DNA of 50,469 bases, from the NCBI GenBank assembly GCA_030528885.1, contig JAUMXY010000019.1:1-50469 (forward strand). Reading direction: 5' to 3'. Source of the DNA: Bacteroidales bacterium (GTDB lineage Bacteria > Bacteroidota > Bacteroidia > Bacteroidales > Bacteroidaceae). Position numbers and translations under genes: made by a program. Shown here piece after piece: positions 1 through 50,469 of this stretch (position 1 is the first letter of the stretch; the number at the start of each line of letters is the position of its first letter). The notes beneath the pieces are model-generated. The model was not told the DNA's origin, made no database searches, and worked only from the letters and a program-made list of their open reading frames with translations.

Positions 1-372
1 TTGAACAAACGTCAGTTCGATATAAAGAGTCGCTTCAGCATGGAGGCACAGGGCATTTTCACCTTGTGCCTCTTTTCTTCTTGAGGAGGGCTGGGCAAGT
101 GGCTGCAAACGCACACCGCGCGGACAAGGTTTCAGACACCGTGTGCATAATAACACGAACACCCTGTGCCTATTATTTCCGACACGGGCGGCATGTCTGA
201 GTATCAACGATTTGGAATTTTGGAGGGGAAAGGGCACAAAAAGCGTACCCGAGGGGTGCGCCATGCCGTACTCGAGGGGTACGATGCGGCGCACTCCTCG
301 GGTACGACACGTTATCTAAAACGTCAGTTCGATATAAAGAGTCGCTTTGCGAGGCATTACAAAAAACACAGA
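1..372. repeat. Composite dispersed repeat, copy 1 (with inserted hairpin cassette)
   Basis: This non-coding stretch has a 204-bp core (34-237). The core recurs in reverse orientation at 19727-19930, about 95% identical by eye (about ten substitutions, no indel). Both copies are bordered by a shorter palindromic unit that begins GTCAGTTCGATATAAAG (here at about 8-35 and 321-370). Compared with the second copy, this one has lost most of its left-hand unit. It has also gained 68 bp at 238-305, described as a separate entry. The core contains a hairpin, GAGGCACAGGG pairing with CCTTGTGCCTC, followed by a T-rich run. A 71-codon open frame crosses the repeat (166-381), but its codons are simply the repeat translated, so I do not call it a gene. 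Confidence 0.8.
238..305. repeat. GTACCC-type palindromic cassette inserted in the composite repeat
   Basis: The 68 bases lie exactly where copy 2 of the composite repeat runs straight from GGGCAC to GACACG. The outer arms 245-262 and 288-305 pair over 18 bp with one mismatch. The 25-nt loop holds a further near-palindrome, GTACTCGAGGGGTAC. The same motif family forms a perfect hairpin at 12545-12588. The empty site in copy 2 suggests this is a small mobile or template-copied palindrome, but no transposase is present in the window. Confidence 0.7.
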
Positions 373-441
373 ATTTCATAGAACAATCGCCGTCTTCATC
401 ACATTTTCGCCTTTTAACTTTTAGTTATCATTTTTTATCTG

Positions 442-449
442 TATCTTTG
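442..449 (+). promoter_or_regulatory. Bacteroidetes -7 promoter box for the oxidoreductase gene
   Basis: TATCTTTG matches the TAnnTTTG -7 consensus, 32 bp before the start codon at 482. No clear -33 TTTG was seen. The genes at 482, 1497, 2654 and 7085 follow with short gaps and no other consensus box, so this promoter may serve all of them. Confidence 0.55.
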
Positions 450-481
450 CAATTTGATAATTAAGTATTCATTTAGGACTG

Positions 482-1477
482 ATGGAGCATCTGAAAACCG
501 TAAAATGGGGATTTATAGGCTGTGGCGAAGTGACTGAAAAAAAAAGCGGCCCAGCCTTTGGCTTGATTGAAGGCAGCACAGTGGTTGCCGTCATGAGTCG
601 TGATGAAGAAAAAGCTAAGTCGTACGCATTACGCCACGGCATAGAGAAATACTATTCAGACGCCCAATCCTTGGTCAATGACCCTGATGTAAATGCTGTC
701 TACATAGCAACTCCCCCATCCTCTCACGCCACATTTGCCATTATGGCGATGAAGGCAGGAAAACCAGCGTACATAGAGAAGCCATTAGCCGCGAGCTATT
801 CCGATTGCCTCAGAGTAAACCATATCAGCAAGCTGACTGGAATCCCATGCTTTGTCGCATTCTATCGTCGCTACCTCCCCTATTTTGAAAAGGTTAAAGA
901 CATCATACAAAACAATCAAATCGGTAAAATCCTTACCGTACAAATAAGATTTGCTGTACCCCCGAGGGAGTTGGACTTCCAAAGCGGGAAGGAGCTACCA
1001 TGGAGACTCCAACCTGAGGTTGCTGGAGGAGGAGGATATTTTTACGACCTTGCAGCACACCAAATTGATTTCTTGCAATATCTTTTTGGTCCCATTATTG
1101 AAGCCGAAGGATTCTGCCAGAATATGGCAGGATTATACAGAGTGGAAGACACCTTCAATGCGTGTTTCCGTTTCAGCAGCGGGCTCTCAGGCAGCGCTTC
1201 TTGGTGTTTCGTCGCCCACGAATCAGCAAGAAGAGACAGAATCTCGATTGTCGGGACAAGAGGGAAAATTGTTTTTTCTGTTTTCGACTACGAGCCAATC
1301 GTTCTTGACACAGAACGGGGACAAGAAAAAATCATAGTGGGAAACCCACCACACGTACAGATGGGAATGATAGAAAAGGTGGTCAAACATCTGCGAGGAG
1401 AAAGCATCTGCGACTGCGACTCGCTCAGCGCAACAGCAACAAACTGGGTGATGGACAGAATTTTGGGGAAAATCTAA
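482..1477 (+). CDS. Gfo/Idh/MocA family NAD(P)-dependent oxidoreductase
   Basis: The 331-residue protein has the usual two-domain layout of sugar or cyclitol dehydrogenases. An N-terminal Rossmann fold carries the glycine-rich loop GFIGCG (about residues 10-15). The family motif EKP lies at 99-101, its lysine normally contributing to catalysis. A C-terminal alpha/beta substrate domain follows, with YFYDLAAHQIDFLQYLFG in the region that usually holds the substrate-binding histidine. There is no signal peptide, so it is cytoplasmic. Family members oxidise or reduce a hydroxyl on a sugar or sugar acid, but the substrate cannot be read from sequence. It is followed after 19 bp by a DUF4421 gene and may share a transcript with it. 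The ATG is 32 bp downstream of a good -7 box, which supports this start. Confidence 0.85.
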   Translation: MEHLKTVKWGFIGCGEVTEKKSGPAFGLIEGSTVVAVMSRDEEKAKSYALRHGIEKYYSDAQSLVNDPDVNAVYIATPPSSHATFAIMAMKAGKPAYIEKPLAASYSDCLRVNHISKLTGIPCFVAFYRRYLPYFEKVKDIIQNNQIGKILTVQIRFAVPPRELDFQSGKELPWRLQPEVAGGGGYFYDLAAHQIDFLQYLFGPIIEAEGFCQNMAGLYRVEDTFNACFRFSSGLSGSASWCFVAHESARRDRISIVGTRGKIVFSVFDYEPIVLDTERGQEKIIVGNPPHVQMGMIEKVVKHLRGESICDCDSLSATATNWVMDRILGKI

Positions 1478-1496
1478 ATCATAAAAGACAATTAAG

Positions 1497-2636
1497 ATGT
1501 TCATGAGTCACGTACATAAGAAACACTTTTTCATGCTATCACTTGCGTTCTTCTTTGGGACCGCAGTAATGGCAAACCGTGACCATAAGCAAGTTTCTGT
1601 TCCCCAACACAGCACTTTACACCAGGACAATCCGATTGACTCTGTGCAGACAGGGAACAAGAAGTCTTTTTTTTCTAATGCAGTAAATGGAATAACCAAT
1701 TTTTTCATGGGCTGCGACACCAACTATGTCACTCCCCAAAAATACCAATTGACAGCACAAGTTGAGCTTTCCTATTGGCATGATTATTACTCCATGCGTT
1801 CATCTGAAACAGGAAACAGAATGGTCATCGAATCTGACCCTTCCTGCATCCTTGGAGGATATCTTTATTACAGCATCTTTGGATATGGCGTGGTATGGAA
1901 TCTTAACGACTTAGGAATACCTGCAGGAAAAACCAACGGAACGTCCATGAGACATTCGTTTGTTCTTCACACAGCCAAATTCTTCGCTGAATATTACACT
2001 TTTAACTCAGGAAAGGGCGCAGAAATTACCAGTGTAAGCGGAATGGATTTAAGCGGCAAAGACAGAACCTTTAAAGGCCTGGACTCACGGTGCAAAGGCT
2101 TAAGCGCCATCTATTTCTTCAACAACAAGAAATTCTCATGGCCTGCTGCTTTTGGAGCTAATGCCGTACAAAGAAAGAGTTGCGGGAGTTGGAGTTTAGG
2201 ATTTCAGCTAAACCATCAAAAAATAAGTTTTGACAAAGAGGCATTGCCTGACTATTTAAGAGAAAATATCGACTCCACGTTACTCTTCAGTCATGTGAAC
2301 TATCACGACTACAACATTAGCATCGGCTACAATTACAACTGTGTATTAGGACGCAATGTGTTATTAGCAGCATCATTAATGCCCAATATTGGCTATCGTC
2401 GTTCCAACATCACAGAAGCCCAAGAAGAAAAGCACTCAATTCTCAACAACCTATCAACAGACTTGAATTTCAGACTTTCTTTATTCTGGAATAACACAAG
2501 AGTCTTTAGCGGCCTCATCTTTGAAGCCCACACTTATGCATACAGAAAAAACAAGTTCGGACTTACCAACACTTTTGGTACCCTCAAATATATTGTTGGA
2601 TTAAATTTCTGGAGAAAACCACAACCTAAATATTAA
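1497..2636 (+). CDS. DUF4421 family outer-membrane beta-barrel protein
   Basis: The 379-residue protein resembles the Bacteroidales DUF4421 family, uncharacterised proteins predicted to form outer-membrane barrels. It begins with a hydrophobic signal segment (about residues 10-26, ending near VMAN). The family pattern is visible: a DTNYVTPQKY start of the barrel, the KGLSAIYFFNNKKFSWPAAF block (about 200-220), alternating aromatic strands, and a C-terminal strand ending in GLNFW. A second ATG lies two codons in (1503), so the exact start is uncertain. It sits 17 bp upstream of the first CotH gene. That suggests co-expression at the cell surface, but no function is known for the family. Confidence 0.75.
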   Translation: MFMSHVHKKHFFMLSLAFFFGTAVMANRDHKQVSVPQHSTLHQDNPIDSVQTGNKKSFFSNAVNGITNFFMGCDTNYVTPQKYQLTAQVELSYWHDYYSMRSSETGNRMVIESDPSCILGGYLYYSIFGYGVVWNLNDLGIPAGKTNGTSMRHSFVLHTAKFFAEYYTFNSGKGAEITSVSGMDLSGKDRTFKGLDSRCKGLSAIYFFNNKKFSWPAAFGANAVQRKSCGSWSLGFQLNHQKISFDKEALPDYLRENIDSTLLFSHVNYHDYNISIGYNYNCVLGRNVLLAASLMPNIGYRRSNITEAQEEKHSILNNLSTDLNFRLSLFWNNTRVFSGLIFEAHTYAYRKNKFGLTNTFGTLKYIVGLNFWRKPQPKY

Positions 2637-2653
2637 TATTTGAAAAATAAATA

Positions 2654-5600
2654 ATGAAAGATATGAAGAAAACAGTAACGACTTTATTCTTAACCTTTTG
2701 CGCTTTACAAGGTTCCAGCCAAAATGCATGGATAGACATGACCGATGCCTATATCATCAATCCGAGGTTTGACAATAACGATGTCTACACGGGATGGGAA
2801 GGCACTAGTTTGGGTGCTTACAATCCGATAGAAAATGCTGAGCATTATGAAAAGACATACGACACATACCAAAGCATTTCAGGCCTGAAAGCAGGAAAAT
2901 ACCGCATTAGCCTTGATGCTTTCTATCGAATGGGTTATTCCGATAACGATTACACGCTTTATTCTTCAGGAGATTACAGCTTGAACCAACATGCAGTGCT
3001 CTATGCTAGAACATCAGACAACGAATTTACGGTCCCAATAGCACCCTCTTCATCTGCGGCTTTAGAGGAATCTTTGGGCGGAGGTATAAGCGAAATCGCT
3101 AGATGGGGAGAGACTCCGCTTTATATCCCCAACAACATGGAAGCAGCATATTACTGGTTTGAAGCTGGCCATTATGATAATAGCATAGAATTTGAGGTCG
3201 GCGAAGACGGCTTGCTTACTATTGGCATCAGGAAATACGAAACAATCCATCAAGACTGGACATGTTTGGATAATTGGAAATTAGAAGTTTGGGGAAAGGT
3301 TATCCCTGTCACCTCCGTTTCGTTATCTAAAACAAGTGTTGAATTGGCACCAACAGAATCTTATGAACTCACAGCAACAGTTTCTCCTCAAAACGCCACC
3401 ATCTCTAACGTTTCTTGGTCTTCTACAGATACAGACATTGCCGAAGTTGACCCAACAGGAAAAGTGACGGCTATAAGCGAAGGAGTGTGTTACATCATTG
3501 CAACATCAAAAGATAGCGCCGCAAAAACAGCACGTTGCAAAATTACCGTAAAAAACGGAGAAATCTCATCAGGCTCTATTATTATCAATGAAATTATGTC
3601 TTCAAATGTGGATGTATACCTTGATCCCTCATACAATTACGGAAGTTGGGTTGAGCTTTACAACCCAACCTCGCAAACAGTGACATTAGGAGAACTCTAC
3701 ATAACAGACGATCCGAACAATCTGAAGAAGAACCGCCTTATTAAAGAATATGGCGTAATACCAGCCAAAGGATATGCCCTGCTGAACTTTGACCATTATG
3801 AAGTGTGGACAAAGGCATCTTATCGCCAAATCAACGACAAACTAGACTGTGATGGCGGAACTATCATCATTTCAGATGGCACAAACATCCTAGCTCAACA
3901 AGACTATCCTGAAGCCATCTCACGCACCTCATATGCTCGTACAACAGACGGAGGTTCTGAATGGGGAATCACAGGCAATCCGTCTCCAGGAACTTCCAAT
4001 CAAGCAAATGGAGGTTTTGCACAAATCCAACTCACAGCTCCTGTGGTCGATAAAGACGCACAAGTATTCACTGGTACACTTCAAGTATGCGTAAACATTC
4101 CAGAGGGAGCCACTTTGCGATACACCACCGATGGTGTTGCACCAACTCTGAACAAGGGCAAAGTATCACAGACGGGTATTTTCAACATTAGTTCTACAAC
4201 CTGCCTGCGACTTCGACTCTTTAAGGATGGCTACCTTCCTTCACCAGTTGTTACTCGTTCTTACATCGAAGACAACGGGAATTATCCATTCCCCATTATC
4301 TCTATTGTTACCGAGGATGATCATCTGAACTCATCTGAATACGGAGTATTTCAGAAAGGACCTAATGGTCGTCCGGGCAATGGACAGTCCGATAAATGCA
4401 ACTGGAATATGGATTGGGATCGACCTGTTTCTTTTGAATACATTACAACAGATAACGAGTGTGTTATTTCTCAGGAATGCGATCTTGCCACATGTGGAGG
4501 TTGGAGCCGAGCTTCGGAACCTCATTCATTCAAGTTAAAAGCAAACAAAACTTACGACTTGAACAATTTCTTCCAAGCACAACTCTTTGAAGAAAAGCCT
4601 TTCATAAAGAACAAAACATTACAGATTCGTAATGGCGGAAATGACAATTGGGCACGAATGAAAGACGCTGGAATTCAGCAAATCGTAGCTCGAAGCGGTT
4701 TCAACGTCGACTATCAAGCATGGCAACCTGTGCACGTATTCTTCAACGGCAATCATTATGCAGTGTTGAACATGCGTGAACCGAACAACAAACATTACGC
4801 ATACGCAAACTACGGTATCGACACGGATGAGATGGACCAGTTCGAAATATCGCCAGACTCAGGCTACAGACAGATGGAAGGCACCGACGAAAGCTTTTTA
4901 CGCCTTGTTGAACTGAGCGAAACAGCTGACCAAGACAACACTTATGAGGAAATCAGCCAGATCCTTAACATTGATGAATATATCAATTACATGGCTGTAG
5001 AGCTTTACACAGGCAACTGGGACTGGCCACAAAACAATGTCAAAGGATTCAGAGACGTTAACGATGGTAAATTCCGTTTTGTCCTGTTCGACCTTGACGG
5101 AGCCTTTTCAACAAGTGAACCATTTAAACTATTCTTCAACAAACAGATGTACACTTTTGACGCATTAAGGGGGTATGACTATTCTATAGGGAAAAACGTT
5201 AATGGCACACGGCGATATTTAGAAATCAAATTCGTCACACTCTTCAAAAACATGCTAAAGAATAAGACGTTCCGCAAAAAATTCATTGACACATTCTGCA
5301 TTGTGGGTGGTTCTATCTTCCAACCGTCACATGTGTCAGAGATTATAGATGACATGAATGAATACCTTTCCTCTGGCGGATATGTAAGCCCCAGCGGAAC
5401 GGCCAGCAACATAAAAAGTACCCTTACTAAATCTTACAACAGCAACATGATGAACCAATTGAAGAATTGTTCCGATATGCTCCTGTCTTCTACCGAACGG
5501 CAAGCCTTCAGCATATCATCCAACACCATTGGTTCTAAAATAATGGTTAACGATATAGAGTTGCCGTATTCAGAATTCGAAGGCTATCTCTATGCCCCTA

Positions 5601-7027
5601 TCACAATAAAAGCAACAGCACCCGCTGGATACAAATTCATAGGATGGACCGAAACAGAGACTACTACACGTGAAACCATATTCGATTTCGGAAGCACATG
5701 GAAATACTATGATGAAGGCTCTCTTGACGCAGCCAACTGGACATCCCGATTCTATAGTGACACAAAATGGCAATCAGGAGTAACCCCAATTGGATACGGA
5801 AAGAATCAACCAACCAGCACAGCAAGCAACCTGTCATGCTATTATTTCCGCAGATCATTCACACTTGACAAGGCACCTGCTGCAAACGACGAATTTATCC
5901 TTGATTTCTCCATCGACGATGGCATGGTATTATATATCAATGGTAACGAAGCGGGACGATACAATATGCCTTCAGGCGACATCTCATACGACAGCTTTGC
6001 ATCCACTCACGCTCCTGGTAATCCAGATTCAGGAAGCATGATTCTCAACGGTTCTCTTTTCAAAAAAGGCATAAATGTGATTGCTGTTGAAATACACAAC
6101 AATCAGCTTTCCTCCAGTGACATCGTGTGGGATGCCTCACTCTCTACTACTAAACAGAAAGAGATCAATGAAAACGAATACATCTCCACCGACTCCGAAT
6201 ACACACTGCCCACCTCTGGCTCACAGAAGCTCATCGCTGTATTTGAAGAAATAACCAAGGAAGAGATGCTCGCTGAAGGCATTACGCCAATCCGAATCAA
6301 CGAAGTCAGCGCTGCCAACTCCATGTACATCAACGACTACTTCAAGAAGAACGACTGGATTGAGCTGCACAACACCACAGCCGAAGACATAGACATCGCA
6401 GGCATGTACATATCAGACAATGCTGACAAGCCACGGAAATACCAGGTGCCATCCGACAACACGGCGCTCAACACCATCATACCTGCCAACGGGTTCAAAG
6501 TCATCTGGTGCGACAAGCTCGACAACATTGGGGCTGACATACACACAAGCTTCAAGCTGGCGGCTGAAGGAGGTGACGTGCTCATCACAACAGAAGACTA
6601 CGCCGACACGCTGACCTACGCGCCGCACAGCGGAACACAGACCTTCGGGCGCTACCCTGACGGGGCCAACGACACCTACGTCATGAACGCGCCAACCATC
6701 GCCAAGAGCAACATGATATGCTCTTACGACACCGTGTTCATCGTGCCAGTCAATCCAGAGCCTAACAGCATACGCTCCTACATCAAGGAGGGAGGCATAG
6801 CCATCGCATACGCCGACGGAGCGCTGAACGTCAAGAGCGAGGAGGCGCCCATCAAGAGCGTAGCAATTTACAGCGTGACTGGAACAAGAATGCCGGCTAA
6901 GGCCATCATGAGAAACGGAGGCAGGTTTGCGACTGTCAGCCTCGAAGCATTGCCTAAGGGCATCTACATGGCAAAAGCGGCAACGAAAGACGGCGATGAA
7001 TGCCACATCAAATTCGCCATAAAATAA
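2654..7027 (+). CDS. Secreted multidomain CotH-kinase protein, paralogue 1
   Basis: The 1457-residue protein reads as follows. Signal peptide (about 1-22); an N-terminal jelly-roll-like domain opening WIDMTDAYIINPRFDN (24-213); a bacterial Ig-like BIG2 domain (216-298); a lamin-tail domain (307-450); a chitobiase C-terminal-like domain with LRYTTDGVAPT (459-540); and a CotH kinase domain (about 543-960) with the metal-binding FDLDGAFS near 813. Then come a second jelly-roll (about 1013-1166), a second lamin-tail domain (1209-1350) and a C-terminal tail with IYSVTGTRMP (from about 1406) like a type IX sorting domain. CotH domains are Fam20C-like protein kinases that act outside the cytoplasm. 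The target here is unknown. Residues from about 1175 to the end are encoded by DNA identical to the next gene. Confidence 0.85.
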   Translation: MKDMKKTVTTLFLTFCALQGSSQNAWIDMTDAYIINPRFDNNDVYTGWEGTSLGAYNPIENAEHYEKTYDTYQSISGLKAGKYRISLDAFYRMGYSDNDYTLYSSGDYSLNQHAVLYARTSDNEFTVPIAPSSSAALEESLGGGISEIARWGETPLYIPNNMEAAYYWFEAGHYDNSIEFEVGEDGLLTIGIRKYETIHQDWTCLDNWKLEVWGKVIPVTSVSLSKTSVELAPTESYELTATVSPQNATISNVSWSSTDTDIAEVDPTGKVTAISEGVCYIIATSKDSAAKTARCKITVKNGEISSGSIIINEIMSSNVDVYLDPSYNYGSWVELYNPTSQTVTLGELYITDDPNNLKKNRLIKEYGVIPAKGYALLNFDHYEVWTKASYRQINDKLDCDGGTIIISDGTNILAQQDYPEAISRTSYARTTDGGSEWGITGNPSPGTSNQANGGFAQIQLTAPVVDKDAQVFTGTLQVCVNIPEGATLRYTTDGVAPTLNKGKVSQTGIFNISSTTCLRLRLFKDGYLPSPVVTRSYIEDNGNYPFPIISIVTEDDHLNSSEYGVFQKGPNGRPGNGQSDKCNWNMDWDRPVSFEYITTDNECVISQECDLATCGGWSRASEPHSFKLKANKTYDLNNFFQAQLFEEKPFIKNKTLQIRNGGNDNWARMKDAGIQQIVARSGFNVDYQAWQPVHVFFNGNHYAVLNMREPNNKHYAYANYGIDTDEMDQFEISPDSGYRQMEGTDESFLRLVELSETADQDNTYEEISQILNIDEYINYMAVELYTGNWDWPQNNVKGFRDVNDGKFRFVLFDLDGAFSTSEPFKLFFNKQMYTFDALRGYDYSIGKNVNGTRRYLEIKFVTLFKNMLKNKTFRKKFIDTFCIVGGSIFQPSHVSEIIDDMNEYLSSGGYVSPSGTASNIKSTLTKSYNSNMMNQLKNCSDMLLSSTERQAFSISSNTIGSKIMVNDIELPYSEFEGYLYAPITIKATAPAGYKFIGWTETETTTRETIFDFGSTWKYYDEGSLDAANWTSRFYSDTKWQSGVTPIGYGKNQPTSTASNLSCYYFRRSFTLDKAPAANDEFILDFSIDDGMVLYINGNEAGRYNMPSGDISYDSFASTHAPGNPDSGSMILNGSLFKKGINVIAVEIHNNQLSSSDIVWDASLSTTKQKEINENEYISTDSEYTLPTSGSQKLIAVFEEITKEEMLAEGITPIRINEVSAANSMYINDYFKKNDWIELHNTTAEDIDIAGMYISDNADKPRKYQVPSDNTALNTIIPANGFKVIWCDKLDNIGADIHTSFKLAAEGGDVLITTEDYADTLTYAPHSGTQTFGRYPDGANDTYVMNAPTIAKSNMICSYDTVFIVPVNPEPNSIRSYIKEGGIAIAYADGALNVKSEEAPIKSVAIYSVTGTRMPAKAIMRNGGRFATVSLEALPKGIYMAKAATKDGDECHIKFAIK
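6175..7023 (+). repeat. 849-bp perfect direct repeat, copy 1 (CotH tail)
   Basis: This block is identical base for base to 10129-10977, at a constant offset of 3954. It covers the second lamin-tail domain and the C-terminal sorting tail of paralogue 1, and stops just before the stop codon. Upstream of it the two genes are clearly diverged, third codon positions included. Recent gene conversion or a tail duplication explains this best. Confidence 0.9.
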
Positions 7028-7084
7028 AAACATATCATCATCTAATCAATAAACGGCAAAATATTATTAATACACACCCACAAA

Positions 7085-10000
7085 ATGAAAAAGTTTTTCA
7101 CCACGCTGCTCGTAACCGCAATATCGCTGCCGAGCTTTGCACAAGAGTGGATTGACGTGACCGACAGCTACGTCACCAATCCCCGATTTGACGACAACGA
7201 CATTAAGACAGGATGGATTGGCACTACTTTTAGCGCCAACAATCCTGTCGGTAATGCCGAACATTACAACAAGAATTACGACACTTATCAGAAACTTTCA
7301 GGACTTCCTGCAGGTAAATACCGTGTTAGTCTCAATGCTTTCTACCGCATGGGAAGCGCTAGCAATGACTTTTCACTATATGACAGCAAGAACTACAGCG
7401 GCAGCCAAAATGCCAAACTTTACGCAAAATCCTCTGCTGGAGAAAAGACAGCGTCTATTGTTCCTGCCTCTTCTGCTGCTCTTGAGGAATCTCTTGGCGG
7501 AAAATCAGCAGAAGTCAGCAACAACTCTGGTTGGTGGTGGTGGAATACGGCCTATTATCTTCCTGACGACATGGAAGCCGCCCACTACTGGTTTGAAGCT
7601 GGCAAATACAAGAACTCCTTAGAGTGCAACGTCAAAGATGACGGGGAACTGACCATAGGTGTCCGCAAATCAACAAAAATCAACAACGACTGGACTTGCC
7701 TTGACAATTGGAAACTGGAATTTTGGGGAACAGTCAGCAACCTCAGCATGCCAGAAGAGGAGTTGTCGTTACTACCTCACGAGATACGGCAAATCACCGT
7801 TACAGCCAAGCCTTATGATGTCATCTACAACAACCTGAAGTGGATGTCTTCCAATCGCAATGTTGCCACAGTCAACGAAAACGGAGAAATCACAGCCACG
7901 GGAGAAGGATTCTGCTACATCACAGCCATATCCAAAGCGAACTCCTCCGTCAACACTCGATGCAAAGTAACCGTAAAAGCCAACGAAGATATTGCAAAAG
8001 CAATTGTCATCAATGAAATAATGGCAGCAAACGTCGATGTTTACCTTGACCCCTCTTTCAACTATGGCAGTTGGGTTGAATTGTACAATCCTTCTGAGAT
8101 GAACCTTTCATTAGGCGGGCTATACATAACCGATGACCCTGACAATCTGAAGAAACATCGTTTAATAGATGATTACGGTCTACTTGCCGCAAAAGGATAC
8201 GCCTTGCTGAACTTCGACCATTTCGAAATATTCAAAGCTGCATCCTACCGCCAGATTGACGACAAACTCAATTGCGATGGAGGAGAAATCATTATATCCG
8301 ACGGTAAGAACATCATCACTCGCCAAGAATACCCAGCAGCCATCTCACGTATATCCTATGCACGTACCATAGACGGAGGCAATGTATGGAGTTTTACAGG
8401 AAATCCTTCGCCAGGCATCTCGAACCAGTCCAATGGAGGATTTGCGAAGACTCAGCTGGAAGCTCCTTACATTGACAAAGACGCACAAGTCTTTGAAGGC
8501 AGCTTGCAAGTATGCGTCAACATTCCTCCCAGTACCACATTAAGATACACCACAGATGGCACAGCCCCCACTCTGACGAATGGAAAAACATCCTCTACAG
8601 GTTTGTTCACTGTAAAAAGTACAACCTGCTACCGTTTCCGCCTGTTTAGAAATGGTGCACTCCCCTCTCCTGTTGTCACGCGTACATATATATATAAAGA
8701 CAAGACATACCCATTCCCTATCATCTCAGTTGTTACAGATGACAGAAATCTCAACTCCACAGAATATGGCGTGTTCAAAGAAGGCCCGAATGGCCGAAGC
8801 GGACGTGGAAGTGAGAATGATTGCAACTGGAACATGAGTTGGGACAGACCCGTTTCTTTTGAATACATCACAACAGATAACGAATGTGTCATTTCTCAGG
8901 AATGCGATTTATCTATGTGCGGAGGCTGGAGCCGTTCGTGGAGCCCACATTCATTCAAGCTCAAAGCTTCCAAAACCTACGACTTTCAAAATTTCTTTGC
9001 TGCTCAGCTTTTCGACAAAAAGCCATACATCAAGAGCAAGACTTTACAGATTCGTAATGGTGGAAACAATGTGCTGACCTATGGAGAAATTGGCGGCAGA
9101 ATCAGAGACGCCATTCTACAGCAAGTCGTTGCACGCAGCGGCATCAACATTGACTATCAAGAATGGCAGCCTGTCCATGTCCTCATCAATGGCAAATATT
9201 ACGCCACATTAAGCATGCGTGAGCCCAATAACAAACACTACGCTTACGCCAACCACGGCATTGATACCGATGAGATGGAGCAGTTTGAAATGGACGCAGA
9301 CTCTGGATACGTACAGATGGAAGGAACTGACGAAGCGTGGCTCCACCTGATTGACTTGAGCAAGACAGCAGCCAATGAAGACTCATACACGGAAATCCGT
9401 CAAATGCTGGACATTGACGAATACATTAATCTGATGGCAACAGAGTTCTATCTTGGCGGCACCGACTGGCCCCACAACAACGTAAAAGGATTCCGCGATG
9501 TGAACAATGGCAAATTCCGTTTTGTCCTTTTCGACCTCGACTTTGCTGGACAGACCACGACTCCCATACAAGATTTCTTCAACAAAGAGAAGTTCCAATC
9601 AGAACACGAACTGATGGGATATGACTATTCGCAGAGCAAGAGTCTCAACGGCACCAAGCGAAGCAGCCAAAACACTTTTGTTACGCTATTCAAGAATCTC
9701 TTGAAAAATAGCCAGTTCCGCAAGCAATTCATCGACACATACTGCATCATCGGAGGTTCCGTCATGCAACCCAAGTATGTAAAAGAGATTGCCAACGAGA
9801 TGAAGAACTACATCCAAAAAGGCATCTACTCTGAAGACCAATTTGACCCCTCACTCTCATCAAACTACGTTATCAAGACGTTCACAACTTCATGGAACAG
9901 CAATATGATTGATCACATGAGGAAACGTTCTGAAATGGGCATATCAACAGTTGAAAAACAATCCGTTTCCCTCTCTGCCAATGCGCCTGGAGCTAAACTC

Positions 10001-10987
10001 TCCCTCAATGGTCTCAACCTGCCCTATGCTGAATTCAATGGCTACCTTTTTGCACCAATTCGCTTGAAAGCAACAGCACCGGCAGGTTACAGATTTGCAG
10101 GCTGGAAAGACGCTACCAAGACTGGCAGCGAATACATCTCCACCGACTCCGAATACACACTGCCCACCTCTGGCTCACAGAAGCTCATCGCTGTATTTGA
10201 AGAAATAACCAAGGAAGAGATGCTCGCTGAAGGCATTACGCCAATCCGAATCAACGAAGTCAGCGCTGCCAACTCCATGTACATCAACGACTACTTCAAG
10301 AAGAACGACTGGATTGAGCTGCACAACACCACAGCCGAAGACATAGACATCGCAGGCATGTACATATCAGACAATGCTGACAAGCCACGGAAATACCAGG
10401 TGCCATCCGACAACACGGCGCTCAACACCATCATACCTGCCAACGGGTTCAAAGTCATCTGGTGCGACAAGCTCGACAACATTGGGGCTGACATACACAC
10501 AAGCTTCAAGCTGGCGGCTGAAGGAGGTGACGTGCTCATCACAACAGAAGACTACGCCGACACGCTGACCTACGCGCCGCACAGCGGAACACAGACCTTC
10601 GGGCGCTACCCTGACGGGGCCAACGACACCTACGTCATGAACGCGCCAACCATCGCCAAGAGCAACATGATATGCTCTTACGACACCGTGTTCATCGTGC
10701 CAGTCAATCCAGAGCCTAACAGCATACGCTCCTACATCAAGGAGGGAGGCATAGCCATCGCATACGCCGACGGAGCGCTGAACGTCAAGAGCGAGGAGGC
10801 GCCCATCAAGAGCGTAGCAATTTACAGCGTGACTGGAACAAGAATGCCGGCTAAGGCCATCATGAGAAACGGAGGCAGGTTTGCGACTGTCAGCCTCGAA
10901 GCATTGCCTAAGGGCATCTACATGGCAAAAGCGGCAACGAAAGACGGCGATGAATGCCACATCAAATTCGCCATAAACACTCATTAA
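7085..10987 (+). CDS. Secreted multidomain CotH-kinase protein, paralogue 2
   Basis: The 1300-residue paralogue of the gene before it starts 57 bp after that gene's stop. A signal peptide (MKKFFTTLLVTAISLPSFA) is followed by the same order: N-terminal jelly-roll-like domain, BIG2-like domain (about 217-298), lamin-tail domain (306-450), chitobiase C-terminal-like domain (457-535) and CotH kinase (about 539-970). The acidic FDLDF motif is near 817, where paralogue 1 has FDLDG. It lacks the roughly 160-residue jelly-roll that paralogue 1 carries after its kinase, and passes from AGYRFAGW almost directly to EYISTDSEY (from about 1016). From there to the end it is identical to paralogue 1. Likely exported to the cell surface and anchored or released by the type IX-like tail. 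Substrate unknown. Confidence 0.85.
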   Translation: MKKFFTTLLVTAISLPSFAQEWIDVTDSYVTNPRFDDNDIKTGWIGTTFSANNPVGNAEHYNKNYDTYQKLSGLPAGKYRVSLNAFYRMGSASNDFSLYDSKNYSGSQNAKLYAKSSAGEKTASIVPASSAALEESLGGKSAEVSNNSGWWWWNTAYYLPDDMEAAHYWFEAGKYKNSLECNVKDDGELTIGVRKSTKINNDWTCLDNWKLEFWGTVSNLSMPEEELSLLPHEIRQITVTAKPYDVIYNNLKWMSSNRNVATVNENGEITATGEGFCYITAISKANSSVNTRCKVTVKANEDIAKAIVINEIMAANVDVYLDPSFNYGSWVELYNPSEMNLSLGGLYITDDPDNLKKHRLIDDYGLLAAKGYALLNFDHFEIFKAASYRQIDDKLNCDGGEIIISDGKNIITRQEYPAAISRISYARTIDGGNVWSFTGNPSPGISNQSNGGFAKTQLEAPYIDKDAQVFEGSLQVCVNIPPSTTLRYTTDGTAPTLTNGKTSSTGLFTVKSTTCYRFRLFRNGALPSPVVTRTYIYKDKTYPFPIISVVTDDRNLNSTEYGVFKEGPNGRSGRGSENDCNWNMSWDRPVSFEYITTDNECVISQECDLSMCGGWSRSWSPHSFKLKASKTYDFQNFFAAQLFDKKPYIKSKTLQIRNGGNNVLTYGEIGGRIRDAILQQVVARSGINIDYQEWQPVHVLINGKYYATLSMREPNNKHYAYANHGIDTDEMEQFEMDADSGYVQMEGTDEAWLHLIDLSKTAANEDSYTEIRQMLDIDEYINLMATEFYLGGTDWPHNNVKGFRDVNNGKFRFVLFDLDFAGQTTTPIQDFFNKEKFQSEHELMGYDYSQSKSLNGTKRSSQNTFVTLFKNLLKNSQFRKQFIDTYCIIGGSVMQPKYVKEIANEMKNYIQKGIYSEDQFDPSLSSNYVIKTFTTSWNSNMIDHMRKRSEMGISTVEKQSVSLSANAPGAKLSLNGLNLPYAEFNGYLFAPIRLKATAPAGYRFAGWKDATKTGSEYISTDSEYTLPTSGSQKLIAVFEEITKEEMLAEGITPIRINEVSAANSMYINDYFKKNDWIELHNTTAEDIDIAGMYISDNADKPRKYQVPSDNTALNTIIPANGFKVIWCDKLDNIGADIHTSFKLAAEGGDVLITTEDYADTLTYAPHSGTQTFGRYPDGANDTYVMNAPTIAKSNMICSYDTVFIVPVNPEPNSIRSYIKEGGIAIAYADGALNVKSEEAPIKSVAIYSVTGTRMPAKAIMRNGGRFATVSLEALPKGIYMAKAATKDGDECHIKFAINTH
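10129..10977 (+). repeat. 849-bp perfect direct repeat, copy 2 (CotH tail)
   Basis: This is the partner of 6175-7023. Recombination between the two copies would delete or duplicate 3954 bp and leave an intact chimeric reading frame. The block looks richer in G and C than the kinase part of paralogue 1. Confidence 0.9.
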
Positions 10988-11064
10988 AAGTTCCTTTTTT
11001 CCCAAAAAGCGTTTTTCTTACAAAAATTAGCTGCATAGAATGATGAAGAATGAATTATTTGTGT

Positions 11065-11072
11065 TACATTTG
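11065..11072 (+). promoter_or_regulatory. -7 promoter box for galE
   Basis: TACATTTG fits TAnnTTTG and lies 77 bp before the galE start at 11150. The gap 10988-11149 holds nothing else recognisable apart from AT-rich sequence. Confidence 0.55.
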
Positions 11073-11149
11073 CAAAAACAAACCTAACTAACACACTTTT
11101 CATTCTTCGTCATTCATACAGCGAAATACTAATTATTATACTTAGATAA

Positions 11150-12184
11150 ATGAAACAAACAATTCTCGTAACAGGCGGAACAGGCTTCATCGGCTCGCAT
11201 ACTACCGTAGAATTGCAACAAGCGGGCTATGACGTTGTCATCATCGACAACCTTTCCAATTCCAATGCAAACGTAGTTGACGGCATAGAAAAAATCACAG
11301 GCATACGTCCTGCATTTGAGCAAGTTGACCTTAATGATTATGCTGCCACAGAAGCTGTCTTCAAGAAATACCAGATAAAAGGATGCATTCACTTTGCAGC
11401 ATCCAAGGCTGTTGGCGAATCCGTAGAAAAGCCATTGCTCTACTATCGCAACAACCTCAACTCACTCATGAACGTCCTTGAGCTAATGACTAAATACGGC
11501 AGCAAGGGCATCATTTTCTCATCCTCATGCACAGTATATGGGCAGCCCACCCCAGAGAACCTTCCTGTAACAGAGCAGGCACCCATCCAAAAGGCACTCT
11601 CTCCATACGGCAACACCAAGCAAGTGAATGAAGAAATCATAGAGGACTACATCCATTCAGGCGCACCCATCAAGTCTATCATTCTGCGCTACTTCAACCC
11701 CATCGGAGCACATCCATCCGCTCATATTGGCGAGTTGCCCAACGGCGTTCCCATGAACCTGATTCCATTCGTCACCCAGACGGCAATTGGCATCCGCAAG
11801 CAGCTCAAGATATTCGGCAACGACTATAACACTCCTGACAAAACCTGCATACGAGACTACATCTATGTCGTAGACCTAGCAAAGGCACATGTAAAGGCCA
11901 TGCAGCGTGTACTGGAGCAGGAGACTGATCCTGTAGAAGTATTCAACATCGGAACAGGACACGGCTATTCAACCCTCGAAATCGTTGAAAGCTTCGAGCG
12001 CGCCACAGGAGTGAAACTACCTTGGGAGTATGCTCCACGACGTGAAGGTGATATCGAAGCCATTTGGGGCAACGTGGACAAAGCCAACAAAGTTCTTGGC
12101 TGGAGCGCCGACACCCCCTTGGACGAGATACTCTCCTCGGCATGGAAATGGCAAGTAAAACTCCGTGAAGACGGAATACAATAA
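11150..12184 (+). CDS. galE: UDP-glucose 4-epimerase
   Basis: The 344-residue protein interconverts UDP-glucose and UDP-galactose for the Leloir pathway and for supply of galactose to surface polysaccharides. It is an extended short-chain dehydrogenase. The NAD-binding motif GGTGFIGSHT is at residues 8-17. The catalytic Ser/Thr region reads SSSCTVYG and the catalytic YxxxK is the YGNTK stretch, followed by the family's RYFNPIGAHPS. Length matches typical bacterial GalE (about 338-345). It is monocistronic here, with its own -7 box upstream and gene-poor sequence downstream. The protein is cytoplasmic and uses a tightly bound NAD. Confidence 0.95.
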   Translation: MKQTILVTGGTGFIGSHTTVELQQAGYDVVIIDNLSNSNANVVDGIEKITGIRPAFEQVDLNDYAATEAVFKKYQIKGCIHFAASKAVGESVEKPLLYYRNNLNSLMNVLELMTKYGSKGIIFSSSCTVYGQPTPENLPVTEQAPIQKALSPYGNTKQVNEEIIEDYIHSGAPIKSIILRYFNPIGAHPSAHIGELPNGVPMNLIPFVTQTAIGIRKQLKIFGNDYNTPDKTCIRDYIYVVDLAKAHVKAMQRVLEQETDPVEVFNIGTGHGYSTLEIVESFERATGVKLPWEYAPRREGDIEAIWGNVDKANKVLGWSADTPLDEILSSAWKWQVKLREDGIQ

Positions 12185-12199
12185 ACAATAAAAGAACGT

Positions 12200-12216
12200 T
12201 CTGGTCGTGTACCAGA
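12200..12216 (+). terminator. Possible weak terminator after galE
   Basis: TCTGGT pairs with ACCAGA around a 5-nt loop, followed by a loosely T-rich stretch. The stem is only 6 bp, so this is tentative. Confidence 0.3.
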
Positions 12217-12336
12217 TTCGTTTGTCGTGTTTTATTTTGTGTTTGTGTTGTGGCTATTCTTTTTCGCGAGAAAAGGGGTAGCCCTTTTCTTTACAAAGCA
12301 AATCAGATTGGTAAATTGCATTTGATAAAGGAGGAG

Positions 12337-12400
12337 AAATAAAGATTCCGCCTCTCAGAGGCAGTACAAAAATATATTTTTGTATAACGAACCCACGTTA
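12337..12400. repeat. REP-like palindromic unit, copy C
   Basis: The sequence around CCGCCTCTCAGAGGC followed by AGTACAAAAATATATTTTTG matches, on the opposite strand, the unit at 19970-20041. It retains the central hairpin GCCTCTCAGAGGC and a divergent outer end (CGAACCCACGTTA). This is a stand-alone copy not attached to the 204-bp core. Confidence 0.7.
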
Positions 12401-12520
12401 ACGCAACCAAGTAGCAACATTTTTTCGATAAAGCCAACGCTTTTTTTCTAATCGATTCTGTTTGAATTCGATGCAATCCTTCTCTCCTTTCTGATGCCTC
12501 AAAATGTTTATTGTCGTCCA

Positions 12521-12588
12521 AATCGTACCCCTCGAGTCCGATGCACCGTACCCCTCGGGTCCACCTTGGCGGACCCGAGGGGTACGGT
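12521..12588. repeat. GTACCC-type palindromic cassette with perfect 18-bp hairpin
   Basis: The arms 12545-12562 and 12571-12588 are perfectly complementary (ACCGTACCCCTCGGGTCC and its complement) around an 8-nt loop. A partial extra copy, CGTACCCCTCGAGTCC, precedes at 12524-12539. It is the same family as the cassette at 238-305. With no T-run and no gene ending here, it does not behave like a terminator. Confidence 0.75.
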
Positions 12589-12890
12589 ATATTAAGGCAT
12601 GATCCTAAGCAGATGAGAAAAAGTAGAGCGCTTCTCTTTGCCTCTTTGTTAACATTTTTTGCCTATCCCCTTGTTGTATCAAAACAATCGCAGCACGTTA
12701 ACATAACTTAACGTTCAGAAAAAGGGGTAAATGAACATATTTTAATAACTTTACACGGAATTGTTTGCTCCTCTTTTTGAGGGTATACTCTGATATATAT
12801 ATTATACTAAAATCATCCCGCCAACCAAGTGAAAAAACAATCGATGCATGGCGTGATAATAGATACTTGTAATTTTAATCAAACAGAATA

Positions 12891-13145
12891 ATGGAGGAAA
12901 TCAAATTATATCACAAGGTCTGGACGTTTCTACCCGTTCTTCTCATTCAATTGGCATTAACCATAGTTTTTCTCATCCCTATTACCCAAGGTAAAAACGC
13001 TTCGTTCTGGATTTGGAACTGGTCTTTAATGCTTTTTTCAGGTTTGGTATTTCTGTGGGAGCTATATGTTGTACTTCGTGAACGGGTATGGCATAAACCA
13101 TTTATCACCATCACGGAAGATAAAGTCATTGTTACGATAACATAG
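12891..13145 (+). CDS. Small two-helix membrane protein, possibly a truncated PH-like protein
   Basis: The 84-residue protein has a short polar start (MEEIKLYHKVW), two hydrophobic segments (about 12-31 and 42-62) and then RERVWHKPFITITEDKVIVTIT before the stop. The layout resembles the beginning of bacterial proteins in which two membrane helices precede a PH-like beta domain. Here the beta domain would be cut off after about two strands. The stop is 4 bp before the ATG of the next gene, so the two are probably co-transcribed and perhaps translationally coupled. It could be a genuine small protein or the remnant of a longer one. I cannot assign a function. Confidence 0.5.
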   Translation: MEEIKLYHKVWTFLPVLLIQLALTIVFLIPITQGKNASFWIWNWSLMLFSGLVFLWELYVVLRERVWHKPFITITEDKVIVTIT

Positions 13146-13149
13146 AATC

Positions 13150-15654
13150 ATGAGAATCCCAATTTACATCATATTGTTTTTCAGCGCCACATTATCACTT
13201 CGAGCACAGGAAGCAGATAGCACCCAGCTCTTTTCGTATATCCAGAAAGCTATGAACTTCAACAAGGTTGTCCCCCAAGAAAAAGTGTATCTGCACTTCG
13301 ACAATATGGGATACTTTGAAAATGAAACCATGTGGTTTAAGGCATACGTCATCAAGACAGACAATGGCACTCCTACCAATTTGAGCAAAGTACTGTATGT
13401 AGAACTGCTGAATCCGAGCGGAGATGTCATCAAGACACGCAAATATCCGATTGACGAGAAGGGTGAAGCGCATGGCGACCTGAAGCTCGACACACTGCTG
13501 GGTACGGGATTCTACGAAGTGCGCGCCTACACTCGCTACATGACGAACTGGGGTGTCAACGCAATCTTTTCCAGAGTATTCCCCGTTTTTAAGAAACCAC
13601 AGCAAGAAGGCGATTACACAGACCTGACGTTGCAGACCCGCCTCTACAAACAGCGCGACCCCAACAATCGAGACCGAACAGACTCGCTCTATCTAAACGC
13701 CATTGAAGAGGGTGTTTATTCCAGCAAACTCGAAAAAACAATCAGCGTACAGTTTTATCCTGAAGGGGGGCATCTGATTGCTGGTAAAAAATGCAGAGTT
13801 GCCATGCTTGCCGTTGAAGACAACGGCTTTCCTTATCAAGACGAAGGATTTGTAATGAACGAAGCCGGCGATGTGCTTGGGGCTGTTGAAACGGACTCGC
13901 TTGGCAGGGGCGTGTTTGAAGTTGTTCCCGATGGAAGTGACCTGACTTTTCAGATGCGGAATCTGAAGAAGAAAACGCAGTTTTTCCCTCTACCTCCCAC
14001 TAAAACTGAAGGTTGCGCTTTAGGATTCGACGCAATCAGCGATACCATGCTGGCAACGATTCAGACAACAGACAGCCTTTGTGGGTCACTCATGGGATAT
14101 GTGGTCATACACAACGGAAACATATTGCAGTACGACACGCTGAAAGCAGTCCCGCTGATGGAGATAGAGATTGACAGATTAAGCATGAAGGAAGGGGTGC
14201 ATCAGTTTACATTGTTCGACTCAAAAGGAGAAATTCTGGCAGAACGCCTCTTTTTCTTATGTCCTAAAATCAACAACGGCGACAGCATTCTTGTCAAAAC
14301 AGACCTTCATAGCCTCAAATCATGCGGGAAGGTTGAGATTGAACTGCAAACACAGCCTAATGCTTCGCTATCTTTTTCTGCTATTGATGCCCAAACCATG
14401 ACTAATGGCAAACAGGGGAACATGAAGACTTGGATGCTGCTCAGCTCTGACGTGAAGGGATACATCAACAATATCGACTATTATTTCGAAGCAGACGACA
14501 AAGAGCATCGGCATGCAGCAGACTTACTGATGATGACACAAGGATGGAGACGGTATGATTGGCGCCTGATGTCAGAGAAATACATTTTTCGGAAATCAGA
14601 ACCGATTGAAGACAAGTTCTATATCTATGGACGACTGAAGCCTTACAGAAAAAAGAATCCTGCAAACGGAGTCAATGTAGAAGTGCTGCTCTACAACAAA
14701 GACGGGCAAAGCTTGATAGGAAAATCGCAAACAGACGCATTCGGCAACTACGCCTTCGAAATGCCTTTTGTTGACGGAGAATGGACCATGCAGATATACA
14801 CCCGAAGAGAAGGCAAACGAAAGACTTACTATGTTGGCATCGACAGACAGTTCTCGCCCACTCCACGGTTCATCACACCTCTAGAATCTCACCTACTCCA
14901 TCCTCTGAAATCAAACTTGAAGTTGCAGAAGCAAATTTCCAGCAATGAAGAGGAAGAGGCCTTCATACCTATCACGAAAAAAGACCACGTCCTCCAAAAT
15001 GTAACCGTAAAAGCTAAAAAGAAATACTTCACCAACGATAATTGGAAGTATAAAAACGAGAATTACGGACGGCAATACGCCACACTCTACTACAACATAG
15101 ACAAAGAACTGAACGATGCCTTAGATGTGGGCAAGCCTGTACCTTATCTATTAAGCTATTTGGACGAACGTAACGCTTTGTTCGAATACTATCCAGGAAG
15201 ACGCTCTATGACATTGAGTGAATATGTAAAATATGCAGGACGCGATGTGGCCTGGATTGTTGACAACGGGGAACGTCGATTTGTTCCTCGCATAGAAGAA
15301 TTATGGCTGGATGAGGTGAAATCGATATACATCGTTCCAGGACATCCAGACAACACGAACGGTAATGTCAGCATCTACGTATATCTTCATACAAAATTCA
15401 CCACAGAAAGCCAAAAGGGATTGCGCCGAACCTATTTCCAAGGATTCAACTCACCTTCAACTTTCCAGATGGAGGATTATAGCATTGTTCCTCCGATGGC
15501 GGATTTCAGACGAACAATCTACTGGAACCCAAACGTTCAGACTGATGCGGAAGGAAGAGCACATATCGAGTTCTTCAACAATTCTACCAGCCAAGAGCTA
15601 TACATCAGCGCTGAGGGGATTACGCCTGATGGAAAAATTCTCATCAATGAATAA
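13150..15654 (+). CDS. Large surface protein with MG2-like and TonB-plug-like domains
   Basis: The 834-residue protein starts with a signal peptide (MRIPIYIILFFSATLSLRAQ). An alpha-2-macroglobulin MG2-like domain follows (about 40-140, with EKVYLHFDNMGYFENETMWF). Further beta domains come next, including a carboxypeptidase regulatory-like stretch near 505-560. About 610-750 resembles the plug of TonB-dependent receptors (LQNVTVKAKKKYF onward). There is no membrane barrel after the plug-like part. Related Bacteroidetes proteins are annotated as MG2 or carboxypeptidase-regulatory-like proteins and are thought to act at the outer membrane; no reaction is known. It follows the small membrane protein by 4 bp and ends before a strong terminator. 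Confidence 0.65.
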   Translation: MRIPIYIILFFSATLSLRAQEADSTQLFSYIQKAMNFNKVVPQEKVYLHFDNMGYFENETMWFKAYVIKTDNGTPTNLSKVLYVELLNPSGDVIKTRKYPIDEKGEAHGDLKLDTLLGTGFYEVRAYTRYMTNWGVNAIFSRVFPVFKKPQQEGDYTDLTLQTRLYKQRDPNNRDRTDSLYLNAIEEGVYSSKLEKTISVQFYPEGGHLIAGKKCRVAMLAVEDNGFPYQDEGFVMNEAGDVLGAVETDSLGRGVFEVVPDGSDLTFQMRNLKKKTQFFPLPPTKTEGCALGFDAISDTMLATIQTTDSLCGSLMGYVVIHNGNILQYDTLKAVPLMEIEIDRLSMKEGVHQFTLFDSKGEILAERLFFLCPKINNGDSILVKTDLHSLKSCGKVEIELQTQPNASLSFSAIDAQTMTNGKQGNMKTWMLLSSDVKGYINNIDYYFEADDKEHRHAADLLMMTQGWRRYDWRLMSEKYIFRKSEPIEDKFYIYGRLKPYRKKNPANGVNVEVLLYNKDGQSLIGKSQTDAFGNYAFEMPFVDGEWTMQIYTRREGKRKTYYVGIDRQFSPTPRFITPLESHLLHPLKSNLKLQKQISSNEEEEAFIPITKKDHVLQNVTVKAKKKYFTNDNWKYKNENYGRQYATLYYNIDKELNDALDVGKPVPYLLSYLDERNALFEYYPGRRSMTLSEYVKYAGRDVAWIVDNGERRFVPRIEELWLDEVKSIYIVPGHPDNTNGNVSIYVYLHTKFTTESQKGLRRTYFQGFNSPSTFQMEDYSIVPPMADFRRTIYWNPNVQTDAEGRAHIEFFNNSTSQELYISAEGITPDGKILINE

Positions 15655-15678
15655 CGTCACTTTTGTTCTATAAGGAAG

Positions 15679-15706
15679 AAAAGAATATCGGAAAGGATAT
15701 TCTTTT
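15679..15706 (+). terminator. Rho-independent terminator after the MG2/plug gene
   Basis: An 11-bp perfect stem (15679-15689 with 15696-15706) with a 6-nt loop is followed by a T-rich run. It closes the 12891-15654 transcript. Confidence 0.8.
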
Positions 15707-15739
15707 CTTTGTTTTATATCTATTTAAGCGCTTTTTTAT

Positions 15740-15747
15740 TAACTTTG
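15740..15747 (+). promoter_or_regulatory. -7 promoter box that fixes the amidase start
   Basis: TAACTTTG matches the -7 consensus and ends 18 bp before the ATG at 15766. Transcription would start after the upstream in-frame ATG at 15709, so 15766 is the credible start. Confidence 0.7.
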
Positions 15748-15765
15748 CAACGAATTATAGCCAAT

Positions 15766-16842
15766 ATGAAATTTTCATTACACATTATTATATTTGTATG
15801 TACGCTTTTTTGCATTCTTCCAGCTGCTGGTGCTGACGGGGATCCCTTTATTGTTGTGCTGGATGCTGGACATGGCGGGAAGGACCCTGGCACTATTGGC
15901 TCATCGCGCACGAACAGGGAGAAGGACATCGCTTTCAACATCACGATGGAGGTGGGCAGAATGCTGAAGAGTAACCATTCGGACATCAAAGTCGTTTATA
16001 CCCGTTCTACAGATGTGTTTGTGGAGCTTGGTCGGCGTGCAGAAATAGCGAACAAGGCGAAAGCCAATCTTTTCATTTCGGTGCATGTCAACTCGCTGCC
16101 CAAGGGCTCAAGAAGAAATGTAATGGGCGTTCAGTCTTACACATTGAGCCTTTCCACGGCTGAAACGAACCTTGAGGTGGAGAAGCGAGAGAACTCTGTG
16201 ATTGCTCTAGAGGGTGAAGCGGCTAAGAAGTATAATTACAATGCCTCGCCTGAAAGCAACATCATGTTTGAACTCATGCAGGACCACGACATGAAGGAAA
16301 GCGTTGTTTTCGCAAAGATGGCGCAGGCGGAAATGATCAAGACTGGTGGTCGCAAGGATATGGGGGTGAGACAGGCGAATCTAGCGGTGCTCCGCCTCAC
16401 GTACATGCCCAGCGTCTTGCTGGAAGTTGGCTTCATGTCGAATCCTACCGAAGAGAAATTTCTCATGTCGAAGAGCGGACAGAAAAGGATGGCGAACAGC
16501 ATCTATAATTCCATTGTGCAATATGTAGCCTCTCGTTCAGGACGAATACAGGAACCAGCCACTGTCGTCATGCCTCAGCCGGAAGAGGCTGCTGCCGTGC
16601 AGGAGACAGTCAAGGCTGCCAAGGCACCTCGCACGGTCTATAAAGTGCAAGTGCTGGCAGGAAATGTCAAGCTAAAGAGCAACGACCGTCAGTTCAAGGG
16701 TCTGAAATGTGAGATGCACACGAAAAACGGGCGATACATCTACACGCACGGCTCTGCCTCTACCATGAAGGAAGCGCAAAAGATAAGAAAGTCTATTCTC
16801 AAGAAGTTCCCCGGGGCATTTATCGTCACGTTTGAAGAATAG
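15766..16842 (+). CDS. N-acetylmuramoyl-L-alanine amidase (Amidase_3) with SPOR-like tail
   Basis: The 358-residue zinc amidase cleaves the bond between N-acetylmuramic acid and L-alanine in peptidoglycan, mainly during cell separation. Signal peptide at about 1-22 (ending near PAAGA). The catalytic domain follows, with VVLDAGHGGKDPG (first zinc histidine), NREKDIAFN (zinc glutamate), SVHVNS (second zinc histidine) and LLEVGFMSN (catalytic glutamate). A linker rich in Ala and Glu leads to a C-terminal segment (about 290-358, YKVQVLAGNVKL onward) that looks like a SPOR peptidoglycan-binding domain. I prefer the ATG at 15766 to 15709 because the -7 box lies between them and the signal peptide begins there. 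The MCE gene follows after 38 bp and is probably co-transcribed. Confidence 0.9.
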   Translation: MKFSLHIIIFVCTLFCILPAAGADGDPFIVVLDAGHGGKDPGTIGSSRTNREKDIAFNITMEVGRMLKSNHSDIKVVYTRSTDVFVELGRRAEIANKAKANLFISVHVNSLPKGSRRNVMGVQSYTLSLSTAETNLEVEKRENSVIALEGEAAKKYNYNASPESNIMFELMQDHDMKESVVFAKMAQAEMIKTGGRKDMGVRQANLAVLRLTYMPSVLLEVGFMSNPTEEKFLMSKSGQKRMANSIYNSIVQYVASRSGRIQEPATVVMPQPEEAAAVQETVKAAKAPRTVYKVQVLAGNVKLKSNDRQFKGLKCEMHTKNGRYIYTHGSASTMKEAQKIRKSILKKFPGAFIVTFEE

Positions 16843-16880
16843 GGATTTGAAAACATCTATAAAAATCAATAGAGAGAAAC

Positions 16881-17780
16881 ATGAAACTCAGCAAAGAAAT
16901 TAAAATTGCATTGGTGGCAGTGCTTGTCATCTGCATTGTATATGTGGGAATCATTTTCCTGAAGGGGCTGAAGCTCTTCAGCAATGATGTATCGTACTAC
17001 GTAGAGATGACGGACGTGCAGGGCATGCCAACAGCGTCGGACGTACGGGCTAACGGACTGAAAGTGGGCAGTGTGAAGAGTATAACGTTCAATCCCGACA
17101 AGCAGAATCTTACGGTGGAAATCAGCGTTGACCCCCAATTCAGGATTCCGCAAGGCACAACGGTTTTCATGACTAAAGAAATGCTTGGAAGCGCCATGAT
17201 GAACCTGAAATTGGGTGCCGACCCAACGGCAATCCTCAGTCCAGGCGATACTATTAACGGAACGCCAATGGTTGACCTCATGACTGCTGCCGGGAACATG
17301 ATACCTCAAGTGGAAAAGATGCTGCCTAAGGTGGACTCGATTCTCACAGCATTGAACACATTGACGAATGACCCGGCTCTGTCTGCCTCTATGCACAACA
17401 TGGCTTTCATAACAGAGGAACTGAAAACCACCACCACTCAACTGAATGGCTTGCTGGGAAAGGATGTGCCTCAGCTCATGGCTAAGACAAACAACATCTG
17501 TACTCATTTGGAATCCACCACTAGCAAGATAGACCAGATTGACCTCATAGGAATGGCGCAGAAGACCGACACGATGCTCTTCAACTTGCAAGACATGACC
17601 TTCAGGCTCAACACGGCGATGAACAGCAAGGAGACCTCTATCGGCATGCTCATGAACGATAACGCTATAGCGCTACATCTGGACTCAACACTGATGAACT
17701 CTTCGCGCTTGCTCGAAGATTTGCGACTTCACCCCAAGCGCTATGTACATTTCTCTCTATTCGGGAAAAAAGACAAATAA
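16881..17780 (+). CDS. MCE/MlaD family lipid-transport protein
   Basis: The 299-residue protein has one N-terminal membrane anchor (about 8-30, IALVAVLVICIVYVGIIFL). It is followed by an MCE domain (about 38-118) with the characteristic DVRANGLKVGSVKSI and a GSAMMNLKLG strand. The C-terminal part (130-280) is helical and Thr/Leu-rich, as in MlaD-like proteins that form a hexameric channel carrying phospholipid between inner and outer membrane. The partner ATPase and permease genes are not in this window. It sits directly downstream of the amidase and before a good terminator, so the two probably form an envelope-maintenance operon. Confidence 0.85.
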   Translation: MKLSKEIKIALVAVLVICIVYVGIIFLKGLKLFSNDVSYYVEMTDVQGMPTASDVRANGLKVGSVKSITFNPDKQNLTVEISVDPQFRIPQGTTVFMTKEMLGSAMMNLKLGADPTAILSPGDTINGTPMVDLMTAAGNMIPQVEKMLPKVDSILTALNTLTNDPALSASMHNMAFITEELKTTTTQLNGLLGKDVPQLMAKTNNICTHLESTTSKIDQIDLIGMAQKTDTMLFNLQDMTFRLNTAMNSKETSIGMLMNDNAIALHLDSTLMNSSRLLEDLRLHPKRYVHFSLFGKKDK

Positions 17781-17808
17781 GATATAAACTGATGAAAAAC
17801 AGAAAAGG

Positions 17809-17843
17809 CGCTATTTGAACTTAATTCAAACAGCGTTTTTTTT
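17809..17843 (+). terminator. Rho-independent terminator after the MCE gene
   Basis: CGCTATTTGAA pairs with TTCAAACAGCG (one mismatch) around a 5-nt loop, followed by eight T residues (17836-17843). The interval up to the dnaA promoter (17844-18071) shows nothing recognisable. Confidence 0.8.
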
Positions 17844-18071
17844 GTCCTTGTTCCCATCTTTTAAGATGAAGGATATAAGAAACAACCAATTAACGATTTT
17901 TCAGAAAAAGAGGTACAACAGGAATGTTTCACAAATACAAATTGATGTATTTCATATTCAGACAATTGACATCTAACAACACAAACAAAGCCACAGATGT
18001 ACTTAACAAACGTAAGTGCTTGAAAAGAAACATCTTTTGTTAAAACATAAAAAACAGACAGCCGTTCACGT

Positions 18072-18102
18072 TTTGATGTTTCAAAAAAAAAAGCGAACTT
18101 TG
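18072..18102 (+). promoter_or_regulatory. dnaA promoter (-33 TTTG, -7 GAACTTTG)
   Basis: TTTG at 18072-18075 and GAACTTTG at 18095-18102 are separated by 19 bp, the usual spacing for Bacteroidetes sigma-ABfr promoters. The -7 box has one mismatch (G for T). The dnaA start is at 18148. Confidence 0.6.
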
Positions 18103-18147
18103 CACTCGTTAAAATTACATGAGAATCACCCAACCTAACATCAACTA

Positions 18148-19557
18148 ATGGAACCAACTCCAAAACAACAGTGGGATAGATGCCTCGAAATCATTCGCGA
18201 CAATATCACACCAGAACAATTCGCGGCTTCGTTTGCCTTTGTCGAGCTTCACAGCTTCGAGAATGGCAAACTGGTGCTCAATGTGCCCAGCGAGTTTGTC
18301 AAGAAGTTTTTGGAAGACAATTTCCTGCCGCTGATGGCATCTACATTCAAAAGAGTATTTGGCAACAGCATCAACTCTTTATATTATAATGTAGCAGTGG
18401 TCAAAGCCAAGCAAGGCGGAGATGTGAAAGAAAAGACGGACATCGCACCAAGGATTGTCAATGGCGACCCTCGAACTGATGCACGCAAAGCGCCAGATGA
18501 TGTCACAGCACCTCTGGTGCAGGATCTCGATTCTCAACTCTACCCTCATTACACTTTTGCCAATTATATCGAAGGCGAAAGCAACAGGCTGGCACGTTCT
18601 GTAGGTGAATCCATCGCCAACAATCCAGCCAAGACATTTAATCCCCTCTTTGTCTACGGTCCTTCAGGATGTGGAAAGACGCACCTGATCAACGCGATAG
18701 GAATGCGCGTCAAGGAACTTCACCCACAGATGCGTGTACTGTACTTGTCTGCACATCTGTTTACTGTACAATACACCGACGCCGTGAGGCAAAACAAGGT
18801 GAATGACTTCATTCGATTCTACCAGACGATTGACACACTGATTCTTGATGATGTTCAGGAACTTTCAGGAAAGACACAAACCCAAAACACGTTCTTCCAC
18901 ATATTCAATCATCTGCATATCAACGGCAAACAAATCATCCTTTCAGCCGACCGCCCTCCTATTGCCATCCAAGGGCTTGAAGACCGTTTGCTTACACGCT
19001 TCAAATGGGGCATGCAGGCTGAGATAGAAAAGCCTACGCAAACACTTCGCCACAGCATACTTGCCGCCAAGGTGGAAAAGGAAGGACTCAACATCCCAGC
19101 CAATGTACTGACATTCATCGCAGAGAACATTGATGACAGCGTGCGTGATTTGGAAGGAATCATCAACTCCCTGATGGCTTATTCTGTTGTTTACAACTGC
19201 AACATCAATATGGGGCTGGTACAAAAAGTTATGCCTCGATTTGTGGAGAGAAACGACCAGCCCATCACTATTGATGACGTTAAACAATGCGTATGCAATC
19301 ATTTTAACCTGAAGATATCTCAGATAGATTCGCGCATTCGTACCCAGCAAATTGCTTATGCACGTCAAGTTGCCATGTATCTGGCCAATGAACTGACCGA
19401 CAAGTCCCACGTACAGATAGGTCTCCATATAGGAAATCGCAACCATTCAACCGTCATACATGCCATCAAACTGATAAAAGACATGATGGATGTAAACGAA
19501 CAGACAAGAACCGATATTGACGAATTGGTTACCACAATCAAACACGCGAGGAAATAA
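18148..19557 (+). CDS. dnaA: Chromosomal replication initiator protein DnaA
   Basis: The 469-residue AAA+ ATPase binds DnaA boxes at oriC and melts the origin. Domain I is at about 1-85 (WDRCLEIIRDNITPEQF at the start) and is followed by a variable linker (90-130). The AAA+ domain follows, with Walker A GPSGCGKT at 171-178 and Walker B LILDD at 231-235. The C-terminal DNA-binding domain includes the signature region IGLHIGNRNHSTVIHAI, in which the usual FGGRDHST reads IGNRNHST. Length is normal. It is a single-gene unit with its own promoter and a strong terminator. No dnaN and no DnaA-box cluster lie beside it, so an origin cannot be inferred here. Confidence 0.97.
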   Translation: MEPTPKQQWDRCLEIIRDNITPEQFAASFAFVELHSFENGKLVLNVPSEFVKKFLEDNFLPLMASTFKRVFGNSINSLYYNVAVVKAKQGGDVKEKTDIAPRIVNGDPRTDARKAPDDVTAPLVQDLDSQLYPHYTFANYIEGESNRLARSVGESIANNPAKTFNPLFVYGPSGCGKTHLINAIGMRVKELHPQMRVLYLSAHLFTVQYTDAVRQNKVNDFIRFYQTIDTLILDDVQELSGKTQTQNTFFHIFNHLHINGKQIILSADRPPIAIQGLEDRLLTRFKWGMQAEIEKPTQTLRHSILAAKVEKEGLNIPANVLTFIAENIDDSVRDLEGIINSLMAYSVVYNCNINMGLVQKVMPRFVERNDQPITIDDVKQCVCNHFNLKISQIDSRIRTQQIAYARQVAMYLANELTDKSHVQIGLHIGNRNHSTVIHAIKLIKDMMDVNEQTRTDIDELVTTIKHARK

Positions 19558-19585
19558 AAGAGTACAATCATCACCACATACAAAC

Positions 19586-19631
19586 AAAAAAGAGGGAGGC
19601 GCCGTATTCTTATACGCCTTCCCTCTTTTTT
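19586..19631. terminator. Strong, near-symmetrical terminator after dnaA
   Basis: AGAGGGAGGCG (19591-19601) pairs with CGCCTTCCCTCT (19615-19626, one unpaired base). The stem is flanked by an A-run on the left and a T-run on the right, so it could act on both strands. Confidence 0.85.
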
Positions 19632-19640
19632 GTAATTAAA

Positions 19641-20041
19641 CGTGAGTTCGATATAACAAAGATATGTTTTTGTAGTGCCTCGCAAAGCGACTCTGTATAT
19701 CGAACAGATGTTTTTGATAACGTGTCGTGCCCTTTCCCCTCCAAAATTCCAAATCATTGATACTCATACATGCAGCCCGTGTCGGAAATAATAGGCACAG
19801 GGTGTTCGTGTTATTATGCACACGGTGTCTGAAACCTTGTCTGCACGGTGTGCGTTTGCAGCCACTTGCCTTGCCCTCCTCAAAAAGAAAAGAGGCACAA
19901 GGTAAAAATACCCTGTGCCTCCATGCTGAATTGTCTGTGTCTGACAAATGTCGTGGACGTTTGGAAAGGCGAGTTCGATATGACAGAAATATGTTTTTGT
20001 AGTGCCTCTGCGAGGCAGAATCTTTATATCGAACTGACGTT
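19641..20041. repeat. Composite dispersed repeat, copy 2 (inverted relative to copy 1)
   Basis: The order is a REP-like unit D (19641-19710), a 204-bp core (19727-19930) that is the reverse complement of 34-237, a 39-bp spacer, then REP-like unit E (19970-20041). Units D and E share GAGTTCGATAT, ATATGTTTTTGTAGTGCCTC and TATATCGAAC, so each folds as a long imperfect hairpin with GTTCGATAT/ATATCGAAC ends. This copy lacks the 68-bp cassette seen in copy 1. Open frames through it (19727-20002, 19848-20462) overlap the repeat and the nitroreductase gene and are not credible genes. Confidence 0.8.
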
Positions 20042-20072
20042 AATTAAACAAAACTTGCCATGCGGCTTGACA

Positions 20073-20810
20073 TCACAGAAATCCCTGTTGCTTCAGAGCA
20101 TCAAGCATTCCTGCAGACATCGCCTCATTGTCTTTCTTAGTGTAACGGCAATCAGTAAACACCTGCGCAAGATTCTCCTTATTGTTCAACTCAACAAATT
20201 TCATGTTCTCTTGAAGCTGCTCCTTAAAATAATAGATGATATCCAACTGATTGGACGAGTAATCAGCATAAGTCTCCTCGTGTATATAGGCAAGATGAGG
20301 CAACCTGTCAGGCTGCTCGGGTTGCTCATCTGGTACCCCCAAGGTAATAGTCGCTATGGGGAATGTGAGTCTAGGAAGTTGAAGTACATCTATGATACCC
20401 TTCGGATTGTAAAGGGTTGTTCCCAAATAGCATGTGCCATAGCCAGCAGCCTCAGCCAATGAACAAAAAGCCTGTACATACAAAAGCGTATCACTCGCCG
20501 CATTGACAAAAGAAAGAAAGTTATCATACCCAGCATTAGCGTTACGCAAATCGCACCATTTTGTAAAACGATTGAAGTCCGCACAAAACGTCAGCACCAC
20601 AGGGGCGCCCTTCACCATAGGCTGGTTAAAGTGCAGTGGGGAAAGCTTTTCTTTCATTTCTTCAGAACGTGTTATGACCACGCTATACAACTGCATGTTC
20701 CCCATTGTTGCCGCTCGTGAAGCCTGATACAGCATTGCCTCCAGTTTGTCGGCTGGAATGTCTTCTTTCTTATATTTCCTAATAGTACGTCTTTCAATGA
20801 TTGAAGCCAT
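20073..20810 (-). CDS. Nitroreductase family FMN-dependent oxidoreductase
   Basis: The 245-residue protein has the NfsA/Frp-type nitroreductase layout. The N-terminal IIERRTIRKYKKEDI is the usual RRSxRxF-like FMN-phosphate contact. ASRAATMGNMQLYSVVI forms the flavin-binding strand (about 31-47). A central LAEAAGYGTCYLGT (about 117-130) and FPIATITLGVPDEQPEQPDR (about 150-169) are typical of the second FMN contact. Such enzymes reduce nitroaromatics, quinones or flavins with NAD(P)H as cytoplasmic dimers. The physiological substrate is unknown. It is the only plus-to-minus switch between dnaA and the restriction-modification genes, and a -7 box reads toward it at 20848-20855. Confidence 0.85.
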   Translation of the reverse strand: MASIIERRTIRKYKKEDIPADKLEAMLYQASRAATMGNMQLYSVVITRSEEMKEKLSPLHFNQPMVKGAPVVLTFCADFNRFTKWCDLRNANAGYDNFLSFVNAASDTLLYVQAFCSLAEAAGYGTCYLGTTLYNPKGIIDVLQLPRLTFPIATITLGVPDEQPEQPDRLPHLAYIHEETYADYSSNQLDIIYYFKEQLQENMKFVELNNKENLAQVFTDCRYTKKDNEAMSAGMLDALKQQGFL

Positions 20811-20847
20811 AATCTTTTTGTTTTAATTGATTTTTGCAATTTCAGTT

Positions 20848-20855
20848 CAAAGTTA
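20848..20855 (-). promoter_or_regulatory. -7 box for the nitroreductase gene (minus strand)
   Basis: Read on the minus strand this is TAACTTTG, a perfect TAnnTTTG match 37 bp upstream of the start codon at 20810. Confidence 0.6.
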
Positions 20856-20876
20856 GTCAATTATTTTGTCATTTGT

Positions 20877-20907
20877 TTTGCCATGTCGAAAAACTCTCGT
20901 ATTTTTG
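20877..20907 (+). promoter_or_regulatory. -33/-7 promoter for the RNR-tail gene
   Basis: TTTG at 20877-20880 and TATTTTTG at 20900-20907 have the preferred 19-bp spacing, 39 bp before the ATG at 20947. It diverges from the nitroreductase promoter. Confidence 0.65.
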
Positions 20908-20946
20908 CCTTTACTTAACAATTTTATGCAATAAAAACAAATCAAC

Positions 20947-21618
20947 ATGCCCTCTGTACCAACCCTATCTACCACAATACTCGACATTCTGTCTGAATAT
21001 GGAGAAGAGAAACTGAAGAAAGCGCTTGCTCCATCCCAACCAGGAGAAGAGAACAAAGAAAGAACGGAACTACTTTCATTGCTTGACAATGAGATTGACA
21101 CCTATCGTCCTCAATTTGAAATCACAGAGAAGCGCCCAATAAGCCTGGAGTGCGACGTTGTGAAATTCCAAAACAAAAAGGAGAAATGGGTTGCATTTGT
21201 CGGACTGCTCGACGGCTATCCATACGAGATATTTACAGGCGTACTCGACGATGATGACGGCATTGCGTTACCCAAAACCGTCACAGGGGGATACATCATC
21301 AAACATATTGAACCCGACGGCACGAAGCGCTACGATTTCACTTTTGCAAACAGGCGTGGATATAAAACAACCATAGAGGGACTTTCTGAACGATTCAACA
21401 AAGAATACTGGAATTACGCCAAGCTCATCAGTGGCGTATTGCGTTACAGAATGCCTCTAACAAACGTCATCAAACTAATTAGTTCTCTGCAACTTGAAAA
21501 CGAGAACATCAACACTTGGGCAAATGGCGTTGCACGTGCATTGAAGAAGTATGTAAATGGAGAAGACGAATCAGCCGACGACACCAGCACAAAAGATGAT
21601 AGCCGAAGCATTGAATAA
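20947..21618 (+). CDS. Orphan C-terminal domain of a class II (B12-type) ribonucleotide reductase
   Basis: The 223-residue protein resembles only the C-terminal part of adenosylcobalamin-dependent ribonucleotide reductases of Bacteroidetes. The recognisable stretches are LECDVVKFQNKKEKWVAFVG, DGYPYEIFTG, RGYKTTIEGLSERFN and INTWANGVARALKKYV. The catalytic barrel with its active-site cysteines and radical loop is absent. The terminal cysteine-rich redox tail that normally follows ALKKYV is replaced by an acidic, Asp/Ser-rich end. It has its own good promoter and overlaps folB, so it is probably expressed. It may be a relic of a lost nrdJ, or a free-standing module with its own job; the sequence cannot decide. 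The match rests on remembered family sequences, not a search. Confidence 0.6.
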   Translation: MPSVPTLSTTILDILSEYGEEKLKKALAPSQPGEENKERTELLSLLDNEIDTYRPQFEITEKRPISLECDVVKFQNKKEKWVAFVGLLDGYPYEIFTGVLDDDDGIALPKTVTGGYIIKHIEPDGTKRYDFTFANRRGYKTTIEGLSERFNKEYWNYAKLISGVLRYRMPLTNVIKLISSLQLENENINTWANGVARALKKYVNGEDESADDTSTKDDSRSIE

Positions 21619-21967
21619 AATCCTCATTGAAGGGCTGAGGCTTTATGCCTACCATGGAGTGCTGGAGCAAGAGCGCACTATCGGCGCCTACTTCACAATT
21701 GACGCAGAAATCTATGCCGACTTTTCTCAGGCTATAGACACAGACGAACTAGCTGGAACTATAGACTATTCATCCGTCTACCAAACCATCAAGCGCGAGA
21801 TGGGCATTCCTTCGCAACTGATAGAACATGTAGCAGGGCGAATAGCAAAAGCCATCCTTGCCGAACATCCGTCAGCCCAATCCGTCAAACTTAAAATAAT
21901 AAAAGAGAACCCTCCAATGGGCGCGGACTGCAAAGGCGCAGGAATAGAAATAACAATACATAAATAA
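21596..21967 (+). CDS. folB: Dihydroneopterin aldolase
   Basis: This enzyme of tetrahydrofolate synthesis converts 7,8-dihydroneopterin to 6-hydroxymethyl-dihydropterin and glycolaldehyde. The start ILIEGLRLYAYHGVLEQER, with the conserved YHGV, is diagnostic. The catalytic region follows, and VKLKIIKENPPMGADCKGAGIEI is the usual end. From the ATG at 21596 it has 123 residues, normal for FolB. An upstream in-frame ATG at 21557 would add 13 residues with no family counterpart, so I prefer 21596. The gene overlaps the end of the RNR-tail gene (stop at 21618) in another frame. The MFS transporter gene follows after 5 bp, suggesting a short operon. Confidence 0.88.
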   Translation: MIAEALNKILIEGLRLYAYHGVLEQERTIGAYFTIDAEIYADFSQAIDTDELAGTIDYSSVYQTIKREMGIPSQLIEHVAGRIAKAILAEHPSAQSVKLKIIKENPPMGADCKGAGIEITIHK

Positions 21968-21972
21968 CAATC

Positions 21973-23469
21973 ATGAACACTACAGAAACTAACAAAATGA
22001 CAAACTACCGCTGGGTTATTTGTGCCATGCTTTTCCTGGCAACAACTGTCAACTACATGGACCGTCAAGTCCTTTCCCTCACATGGAAAGATTTCATTGC
22101 TCCAGATTTTCACTGGAATGACAATGACTACGGCAACATTACTGCAACATTCTCTATTTTCTATGCTTTCATATCCCTCTTCGCTGGTAAATTCATCGAC
22201 TGGATGGGAACAAAGAAAGGTTACATCTGGGCTATCGTCGTCTGGTCATTTGGCGCTTGCCTCCACGCTGCTTGCGGATGGGCAACCATGCAATATGCAG
22301 GAATTGAAAGTATGGAAGCGCTAAGAGGTGTAGAGGCTGGAACAAGACTCGCACTCACCATCAGCACGGTTAGCGTTTGGCTGTTCCTCGCCTGCCGTAT
22401 CATCCTTGCAACAGGTGAAGCAGGAAACTTCCCAGCAGCCATCAAGGTAACCGCTGAGTACTTTCCCAAGAAGGACCGTGCCTATGCTACCTCTATCTTC
22501 AACGCTGGCGCATCGGTTGGCGCCCTTGCCGCACCACTCACCATTCCCATCTTAGCGGAACACACAAGCTGGGAAATGGCATTCATCATTATTGGTGCCA
22601 TCGGATTTGTCTGGGCGGGAGCGTGGCTGTTTATGTACTCAGCTCCAGCCAAGAGCCCTTATGTGAACAAACAAGAACTCACATACATCGAGTCTGACAA
22701 AGACGAGGCTGTAGAAGAAAAAACAACAGAACAAGCAGACGATAACGGCATTAAACTATCTTTCCTCGATTGTTTCAAGTATCGACAGACATGGGCGTTC
22801 ATTGTCGGCAAACTGATGACGGACGGTGTATGGTGGTTCTTCCTCTTCTGGGCGCCAGCCTATTTCTCTGAACTAGGCTATTCAACAAAGACCACAATGG
22901 GACAGATGCTCATCTTTACACTATACTTAATCGTTACCATTCTTTCCATATATGGCGGTTATTTGCCTAAACTTTTCGTAGAGAAAAAAGGCATGCACCC
23001 TTACGCTGGCCGTATGCGCGCTATGCTCATTTTTGCATTCTTCCCCATTTTTGCCATGTTTGCCCAGCCACTTTCATCCATCTCACCATGGATTCCAGCA
23101 GTCATCATTGGTTTAGCGGGCGCAGGACATCAAGCATGGTCTGCCAACCTCTATTCAACCATCGGCGACATGTTCCCCAAATCAGCGATTGCTACAATTA
23201 CAGGCATCGGCACAATGTTTGGAGGACTCTGCTCTTACGTCATCAATAAAGGTTCTGGTATGCTCTTCACATACGCAGAAGAGCAAGGCGAAGCATTCAG
23301 TTTCATGAGCCAGTTTGTATACGATGCAAATGGCAACCTCGTCAGCGAAGCTTGCACAGGCAAACCTGCTGGATATATGATTGTATTCTGTTATTGCGCT
23401 GTAGCATATCTCATTGGCTGGGTCATCATGAAAACCCTTGTACCCAAGTACAAGCCAATCACGAAATAA
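21973..23469 (+). CDS. MFS transporter, anion:cation symporter (hexuronate-like) family
   Basis: The 498-residue protein has about 12 predicted membrane helices. It opens with NYRWVICAMLFLATTVNYMDRQVLS, the hallmark of the ACS family (ExuT/GarP/NanT-like), and has GKFIDWMGTKKGY at the helix 2-3 loop. The central cytoplasmic loop (about 228-260) is acidic (SDKDEAVEEKTTEQADD). Family members import hexuronates, glucarate or related organic anions with protons in the inner membrane. No uronate catabolic genes are nearby to confirm the substrate. Starts at 21973 and 22000 (MTNYRWV) are both possible. It follows folB by 5 bp, probably by chance of operon structure rather than shared function. Confidence 0.82.
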   Translation: MNTTETNKMTNYRWVICAMLFLATTVNYMDRQVLSLTWKDFIAPDFHWNDNDYGNITATFSIFYAFISLFAGKFIDWMGTKKGYIWAIVVWSFGACLHAACGWATMQYAGIESMEALRGVEAGTRLALTISTVSVWLFLACRIILATGEAGNFPAAIKVTAEYFPKKDRAYATSIFNAGASVGALAAPLTIPILAEHTSWEMAFIIIGAIGFVWAGAWLFMYSAPAKSPYVNKQELTYIESDKDEAVEEKTTEQADDNGIKLSFLDCFKYRQTWAFIVGKLMTDGVWWFFLFWAPAYFSELGYSTKTTMGQMLIFTLYLIVTILSIYGGYLPKLFVEKKGMHPYAGRMRAMLIFAFFPIFAMFAQPLSSISPWIPAVIIGLAGAGHQAWSANLYSTIGDMFPKSAIATITGIGTMFGGLCSYVINKGSGMLFTYAEEQGEAFSFMSQFVYDANGNLVSEACTGKPAGYMIVFCYCAVAYLIGWVIMKTLVPKYKPITK

Positions 23470-23516
23470 CCAAAGCGTTTAATGATAACATACGACTCTA
23501 TGCACTCATAAATCGG

Positions 23517-23548
23517 TGTGCCCTACATCGGTCTCGATGTGGGGCACA
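23517..23548 (+). terminator. Hairpin after the MFS transporter gene
   Basis: TGTGCCCTACATC pairs with GATGTGGGGCACA (13 bp, one G-T pair) around a 6-nt loop. There is no clear T-run, so it may be an mRNA-end stabiliser rather than a terminator. It covers the apparent GTG start at 23518 of the next reading frame, which argues against that start. Confidence 0.5.
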
Positions 23549-23673
23549 TCAATAAATCAAACATACTGCAACCATCCTTCAAAATCCTTCTTTTCGGCGT
23601 AACCATCTATCAGCACAACCCAAGAAGGCCCATTGACCAATCCGACACATCATTTTATCAGTTTTGTGTATCA

Positions 23674-24504
23674 ATGAAACCCATCTTCTACCCTATTATC
23701 TTTATTCTTATATTTTGGGTTATGCAAGCAGTAGCAACTGCCGTGGTACTCTTGGGTAGTGCCGTTTCAAACACATACATGCTTGAACAAATTGTCGAAA
23801 GCGGTACGATACCAAGCAACCTGATAGACACAGCAAGCCCAGAGCTCTTGGCCTGGAGCATTCTTGCCAGCGGCATCGTAACCATGGCCATTTTGGCTTT
23901 GCTACAAAAGACTGACTGGAAGCGCGCAATAAACATTCATATCATAGATTGGGGAAACAGCTTAGCGGCCATCATTGGAGCTATCGTCTGCATCATGTCA
24001 CTCAACATCACGATGGAGTTCTTCAGTTTACCAGACACGATGGAAACCTTATTCATTGACATGGCTGCATCCCCCATCGGACTCTTCACAATGGGCGTAG
24101 TCAGCCCTGTTGTAGAAGAGTTCGTGTTTAGAGAAAGTGTTTTGGGACACATGCTCCATCGTGGCATGCAGAAATGGATGGCCATCATCATATCCTCCCT
24201 CCTTTTTGGCGTCATACACATGAATCCAGTCCAAATACCGTTTGCTGCAGGAATAGGCTTGGTTCTTGGCATCATATACTACAAAACAGGCAACATCGTC
24301 ATCACAAGCATTATACATATAATCAACAACAGCTTGGCAGCCTGGCAATTAAACCAGATGGGAACAGAGATTAGGACCTACAGCATAATAGAAGAAATGG
24401 GCGGTCCAACCATAGCCTTTGTGGGTATGTCAGCAGGAATCGGATGCAGCATCTGGCTAATTTTTCACTTTTGGAAACATTATAAAAACCCCATTAATTC
24501 ATGA
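23674..24504 (+). CDS. CPBP family intramembrane metalloprotease (CAAX protease-like)
   Basis: The 276-residue protein has about eight hydrophobic segments and the three family motifs: EEFVFR (EExxxR), FGVIHMN (FxxxH) and HIINN (HxxxN/D). These contribute the catalytic glutamate pair and the metal-binding histidines. Bacterial members cleave small peptides or membrane proteins, and in some species they provide bacteriocin self-immunity; the role here is unknown. An open frame runs upstream to 23518, but those residues are non-hydrophobic and overlap a hairpin. The ATG at 23674, where the first membrane helix begins, is better. The stop overlaps the sppA start as ATGA, implying translational coupling of two membrane proteases. 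Confidence 0.85.
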   Translation: MKPIFYPIIFILIFWVMQAVATAVVLLGSAVSNTYMLEQIVESGTIPSNLIDTASPELLAWSILASGIVTMAILALLQKTDWKRAINIHIIDWGNSLAAIIGAIVCIMSLNITMEFFSLPDTMETLFIDMAASPIGLFTMGVVSPVVEEFVFRESVLGHMLHRGMQKWMAIIISSLLFGVIHMNPVQIPFAAGIGLVLGIIYYKTGNIVITSIIHIINNSLAAWQLNQMGTEIRTYSIIEEMGGPTIAFVGMSAGIGCSIWLIFHFWKHYKNPINS

Positions 24505-26285
24505 AACAGTTCATCAAATACGTATTTGCCACAATCACAGGCGTTTTTATAGCAGGAGCCATCGTAGCCTTATTGTCCATGCTTGGCCTCGCTAGTTTAG
24601 CCATGCTAGGTAGCACCCCTGTTGCTGTATCAGACAACAGCGTTCTGGTTATTCAATTGCAAGGTTTTATTGATGAGCGTAGCGAAGAGAATCCCTTTGA
24701 CGCAATTGTCGGCAACAGCATGTTGGAAAGCCAAGGACTTGACGATATTCTTATGGCCATCAAACAAGCAAAAGAAGATGAGAAAGTCAAAGGCATCTAT
24801 TTGGAAGCAGGAACTATTGCCAGCGCCATGCCTGCCACCCTACAAGCCATCCGCAATGCCTTAGCTGATTTCAAACAAACAGGGAAATTCATTGTCGCCT
24901 ACGGAGATTCTTACACACAAGGAAACTATTACCTCTGCTCTATCGCAGACAGCATCATTGTTAATCCAACTGGCATGATAGACTGGTGTGGTCTGAGCAG
25001 CCAAGTAGCTTATTACAAAGACCTTCTCGAGAAAATCGGAGTAGAAATGCAAGTGGTGAAAGTTGGCACTTACAAAAGCGCCGTTGAACCCTATCTGCAA
25101 AATGAAATGAGTGATGAAAATCGTGAACAGATAGAAACTTACAGCCAAGAGATATGGGCTGAGATGACCAAAGCTGTAAGCGAGAGCAGAGGCATATCTC
25201 AAGTTCGGCTTAATGAATTGGCAGACTCTGCTATGCTGTTACAAGACACAAAGCTATACAAGCAGGAGAATCTGGTTGACTTGCTTGCTTACAGCGATGC
25301 CGTACCACAGATTATAGCTCAAATGATGCAGGTGGAAACAAAAGATGATTACAATACCATAACGGTTCAAGCTCTTGCAAGTGCAGCATCAAGCCAACCC
25401 AAAAATCCTAGCGGAAACATCATTGCTGTATACTATGCAGTAGGTGACATCGTCAATGAACCGACCAACGGGCTCTATACCGTCCCAGAAATCGCAAGCA
25501 GGAAAGTAATTAAGGACCTTGAGGAATTGGCTGCTGATGATGATATTAAGGCTGTGGTCATCCGCATCAATTCAGGAGGAGGCTCAGCCTATGCAAGCGA
25601 ACAGATTTGGCATCAGATCATGAATCTCAAGAAACAAAAGCCTGTCGTTGTCAGCATGAGTGATATGGCAGCATCTGGCGGCTACTACATTAGCTGTGCT
25701 GCAGATTACATCTTCGCTGAACCAACCACACTAACTGGTTCCATCGGTATCTTTGGCGTGTTTCCTAATGCCAATAAACTCTTAGATGAAAAGCTGGGCG
25801 TTCACTTTAAAACCGTAAAGACAAACGAATTTGCAGATTTTGGCGATTTCAGTCGGCCTTTCACAACTCAAGAACGAGCTATGGCGCAGAACTACATCAA
25901 CAACGGATACGAATTGTTCACTCGCAGATGTGCAGATGGCAGAAAGATGCCACAAGAGGAAATCAAACAAATAGGAGAAGGCAGGGTATGGACAGGGATA
26001 CACGCGCAGCAAATCGGACTTGTCGATGAACTTGGTGGATTAACAGAGGCCCTTTCAAAAGCAAAAGCTTTATCTAAGACAACCCACGCTTCAATTCTGA
26101 ACTATCCAGAAAAAGACGACTGGATGGAAAGCCTGATTGAAGAGATGGCTGGAAACAGCTATGCAGATCGCCAACTTTTACATTCGTTAGGGAAATACTA
26201 TGACATCTTTTCAGACTTCCAAAGCACCACCCGAAAGATTGGCATCCAAGCTAGCATCCCCTACTACTTAATGTTCAACTTGTAA
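24501..26285 (+). CDS. sppA: Signal peptide peptidase SppA, 67-kDa type
   Basis: The 594-residue serine protease degrades leftover signal peptides in the inner membrane. One N-terminal membrane anchor (about 7-37) is followed by two tandem SppA/ClpP-like domains. The general-base lysine is K192 in VGTYKSAVEP (first domain). The nucleophile is S392 in MAASGGYYIS (second domain). Their arrangement matches the two-domain E. coli enzyme. Length is typical. The start overlaps the CPBP protease stop by 4 bp. Nothing gene-like is seen downstream until the Na/Pi promoter (26286-26471). Confidence 0.93.
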   Translation: MKQFIKYVFATITGVFIAGAIVALLSMLGLASLAMLGSTPVAVSDNSVLVIQLQGFIDERSEENPFDAIVGNSMLESQGLDDILMAIKQAKEDEKVKGIYLEAGTIASAMPATLQAIRNALADFKQTGKFIVAYGDSYTQGNYYLCSIADSIIVNPTGMIDWCGLSSQVAYYKDLLEKIGVEMQVVKVGTYKSAVEPYLQNEMSDENREQIETYSQEIWAEMTKAVSESRGISQVRLNELADSAMLLQDTKLYKQENLVDLLAYSDAVPQIIAQMMQVETKDDYNTITVQALASAASSQPKNPSGNIIAVYYAVGDIVNEPTNGLYTVPEIASRKVIKDLEELAADDDIKAVVIRINSGGGSAYASEQIWHQIMNLKKQKPVVVSMSDMAASGGYYISCAADYIFAEPTTLTGSIGIFGVFPNANKLLDEKLGVHFKTVKTNEFADFGDFSRPFTTQERAMAQNYINNGYELFTRRCADGRKMPQEEIKQIGEGRVWTGIHAQQIGLVDELGGLTEALSKAKALSKTTHASILNYPEKDDWMESLIEEMAGNSYADRQLLHSLGKYYDIFSDFQSTTRKIGIQASIPYYLMFNL

Positions 26286-26471
26286 CAAATTAAAGAGCCC
26301 TGTAAGGCAATAGAAGACAATGATACAACGACAAGCCCTATTGTTATGAATTGTTAAAGAAGGGAGGTAAAAACACCCTTTATCTGAGTAGAAACGCCAC
26401 ATAAAATACGTTCTTTAAGATTTGTAACAAATTCGTAACAGGGGAATAATAGTTTATTACTAGAAATAACT

Positions 26472-26479
26472 TAACTTTG
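26472..26479 (+). promoter_or_regulatory. -7 promoter box for the Na/Pi cotransporter gene
   Basis: TAACTTTG is a perfect -7 match 41 bp before the ATG at 26521. No matching -33 element was seen. Confidence 0.6.
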
Positions 26480-26520
26480 CAACAAAATAGAAACAAAATT
26501 TTAATAATAAAAACTAACTA

Positions 26521-28215
26521 ATGGAAACATTTCAAGATTATTTCAACGTATCAATGCAGCTGTTAGGTGCTCTTGCGCTGCTTATCTACGGTATGAAAGT
26601 GATGAGTGAAGCCCTTCAGAAGATGGCTGGTCCACAATTGCGCCATATTTTAGGAGCCATGACCACCAACCGCTTCACAGGCATGCTGACAGGAGCCTTT
26701 GTAACCTGCGCCGTGCAGTCTTCCTCTGCTACAACCGTCATGACCGTGTCATTTGTCAACGCAGGCTTGCTCACTTTGGCACAAGCCATCTCCATCATCA
26801 TGGGTGCAAACATCGGTACAACCCTGACAGCATGGATTATGTCATTAGGCTACAACGTTGACCTAACCACCGTGCTCTACCCCGCCTTCTTCGTTGGAAT
26901 TATTCTGATTTATCTACGAAAGTATCGCTATATCGGTGATTTCCTGTTTGGTATTGCTTTCATGTTCCTTTCGCTGGTTACGCTCAGCGCCACAGGTAAA
27001 TCCATGGATTTAGGAAACAATGAAGCAGTTGTTTCGTTCTTCTCCTCCTTCGATGTCAACAGCCATTCAACCATTTTGGTATTTTTGGCTATAGGTACCA
27101 TCATTACTGGTATCGTACAGTCCTCTGCTGCCGTTATGGCTATCACCATTCTGCTGTGCTCAACAGGAGTCCTCCCTATCTATTTAGGTATTGCTTTGGT
27201 CATGGGAGAAAACATCGGCACAACAGCTACAGCCAACCTCGCTGCCTTAGGAGCCAACACGCAGGCACGCCGTGCAGCTTTGGCGCATCTTCTTTTCAAC
27301 GTCATTGGCGTAATATGGATTCTATGCGTATTCTACCCATTCGTGGACACCGTATGCAGCATCGTCGGCTATGACCCCCAAGCTGGCGGACAAACACAAT
27401 TGCTACCCATCGTGCTCGCCATGTTCCACACATGCTTCAACATAACAAATACGGCTGTGCTTATCGGATTCATCCCATATTTGGAGCGTCTTTGCTATAT
27501 ACTTATCAAAGATAACAAGAAAGACGAAGAAAACTCATTCAGACTTCAGTACATTGGCAATAATATCATGCAGACTCCTGAAATCGCAGTTCTCCAGGCA
27601 CAAAAAGAAACAATGCGATTTGCAGAACGCGTATATGCACTCTTTGGTACCGTAAAGACAATGCTGGATGAACAAGATAAGGACAAGTGCGAGAAGCTTT
27701 TCGACAAGATACAGCAGGAAGAAGATTTCTCAGACAAGTTGGAATTAGCCATTGCAAACTATCTCGAACACGTGAGTGACGCACACCTCAGTGACGACAC
27801 CAAGGACAAGATTCGTCAGATGATGCGCGAAATCAGCGAGTTGGAGAGTATCAGCGACTCTTGCTACAACTTGGCACGTTCCTTCAACCGTCGCAAGGAG
27901 ATGAACATGGAGTTCACCCCTGAAATTACAGAAAACGTACATGCCATGATGCAACTTACAGATGACGCTCTCAAAGAAATGAACCTTTTGATTAAGGGTC
28001 CGCGTGAGCAGCAGAACATGAACGAAACATTCCGCATAGAGAATGAAATCAACACTCTCCGCAACAGGCTGAAAGCTGAAAACATCAACAATGTAGATAA
28101 CCGCAAATACGATTATGCCCTCGGCACTATGTACATTGATATCATCAGCGAATGCGAGAAGCTGGGAGACTACGTAGTGAATGTTGTTGAAGCCAGACTG
28201 AAGAAGAATGGATAA
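26521..28215 (+). CDS. Na/Pi cotransporter (NptA-like) with C-terminal PhoU-like domain
   Basis: The 564-residue membrane protein imports or exports phosphate with sodium. Two inverted transport repeats are visible from the QSSSATT motif (about residues 60-66, AVQSSSATTVMTVSF) and its partner GIVQSSAAVMAITILLCS (about 198-215). Each is followed by a GANIGTT/GENIGTT motif. After about nine hydrophobic segments, the last 200 residues are helical and charged, matching a PhoU-like regulatory domain (two three-helix units). It is followed by a two-component pair, a context that suggests phosphate-responsive control, though the link is only by position. Confidence 0.88.
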   Translation: METFQDYFNVSMQLLGALALLIYGMKVMSEALQKMAGPQLRHILGAMTTNRFTGMLTGAFVTCAVQSSSATTVMTVSFVNAGLLTLAQAISIIMGANIGTTLTAWIMSLGYNVDLTTVLYPAFFVGIILIYLRKYRYIGDFLFGIAFMFLSLVTLSATGKSMDLGNNEAVVSFFSSFDVNSHSTILVFLAIGTIITGIVQSSAAVMAITILLCSTGVLPIYLGIALVMGENIGTTATANLAALGANTQARRAALAHLLFNVIGVIWILCVFYPFVDTVCSIVGYDPQAGGQTQLLPIVLAMFHTCFNITNTAVLIGFIPYLERLCYILIKDNKKDEENSFRLQYIGNNIMQTPEIAVLQAQKETMRFAERVYALFGTVKTMLDEQDKDKCEKLFDKIQQEEDFSDKLELAIANYLEHVSDAHLSDDTKDKIRQMMREISELESISDSCYNLARSFNRRKEMNMEFTPEITENVHAMMQLTDDALKEMNLLIKGPREQQNMNETFRIENEINTLRNRLKAENINNVDNRKYDYALGTMYIDIISECEKLGDYVVNVVEARLKKNG

Positions 28216-28304
28216 AAGCAACCCATGCTCAAACATTTATCGTTTAGTAATATTGAGTATCCACGACATTGGTTTCATATTCCATTGACAGAGCTATTGT
28301 TGAT

Positions 28305-28988
28305 ATGAAACAAAAGAAAATTCTTATTGTAGATGATGAGCAGGATTTATGTGACATCCTGCTCTTCAATCTTCATGCAGCAGACTATCAGGCAGATTAC
28401 GCCTTGTCAGCCGAAGAAGCTTTGACGAAAGATTTATCCAGCTACCACCTTTTCCTTTTAGATGTGATGATGACAGGAATGTCTGGGTTTGACTTGGCAA
28501 AGGCATTAAAGGCTCAACCATCGGTAGCCCAAACCCCTATCATTTTCTTAACAGCTAAAGATACAGAAGCAGATTTGCTGAGAGGCTTTGAGATAGGTGC
28601 AGACGATTACATTGCCAAACCATTTTCTGTAAAAGAAGTGATGGCACGCGTCAAGGCTGTACTCAACCGTCTGGCACCCCATGAAAGCACAGGCCAAGAC
28701 ATCCTAACCTACGAGGGGCTGGTCATCAATCACACAAATAAAACAGTCATGGTAGACGGAGAATCTGCCACCCTCACCAAAACAGAATTTGAACTGTTGT
28801 ATCTCTTCTTGCAAAACAGAGGAAAGGTTTTCACACGCCAGCAAGTCATAGACAGAGTCTGGCCCAAAGAAGTCATAGTGACCGACAGGACTGTAGATGT
28901 GAACATCACTCGAATGCGCAAGAAGATTGGCCGATACTCAATGTACCTTATAGCCCGTCAAGGATATGGCTATATCTTCGAAGAATAA
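28305..28988 (+). CDS. OmpR/PhoB-type response regulator
   Basis: The 227-residue two-domain regulator has a receiver domain with the acidic pocket D10/D11 (ILIVDDEQ) and phospho-acceptor D53 (FLLDVMM). T95-K105-region residues follow (FLTAKDT, DDYIAKPF). A C-terminal winged helix (about 130-225) contains TKTEFELLYLFLQN and VDVNITRMRKKIG. An in-frame ATG at 28269 would add 12 residues before the receiver fold with no family counterpart, so 28305 is preferred. The histidine kinase gene follows after 8 bp, making a cognate pair. Lying behind a Na/Pi cotransporter, it may be PhoB-like, but RprY-like or other roles are equally open. Confidence 0.88.
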   Translation: MKQKKILIVDDEQDLCDILLFNLHAADYQADYALSAEEALTKDLSSYHLFLLDVMMTGMSGFDLAKALKAQPSVAQTPIIFLTAKDTEADLLRGFEIGADDYIAKPFSVKEVMARVKAVLNRLAPHESTGQDILTYEGLVINHTNKTVMVDGESATLTKTEFELLYLFLQNRGKVFTRQQVIDRVWPKEVIVTDRTVDVNITRMRKKIGRYSMYLIARQGYGYIFEE

Positions 28989-28996
28989 ATCACTGC

Positions 28997-29938
28997 ATGG
29001 CAAAGAAACTATCAGAAGGGCATAAAATGTTTTTCAGCGTAATGGGCATATTCCTTGTATACGCCTTGACTTTTATGCTGATAAAAAAAATAGGTTCTTC
29101 CTATTTATTGCTAGACTATGAAACACAAGAATGGTGTCTGCTTCTGTTCAGCATCATCATCATGACATGGCTTGCAGGGGTAATGTATCGCTATGCAAAA
29201 CGAATGAACAGGCGCATCACACGCGAACAGGCAAAAAATGAAACCAGGATGCGACGCGAATTGACACAAAACATATCTCACGAACTCAAGACTCCCGTAA
29301 CCAGCATATTGGGATATACAGAAACCATCCTTGAGAACCCCACCATGCCCGAAGACACGAAAGCGCAGTTCATAGCACGAACGCAAGCTCAGGCACGGCG
29401 CCTTTCATCCCTGCTGCAAGACTTATCCACTCTCAATCGCATGGATTATGCAAGAAGTGTTCTAGCCATCGAACGCATAGATGTATCATGCCTCGTTTCT
29501 GAAATCGCGCTCGAAACAGAATTAGCGATGAACAACAAACAGATGCTTCTGAAAAACTGCTTACCCGAAGGAATGCATATCAAGGGCAATCAGTCCATGA
29601 TATACAGCATCTTTCGCAATCTTTTTGAAAATGCCATCAACCATGCAGGAAACGGCACAACCATAGAAATCACAGCTGAAGAGTATCCAGACTCATGGCA
29701 TTTCACCTTTAGTGATAATGGCCAAGGAATACCAGAAGGGCATCTGACTCGCATCTTTGAACGTTTCTATCGCGTGGACAAAGGCCGCAGCCGTTCTTTG
29801 GGAGGCACTGGCTTAGGACTCGCCATCATAAAAAATGCAGTATTGCTGCATGGTGGGGAAATACACGCAAGTTCAGGCGAGGGAGAAGGATTATGCTTCA
29901 AATTCACGCTAAAAAAGAAAACTGCAGCATTTCGTTAG
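28997..29938 (+). CDS. Membrane sensor histidine kinase
   Basis: The 313-residue kinase has two membrane helices (about 11-31 and 46-66) enclosing only about 15 residues, so it lacks a sizeable periplasmic sensor. The dimerisation/phosphoacceptor segment holds H95 in NISHELKTPVTSILGYTE. The ATPase domain shows the N box (FRNLFENAINHAG), the G1 box (FSDNGQGIPEG), an F box (IFERFYRVDKGRS) and the G2 box (GGTGLGLAIIKN). It is the partner of the response regulator 8 bp upstream. The short loop suggests that it senses through the membrane or through a partner such as the transporter, as PhoR-type kinases do; this is inference. Confidence 0.9.
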   Translation: MAKKLSEGHKMFFSVMGIFLVYALTFMLIKKIGSSYLLLDYETQEWCLLLFSIIIMTWLAGVMYRYAKRMNRRITREQAKNETRMRRELTQNISHELKTPVTSILGYTETILENPTMPEDTKAQFIARTQAQARRLSSLLQDLSTLNRMDYARSVLAIERIDVSCLVSEIALETELAMNNKQMLLKNCLPEGMHIKGNQSMIYSIFRNLFENAINHAGNGTTIEITAEEYPDSWHFTFSDNGQGIPEGHLTRIFERFYRVDKGRSRSLGGTGLGLAIIKNAVLLHGGEIHASSGEGEGLCFKFTLKKKTAAFR

Positions 29939-29977
29939 CGTTTAACACACATTTTTGCAATACAGCCCAAGATTTTT

Positions 29978-30006
29978 TTTGCAAAGAACAATTATTGCTA
30001 ACTTTG
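29978..30006 (+). promoter_or_regulatory. cysK promoter (-33 TTTG, -7 TAACTTTG)
   Basis: TTTG at 29978-29981 and TAACTTTG at 29999-30006 are separated by 17 bp. Downstream, AGGAGG at 30033-30038, seven bases before the ATG, is one of the few strong Shine-Dalgarno sites in this window. Confidence 0.65.
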
Positions 30007-30045
30007 CAACCTCATCAGACATAACCTTATTCAGGAGGAACAGAA

Positions 30046-30993
30046 ATGGCTAAAATAGCAAAACAACTCACAGCGCTTGTGGGTAATACCCCACTTTTAG
30101 AGATGGGTGCTTATTCGTCAGCAGAAGGACTAATAACAAACATAATTGCCAAGCTAGAATACTTCAACCCGGCAGGTTCCGCCAAAGACCGTGTCGCCCT
30201 GTCCATGATAGAAGACGCTGAAAAGAAGGGAGCCATACAGCCAGGCGCCACCATCATTGAGCCAACATCAGGAAACACAGGAGTAGGACTTGCTTTAGTA
30301 TGCGCGGTCAAAGGCTACAAGCTCATCCTCACCATGCCAGAAACCATGTCGGCTGAACGTCGAAATTTGGTGAAAGCCTATGGAGCGACAGTTGTGCTCA
30401 CCCCTGGCAGCACAGGCATGAAGGGAGCAATAGAAAAAGCAGAAGAACTGCGCGACAGCATCGCAGGCTCTGTCATCTTGCAGCAGTTTGAGAATCCTGC
30501 AAATCCAGCCATCCACTATGCCACCACAGCCGAAGAAATATGGCGAGACACAGAGGGAAACATTGATTATTTTGTAGCAGGAGTAGGTACAGGCGGCACC
30601 ATCAGCGGTGTAGGCAAACGCCTAAAAGAACTGAATCCCAACATAAAAATCATTGCAGTAGAGCCCCAAACCTCAGCCGTGTTGAGCGGAGAAGCCCCTG
30701 GCCCTCACAAACTTCAAGGCATCGGGGCAGGCTTCATCCCCAAGATCTACAACCCTGATGTCATCGACGAAATCATAAAAGTGTCTGATGACGATGCCAT
30801 ACGTACCAGCCGCAAGATTGCCCAAACAGAAGGCGTGCTTGTTGGCATCTCCTCAGGAGCAGCAGCGTATGCAGCAGCTCAAATAGCAAAACGCCCCTCC
30901 AGCCTGGGCAAAACCATCATCGCCCTGCTTCCTGACACAGGCGAACGCTACCTGTCCACCATCCTCTATGACTTTGAAAACTATCCCTTGTAA
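30046..30993 (+). CDS. cysK: Cysteine synthase A (O-acetylserine sulfhydrylase)
   Basis: The 315-residue PLP enzyme makes L-cysteine from O-acetylserine and sulfide. The PLP lysine is in NPAGSAKDRVA (about residues 40-50). The substrate and PLP phosphate loops are PTSGNTGVG (about 70-78) and GVGTGGTISG (about 180-189). The C-terminal region has the usual GISSGAAAYAA. Length and motif spacing match CysK. It has its own promoter and an unusually strong ribosome binding site, in keeping with high expression. A long-stem hairpin follows. Confidence 0.94.
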   Translation: MAKIAKQLTALVGNTPLLEMGAYSSAEGLITNIIAKLEYFNPAGSAKDRVALSMIEDAEKKGAIQPGATIIEPTSGNTGVGLALVCAVKGYKLILTMPETMSAERRNLVKAYGATVVLTPGSTGMKGAIEKAEELRDSIAGSVILQQFENPANPAIHYATTAEEIWRDTEGNIDYFVAGVGTGGTISGVGKRLKELNPNIKIIAVEPQTSAVLSGEAPGPHKLQGIGAGFIPKIYNPDVIDEIIKVSDDDAIRTSRKIAQTEGVLVGISSGAAAYAAAQIAKRPSSLGKTIIALLPDTGERYLSTILYDFENYPL

Positions 30994-31006
30994 AAGAGTA
31001 TGAAAA

Positions 31007-31060
31007 GTGAAAAATCATTGATTCCAGCCATTCGTACCGCAGGTATTCATGATTTTTCAC
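31007..31060 (+). terminator. Inverted repeat after cysK
   Basis: GTGAAAAATCAT (31007-31018) and ATGATTTTTCAC (31049-31060) are perfectly complementary around a 30-nt loop. It lacks a T-run and the loop is long, so a terminator role is only possible. Confidence 0.4.
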
Positions 31061-31091
31061 ACTTCATCTCCCACATATCATATTAAATTTG

Positions 31092-31099
31092 TACCTTTG
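31092..31099 (+). promoter_or_regulatory. -7 promoter box for panC-panD
   Basis: TACCTTTG fits TAnnTTTG, 50 bp before the panC start at 31150. panD follows without another box. Confidence 0.55.
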
Positions 31100-31149
31100 C
31101 AGACAATTATAGTTTATGCATTGTCAAAAATGCATCAGTAAAAGAAGCA

Positions 31150-32019
31150 ATGGAAATCATCAAATCTATACAAGAACTGAAAGCAAGAGTTTCTGCGTTG
31201 AGAAACAGCCATAAAACCGTAGGACTTGTTCCAACCATGGGTGCACTCCATGCAGGTCATGCTTCGCTTGTCAGCCAAAGTGTTGAAGAAAACGACGTTA
31301 CCATCGTGAGCGTATTTGTCAATCCTACTCAATTCAATGACAAAAAAGATTTGGAAGTATATCCACGCACGCTCGAAGCAGACTGCGCGCTGTTAGAGAC
31401 TCTAGGCACAGACTACGTGTTTGCCCCGTCGGTAGAGGAGGTTTACCCGGAACCTGACACACGCAGATTCTCTTACCCCCCCACCGACACTGTCATGGAG
31501 GGCGCCTTCCGTCCCGGCCATTTCAATGGCGTTTGCCAGATAGTAAGCAAGCTCTTCATGTTTGTAGAGCCCGACCGCTCCTACTTTGGCGAAAAGGACT
31601 TCCAGCAGATAGCAGTCATCTGCGCCATGGTGGCAGACTACCAGTCGCAAGGTGCAGAATGGGCAAAACGCATGAAGATACGCCCTTGCCCTATCATACG
31701 CGAAGAAGACGGACTCGCGCTCTCCAGCCGCAACACCCTCTTGGCAGCCAACGAACGTGCCATAGCCCCCAACATCTACAAGGCGCTCAAGGGCAGCATT
31801 GACTACAGCCGCACACATACGATTGACGAGACAAAGCAATATGTCATCAACCAAATCGACGCTGTTGACGGACTCGAAGTGCAGTATTACGACATTGTCA
31901 ATGCTGCCACACTCGCAAGCGTTACCACATGGGACGATGCAGAGCACATCCAAGGCTGCATCACAGTTTTCTGTGGCGCCACCCCTATCCGACTCATCGA
32001 CAACATCAACTACAAATAA
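31150..32019 (+). CDS. panC: Pantothenate synthetase
   Basis: The 289-residue enzyme joins pantoate and beta-alanine with ATP to make pantothenate, the precursor of coenzyme A. The nucleotidyl-transferase signature is visible: VPTMGALHAGHASLV (about 27-41, with the HxGH-like HAGH). VFVNPTQFNDKKDLEVYPR, the FRPGHFNGVCQIVSKLF pantoate-binding segment and FGEKDFQQIAVI follow, then LALSSRNTLL (the KMSKS equivalent). Length is normal. panD, which supplies beta-alanine, begins 9 bp downstream, so the two form a functional operon. The upstream genes panB and panE are not in the window. Confidence 0.96.
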   Translation: MEIIKSIQELKARVSALRNSHKTVGLVPTMGALHAGHASLVSQSVEENDVTIVSVFVNPTQFNDKKDLEVYPRTLEADCALLETLGTDYVFAPSVEEVYPEPDTRRFSYPPTDTVMEGAFRPGHFNGVCQIVSKLFMFVEPDRSYFGEKDFQQIAVICAMVADYQSQGAEWAKRMKIRPCPIIREEDGLALSSRNTLLAANERAIAPNIYKALKGSIDYSRTHTIDETKQYVINQIDAVDGLEVQYYDIVNAATLASVTTWDDAEHIQGCITVFCGATPIRLIDNINYK

Positions 32020-32028
32020 CAGAGGACC

Positions 32029-32379
32029 ATGCAGATAGAAGTATTGAAATCGAAACTGCACTGCGTCAAGGTGACAGAAGCCAATCTCAACTATATGGGC
32101 AGCATCACCATCGACGAAGACCTCATGGATGCCGTTGGCATCATCGCAGGCGAAAGAGTATTCATTGTCAACAACAACAATGGCGAACGCTTTGACACCT
32201 ACGTCATCCGTGGTGAACGCGGCAGCGGCTGTATCTGCCTCAATGGCGCCGCTGCACGTAAAGTCCAAGTAGGCGACATCATCATCATCATGTCCTATGC
32301 CCTCATGGACTTCGAAGAAGCCAAGACATTCCAGCCCAAAGTGGTCTTTCCCGACCAAAACACAAACAAACTCCTGTGA
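32029..32379 (+). CDS. panD: Aspartate 1-decarboxylase (pro-enzyme)
   Basis: The 116-residue pyruvoyl enzyme decarboxylates L-aspartate to beta-alanine for pantothenate. It is made as an inactive chain that cleaves itself between G24 and S25 in [11 protein letters not shown], the serine becoming the pyruvoyl group. Other conserved elements are K9 and the [19 protein letters not shown] segment (about 62-80). The end is normal. The stop codon lies inside a 16-bp terminator stem, so panD ends exactly at the boundary with the AT-rich restriction-modification genes. Confidence 0.96.
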
Positions 32380-32401
32380 GCCTCACTCACAGGAGTTTGT
32401 T
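32365..32401. terminator. Bidirectional terminator shared by panD and the restriction-modification genes
   Basis: A perfect 16-bp stem (32365-32380 with 32386-32401) with a 5-nt loop CCTCA contains the panD stop codon. It is followed by T-rich sequence on one side and preceded by A-rich sequence on the other. The convergent restriction gene ends 15 bp beyond it, so it can serve both. Confidence 0.8.
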
Positions 32402-32415
32402 GTTTGTAAACTTTC

Positions 32416-33417
32416 TCATCCCTTAAATACATATTCTCTATGATATTCAAGATACTTTTCTCGTTGTCCATTAATCGGGAGAAACTGAATTAATTGATTT
32501 TCTCTAATTCCAATTCTTTCTTTTACTTGCCGAGAAAGCCAATTTGAAACGAACACCCGCTTATCACAACTAAACGTTATGTATCCTCTATCAAATAATT
32601 TATCATAAAGCGGCGACAGAATAAAACCATTATTAGGGTCTATACGTTCATTTGAGTCTGATACAGCCCATGGTTTTATATGACTTGCTATTAACAAAGA
32701 CTCTTCATTTATCATAGTTATAGGACAAAATGGACATTCTTCTAATAATTTCTTTCTATATTCAGATTGTCCATCCCTTGTGTATTTGATAGGAATCGAT
32801 TGGGGAGCATCTAAATCATACTCGCGAACATTCCATTTATTTTCAGTATCATTCCTATATGATGCCATACCATAATTCTCGATATACGCCTTACGTTTTT
32901 CTATTTCTTGAAAGTCTGCAAAAAGTTTCCAATAGAACATTGAGTGATTATTGTAAATCAAATGCATAGCTGAAATATATGTCACTAAGGGAAGAGAAAT
33001 TTCACGAATTAATTTATATATATCGTCAGAAGAGTTTACATATCCCCTTATTCCGTCTATTTGCGTTTGTTCCTTTATTTGGAAAGTTGCAATGTCTGGC
33101 AATTTATTGATTTTTCCCATACGCTCAAGCCATAAAGATTTCATATCATCTTTTCCACGATAGTCTTGAGAAGGATGGAAATACTCCTCCTTTATAGCAT
33201 TCATATACGCCAACAAGTCTTTTTTGAGCACAAAACAATACACAATAAATCCGTGTCCTCCAAAAAATGACTCCATCTTATCTTTTGAACCAATATAAAG
33301 TTTGGCTTCACCATTTCCTGACCCCAATTTATTTTGAGGCTTTACCCAACTATCAGGAATCGTTATTGGACTTTCTATGGTATCAACGAATTCAAATTTT
33401 TCCCCTTCTATTATCAT
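32416..33417 (-). CDS. HNH-family restriction endonuclease (type II)
   Basis: The 333-residue protein has no recognised fold in residues 1-220, apart from being rich in aromatic and charged residues as a DNA-recognition region would be. The C-terminal HNH_2-type nuclease domain is clear. C228 and C231 (CPFCPI) probably form part of a zinc site. The catalytic H246 is in IASHIKPW, and NGFILSPLYDKLFDRG (263-278) completes the His-Me fold. Its start overlaps the stop of the cytosine methyltransferase (ATGA), so it is read after the methylase from one transcript, which helps ensure protection comes first. The DNA is visibly more AT-rich than the flanking pan genes, as expected for a horizontally acquired system. 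The recognition site cannot be read. Confidence 0.82.
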   Translation of the reverse strand: MIIEGEKFEFVDTIESPITIPDSWVKPQNKLGSGNGEAKLYIGSKDKMESFFGGHGFIVYCFVLKKDLLAYMNAIKEEYFHPSQDYRGKDDMKSLWLERMGKINKLPDIATFQIKEQTQIDGIRGYVNSSDDIYKLIREISLPLVTYISAMHLIYNNHSMFYWKLFADFQEIEKRKAYIENYGMASYRNDTENKWNVREYDLDAPQSIPIKYTRDGQSEYRKKLLEECPFCPITMINEESLLIASHIKPWAVSDSNERIDPNNGFILSPLYDKLFDRGYITFSCDKRVFVSNWLSRQVKERIGIRENQLIQFLPINGQREKYLEYHREYVFKG

Positions 33418-34775
33418 TGTGCAATCCCGTATTTAGTTATATCCATCTGTTTTAATATCGCAATCAATACATCAACAACAATGCTATTCCCTGCTTGTTG
33501 GTACATTGCTGTATCAGAAACAACAATATTAAAGGAATCTTTAAATCCCATTAACCTAAGACATTCACGTGGCGTCAATTTTCTTATTCTCCCTTTATGA
33601 GTCACGTAGTTATCCACACCAGCCCTATGCATTTTATGCATTGATTGCAGCAACGGACGAGCAACATCCAAATCAGTCCTTGTTGAAGTTTTGAAGTTTT
33701 TTGTGCCTCCTGCTAACACATATTTAGCAACTTTTTCAGATAAATAATACTTTTCCTCGACATCTCTTACATCAAAGATAAATTCATCAAAATTTGCATC
33801 TGTCGGTGTCAACACAGAATCTGGATGATAAACGAAATCTCCATGCCAATTAAATTGTTGGTTACGCTTTTGGCAGAGTTGTATATCACCATTGATTTGT
33901 GTATAGAACTTACTTCGATTTTTACTACTTGTCACAAATTTTATTCCTTTTTCTTTTAGAAAATATTTGGTATCAATAAAGTCTTCCAAAAAATCATACA
34001 TCTTGTATTCCAACTCTATTGGTGCAGGAAAAAGAAAATTTGTCAGTTTCTTGAATCCTAAACAATAAACACGCTCTCTATGTTGTGGAATACCATAATC
34101 TCGACTATTAAGAACACGAAACTTCACATCATAGCCAAGTTCCTCAAAGATATCATGCATAACACGCCAAGTCCGTCCTTTATCATGGCTAAGCAACCCT
34201 CTCACATTTTCAAAGAGGAATACTTTCGGCTGCGTTTCTTTTACGACTCTCGCAAACTCATAAAAGAGCGTTCCACGAGCGTCTTCAAAACCTAAACGAT
34301 GCCCTACCATAGAGAATGCTTGGCAAGGAGCACCACCAATTATAAAATCCACATGTCCTTTATATTTACGAGCGTCGAAATCTCGAATATCAGAGAACCA
34401 ATCTTCTTCGTTTATTTTATAGTTTGCAAAATAGCTTTGTTTACATTTAGGTTCTATATCCCCAGCAAACATGATTTGATACTTTAGTTTTAATCGCTGG
34501 AAAGCATGCTCTATTGCACCTATACCACTAAAAACAGAGCCTATTCTAACAATGTTTTCTGGTTGTGAAAAAACAGACTCTTTCCATGACGTGTCCTCTG
34601 ATATTGGAGTTTGTGGTAGTTCTATCTCTCTTAATTCTCTAACCCTTTTCTTAACGATATTCTTAACTTTTGAAATCCTTTCTGACTTTTCTTTAATATC
34701 CTTTTCAACAGTTGCCATATTGAAACCCATTTTGTTCTCGAAAAAGGGGCGTGGAAGAGAAATGTTTTTAACCAA
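33414..34775 (-). CDS. DNA (cytosine-5)-methyltransferase of a type II restriction-modification system
   Basis: The 453-residue methylase adds a methyl group from S-adenosylmethionine to C5 of cytosine. Visible motifs: I, IGSVFSGIGAIEHAF (about 78-92); IV, GGAPCQAFSMVGHR with catalytic C151; VI, FENVRG with E189; VIII, QHRERV (231-236). The C-terminal motifs are RKLTPRECLRLMGF (IX/X region) and YQQAGNSIVVDV. The target-recognition region between VIII and IX determines specificity. An N-terminal extension of about 75 lysine/glutamate-rich residues precedes motif I. In-frame ATGs at 34730 and 34718 are alternative starts. The gene overlaps the nuclease gene by 4 bp. Upstream lies nearly 1 kb with no other gene, and no separate controller gene is seen. 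Confidence 0.92.
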   Translation of the reverse strand: MVKNISLPRPFFENKMGFNMATVEKDIKEKSERISKVKNIVKKRVRELREIELPQTPISEDTSWKESVFSQPENIVRIGSVFSGIGAIEHAFQRLKLKYQIMFAGDIEPKCKQSYFANYKINEEDWFSDIRDFDARKYKGHVDFIIGGAPCQAFSMVGHRLGFEDARGTLFYEFARVVKETQPKVFLFENVRGLLSHDKGRTWRVMHDIFEELGYDVKFRVLNSRDYGIPQHRERVYCLGFKKLTNFLFPAPIELEYKMYDFLEDFIDTKYFLKEKGIKFVTSSKNRSKFYTQINGDIQLCQKRNQQFNWHGDFVYHPDSVLTPTDANFDEFIFDVRDVEEKYYLSEKVAKYVLAGGTKNFKTSTRTDLDVARPLLQSMHKMHRAGVDNYVTHKGRIRKLTPRECLRLMGFKDSFNIVVSDTAMYQQAGNSIVVDVLIAILKQMDITKYGIAQ

Positions 34776-34961
34776 GGCTTAGCACGGCCTACATCAGACA
34801 ACAATCCAACTGTCCACGCCCATATGAGCGTAAACATCCTCTTGCTTGTCCAACCGATGTGTTCCTAAAAGTGCTAATTCTGGCTAATCAGTCAATCAAG
34901 AATGTCAAAAACTCAATATTTTCTTTTTACGTTTTTTTACTTTGTTTTTTTATCACAGTTC

Positions 34962-35265
34962 GCCAAACACCCAATGCAAACATTTCCCATCTTTTACTAA
35001 CTGCATATTAAAAAGCGGGGTGTCTGCCTTCTGCTTGTTTAACATTCGAGGTCTTCCACAACCCTTGCAATAAACAAGACAGAGCCAAACACCCACGTAG
35101 CAAGTATATAAAACACCCAAAAGTGTGCGTGAGGGCACATAGCCCCCTGCACACTTGGGATGTGGCATATACGACACTCCCGAGGGCGCCGCCTCCGCAT
35201 TTGTTTCTGATTGCTATTCTGAAAGTGGAAGTTTCGAATGTTCAAAAACAAAGCGTCAGTAACGC
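34962..35265. repeat. Repeat-rich segment with CAAACACCCA motifs and nested inverted repeats
   Basis: CAAACACCCA occurs near 34963 and 35088, with the variant AAAACACCCA near 35110. CCCAAAAGTGTGC pairs with GCACACTTGGG across about 35117-35160. AACATTCGAGGTCTTCCAC near 35041 is an inverted, imperfect counterpart of GTGGAAGTTTCGAATGTT near 35226. The whole could fold as a long structured RNA or be a degenerate element. Its function is unknown. Confidence 0.45.
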
Positions 35266-35335
35266 CTTTTAATATGTAGCATCTTACTCACCCTCTTCAT
35301 GCTTATACAACACGCTCATGTGAGTGAAGACTTTG

Positions 35336-35343
35336 CAAAGATA
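35336..35343 (-). promoter_or_regulatory. -7 box on the minus strand upstream of the restriction-modification genes
   Basis: On the minus strand this is TATCTTTG, a perfect match. It is about 560 bp upstream of the methylase start, so it would either give a very long leader or drive an independent RNA over the repeat-rich segment. Confidence 0.45.
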
Positions 35344-35412
35344 CAAATAAATCTGATTAATGTGAAATAAAGTCAGATAAATTGCAAAGATTTTAGTATT
35401 AACAAAGAGAAA

Positions 35413-35535
35413 CACTTTATACCTAAAAAGTGATGTGCTTTACACCTCAAAAGGGGTGAGAGTCTCACCTATACCATAGGTAAGACTCTCACGTGTACCA
35501 CAGGTGAGACTCTCATCCCTTTTTAGGTGTAAAGC
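35413..35535. repeat. Nested palindrome with 34-bp arms
   Basis: Arms 35437-35470 and 35502-35535 are complementary at 32 of 34 positions. The 31-nt loop contains a further inverted copy of part of the arm (GGTAAGACTCTCAC). A partial direct copy of the arm start (CTTTATACCTAAAAAG) precedes at 35415. The motif CTTTACACC/GGTGTAAAG bounds the structure. It does not sit at a gene end, so a simple terminator is unlikely. Confidence 0.75.
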
Positions 35536-35709
35536 GCAGGGAAATGACACAGGGGAAAGATATAGAGAACAGCGGAAGAAAAGGAGGGTGTGAGATTATG
35601 GGTGCAGAGAAAATGAACAAAATACATTGAGACCTTTTGCTTGAAAGTTTTTTCAAATACATCTTTCACATTTTTCTTGACATACAAAGGAAATAAGAGA
35701 AAAATCATG

Positions 35710-35717
35710 TATCTTTG
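35710..35717 (+). promoter_or_regulatory. -7 promoter box for the phosphatase gene
   Basis: TATCTTTG, a perfect match, ends 17 bp before the ATG at 35735. Confidence 0.65.
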
Positions 35718-35734
35718 TAAATAAAAAGAAGAAG

Positions 35735-36196
35735 ATGAAACGAATACTTTTCATTTGCCTTGGCAATATATGCAGATCTCCTATGGCTGAAGCCATCATG
35801 CGGAAACTTGTGAAGGAAAAAGGTGTTGCTGAAGAATACGAAATTGATTCGGCAGGACTGATTGGCTACCACGAGGGGGAAGGTTCTGACCCTCGCATGA
35901 AAAGCCATGCTTATCGGCGCGGGTACTTGCTGAACCACATCTCTCGCCCCATCAGAGAAACTGACTTCGACGAGTTTGACCACATCATCTGCATGGATGA
36001 CAGCAACTGGGAGCGGCTGCATCGACTGGCTCCAACGCTGGAAGCGGCTGAAAAAATCGAGCGCATGACGGACTATTGCCGCTCGCATGTCATCGACCAT
36101 GTACCAGACCCTTACTATGGCGGAGCGCAGGGATTTGAGAATGTCATCGACATTCTTGAGGACGCATGCCAAGGACTGCTGGAATCGCTCGAATAG
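35735..36196 (+). CDS. Low-molecular-weight protein-tyrosine phosphatase
   Basis: The 153-residue cytoplasmic phosphatase removes phosphate from phosphotyrosine or related phosphoproteins. The P-loop CLGNICRS (about residues 8-15, a CX5RS match) holds the nucleophilic cysteine and phosphate-binding arginine. The general acid is the aspartate of VPDPYYGG near the C-terminus. Length matches the family (about 150-160). In Bacteroidetes these are commonly stand-alone genes; some relatives oppose tyrosine kinases of capsule export, but no such kinase is here. The start is set by the -7 box 17 bp upstream. Confidence 0.92.
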   Translation: MKRILFICLGNICRSPMAEAIMRKLVKEKGVAEEYEIDSAGLIGYHEGEGSDPRMKSHAYRRGYLLNHISRPIRETDFDEFDHIICMDDSNWERLHRLAPTLEAAEKIERMTDYCRSHVIDHVPDPYYGGAQGFENVIDILEDACQGLLESLE

Positions 36197-36259
36197 GCTT
36201 TTCGGGTGGAAGGCTGAAAGATTTTATGTGAACAGGAAGGTTGTTTACCACAAAATGAT

Positions 36260-36267
36260 TATCTTTG
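36260..36267 (+). promoter_or_regulatory. -7 box close to the cytidine deaminase start
   Basis: TATCTTTG is a perfect match, but only 5 bp separate it from the ATG at 36273. A transcript from it would be almost leaderless. It may be functional or accidental. Confidence 0.4.
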
Positions 36268-36272
36268 CCTGC

Positions 36273-36755
36273 ATGAAAGAATTTGACATCAACATACGCA
36301 TCAAAGTAAAACAGGAGGATGAACTGTCTGCCATGGAGAGCATCCTTCTTGACAAGGCTCGCCAAGCCACCTATCGCAGCTACTCACCTTATTCTCGCTT
36401 CTCTGTAGGAGCGGCAGTGGAACTGGAGGATGGCAGCATCGTGGCGGGCAGCAATCAAGAGAATGCCGCCTACCCGTCTGGCCTTTGCGCTGAACGTACC
36501 TGCATGTTCTATGCCAATTCTCGTTACCCGGACTCCCCTATCCGACGGCTCTGCATCGCTGCACGCAACACTGATGGCAATTTCACGCTACGGCCAGTCG
36601 CTCCTTGTGGCGCCTGCCGGCAAGCGCTGCTGGAGGCCGAGCAGCGTGCAGGCAAGGACATAGAGATTCTGCTCTATGGCACAGAGTGCATCTATTGCGT
36701 TGACAGCGTGCATGCGCTGCTTCCGCTTTGCTTTGACGGTAGTTTTTTAGAATGA
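36273..36755 (+). CDS. cdd: Cytidine deaminase
   Basis: The 160-residue zinc enzyme deaminates cytidine and deoxycytidine to the uridine forms in pyrimidine salvage. The motifs are NQENAAYPSGLCAERTC, whose cysteine ligates zinc and whose glutamate is the proton shuttle, and PCGACRQ, with the other two zinc cysteines. YSPYSRFSVGAAVE is the usual start of the core. The open frame extends upstream to 36087 inside the phosphatase gene, but that part is not family-like. ATG at 36273 (MKEFDI) or 36255 (MIIFAC) are the realistic starts. It lies between the phosphatase and the addA-like gene, with a 26-bp gap to the latter. Confidence 0.9.
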   Translation: MKEFDINIRIKVKQEDELSAMESILLDKARQATYRSYSPYSRFSVGAAVELEDGSIVAGSNQENAAYPSGLCAERTCMFYANSRYPDSPIRRLCIAARNTDGNFTLRPVAPCGACRQALLEAEQRAGKDIEILLYGTECIYCVDSVHALLPLCFDGSFLE

Positions 36756-36781
36756 CCCTTTTTATGCCCATTTGCTGACTT

Positions 36782-39700
36782 ATGCAACCATTAAGAATTT
36801 ATAAGGCTTCGGCCGGTTCAGGAAAGACGTTCACCTTGGCTGTTGAATACATCTCCCTGCTGGCCATCAACCCGATGGAATATCAAAACATCCTGGCTGT
36901 GACCTTCACCAACAAGGCTACTGCCGAGATGAAACAGCGCATCTTGGGAACGCTCTACGGCATTGCGCATGGATTGAAAAGCAGCGACGGATATGTCGAG
37001 AAGATATTGGAGAGCCTGAAAGAAAAGGCAACCCTGCCTCAGTATCAAGAAGAGCCCTATCGCTCAGCACTGAGAGAGATGAACTGCCACAAACTGAGAC
37101 TGCGCGCAAAGGAGGCTTTGGCTAACATCATACACGACTACAGCCGCTTCCACATCACAACCATCGACTCGTTCTTCCAGAGCATTGTTCGCGAAATTGC
37201 CTACGAACTGGAACTTTCTACAAAGCTGAAGGTGGAGCTGGACGAAACAGAGGTGCTTTCCAATGCTGTGGAACAGATAATAGAGCAGCTGAAAGAGGAC
37301 TCAAGCGAATTCCGTACCATCATCGAGTTCATCGAGGAGAAAATCAGAGAAAACCGTTCGTGGCAAGTCGAAGAGACTGTAAAGGAGTTTGGCAGCAACA
37401 TTTTCAAGGAAAAATACCTGATTCATGGCGAAGAGATGCGCAAGCAGATAACGGACTTCGGCGCCATCTTCAAATATCGCAATGTCATCAACGACTATCT
37501 GAGCCAGAAGAAGCAGGATGTCATCAATCTGGGCATCCAGATGAAGCAAGCCTATGAAAGCATAGGAATGACGGAAAAGGACGGCAGCAAGAGTGTCGTC
37601 ACATTCATAGAGAAGGTGTGCGCCTACCAAATAACAGAGCCAACCAATAATGCCAAAGGTACATTCTCTGACACTATAGAGGAGCACATCACAAACAGCG
37701 AGAAATGGTTCAAGAAGGGGTCGAAGAATCAAGCATGGCTCAAGCCGCGCGTTGAACTGACGCTGATGCCTTTGCTGGCAGAAACCTTCAAGGCACACGA
37801 CGAATATGTCAGCCATTTGCTTACTGTCCATGCCATAGGCCAGCACCTCTACTCGCTGATGCTGCTCAACAAGATTAGCCAGACGGTGAAATCGCTGAAT
37901 GAGGAGAGCAGCCGATTCCTCCTTTCTGAAACAGCCAATTTCCTGCGCAATGTCATCAACAACCAAGACATTCCTTTCATCTACGAAAAGACTGGTGCTG
38001 TCATCAAGCACATCATGATTGATGAATTTCAAGATACCTCCACCCTGCAATGGAGCAACTTCAAACCGCTCATCCTGAACAGCCTTGCCACCGATGGTTC
38101 ATGCCTGATTGTGGGTGACGTGAAGCAGAGCATCTACCGATTCCGTAACTCTGACTGGCAGATACTGAACAGCATAGAACAAGACGAAGAACTTAAGAAC
38201 CACATGGGAAAAATCCCTGCCACGTACAATTTCCGTTCTTCAAGAAATGTGGTGGAATTCAACAATGAGCTGTTCAAGAATGCAGTCAACATCATGAAGG
38301 AAGACTGCCCTGCCCTCTCCTTAGCTTATGGCGATGTGAAACAGATAGCCAAGAAAGAAGAACATGCGGGTTTTGTACGGATAGAGAACATCGACTATCA
38401 CAGCATCGACACGGAAAACCTGCCTGCGACTTGGGCAAAAGAAACAGCTGAAAACTATCATGAAGCAACCTTGCAGCGCATTCAACTATCAGTCAAAGAA
38501 CTAATAGACAATGGCGTGAAAGCCAACGATATTACAATTCTCATACGGACCAACAATGAAGTACAGCTCATCAGCGATTACTTCAATCAACACCCTGATG
38601 TGGTCAACGTAAAGATTGTGTCTGACGATGCCTTCAGGCTCGATGCTTCGCCAGCCATCAACATCATCATTTGTGCATTGAGAGTGCTGGCCGAGCCAAG
38701 CAGCTCGCTGCATCTCGCCGCTCTCACCTATCATGCCTCCTCTATTCCGTCAGCCTTCAATCAGGAGGAGCAGGAAAAGATGCGATACCTTCCCATCGCA
38801 GAGCAAGTCGAACGCATTTATCAAATGTTCGACCTCGACCAGTTACCCCATCAGGACGCCTACCTCTTCTTCTTCAACGATCTGATAGAGCAGTTCTGTC
38901 AGGAAAACCTCACAGACCTCGATACATTCTTGCAAGCGTGGGATGAGAAACTTTGCGAGAAGACCATTCCCAACGGAACGGCAGATGGCGTGCGCATCAT
39001 GACGATGCACAAGTCTAAGGGTTTGGAATTCTCCAGTGTCATCATTCCATCATGTTCGTGGTCCATCAAGCCCAAAGACAAAGAAGTGATATGGTGTATG
39101 CCCAAGCAAGCGCCTTACAACATGATGCCGCTTCTTCCCATCAGCGTCAATCGAGCCAAGAACAACAGCATTTTTGCCGATGACAGAAAAGAAGAAGAGT
39201 TGAAAACACTAGTGGACAATATCAATGTATTGTATGTAGCATTCACTCGTGCCAAGAATAACCTCATCATACTGACAGGCAACAAGTTGGGAGAAACATT
39301 GAATGAGAATGCACCCATAGAAAGCGCGCAGTCATTCCTCATCAGGTCTATCCCTGAGCAGATGCAGAAGAGCGATATTGATGGCATTATCACCCGTTAT
39401 GAGCTGGGGACTATCGTTCCCACTCAGGCTCCAAAAGAAGAAAAGGAAAAGAACGTCATGGAGTGCGAATACGACTCATTGCCCGTATCGTTCGTCTCAC
39501 ATCCGTCAGCAGCGACATTTCGCCAAAGCTACGAGTCAGACCTGTTCATCACCCAAGACTCTCCCAATCCACGCTCGCAGAAGCATGCAGAACGCATCCG
39601 TCTCATCAGTTTAGGAAATCTCTATCACAGCATATTCCAGCACATCCACATTCCCAATGATGTGCCCCATGCCATCCAAATGCTGAAATCAAAAGGATGC

Positions 39701-40075
39701 TTTGGTACATTGCTCGATGCGAAGGAAGCACAGGTTACCGTTACCAAACTGATTGAAGGCATTGCAGAGAATCACCCCGAATGGTTCTCGCCCGAATGGC
39801 AAACACTTAACGAGCGCGCCATCCTCTACCTCGAGAACAAAACACTGAAAACCAAGCGACCAGACCGCGTCATTGTCAAAGGGAACCAAGCCATCATCAT
39901 CGACTACAAGACAGCGCAAGGCGTCATCAAGACAGAAGCAGACGGGTGCCTTGTCGCTCCCAAGGACAACAGGGAACAACTGGAAAATTACAAAGAGCTG
40001 CTGCTGCAGATTGGCTATACGGACGTAAAAGCCTTCTTGTGGTACATACTTGATAATATCATTATTCCTATATAA
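36782..40075 (+). CDS. addA: AddA/RecB-like UvrD-family helicase-nuclease
   Basis: The 1097-residue protein has the superfamily 1A helicase motifs: Walker A KASAGSGKTFTLA (about 9-21), FTNKATAEMKQRI, Walker B-type MIDEFQDTS (about 418-426), GDVKQSIYRFRNSD and, near 820, VAFTRAKNNLI. At the C-terminus, PDRVIVKGNQAIIIDYKTAQ (about 1023-1043) carries the D and DYK residues of a RecB-type PD-(D/E)XK nuclease. With the AddB-like protein downstream it should form a heterodimer that unwinds and resects double-strand breaks for RecA repair. The intervening CotH gene separates the two subunits. Naming as addA rests on domain content and the AddB neighbour. Confidence 0.85.
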   Translation: MQPLRIYKASAGSGKTFTLAVEYISLLAINPMEYQNILAVTFTNKATAEMKQRILGTLYGIAHGLKSSDGYVEKILESLKEKATLPQYQEEPYRSALREMNCHKLRLRAKEALANIIHDYSRFHITTIDSFFQSIVREIAYELELSTKLKVELDETEVLSNAVEQIIEQLKEDSSEFRTIIEFIEEKIRENRSWQVEETVKEFGSNIFKEKYLIHGEEMRKQITDFGAIFKYRNVINDYLSQKKQDVINLGIQMKQAYESIGMTEKDGSKSVVTFIEKVCAYQITEPTNNAKGTFSDTIEEHITNSEKWFKKGSKNQAWLKPRVELTLMPLLAETFKAHDEYVSHLLTVHAIGQHLYSLMLLNKISQTVKSLNEESSRFLLSETANFLRNVINNQDIPFIYEKTGAVIKHIMIDEFQDTSTLQWSNFKPLILNSLATDGSCLIVGDVKQSIYRFRNSDWQILNSIEQDEELKNHMGKIPATYNFRSSRNVVEFNNELFKNAVNIMKEDCPALSLAYGDVKQIAKKEEHAGFVRIENIDYHSIDTENLPATWAKETAENYHEATLQRIQLSVKELIDNGVKANDITILIRTNNEVQLISDYFNQHPDVVNVKIVSDDAFRLDASPAINIIICALRVLAEPSSSLHLAALTYHASSIPSAFNQEEQEKMRYLPIAEQVERIYQMFDLDQLPHQDAYLFFFNDLIEQFCQENLTDLDTFLQAWDEKLCEKTIPNGTADGVRIMTMHKSKGLEFSSVIIPSCSWSIKPKDKEVIWCMPKQAPYNMMPLLPISVNRAKNNSIFADDRKEEELKTLVDNINVLYVAFTRAKNNLIILTGNKLGETLNENAPIESAQSFLIRSIPEQMQKSDIDGIITRYELGTIVPTQAPKEEKEKNVMECEYDSLPVSFVSHPSAATFRQSYESDLFITQDSPNPRSQKHAERIRLISLGNLYHSIFQHIHIPNDVPHAIQMLKSKGCFGTLLDAKEAQVTVTKLIEGIAENHPEWFSPEWQTLNERAILYLENKTLKTKRPDRVIVKGNQAIIIDYKTAQGVIKTEADGCLVAPKDNREQLENYKELLLQIGYTDVKAFLWYILDNIIIPI

Positions 40076-40089
40076 TAACTAACTAACAA

Positions 40090-41701
40090 ATGAAAACAAA
40101 GAGAACCGCTTTTTTGCTGACCATGCTTGCCAGCATGACAACAGCTACACCAACCTATGCACAGTTTGAAGGATTCGGCATGGGCGGATTCAATATGGGG
40201 AACTTCAATAGTGAAGCACACCAAGATGGAACAGCTGGAGTCCAATCTACCTGTCATCACCATTACCACCAATACCCCTCTGAATGCCCAGAAGAAAGTC
40301 GGTGCCAAGATGAGTATCGGAGATTACGAAGGAGACATCGGCATCAAGCTGCGTGGAAACAGCTCGCTATCTTTCAACCAAAAGAAATACACCATTGAAA
40401 CAAGAGATGAAAACGGGAACGAGCTAAAGGCGGCTCTGCTGGACATGCCAGCAGGCAAAGATTGGGTGCTTCTCGCACCTTATAACGATGTGTCTATGGC
40501 ACGCGACCCACTCGCCTTCCAGCTGTGGAGAGACATGGGACATTGGGCACCACGCACACAAATGGTCGAGGTGCTGATGGATGGTGAATACCTTGGCGTC
40601 TATATCCTCTCAGAAGCAATCAAGCGAGGCTCTTCACGCGTCAACATTCCCAAACTGCAAGCGGAAGACACTGAGGGCATCAACCTGACAGGCGGATACA
40701 TCCTACGCATCGATACCTATAACGAGGAGGACGCCACATTCCCCTCTAAAGTGCCAGGCATTGGCGAAGGGAGCATGAACAGCCAGATTACATGGTCATG
40801 CATCTATCCTAAAAAGAAGAATCTGCAGCCAGAACAAATGGCTTACATCCAGAACTACATCGACGAGATGGAGCAAGCCATTCAATCAGAGAATTTTGCA
40901 GACCCTCAGCAAGGTTATGCAAAATACATTGACGTGCCCTCGTTTGTCGACTACTTCATCCATACAGAACTGAGCTTAAATGCTGATGGATACAAAAGAA
41001 GCGCCTACTTCTACAAGGAGCGGCAAAATGCTGACGGTACAGGGGGGAAGCTCTTTGCTGGATCGGTTTGGGACTACAACTTGGCTTATGGGAATTGTAA
41101 TTTCTGTAATGCGGACAAAATCGACGCATGGTGCTACGAAGGAGGCAACACACAACCAACCCCAGCCTTGTGGCAGCGATTGCTGCAAGACCCAGCTTTC
41201 CGAAAGGCTGTAAAGGAACGCTATCAGTCATTACGAAAGACTAGTCTAAGCAATAAAGCCATCATCGACTACATAGACCAGCATGCTCAACTCGTGGCGC
41301 AGGCAAAAGATCGCCACTTCAAAGAATATCCAGAACTGCTGGAGAACGAACATGTAAAGAAGGACAACGAACGCCAGACACAAAAGGATGGACAGCAACC
41401 ACAAGGTATGTTTGGAGGATTTGGAATGTTTGGCCGAGTTGGTGGATTTGGAGGTTTCCCCATGATGCAAGGCGGAGGATTTGGAGGAGGCAATGCTATC
41501 TCATGGTTTGCCGCCTATCGCGTAAGTTCTTACGAAGAGGAAATAAAAATTCTCAAACAATGGCTTGCTAACCGCCTCGACTTTCTCGATCAAAACATAG
41601 ACCGTTTCGACAAGGACTTCGAACCACGCATACAGAAACCTGCCGAGAGAGCGCCCATGAACAACGGCGGATTTCCCTTCTTCCCTTTTCCTGGTATGTA
41701 A
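40090..41701 (+). pseudogene. CotH-kinase protein gene with apparent one-base frameshift
   Basis: The first frame begins 14 bp after addA with a clear signal peptide (MKTKRTAFLLTMLASMTTAT, ending near TYAQ) and FEGFGMGGFNMG. The kinase part continues in a frame one base later to 41701. Dropping one G from GGGG at 40197-40200 joins the frames and gives 536 residues. The joined protein has a CotH domain with the LRGNSSLSF start, LLAPYNDVSMARDPLAF, GYILRIDTYNEEDA and the acidic metal motif VWDYNLAYGN, then a Gly/Phe/Met-rich stretch (about 435-465) and a helical end. Either a sequencing error, a recent inactivating mutation or phase variation explains the shift. Without the first frame the kinase has no export signal. 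Confidence 0.75.
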
Positions 41702-41720
41702 ACCAGCTCTAAATAGTATT

Positions 41721-41728
41721 TACTTTTG
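41721..41728 (+). promoter_or_regulatory. -7 promoter box for the addB-like gene
   Basis: TACTTTTG fits TAnnTTTG, 27 bp before the ATG at 41756. The addB-like gene can therefore be transcribed separately from addA despite the intervening CotH gene. Confidence 0.6.
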
Positions 41729-41755
41729 CAAACAACAGCTTAGCATCCTCATAAC

Positions 41756-44700
41756 ATGACACCATTCCTGAAACTTGTGGCAGATGACCTTTACAGAAAG
41801 CTTGGAGGCAATTTCCAAGACACCTGTATCATCTTTCCTAATAAACGTGCATCGCTTTTCTTTACAGAATATCTGTGGAGCAACAGCAATGGCGAAACGA
41901 TGTGGACGCCAGAATACACCAGCATCAGCGAGTTGTTTGCAAGCCTGTCAGATTATACTACAGGGGACTCTATCTTTCTTGTCTTGAAGCTTTGGGAGGT
42001 GTACAGGGAGAAAATGCAACCCACCAAGCCGCTCGACCAGTTGTATGCACTGATGGAGACGATGTTGAGCGACTTCCAGGACATCGATAACAACATGGTC
42101 GATCCGTCGAAATTGTTCCTGAATATTGCGGAACTGAAAGAGATGACAGACTTTTCATTTCTAGAAGACGAACAGCGTGAGGCCATTGAATTATTTTTTG
42201 GAAAGTTCTTTACAGAACGCAATGCAAACACGCCGCTAAAAAGCCAGTTCAAAACGCTGTGGAACAAAATGACGGAACTATATGAGGCTTATCAAGCAGC
42301 ACTGCTCGATACGGAAGAGGAGCCAATGCTTTATGAAGGCATGCTGAAGCGCAAGGTTGTCGAAGCATTGACAGGAATGGATGAGGATGCAAGAATGCGT
42401 GTGGATGCAAGGCTATCCGCAAAGACTTACGTAGCAGTCGGCTTCAACGTGCTGAACAAGACAGAAATGGAGCTATTCCGCTACATCAAGCAAAATCGTG
42501 ATGCCAAGTTTTATTGGGACTATGACATCGCCTACACAAAGCCTTTCATACACAACGGAGAAAGAGGGACAAAAAGACCAGAAGGAGTACTAAGTAAGTA
42601 TGAGGCCGGGCAATTCATTTTAGAAAACATTAGGTTACTTGGCAATGAGTTTGAGGGGCAAGACCTGTTTAACAATATGCGCCAACCCAAGAAAATATCC
42701 TTCATTCAATCACCAACAGAAAATGCACAGACACGCTACATCAATGAGTGGATGAAAGTTCACGTGGGAAATGACAAGCCGTTAAAAGAATCGGCTGTCA
42801 TTTTATGTAACGAGAATCTACTGCAACCCGTATTGTATAGCATCGGCGAAACAGATACCATCAACGTAACAATGGGTTATCCGCAAACCGAAACGCCCGC
42901 CTATTCGTTGGTACAGGCTTTGCTGGAACTACAGATGCACGGCCACACCATGTCTGGCGCATGGAGATACAAAAACGTTGCAGCAGTACTGAAGCATTCG
43001 TTTATCCAAAAGCTAGCAGGTAAAGATTGCAACGAAAAGTTACATGAACTAAAGAAGAAAAACGTTGTGTTTCCTGGACCAGAACGATTTGCTGATAACG
43101 AAATCATGCAACGCATCTTCACGCATGTAACAGGTAAGAATTTGACATCATATCTGGCAGACATCATTTCTATGGTGGGGCACAGCTACCAAACTCATAA
43201 GAGTGACGAAGACAACTCACTGCAAATCTACAAAGAATGCATTTTTACAGCATATACCATCATTAACCGCATCCACACGTTGCAAGAAGGACACACTGCA
43301 CTGGCTGTGAGCGATGAGACGCAGGCACGCCTCATCCTGCAGCTGATGAGCCAAGCAACTATTCCGTTCCATGGCGAACCTGCCATCGGACTACAAGTGA
43401 TGGGGCTGTTAGAAACCCGCAATATTGACTTCAGAAATATCATCATGCTCTCTGTCAATGAAGGCCAAATGCCCAAAGGAGACAAACGAACTTCTCTCAT
43501 CCCCTATACACTACGCGCTGCCTACGGCTTGACCACCATAGAACGAGAAGTAAGCTTATACGCCTATTATTATTACCGATTGCTACAGCGCGCTGAAAAC
43601 GTCACCCTCCTTTACAACTCAAGCACAGAGGGAGGGGGGAAAGGAGAAATGTCCCGTTTCATGCTTCAAACGCTCGCAGAAAAAGAAGAACTCTTCGGAC
43701 ATGGTCAAGAAATCGAATTGAAGGCTTTTACTGCTTCTAGCGAAACCTTAAAAATTGAGGCTATTAGCGTGAAAAAAGACGCAGAAGTGATGAAGAGTCT
43801 GCATCAGCGATTCAACGAAGAACGCATTCTTTCTCCTTCAGCCATTAACACCTACATGAAGTGTCCGCTCAAGTTTTACTTCACCTATGTAGCAAGAATA
43901 CGCCCTGAAGATGAGGTGTCGGACGATGTAGACAAAGCGATGTTTGGCACCATCTTTCACGATGCCATGCACCATCTCTACGAACCATACGAAGGAAGGC
44001 CATTCCATAGCAGCGAAGTCAAGAAGCTGGCTGAAGACGAGACCTTGATAATCCAGATGCTTAACAATGCCTTTGCTATCAATCTCTTCCATTATCCAGA
44101 AACAGACACCAACGGCAAGCACATCAACTACGGAAGAGAAAAGAAACTGCAACTCAATGGAACACAGCTCATCAATCGCCATGTTATCAAGGATTTTATC
44201 ATCAATCAGATAAAAGCAGACGCGCAGATGGCTGAAGATTTAGAGAAACAAGGAGGATGGTGGCAAATCGTCAGCCAAGAAAGCACTTATACCACAACAC
44301 ATCGTGGTCTCCTTTTTGGCGGTATTATCGACAGGCTCGACTTGCTTCACACCCCAGACGGAGACCGCATCCGAATCGTTGACTATAAAACCAGCAGCAA
44401 GCAGCATTCGGCAAAAACGGTAAATGAACTCTTCGACCTTGAGAAATGCACAGGGAATTATCACATCATGCAAACCCTGTATTACTGCATGGTCTTAACT
44501 GCTCCTTCTTCCCCCTACACCAACATTCCTGTCGTGCCCGCCCTCATGTATTGTGCAAAAAACTACGGAAACAACTACTCTGGCATTGTCAAACTCACCT
44601 CTCCAGATGTAGACAAAAAGAAGGAAATAGAAGATTTCAAGCAAGAATACGAAGAAGAGTATAGAAGTCTGCTGGAACAGAAAATCGATGAAATCTTCAC

Positions 44701-44824
44701 GCCTTACGAGGAGAATACTCCCCATGGCATTTTCTCGCAATGCTCTGATGAACAGAATTGTGCATTCTGTGATTTCCTTTCCTTCTGCCAGCGACATCCT
44801 TCCGATTCGTATAGTACGCATTAG
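41756..44824 (+). CDS. addB: AddB-like PD-(D/E)XK nuclease subunit with Fe-S motif
   Basis: The 1022-residue protein has the AddB layout: a degenerate helicase-like N-terminal part (CIIFPNKRASLFFTEYL near residue 26, without a good Walker A) and a C-terminal RecB-type nuclease. The nuclease part runs from PSAINTYMKCPLKFYFTYV (about 698-716) through FHDAMHHLY to DRLDLLHTPDGDRIRIVDYK (about 861-880). The last cysteines, CAFCDFLSFC (C-x2-C-x5-C), with the earlier cysteine of MKCP, match the 4Fe-4S cluster that holds AddB nuclease domains together. It should pair with the AddA-like protein upstream in double-strand break processing. The 32-bp gap to rnz suggests that they may share a transcript. 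Confidence 0.85.
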   Translation: MTPFLKLVADDLYRKLGGNFQDTCIIFPNKRASLFFTEYLWSNSNGETMWTPEYTSISELFASLSDYTTGDSIFLVLKLWEVYREKMQPTKPLDQLYALMETMLSDFQDIDNNMVDPSKLFLNIAELKEMTDFSFLEDEQREAIELFFGKFFTERNANTPLKSQFKTLWNKMTELYEAYQAALLDTEEEPMLYEGMLKRKVVEALTGMDEDARMRVDARLSAKTYVAVGFNVLNKTEMELFRYIKQNRDAKFYWDYDIAYTKPFIHNGERGTKRPEGVLSKYEAGQFILENIRLLGNEFEGQDLFNNMRQPKKISFIQSPTENAQTRYINEWMKVHVGNDKPLKESAVILCNENLLQPVLYSIGETDTINVTMGYPQTETPAYSLVQALLELQMHGHTMSGAWRYKNVAAVLKHSFIQKLAGKDCNEKLHELKKKNVVFPGPERFADNEIMQRIFTHVTGKNLTSYLADIISMVGHSYQTHKSDEDNSLQIYKECIFTAYTIINRIHTLQEGHTALAVSDETQARLILQLMSQATIPFHGEPAIGLQVMGLLETRNIDFRNIIMLSVNEGQMPKGDKRTSLIPYTLRAAYGLTTIEREVSLYAYYYYRLLQRAENVTLLYNSSTEGGGKGEMSRFMLQTLAEKEELFGHGQEIELKAFTASSETLKIEAISVKKDAEVMKSLHQRFNEERILSPSAINTYMKCPLKFYFTYVARIRPEDEVSDDVDKAMFGTIFHDAMHHLYEPYEGRPFHSSEVKKLAEDETLIIQMLNNAFAINLFHYPETDTNGKHINYGREKKLQLNGTQLINRHVIKDFIINQIKADAQMAEDLEKQGGWWQIVSQESTYTTTHRGLLFGGIIDRLDLLHTPDGDRIRIVDYKTSSKQHSAKTVNELFDLEKCTGNYHIMQTLYYCMVLTAPSSPYTNIPVVPALMYCAKNYGNNYSGIVKLTSPDVDKKKEIEDFKQEYEEEYRSLLEQKIDEIFTPYEENTPHGIFSQCSDEQNCAFCDFLSFCQRHPSDSYSTH

Positions 44825-44856
44825 AGTTGCTTGTAAAAAATGAACATTCAAACCAT

Positions 44857-45771
44857 ATGGAAAAGTTTGAAATCAACATCCTCGGCTGTGGTGCAGCCCT
44901 TCCAACACCACGCAGACTTAGCTCCTCACAGATTGTCAACATCCGTGAGAAGCTGTTCATGCTCGACTGCGCTGAAGGGGCACAAATGGCATTACGACGT
45001 TCAAGGCTAAGCTTCTCGCATTTGCAAGCCATCTTCCTCACTCACTTGCATGGCGACCACGTGTTTGGGCTCATGGGACTTTTATCAACCTTCGGGCTGC
45101 TCGGCCGCATTCAAGATTTGCACATCTATGGACCTCAAGATCTGCAACGTGTATTCCAGCCACAAATCGACTACTTCTGTGCAGATTCCCCTTATCAAAT
45201 CATACTCCACGAAGTAGACTCCAAAACTCCTCAGATTATCTACGAAGACCGTTCAGTCGTCATCTCAACCCTACCGCTCAAGCATCGTATTCCATGCTGC
45301 GGCTATCTCTTCCGTGAAAAACCAACCCCACGACATATTCGGCGGGACGTCATCGACTTCTATCAGATACCCATCTCACAGATTAACAATATCAAGGCAG
45401 GACTGGATTGGACCACAGAAGACGGAACGTTCATCCCTAATGACCGCCTGACGACTCCCCCCGACCCTGTCCGTTCTTATGCCTACTGCACCGACACAGC
45501 CTATCGTCCTCAATTAGCAGAAATGTTGAAAGGCGTGACCTGCATTTATCACGAGGGAACATTCACCCAGGAACATGAGGTACTTGCAAAGAAAACCTTC
45601 CACAGCACAGCCGCACAAGCAGCACAAATAGCACTCGATGCTCAAGCCTGTCGCCTCATTATCGGTCACTTTTCTTCACGATACAAATCAGAAGACGTTC
45701 TCCTCCATGAAGCTCAACAAATATTTCCCAACACAATCCTTGCAGAAGACGGAATGAAAGTTGTGCTATAA
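44857..45771 (+). CDS. rnz: Ribonuclease Z
   Basis: The 304-residue metallo-beta-lactamase-fold endonuclease trims the 3' end of tRNA precursors. The signature THLHGDHVFGL (about residues 64-74, HxHxDH) binds the two zinc ions. YCTDTAYRP supplies the bridging aspartate. CIYHEGTF holds a further histidine, and LIIGHFSSRY near the end carries the last zinc histidine. The frame is open from TTG at 44827, but the ATG at 44857 (MEKFEINILGCGAALPT) is where family members begin. It closes the plus-strand run before a strong terminator. Confidence 0.93.
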   Translation: MEKFEINILGCGAALPTPRRLSSSQIVNIREKLFMLDCAEGAQMALRRSRLSFSHLQAIFLTHLHGDHVFGLMGLLSTFGLLGRIQDLHIYGPQDLQRVFQPQIDYFCADSPYQIILHEVDSKTPQIIYEDRSVVISTLPLKHRIPCCGYLFREKPTPRHIRRDVIDFYQIPISQINNIKAGLDWTTEDGTFIPNDRLTTPPDPVRSYAYCTDTAYRPQLAEMLKGVTCIYHEGTFTQEHEVLAKKTFHSTAAQAAQIALDAQACRLIIGHFSSRYKSEDVLLHEAQQIFPNTILAEDGMKVVL

Positions 45772-45810
45772 AGGCAAGTTTCCTAATCATAACATGAAAA
45801 CTCATCAACA

Positions 45811-45840
45811 AAAAAAGGCTGGGAATCTCCAGCCTTTTTT
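45811..45840. terminator. Bidirectional terminator between rnz and the DUF1573 gene
   Basis: AAAAAAGGCTGG and CCAGCCTTTTTT form a perfect 12-bp stem with a 6-nt loop. The A and T runs suit termination from both converging genes. Confidence 0.9.
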
Positions 45841-45865
45841 TGTTGCACCCAAAGTCAGCAAATGC

Positions 45866-46294
45866 TTATTTTTCTGCTTTCGTTTCTTTCTCTGTTTTCT
45901 TGCTTACAGGGACATCGGTCATGTCACCTACCACAAAGATTCTTGCCAATTCATCCTTACAGTTTGAAATGATGGTAATGTACTGTTTGAAACGACCCGG
46001 CATCTTATTTGACCCATCATATACCACAGAGATTTCGCCAGAAGCACCAGGAGCAATAAAGTCTTTAGGATAATTTGCAACAGTACAACCACAACTTACA
46101 CGCACAGAATTGATGACAAGTTTAGCCTTTCCTACATTGGTGAACTTAAACACACACTTACGAACAGGTTCGTCCATAGAAAAAGTTCCCAAATCAACAG
46201 TTGTCTTCTCAAACTTAATCTCAGGATATTTCTTAGCTTGTACACCAAGCGTCAAGGCGAAAAACGCCAACAACATCAATAGTTTTGTCTTCAT
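45866..46294 (-). CDS. DUF1573 family secreted protein
   Basis: The 142-residue protein has a signal peptide (MKTKLLMLLAFFALTLGVQA). It then has a single immunoglobulin-like DUF1573 domain (about 25-125), recognised by IKFEKTTVDLGTF, CVFKFTNVGKAKLVI, the VSCGCTVANYPKDFIAPG cysteine pair and a final strand. The tail is lysine- and glutamate-rich (SKKTEKETKAEK). Such proteins are abundant in Bacteroidetes and resemble the N-terminal ASPM-like/HYDIN type beta-sandwich, but have no assigned role. It is presumably periplasmic or surface-exposed. It diverges from yidC, with separate -7 boxes for each. Confidence 0.88.
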   Translation of the reverse strand: MKTKLLMLLAFFALTLGVQAKKYPEIKFEKTTVDLGTFSMDEPVRKCVFKFTNVGKAKLVINSVRVSCGCTVANYPKDFIAPGASGEISVVYDGSNKMPGRFKQYITIISNCKDELARIFVVGDMTDVPVSKKTEKETKAEK

Positions 46295-46322
46295 ATAGTC
46301 TTATCTGTATTTGTTTGCTGTG

Positions 46323-46330
46323 CAAAAGTA
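46323..46330 (-). promoter_or_regulatory. -7 box for the DUF1573 gene (minus strand)
   Basis: Read on the minus strand as TACTTTTG, 28 bp upstream of the start at 46294. Confidence 0.6.
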
Positions 46331-46383
46331 ACACAAAATCCCATTAAAAAGATAAAAGTCGCCTGAATTTCAGTTTTTTTTTG

Positions 46384-46391
46384 TAATTTTG
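46384..46391 (+). promoter_or_regulatory. -7 box for yidC
   Basis: TAATTTTG fits TAnnTTTG, 59 bp before the ATG at 46451. Confidence 0.6.
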
Positions 46392-46450
46392 CACGATTTT
46401 TGTGCCAATAAGGCATGATTTCATAACAGGAAACAAAACTATTAATTATA

Positions 46451-48349
46451 ATGATGAATAAAAACACACTTACAGGTTTCGTTTTGATGGCTCTTGTCGT
46501 CTTTGGTTTCGCAGCATACGAGAACCACTCTCGCAGCATTCAGGCAGAAGAGATGCGCATACAAGACTCCATCAATGCCGTAAACTATGCTAAAGAAGTA
46601 AAAGAAGAACAAAAGAAAGCTGAAAAAATCGCAGAGGAAATTGCAGATACGCTCAATCCTCTTTTCGAAGCACGCACAGGAAAGGCTGGAGTCACTGTCA
46701 TCGAGAACGAGCTGCTGAAAGTCACGCTGACAAATCTGGGCGGTCAGATGCAGAAAGTGGAGATGAAAGACAGCACCTACAAAAGCCAAGATGGCAGCAA
46801 CATCGTCCTGTTCGACAGGGAAGAGCAGAACATGCGCTTCTTGTTAGACGGTAAAACAGCCAACATCATCACCGACGAGCTCTTTTTCACACCGACAGAC
46901 ATAACAGAAAATGGTGTGACAATGCACTTGCCTATCGCTAACGGCTCAATCGACATCATCTACTCGCTCAAGCCCAACTCATACATCCTCGACATGGATG
47001 TAAAGGCAAACAACCTCGAAGGCTTCTTCCCATCCAACACCAAGTCCATGCAAATAGAATGGACAGAGGATATGAGGCAGCAAGAAAAAGGCTACGACTT
47101 CGAAACTCGTTATGCCACCATCACCTACAGAGACACAAACGGTGACACACAAGAGCTGTCAGTAACAGGTAGCGATGCAGAAGAGGATGAGTTTGAAGAA
47201 AAAGCTGAATGGATTGCCTACAAGACTCAGTTTTTCAGCCAGATATTCATAGCAGATTCCCCATTCAGCATCAACAGCATGTCCTCGTCACAGCTCGAGA
47301 AAGGCTCTGGCTATCTGAAAACCTACCAGGCCAGCCTTACAACAGCATTCGACACAAAGGGAATCAAGCCAAGCAGTTTCCATTTCTACCTTGGTCCTAA
47401 CAAGTTCTCCACCTTGGCAAAGAACGAGGACCTCCTTGCGTCAGAAGAAGACCTCGACCTGCAATCCCTCGTATACATGGGCTGGCCAGTCATCAAGTGG
47501 ATCAACCGCTTCGTCTTCCTCTATGCCTTTGACTTCCTCACAGGACTCGGCTTGAACATGGGAATTGTTTTGGTGCTTCTCACCCTCATCGTGAAAATCA
47601 TCGTATTCCCACTGATGAAGAAATCCTACCTCTCTTCAGCCAACATGCGCGTGTTGCGCCCTAAGATGGACGAAATCAGCGCCAAGTATCCCAAGCCAGA
47701 AGACGCCATGCTAAAGCAGCAGGAAATCATGAAACTCTATAGCGAATACGGTGTAAGTCCTATGGGCGGATGCATGCCAATGCTCATTCAGATGCCAATC
47801 TGGATTGCCCTGTTCAACTTCATCCCTAACTACATAGAGATGCGTGGCGAGTCATTCCTTTGGGCAGACGATCTCTCCACCTATGACGACGTCATCAACT
47901 GGGGCTTCAACATCTGGGGCATCGGCGACCACATCTCCATATTCTGCGTCCTCTGGTGCGTGGCAACCGTTGCAACTTCCATCGTCACTCAACGCCAGCA
48001 ACAGTACTCCATGACCGCAGAGCAACAGCAACAAATGAAAATGATGAAATGGATGATGTATCTCATGCCACTCATCTTCTTCTTCTCATTCAACAGCTAC
48101 AGCTCTGGACTCAACTGGTACTACTTCATCTCCTCATTAGTGAGCGTGCTCATGATGTGGGTTCTGCGCAAGACCACAGACGACAACAAGCTGCTGGCCA
48201 AACTGGAGAAGCGCCATGCTGAACGCAAAGCAAGTGCCGGAGACAAGAAAAAGACATCAAGCATTATGGAACGCTTGCAGGCTATGCAGGAAAAACAGAT
48301 GGAAATTCTCAAGCAGCAGCAAGAAGAAAGAAATAAACAAAAGAACTAA
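46451..48349 (+). CDS. yidC: Membrane protein insertase YidC
   Basis: The 632-residue insertase helps integrate and fold inner-membrane proteins, alone or with SecYEG. An N-terminal helix (about 8-25) is followed by a large periplasmic beta domain (about 80-350), as in Gram-negative YidC. The conserved 60KD_IMP core starts at FVFLYAFDFLTGLGLNMGIV (about 353). Its cytoplasmic helical hairpin has MRVLRPKMDEISAKYPKPED and its later membrane segments have MPMLIQMPIWIALFNFI. The cytoplasmic tail is lysine/glutamine-rich. Length is usual for Bacteroidetes. It has its own promoter, and the POT transporter gene follows after 95 bp. Confidence 0.96.
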   Translation: MMNKNTLTGFVLMALVVFGFAAYENHSRSIQAEEMRIQDSINAVNYAKEVKEEQKKAEKIAEEIADTLNPLFEARTGKAGVTVIENELLKVTLTNLGGQMQKVEMKDSTYKSQDGSNIVLFDREEQNMRFLLDGKTANIITDELFFTPTDITENGVTMHLPIANGSIDIIYSLKPNSYILDMDVKANNLEGFFPSNTKSMQIEWTEDMRQQEKGYDFETRYATITYRDTNGDTQELSVTGSDAEEDEFEEKAEWIAYKTQFFSQIFIADSPFSINSMSSSQLEKGSGYLKTYQASLTTAFDTKGIKPSSFHFYLGPNKFSTLAKNEDLLASEEDLDLQSLVYMGWPVIKWINRFVFLYAFDFLTGLGLNMGIVLVLLTLIVKIIVFPLMKKSYLSSANMRVLRPKMDEISAKYPKPEDAMLKQQEIMKLYSEYGVSPMGGCMPMLIQMPIWIALFNFIPNYIEMRGESFLWADDLSTYDDVINWGFNIWGIGDHISIFCVLWCVATVATSIVTQRQQQYSMTAEQQQQMKMMKWMMYLMPLIFFFSFNSYSSGLNWYYFISSLVSVLMMWVLRKTTDDNKLLAKLEKRHAERKASAGDKKKTSSIMERLQAMQEKQMEILKQQQEERNKQKN

Positions 48350-48360
48350 TTAATACGCAT

Positions 48361-48433
48361 TTAGAGTTAGAAGCCCCAACTGCCATTCCGCGCAGACGGC
48401 TTCTAACTCTAAACGCATCAATACTAACTCTAA
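48361..48433 (+). promoter_or_regulatory. Hairpin and repeat between yidC and the POT transporter gene
   Basis: TTAGAGTTAGAAGCC (48361-48375) pairs perfectly with GGCTTCTAACTCTAA (48398-48412) around a 22-nt loop. CTAACTCTAA then recurs at 48424-48433, just before the POT start, where it could pair instead with the left arm. No T-run follows and no -7 box was seen. The alternative pairings look like a possible attenuator or mRNA-processing element. Confidence 0.45.
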
Positions 48434-48444
48434 AATTCAATACA

Positions 48445-50055
48445 ATGGCAAAACATGGACATCCTCAAGGACTCTACCTGCTCTTCGTGACCGAAATGGC
48501 AGAACGCTTCAGCTACTACGGCATGCGAGCACTCTTCGTCCTCTATCTCGTCGCTGCATTCTTCGACAGCGCTGAGGCAAGCCAAATCTATGGTTCCTAC
48601 ACAGGACTCGTTTACCTCACCCCACTGCTGGGCGGATACATCGCCGACCGCTACTGGGGCAACCGCCGCTCCATCATCGTAGGCGGAGCAGTTATGGCAT
48701 TAGGACAATTCCTCATGTTCGCATCAGCCTGCTTCGTGCAACAAAGTATCTTCACCGACCCCACAACTGGCGGTGTCATCAGCGAGTCTGTCAATAACAG
48801 CCTCTCACTCACCCTCATGTTTGCAGGACTTACAGCGCTCATCATCGGAAACGGTTTCTTCAAGCCCAACATCTCCACCATGGTGGGCGACCTTTACGCG
48901 CCACAAGACCGCCGCAAGGATTCTGCCTTCACCATCTTTTATATGGGTATCAACGTCGGCGCATTCATCGCTCCACTCGTATGCGGTTCTATCGCCTCAG
49001 GTGGCAACTGGATGAATCCTGGCGCATTCAAGTGGGGATTCTTCTGCGCAGGCGTAGCCATGGTGCTGTCCATCGTTGTCTTCATCATCGGTAAAAACAA
49101 ATACCTCAAGACCCCAGACGGACTCGCTATCGGACTCCCTCCTGCACAAAGCCAGCTGCTGCAACAGAAAGAGACCCAAGCAAAAGCTGAAGATGCAGCA
49201 CCAAAAGCCAAGAATTCACCTCTTCGCCTGTGGGGATGCCTGCTGGGAGCCATCGCGCTGTTCGCCGTGTTCTCTTTAGATGTCAACAACTTCAATGACT
49301 ACATCTCAGCAGCCATCTACGCCATTTCCATCGCACTCCCAGTCTTCATCATCACAGACAGAGGATTGACCACAGTCGAGAAAATGCGCATCGGTGTCAT
49401 CTACATCATCGCAGTCTTCGTCATCTTCTTCTGGAGCGCCTTTGAGCAGGCAGGCTCATCACTGACCATCTTCGCTGATCAGCAGTGCGACCGCACCATC
49501 GGCGACTGGGAAATGCCAACCACATGGTTCCAGTCTATCAATCCAATTGTCGTAGTCACCTTCGCCCCCATCATGGCAACCCTTTGGGAAACACTCGCCA
49601 AATACAAGCTCGAGCCAGCATCACCAGTGAAGCAAGCAATCGGCCTCCTGCTCCTCGCCATCGGATATGCCATCATCGCCTTTGGCACAGATGGACTCGG
49701 CGAAGGACAGAAAGCATCTATGTGGTGGCTCTTTGCTCTCTACTTCACTCACACAATCGGTGAACTCTCTCTCTCTCCAATCGGGCTTTCTATGGTCAAC
49801 AAGCTCTCCCCCGCTCACCTCGCATCTCTGCTGATGGGTGTATGGTTCATGAGCAATGCAGCGAGCAACATCCTTGCCGGCGAGCTTGCCACACTTCTTC
49901 CTATTGCAGGACAGCCTGTTCGTTCATTCCTCGGTTTTGAAATCGCAACACTCACCGACTTCTTCACCCTCTTCGCTGTCATGGCAGGCGTTGCAGCAAT
50001 CCTCCTGTTTGCTCTTTGCCCACTATTGAAGAAGATGATGAAAGGCGTAGAATAA
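48445..50055 (+). CDS. POT family proton-dependent oligopeptide transporter
   Basis: The 536-residue inner-membrane protein imports di- and tripeptides with protons. The family signature is at the start, TEMAERFSYYGMRALFVLYL (the ExxERFxYYG proton-coupling motif, about residues 13-32). GGYIADRYWGNRRSI and the second PTR2 signature region FTIFYMGINVGAFIAPLVCG (about 155-174) follow. About 14 hydrophobic segments are predicted, with an Ala/Gln/Lys-rich cytoplasmic linker near 235-262. It starts 95 bp after yidC and ends before a terminator. There are no peptidase genes beside it. Confidence 0.93.
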   Translation: MAKHGHPQGLYLLFVTEMAERFSYYGMRALFVLYLVAAFFDSAEASQIYGSYTGLVYLTPLLGGYIADRYWGNRRSIIVGGAVMALGQFLMFASACFVQQSIFTDPTTGGVISESVNNSLSLTLMFAGLTALIIGNGFFKPNISTMVGDLYAPQDRRKDSAFTIFYMGINVGAFIAPLVCGSIASGGNWMNPGAFKWGFFCAGVAMVLSIVVFIIGKNKYLKTPDGLAIGLPPAQSQLLQQKETQAKAEDAAPKAKNSPLRLWGCLLGAIALFAVFSLDVNNFNDYISAAIYAISIALPVFIITDRGLTTVEKMRIGVIYIIAVFVIFFWSAFEQAGSSLTIFADQQCDRTIGDWEMPTTWFQSINPIVVVTFAPIMATLWETLAKYKLEPASPVKQAIGLLLLAIGYAIIAFGTDGLGEGQKASMWWLFALYFTHTIGELSLSPIGLSMVNKLSPAHLASLLMGVWFMSNAASNILAGELATLLPIAGQPVRSFLGFEIATLTDFFTLFAVMAGVAAILLFALCPLLKKMMKGVE

Positions 50056-50098
50056 ACCGAATTAAACATACTTTTATTCTCGACAGCGAAAAGCAACA

Positions 50099-50145
50099 AA
50101 AAAGACATCCGCAATGCCAGGCAAAGGTGTTGCGGATATCTTTTT
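50099..50145 (+). terminator. Rho-independent terminator after the POT transporter gene
   Basis: A 16-bp stem with one mismatch (50099-50114 with 50130-50145) and a 15-nt loop; the right arm ends in five T residues. Confidence 0.8.
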
Positions 50146-50170
50146 CAACGAGGATGAATACTAAGAGAGT

Positions 50171-50191
50171 TTAATCGCATTAAACGATTAA
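50171..50191. repeat. Short inverted repeat TTAATCG/CGATTAA
   Basis: Two 7-bp arms (50171-50177, 50185-50191) flank 7 bp, just upstream of the spaced repeats. It has the shape of a dyad operator, but no regulator can be named. Confidence 0.35.
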
Positions 50192-50217
50192 TTATCAGCA
50201 AGATAAACAATAACAAC

Positions 50218-50316
50218 TTGTTTGTCTCGCTGTTGTTTTATGTTGTTTTATGGTGCAGTTTGTTTGTCTAAAATACGTTCTTTTATATAAAAATGGAGTT
50301 TGTTTGTCTAAAATAC
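50218..50316 (+). repeat. Three spaced direct repeats TTGTTTGTCT
   Basis: TTGTTTGTCT occurs at 50218-50227, 50260-50269 and 50300-50309, at intervals of 42 and 40 bp. The last two belong to 20-bp identical repeats (50257-50276 and 50297-50316). The third overlaps the position expected for the -33 element of the promoter at 50319, so these could be operator or iteron-like binding sites on one face of the helix. Confidence 0.6.
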
Positions 50317-50318
50317 AT

Positions 50319-50326
50319 TACCTTTG
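50319..50326 (+). promoter_or_regulatory. -7 promoter box before the integrase-like fragment
   Basis: TACCTTTG is a perfect match. TTTG at 50299-50302 lies 16 bp upstream as a possible -33 element. The start codon at 50362 follows 35 bp later. Confidence 0.6.
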
Positions 50327-50361
50327 TGCATCCTCGGAAATATTAAAACAAAAGGAAACGT

Positions 50362-50445
50362 ATGGGAAGACCTAAAAGATTATATCCGTTGGGCAAATAT
50401 CGTCTCCGCATACCACAAAATAAGCAAAAATACATGAGACGGTAA
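50362..50445 (+). pseudogene. Short open frame resembling the start of a tyrosine recombinase
   Basis: The 27-residue product begins MGRPKRLYPLGKYRLRIPQN. That resembles the N-terminus of some Bacteroidetes phage-type integrases, which start MGRPK and continue for several hundred residues. Here a stop follows at 50443-50445, and the other two forward frames also stop nearby. It has a good promoter and repeated upstream motifs. It may be a decayed integrase of an integrated element that lies beyond the window, or a real short peptide. The family resemblance is from memory and the length is small. Confidence 0.35.
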
Positions 50446-50469
50446 TATTCTGCTAACCAAATTATGCTT

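Follow-up and report, generated by a model that had tools for sequence, protein, structure and literature searches.

Why do two neighbouring genes that differ over most of their length end in exactly the same letters? The window analysed here, a stretch of 50,469 nucleotides, contains two tandem genes for CotH proteins, A and B, which lie between a DUF4421 gene and a galE-like gene (Table 1). The host is a rumen-type Bacteroidales. An earlier sequence-only reading had noticed the identical ends and offered two explanations, gene conversion that keeps the surface-export tail uniform or a recent copy of one tail.

Table 1. Features of the CotH locus (positions in the window)
Feature	Position	Strand	Remarks
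DUF4421 gene	1497..2636	+	upstream neighbour, conserved
Gene A	2654..7027	+	CotH protein, 1457 aa; two lamin-tail domains, A-only insert, T9SS-type sorting tail
CotH domain of A (PF08757)	4496..5395	+	profile match
A-only insert	5684..6174	+	about 160 aa, missing from B; the block starts where it ends
Identical block, copy in A	6175..7023	+	849 bp
Second lamin-tail domain of A (PF00932)	6308..6532	+	within the 849-bp block
T9SS type A sorting-tail match of A (TIGR04183)	6824..7015	+	21.7 bits, slightly below the cut-off of 23
Gene B	7085..10987	+	paralogue of A in tandem, lacks the insert; 1300 aa
CotH domain of B (PF08757)	8921..9934	+	profile match
Identical block, copy in B	10129..10977	+	849 bp
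Second lamin-tail domain of B	10262..10486	+	within the 849-bp block, sequence identical to A
T9SS type A sorting-tail match of B (TIGR04183)	10778..10954	+	21.4 bits
galE-like gene	11150..12184	+	downstream neighbour, conserved

The gene pair and its identical block

All domain calls are profile matches. The CotH profile matches A and B with 97.9 and 82.2 bits (cut-off 23.8), and kinase activity is predicted for both. Three matches were obtained when the CotH domain of A was compared with the sequences of solved structures, with E values of 0.13 or worse and hence uninformative, and Rfam at gathering thresholds gave zero matches within the window. The sorting-tail profiles TIGR04183 and PF18962 both match 15 of 15 tails with E ≤ 0.01; the window tails score 20–22 bits, below the cut-offs of 23 and 27. 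The T9SS apparatus protein SprA is encoded in the same genome (2690 bits in a profile search for SprA alone).

The match between the two 3' ends covers exactly 849 bases, with no further base on either side, and it includes the silent positions, as had been claimed: all 123 fourfold sites in the block are the same, against 31.4% of 191 in the core. The remainder of the genes differs throughout, with a nucleotide identity of 58.8% in the N-terminal part and 66.9% in the core (65.3% at the amino acid level). The copies are spaced by 3954 bases, a number divisible by three, and are in the same codon phase. When the variable sites were permuted, the observed run of 537 identical sites compared with a shuffled mean of 15.6, and none of 2000 shuffles gave a run as long. 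A DNA search of the genome with the block matched only these two places.

The block had been described as a complete module made up of the second lamin-tail domain and the sorting tail. This description is not quite exact. The left border falls within an InlB-type Flg_new_2 domain (residues 992–1041 of B, with the block starting at residue 1016), and the right border is the second base of the last sense codon of A, one base ahead of the stop codon. The A-only insert is probably ancestral and was lost in B, since it finds a match in 29 of 38 relative loci. The borders are the places where homology stops, at this insert and at the gene end, and do not delimit a chosen module.

That the tail was acquired from a different species is a less favoured reading. 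A search for a donor among 60 relatives revealed none, the best long DNA match being 75% over 656 bases; short pieces (up to 183 bases) reached 81–91% identity.

Distribution of the pair in the genus

Both genes were found in seven of 45 genomes of the genus: the window genome (G000), G005, G007, G009, G012, G019 and G065. A and B lie on one contig only in G000, G019, G005 and G009. In the other three they are on separate contigs, which end inside the tail; short-read assemblies break at repeats. The DUF4421 gene precedes A in all seven, and galE follows B in the six in which the sequence stretch extends that far. In 19 genomes, galE comes directly after A in the fetched stretch. Tails of genomes that do not carry B differ from the window tail by 29–35% of their amino acids.

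The distribution of B is scattered on both the core tree and a tree of alaS, with at least five changes on the latter, a single-gene tree of 28 genomes picked out of the 45. G009 and G012 are not grouped in the alaS tree, unlike in both CotH cores, where they group together. The gene rpoB could not serve as a species marker for four of the seven (G000, G005 and G007 gave no match, G012 a 75-aa end), and alaS took its place. Judged by core phylogeny and synteny, A and B are an old tandem duplication that predates the species split.

Tails group by genome and cores by gene type

In all seven pair genomes, the tail is more alike between A and B than the remaining gene. At the DNA level, tail identity in the window is 100%, compared with 65–69% in the other alignable parts. 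The corresponding values are 80 vs 69% in G019, 80 vs 68% in G005, 82 vs 66–70% in G009, and 93 and 96% (two pieces) vs 66–67% in G007. In G065, tail pieces of 293, 378 and 141 bp are 88, 97 and 100% identical (vs 69%), and in G012 the tail is 99% identical over 173 bp (vs 69–70%). The borders of the tracts vary between species.

The protein sequences follow the same division; three of the seven pairs have partial tails in this comparison (64 codons in G012, 98 in G065 and 156 in G007). Core identity is 59.7–68.5% between A and B, 70.7–83.5% between B proteins of different species (21 pairs) and 64.8–83.5% between A proteins (21 pairs). Tail identity is 77.0–99.6% between A and B of one genome and 56.2–79.7% between tails of the same type across species (42 pairs). 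There is one exception, over 64 codons: the orthologous B tails of G009 and G012 (79.7%) are more alike than the lowest paralogous pair (77.0%).

Homogenisation of silent sites is strong in four of the seven pairs, with 88–100% of the fourfold tail sites identical in G000, G007, G065 and G012, compared with 31–49% in the cores. It is mild in G019 and G009 (60 and 56%) and hardly present in G005, where the tail (52% of 94 sites) barely exceeds the core (49% of 204). The case of G005 therefore rests on total identity, the run test and the tree. When the run test covered both core and tail, no more than 1 of 2000 shuffles gave an identical run as long as the observed one in each of the seven pairs, compared with 137 to 1764 in all six control pairs. 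When applied to the tail alone, the test was weak for G009 and G012 (32 and 34 of 2000).

Careful trees were built from 21 rows, in which the grouping of tails covers the five pair genomes with long tails. The B cores form one clade (support 100/100), and a clade of the A and B cores from one genome is rejected in 5/5 cases (AU p 3.3e-5 or less). All five genomes have their two tails paired (support at least 100/98), and the AU test rejects a clade of B tails (p 8e-81). In these genomes, kinase cores thus group by gene type and tails by genome.

Recurrent homogenisation of the tails

Recurrent homologous recombination between the 3' ends of A and B very probably keeps the tails in concert, while the cores evolve independently. 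The tails show concerted evolution limited to the 3' segment. A and B derive from one old duplication in the genus, and homologous recombination between their 3' ends, which are direct repeats some 4 kb apart, would have copied one tail over the other repeatedly. The route may be gene conversion, or two unequal exchanges that lead to the same outcome. The tails evolve in concert in each species and the kinase cores independently; the cores presumably escape because their identity has become too low for recombination. The window tract is bounded by heterology, by the A-only insert at its left end and the gene ends at its right; it appears too recent for even one difference and would represent the freshest event. 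The RecA machinery, the direction of copying and a single tract for the last event are inferred.

Gene conversion, which we infer from the pattern with one genome per species, had been suggested before from the window. It, or an equivalent homologous exchange, holds up well, as the pattern recurs in all seven pair genomes and is backed by trees for five of them. A single copying event private to the window strain can hardly be the explanation: it would fit the perfect identity there, but the same relation between the tails, at differing ages, is present in 7/7 pair genomes.

Alternative explanations

It is possible, though we consider it rather unlikely, that gene turnover homogenises the tails. 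In that case B would be deleted and re-duplicated by unequal crossover from tail to tail, and its birth and death, instead of nonreciprocal conversion, would make the tails alike. The patchy presence of B, scattered on both trees, and the 19 genomes in which A leads directly to galE would agree with this. However, the B cores are one old clade with its own divergence, so B was not re-made from A, and no triplet was seen at the CotH locus in the seven pair genomes. The patchiness (7/45 genomes, with the changes on the alaS tree) does lend plausibility to the prediction that unequal crossover deletes or duplicates the unit, but such tail-to-tail events were not seen in the genomes compared.

An assembly effect seems quite unlikely as a source of the exact identity. 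Two similar tails might have been collapsed and one consensus threaded through both copies, making the exact identity partly an artefact. The window genome is fragmented (73 contigs, 89% complete) and no 16S rRNA gene was found in it, which is common in short-read MAGs; moreover, the assemblies of three relatives whose tails are nearly identical are interrupted in the tail, while the window contig runs through both copies. On the other hand, A and B are both open, each with its own flanks, and in G019, G005 and G009 both tails were assembled, differ by about 20% and still group in the same way, a result that collapse cannot produce. The exact 100% may nevertheless be owed in part to assembly. 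More generally, genes with such tails are broken there in short-read assemblies and may also be merged.

Selection in place of recombination is very unlikely to account for the data. A uniform tail could serve a common secretion and anchoring machinery, in line with the sorting-domain matches of all 15 tails and with the presence of SprA. One tandem CotH pair from another genus (G371) does look like a product of selection: protein identity is higher in its tails than in its cores (89.8 vs 68.7%), but fourfold-site identity is not (40/69 vs 118/197). In the present genus, homogenisation also reaches silent sites (clear in four pairs, mild in three), and orthologous tails differ in 20–44% of their amino acids, so the exact tail sequence is not needed. 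Five genomes of other genera with tandem CotH pairs were measured, and in four of them the tail was less alike than the core. The idea that conversion serves to keep the export tail uniform therefore finds no support, given the silent sites, the variable borders, the divergent tails of genomes without B and the other genera.

Comparison with known systems

The closest known system, as described in parts of PMC3960876 (citing Pride and Blaser 2002), is formed by babA/babB and homA/homB of Helicobacter pylori. Within a strain, their 3' segments resemble each other, and between strains the 5' and middle parts follow gene type, a pattern termed concerted evolution with intragenomic recombination there. 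Like A and B, these are surface-protein paralogues with homogenised 3' ends. However, the bab genes are at separate loci and were compared among strains of one species, whereas A and B are a tandem pair followed across species of a genus; they also encode CotH/T9SS-type proteins, and in the window a heterologous insert marks the border. The mtrA-1 and mtrA-2 genes of methanogens are old duplicates in the same operon in which only the shared MtrA domain was converted, one copy having a distinct added domain (PMC4632066). Conversion is likewise restricted to the shared segment of old duplicates, but mtrA encodes an archaeal metabolic enzyme with another domain layout and not a surface protein.

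A set of 26 prokaryotic genes with long-lasting concerted evolution, mostly key members of important pathways, was identified by the reasoning used here (paralogues nearer to each other than to orthologues, synteny kept, silent-site similarity; PMC6053082). Unlike A and B, segment-limited surface proteins are not treated in the portions consulted of that paper. The adhesin and C-terminal domains of the Porphyromonas gingivalis gingipains undergo domain rearrangement and allelic exchange (PMC5266723). These are also Bacteroidales T9SS surface proteins with common C-terminal modules and exchanged domains, but the main text of PMC5266723 does not call this concerted. Among the open-licence papers listed, none dealt with CotH or T9SS tails of rumen Bacteroidales evolving in concert, which is weak evidence of absence. 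Segment-limited homogenisation is known from a few microbes, and the twin CotH tails are a fresh, replicated case. Recombination between such common ends could drive the gain and loss of surface proteins.

Silent-site GC content of the tails

The window tail has a GC3 of 0.70, compared with 0.43 and 0.50 in the two cores, and exceeds the 16 other window genes measured. Over the seven pair genomes, the GC3 excess of the tail rises with tail identity (Spearman 0.96, 0.89 for GC4; post hoc and uncorrected for relatedness), which is what GC-biased gene conversion predicts. The tails might be a natural experiment on this process in bacteria, with every conversion round adding silent-site GC, the GC3 excess of a tail over its core tracking the recency of its homogenisation, and the tail repeats also forming a recombination hot spot through which B comes and goes, but we regard this as unlikely. 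Within genomes, GC3 and homogenisation gave a centred correlation of 0.10 over 54 windows, with 1168 of 5000 shuffles as high. Two genomes that lack B also had a high GC3 excess: G016, and G002, in which two A-type genes sit on different contigs. Because of these two results, and of a post hoc sample of seven that ignores kinship, GC-biased conversion was rejected as a main claim. In G202, from another genus, the core and not the tail is the more alike part of the tandem pair, and that core has no GC3 rise.

Twin CotH genes with an identical 3' end

The tandem CotH genes A and B end in the same 849-base block: positions 6175-7023 equal 10129-10977 exactly, with zero bases of extension on either side, and the copies lie 3954 bases apart in a common reading frame. 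Outside the block, DNA identity is 58.8% in the N-terminal part and 66.9% in the LTD1-CotH core. Fourfold-degenerate sites bear out the sequence-only reading of a perfect repeat, silent positions included, in otherwise divergent genes (123/123 alike in the block vs 31.4% of 191 in the core). A DNA search of the own genome (73 contigs, 89% complete; the window is contig 66 in full) found the two copies in the window and no others.

Features located in the window
Feature	Position	Strand	Remarks
Dispersed repeat	33-237	+	about 205 bp; second copy 19727-19930 (-)
Gene A	2654-7027	+	1457 aa; block copy at 3' end
A-only insert	5684-6174		about 160 residues, inside Flg_new_2 region of A; B without insert
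Gene B	7085-10987	+	1300 aa; block copy at 3' end
dnaA-like gene	18148-19557		Bac_DnaA, 197 bits
UvrD-type helicase gene	36782-40075		flanks third CotH gene
Third CotH gene	40157-41701		205.6 bits; short, CotH the sole Pfam domain found
PD-(D/E)XK nuclease gene	41756-44824		flanks third CotH gene

Both proteins carry Big_2, two lamin-tail (LTD), chitobiase-C-like and CotH Pfam domains. An InlB-type Flg_new_2 domain is also matched in both, in A incompletely and below the cut-off. The left border of the block is the end of the A-only insert; rightwards the block extends as far as the second base of A's final sense codon. The proposal that it is a complete module of LTD2 plus sorting tail holds in that both lie inside, but the block starts in the middle of Flg_new_2 and includes the second half of that domain. 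The T9SS type A sorting tail was matched in 15/15 aligned tails (the window's own scores are slightly under the curated cut-offs), and SprA is encoded in the own genome. Since the insert has a match in 29/38 relative loci, A has probably carried it for long and B probably lost it; two A-type genes, that of G020 and a third gene of G005, also do without it.

Distribution of the pair

Among 45 genomes of the genus, seven (G000, the own genome, and G005, G007, G009, G012, G019 and G065) have a B-type core, called at ≥72% identity to the core of B (next best 68%). B immediately follows A on a single contig in G000, G019, G005 and G009. In G007, G065 and G012 the contig of A stops in the tail and that of B opens with an A-type tail end, so gene order there is inferred. 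A has DUF4421 as its upstream neighbour in 7/7 pair genomes, and B has galE on its downstream side in the 6/7 whose stretch extends that far. In 19 further genomes galE directly follows A within the fetched stretch, and B is therefore absent; the remaining absences are possibly assembly gaps (G023 has a contig-end fragment only). G014, G018 and G062 gave no match at the threshold used.

With four genes of other genera as outgroup, the core tree unites all B cores in a single clade (100) within the genus; its exact position among the A cores has weak support. The genomes with the pair are spread over this tree and also over an alaS tree, for which 28 genomes were chosen; the alaS tree needs 6 changes, of which starred branches force at least 5, and clustering on it is no greater than in shuffles. 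B has thus been lost repeatedly, or has moved between species into an identical site. In several species the flank after partnerless A genes resembles that after B (in the stretches printed), as expected if the downstream copy retained the original flank.

Concerted evolution of the tails

A search for the same tail in related genomes, as the sequence-only reading had suggested, showed the tails to be the most alike part of A and B in 7/7 pair genomes. Their DNA identity within a genome is 100% in G000, 80% in G019 and G005 and 82% in G009; partial pieces give 93 and 96% (G007, two pieces), 88-100% (G065) and 99% over 173 bases (G012). Alignable parts outside the tail reach 65-70% in the same seven genomes. 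In codon alignments, core amino acid identity is 59.7-68.5% between A and B, 70.7-83.5% among B of different species (21 comparisons) and 64.8-83.5% among A (21). For the tail, A-B identity is 77.0-99.6% and same-type identity between species 56.2-79.7% (42 comparisons), with one exception: the tails of G009_B and G012_B (64 codons) are more alike than those of the least similar A-B pair. How A of one species relates to B of another is covered by the trees below.

Fourfold sites in the tail are alike at 100% (G000), 95% (G012), 89% (G007), 88% (G065), 60% (G019), 56% (G009) and 52% (G005), vs 31-49% in the cores; the excess in G005 is slight, because its core reaches 49%.

Careful trees were built from 21 rows, after dropping partial or odd tails (G061, G025, G005x, both G065 and both G012). 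B cores form a single clade (100/100), and pairing of A and B cores by genome is rejected in 5/5 cases (AU p ≤3.3e-5). The tails pair by genome in 5/5 (at least 100/98), and a B-tail clade is rejected (p 8e-81). Quick trees of all 28 rows are concordant: a branch at 100 splits off the B cores, and the tail labels take 7 changes each. In the quick tail tree, the partial tail of G065_B groups next to G025's short piece of tail, not directly with G065_A.

Over core plus tail, 0-1 of 2000 shuffles gave runs of identical variable sites as long as those observed (7/7 pairs), and control pairs showed an excess in 0/6. On the tail alone, the test is weaker for G009 (32/2000) and G012 (34/2000). The first ~20 tail residues are homogenised in the window and G012 and unhomogenised in 5/7. 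The most-alike stretches vary by species and therefore represent tracts of varied extent and age, not a single ancestral state.

It is possible that the window's exact 100% is partly due to collapse. The 16S gene was not found in the own genome, which suggests a short-read assembly, and an exact 849-bp repeat within a single short-read contig is unusual. The contigs of G007, G012 and G065 break within the tail. In G065, three contigs (loci L025, L093 and L094) share an identical 141-bp end there, probably the assembler's k-mer overlap at a true repeat. The main conclusion is independent of collapse, because both tails of G019, G005 and G009 were assembled with differences.

Tandem pairs in other genera

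Tandem pairs outside the genus speak against a need to keep the tail uniform for export: there it is less alike than the core in 4/5 genomes measured. Six genomes were picked by eye among the matches listed (at least two tail matches close together per contig); G226 gave no measurable pair. Amino acid identity of tail vs core is 53.6 vs 77.4% in G202 (L203, contig 42), 52.1 vs 60.7% in G293, 63.2 vs 66.1% in G156 and 55.7 vs 65.0% in G280. In G202 the core is also the more alike part at fourfold sites (core 150/210, tail 21/52). The segment that stays alike therefore varies.

G371 has at least three CotH-type genes in tandem (L208, contig 55). One pair has more similar tails (DNA 87 vs 76%, protein 89.8 vs 68.7%), but at fourfold sites the tail (40/69) shows no more agreement than the core (118/197), which looks like selection. 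Two other comparisons in G371 cover just 25 tail codons.

GC3 of the tail

GC3 in the window is 0.70 for the tail and 0.43 and 0.50 for the cores. Elsewhere in the two genes, sliding 264-codon blocks peak at 0.519 in A (183 blocks) and 0.602 in B (153 blocks), and the 16 other window genes measured range from 0.44 to 0.63. Corrected by the same columns of 20 A-type genes from B-less genomes, the excess of tail over core rises with tail identity (Spearman 0.96, leave-one-out 0.94-1.0; GC4 version 0.89, 0.83-0.89), a post hoc correlation with n=7 that ignores kinship and takes only 45 codons from G012. As a lead, this between-genome trend matches the prediction of GC-biased gene conversion. Within tails, identity and GC3 showed no relation (1168/5000 shuffles as high). 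High-GC3 tails also occur in the B-less genomes G002 and G016, and the more alike core of G202 has no raised GC3.

Proposed mechanism

Two direct repeats of ~800 bases, separated by ~4 kb, suit RecA-dependent recombination well. In the window, conversion ends where homology ends, which explains the borders without invoking module function. Ongoing exchange would hold the tails similar enough for further exchange, while the cores presumably drifted apart. Unequal crossing over between tails would cleanly delete or duplicate B, in keeping with its patchy presence; such recombinants were not seen in the genomes examined. Paired crossovers and conversion give an indistinguishable pattern here.

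The homogenisation of the tails is a pattern already known. In H. pylori, the 3' segments of babA/babB and homA/homB are similar within a strain while other segments track gene type (PMC3960876), as in the CotH pairs. The MtrA domain in methanogens follows the same pattern (PMC4632066).

Other features of the window

Matches to the dispersed repeat occur at 66 places across the own genome (counting the window's first 300 bases), 31 of them over ≥160 bp at 93-100% identity; no Rfam family was matched in the window, and the repeat looks like a high-copy element family. A replication origin may lie near the dnaA-like gene. The helicase and nuclease genes around the third CotH gene are reminiscent of AddAB.
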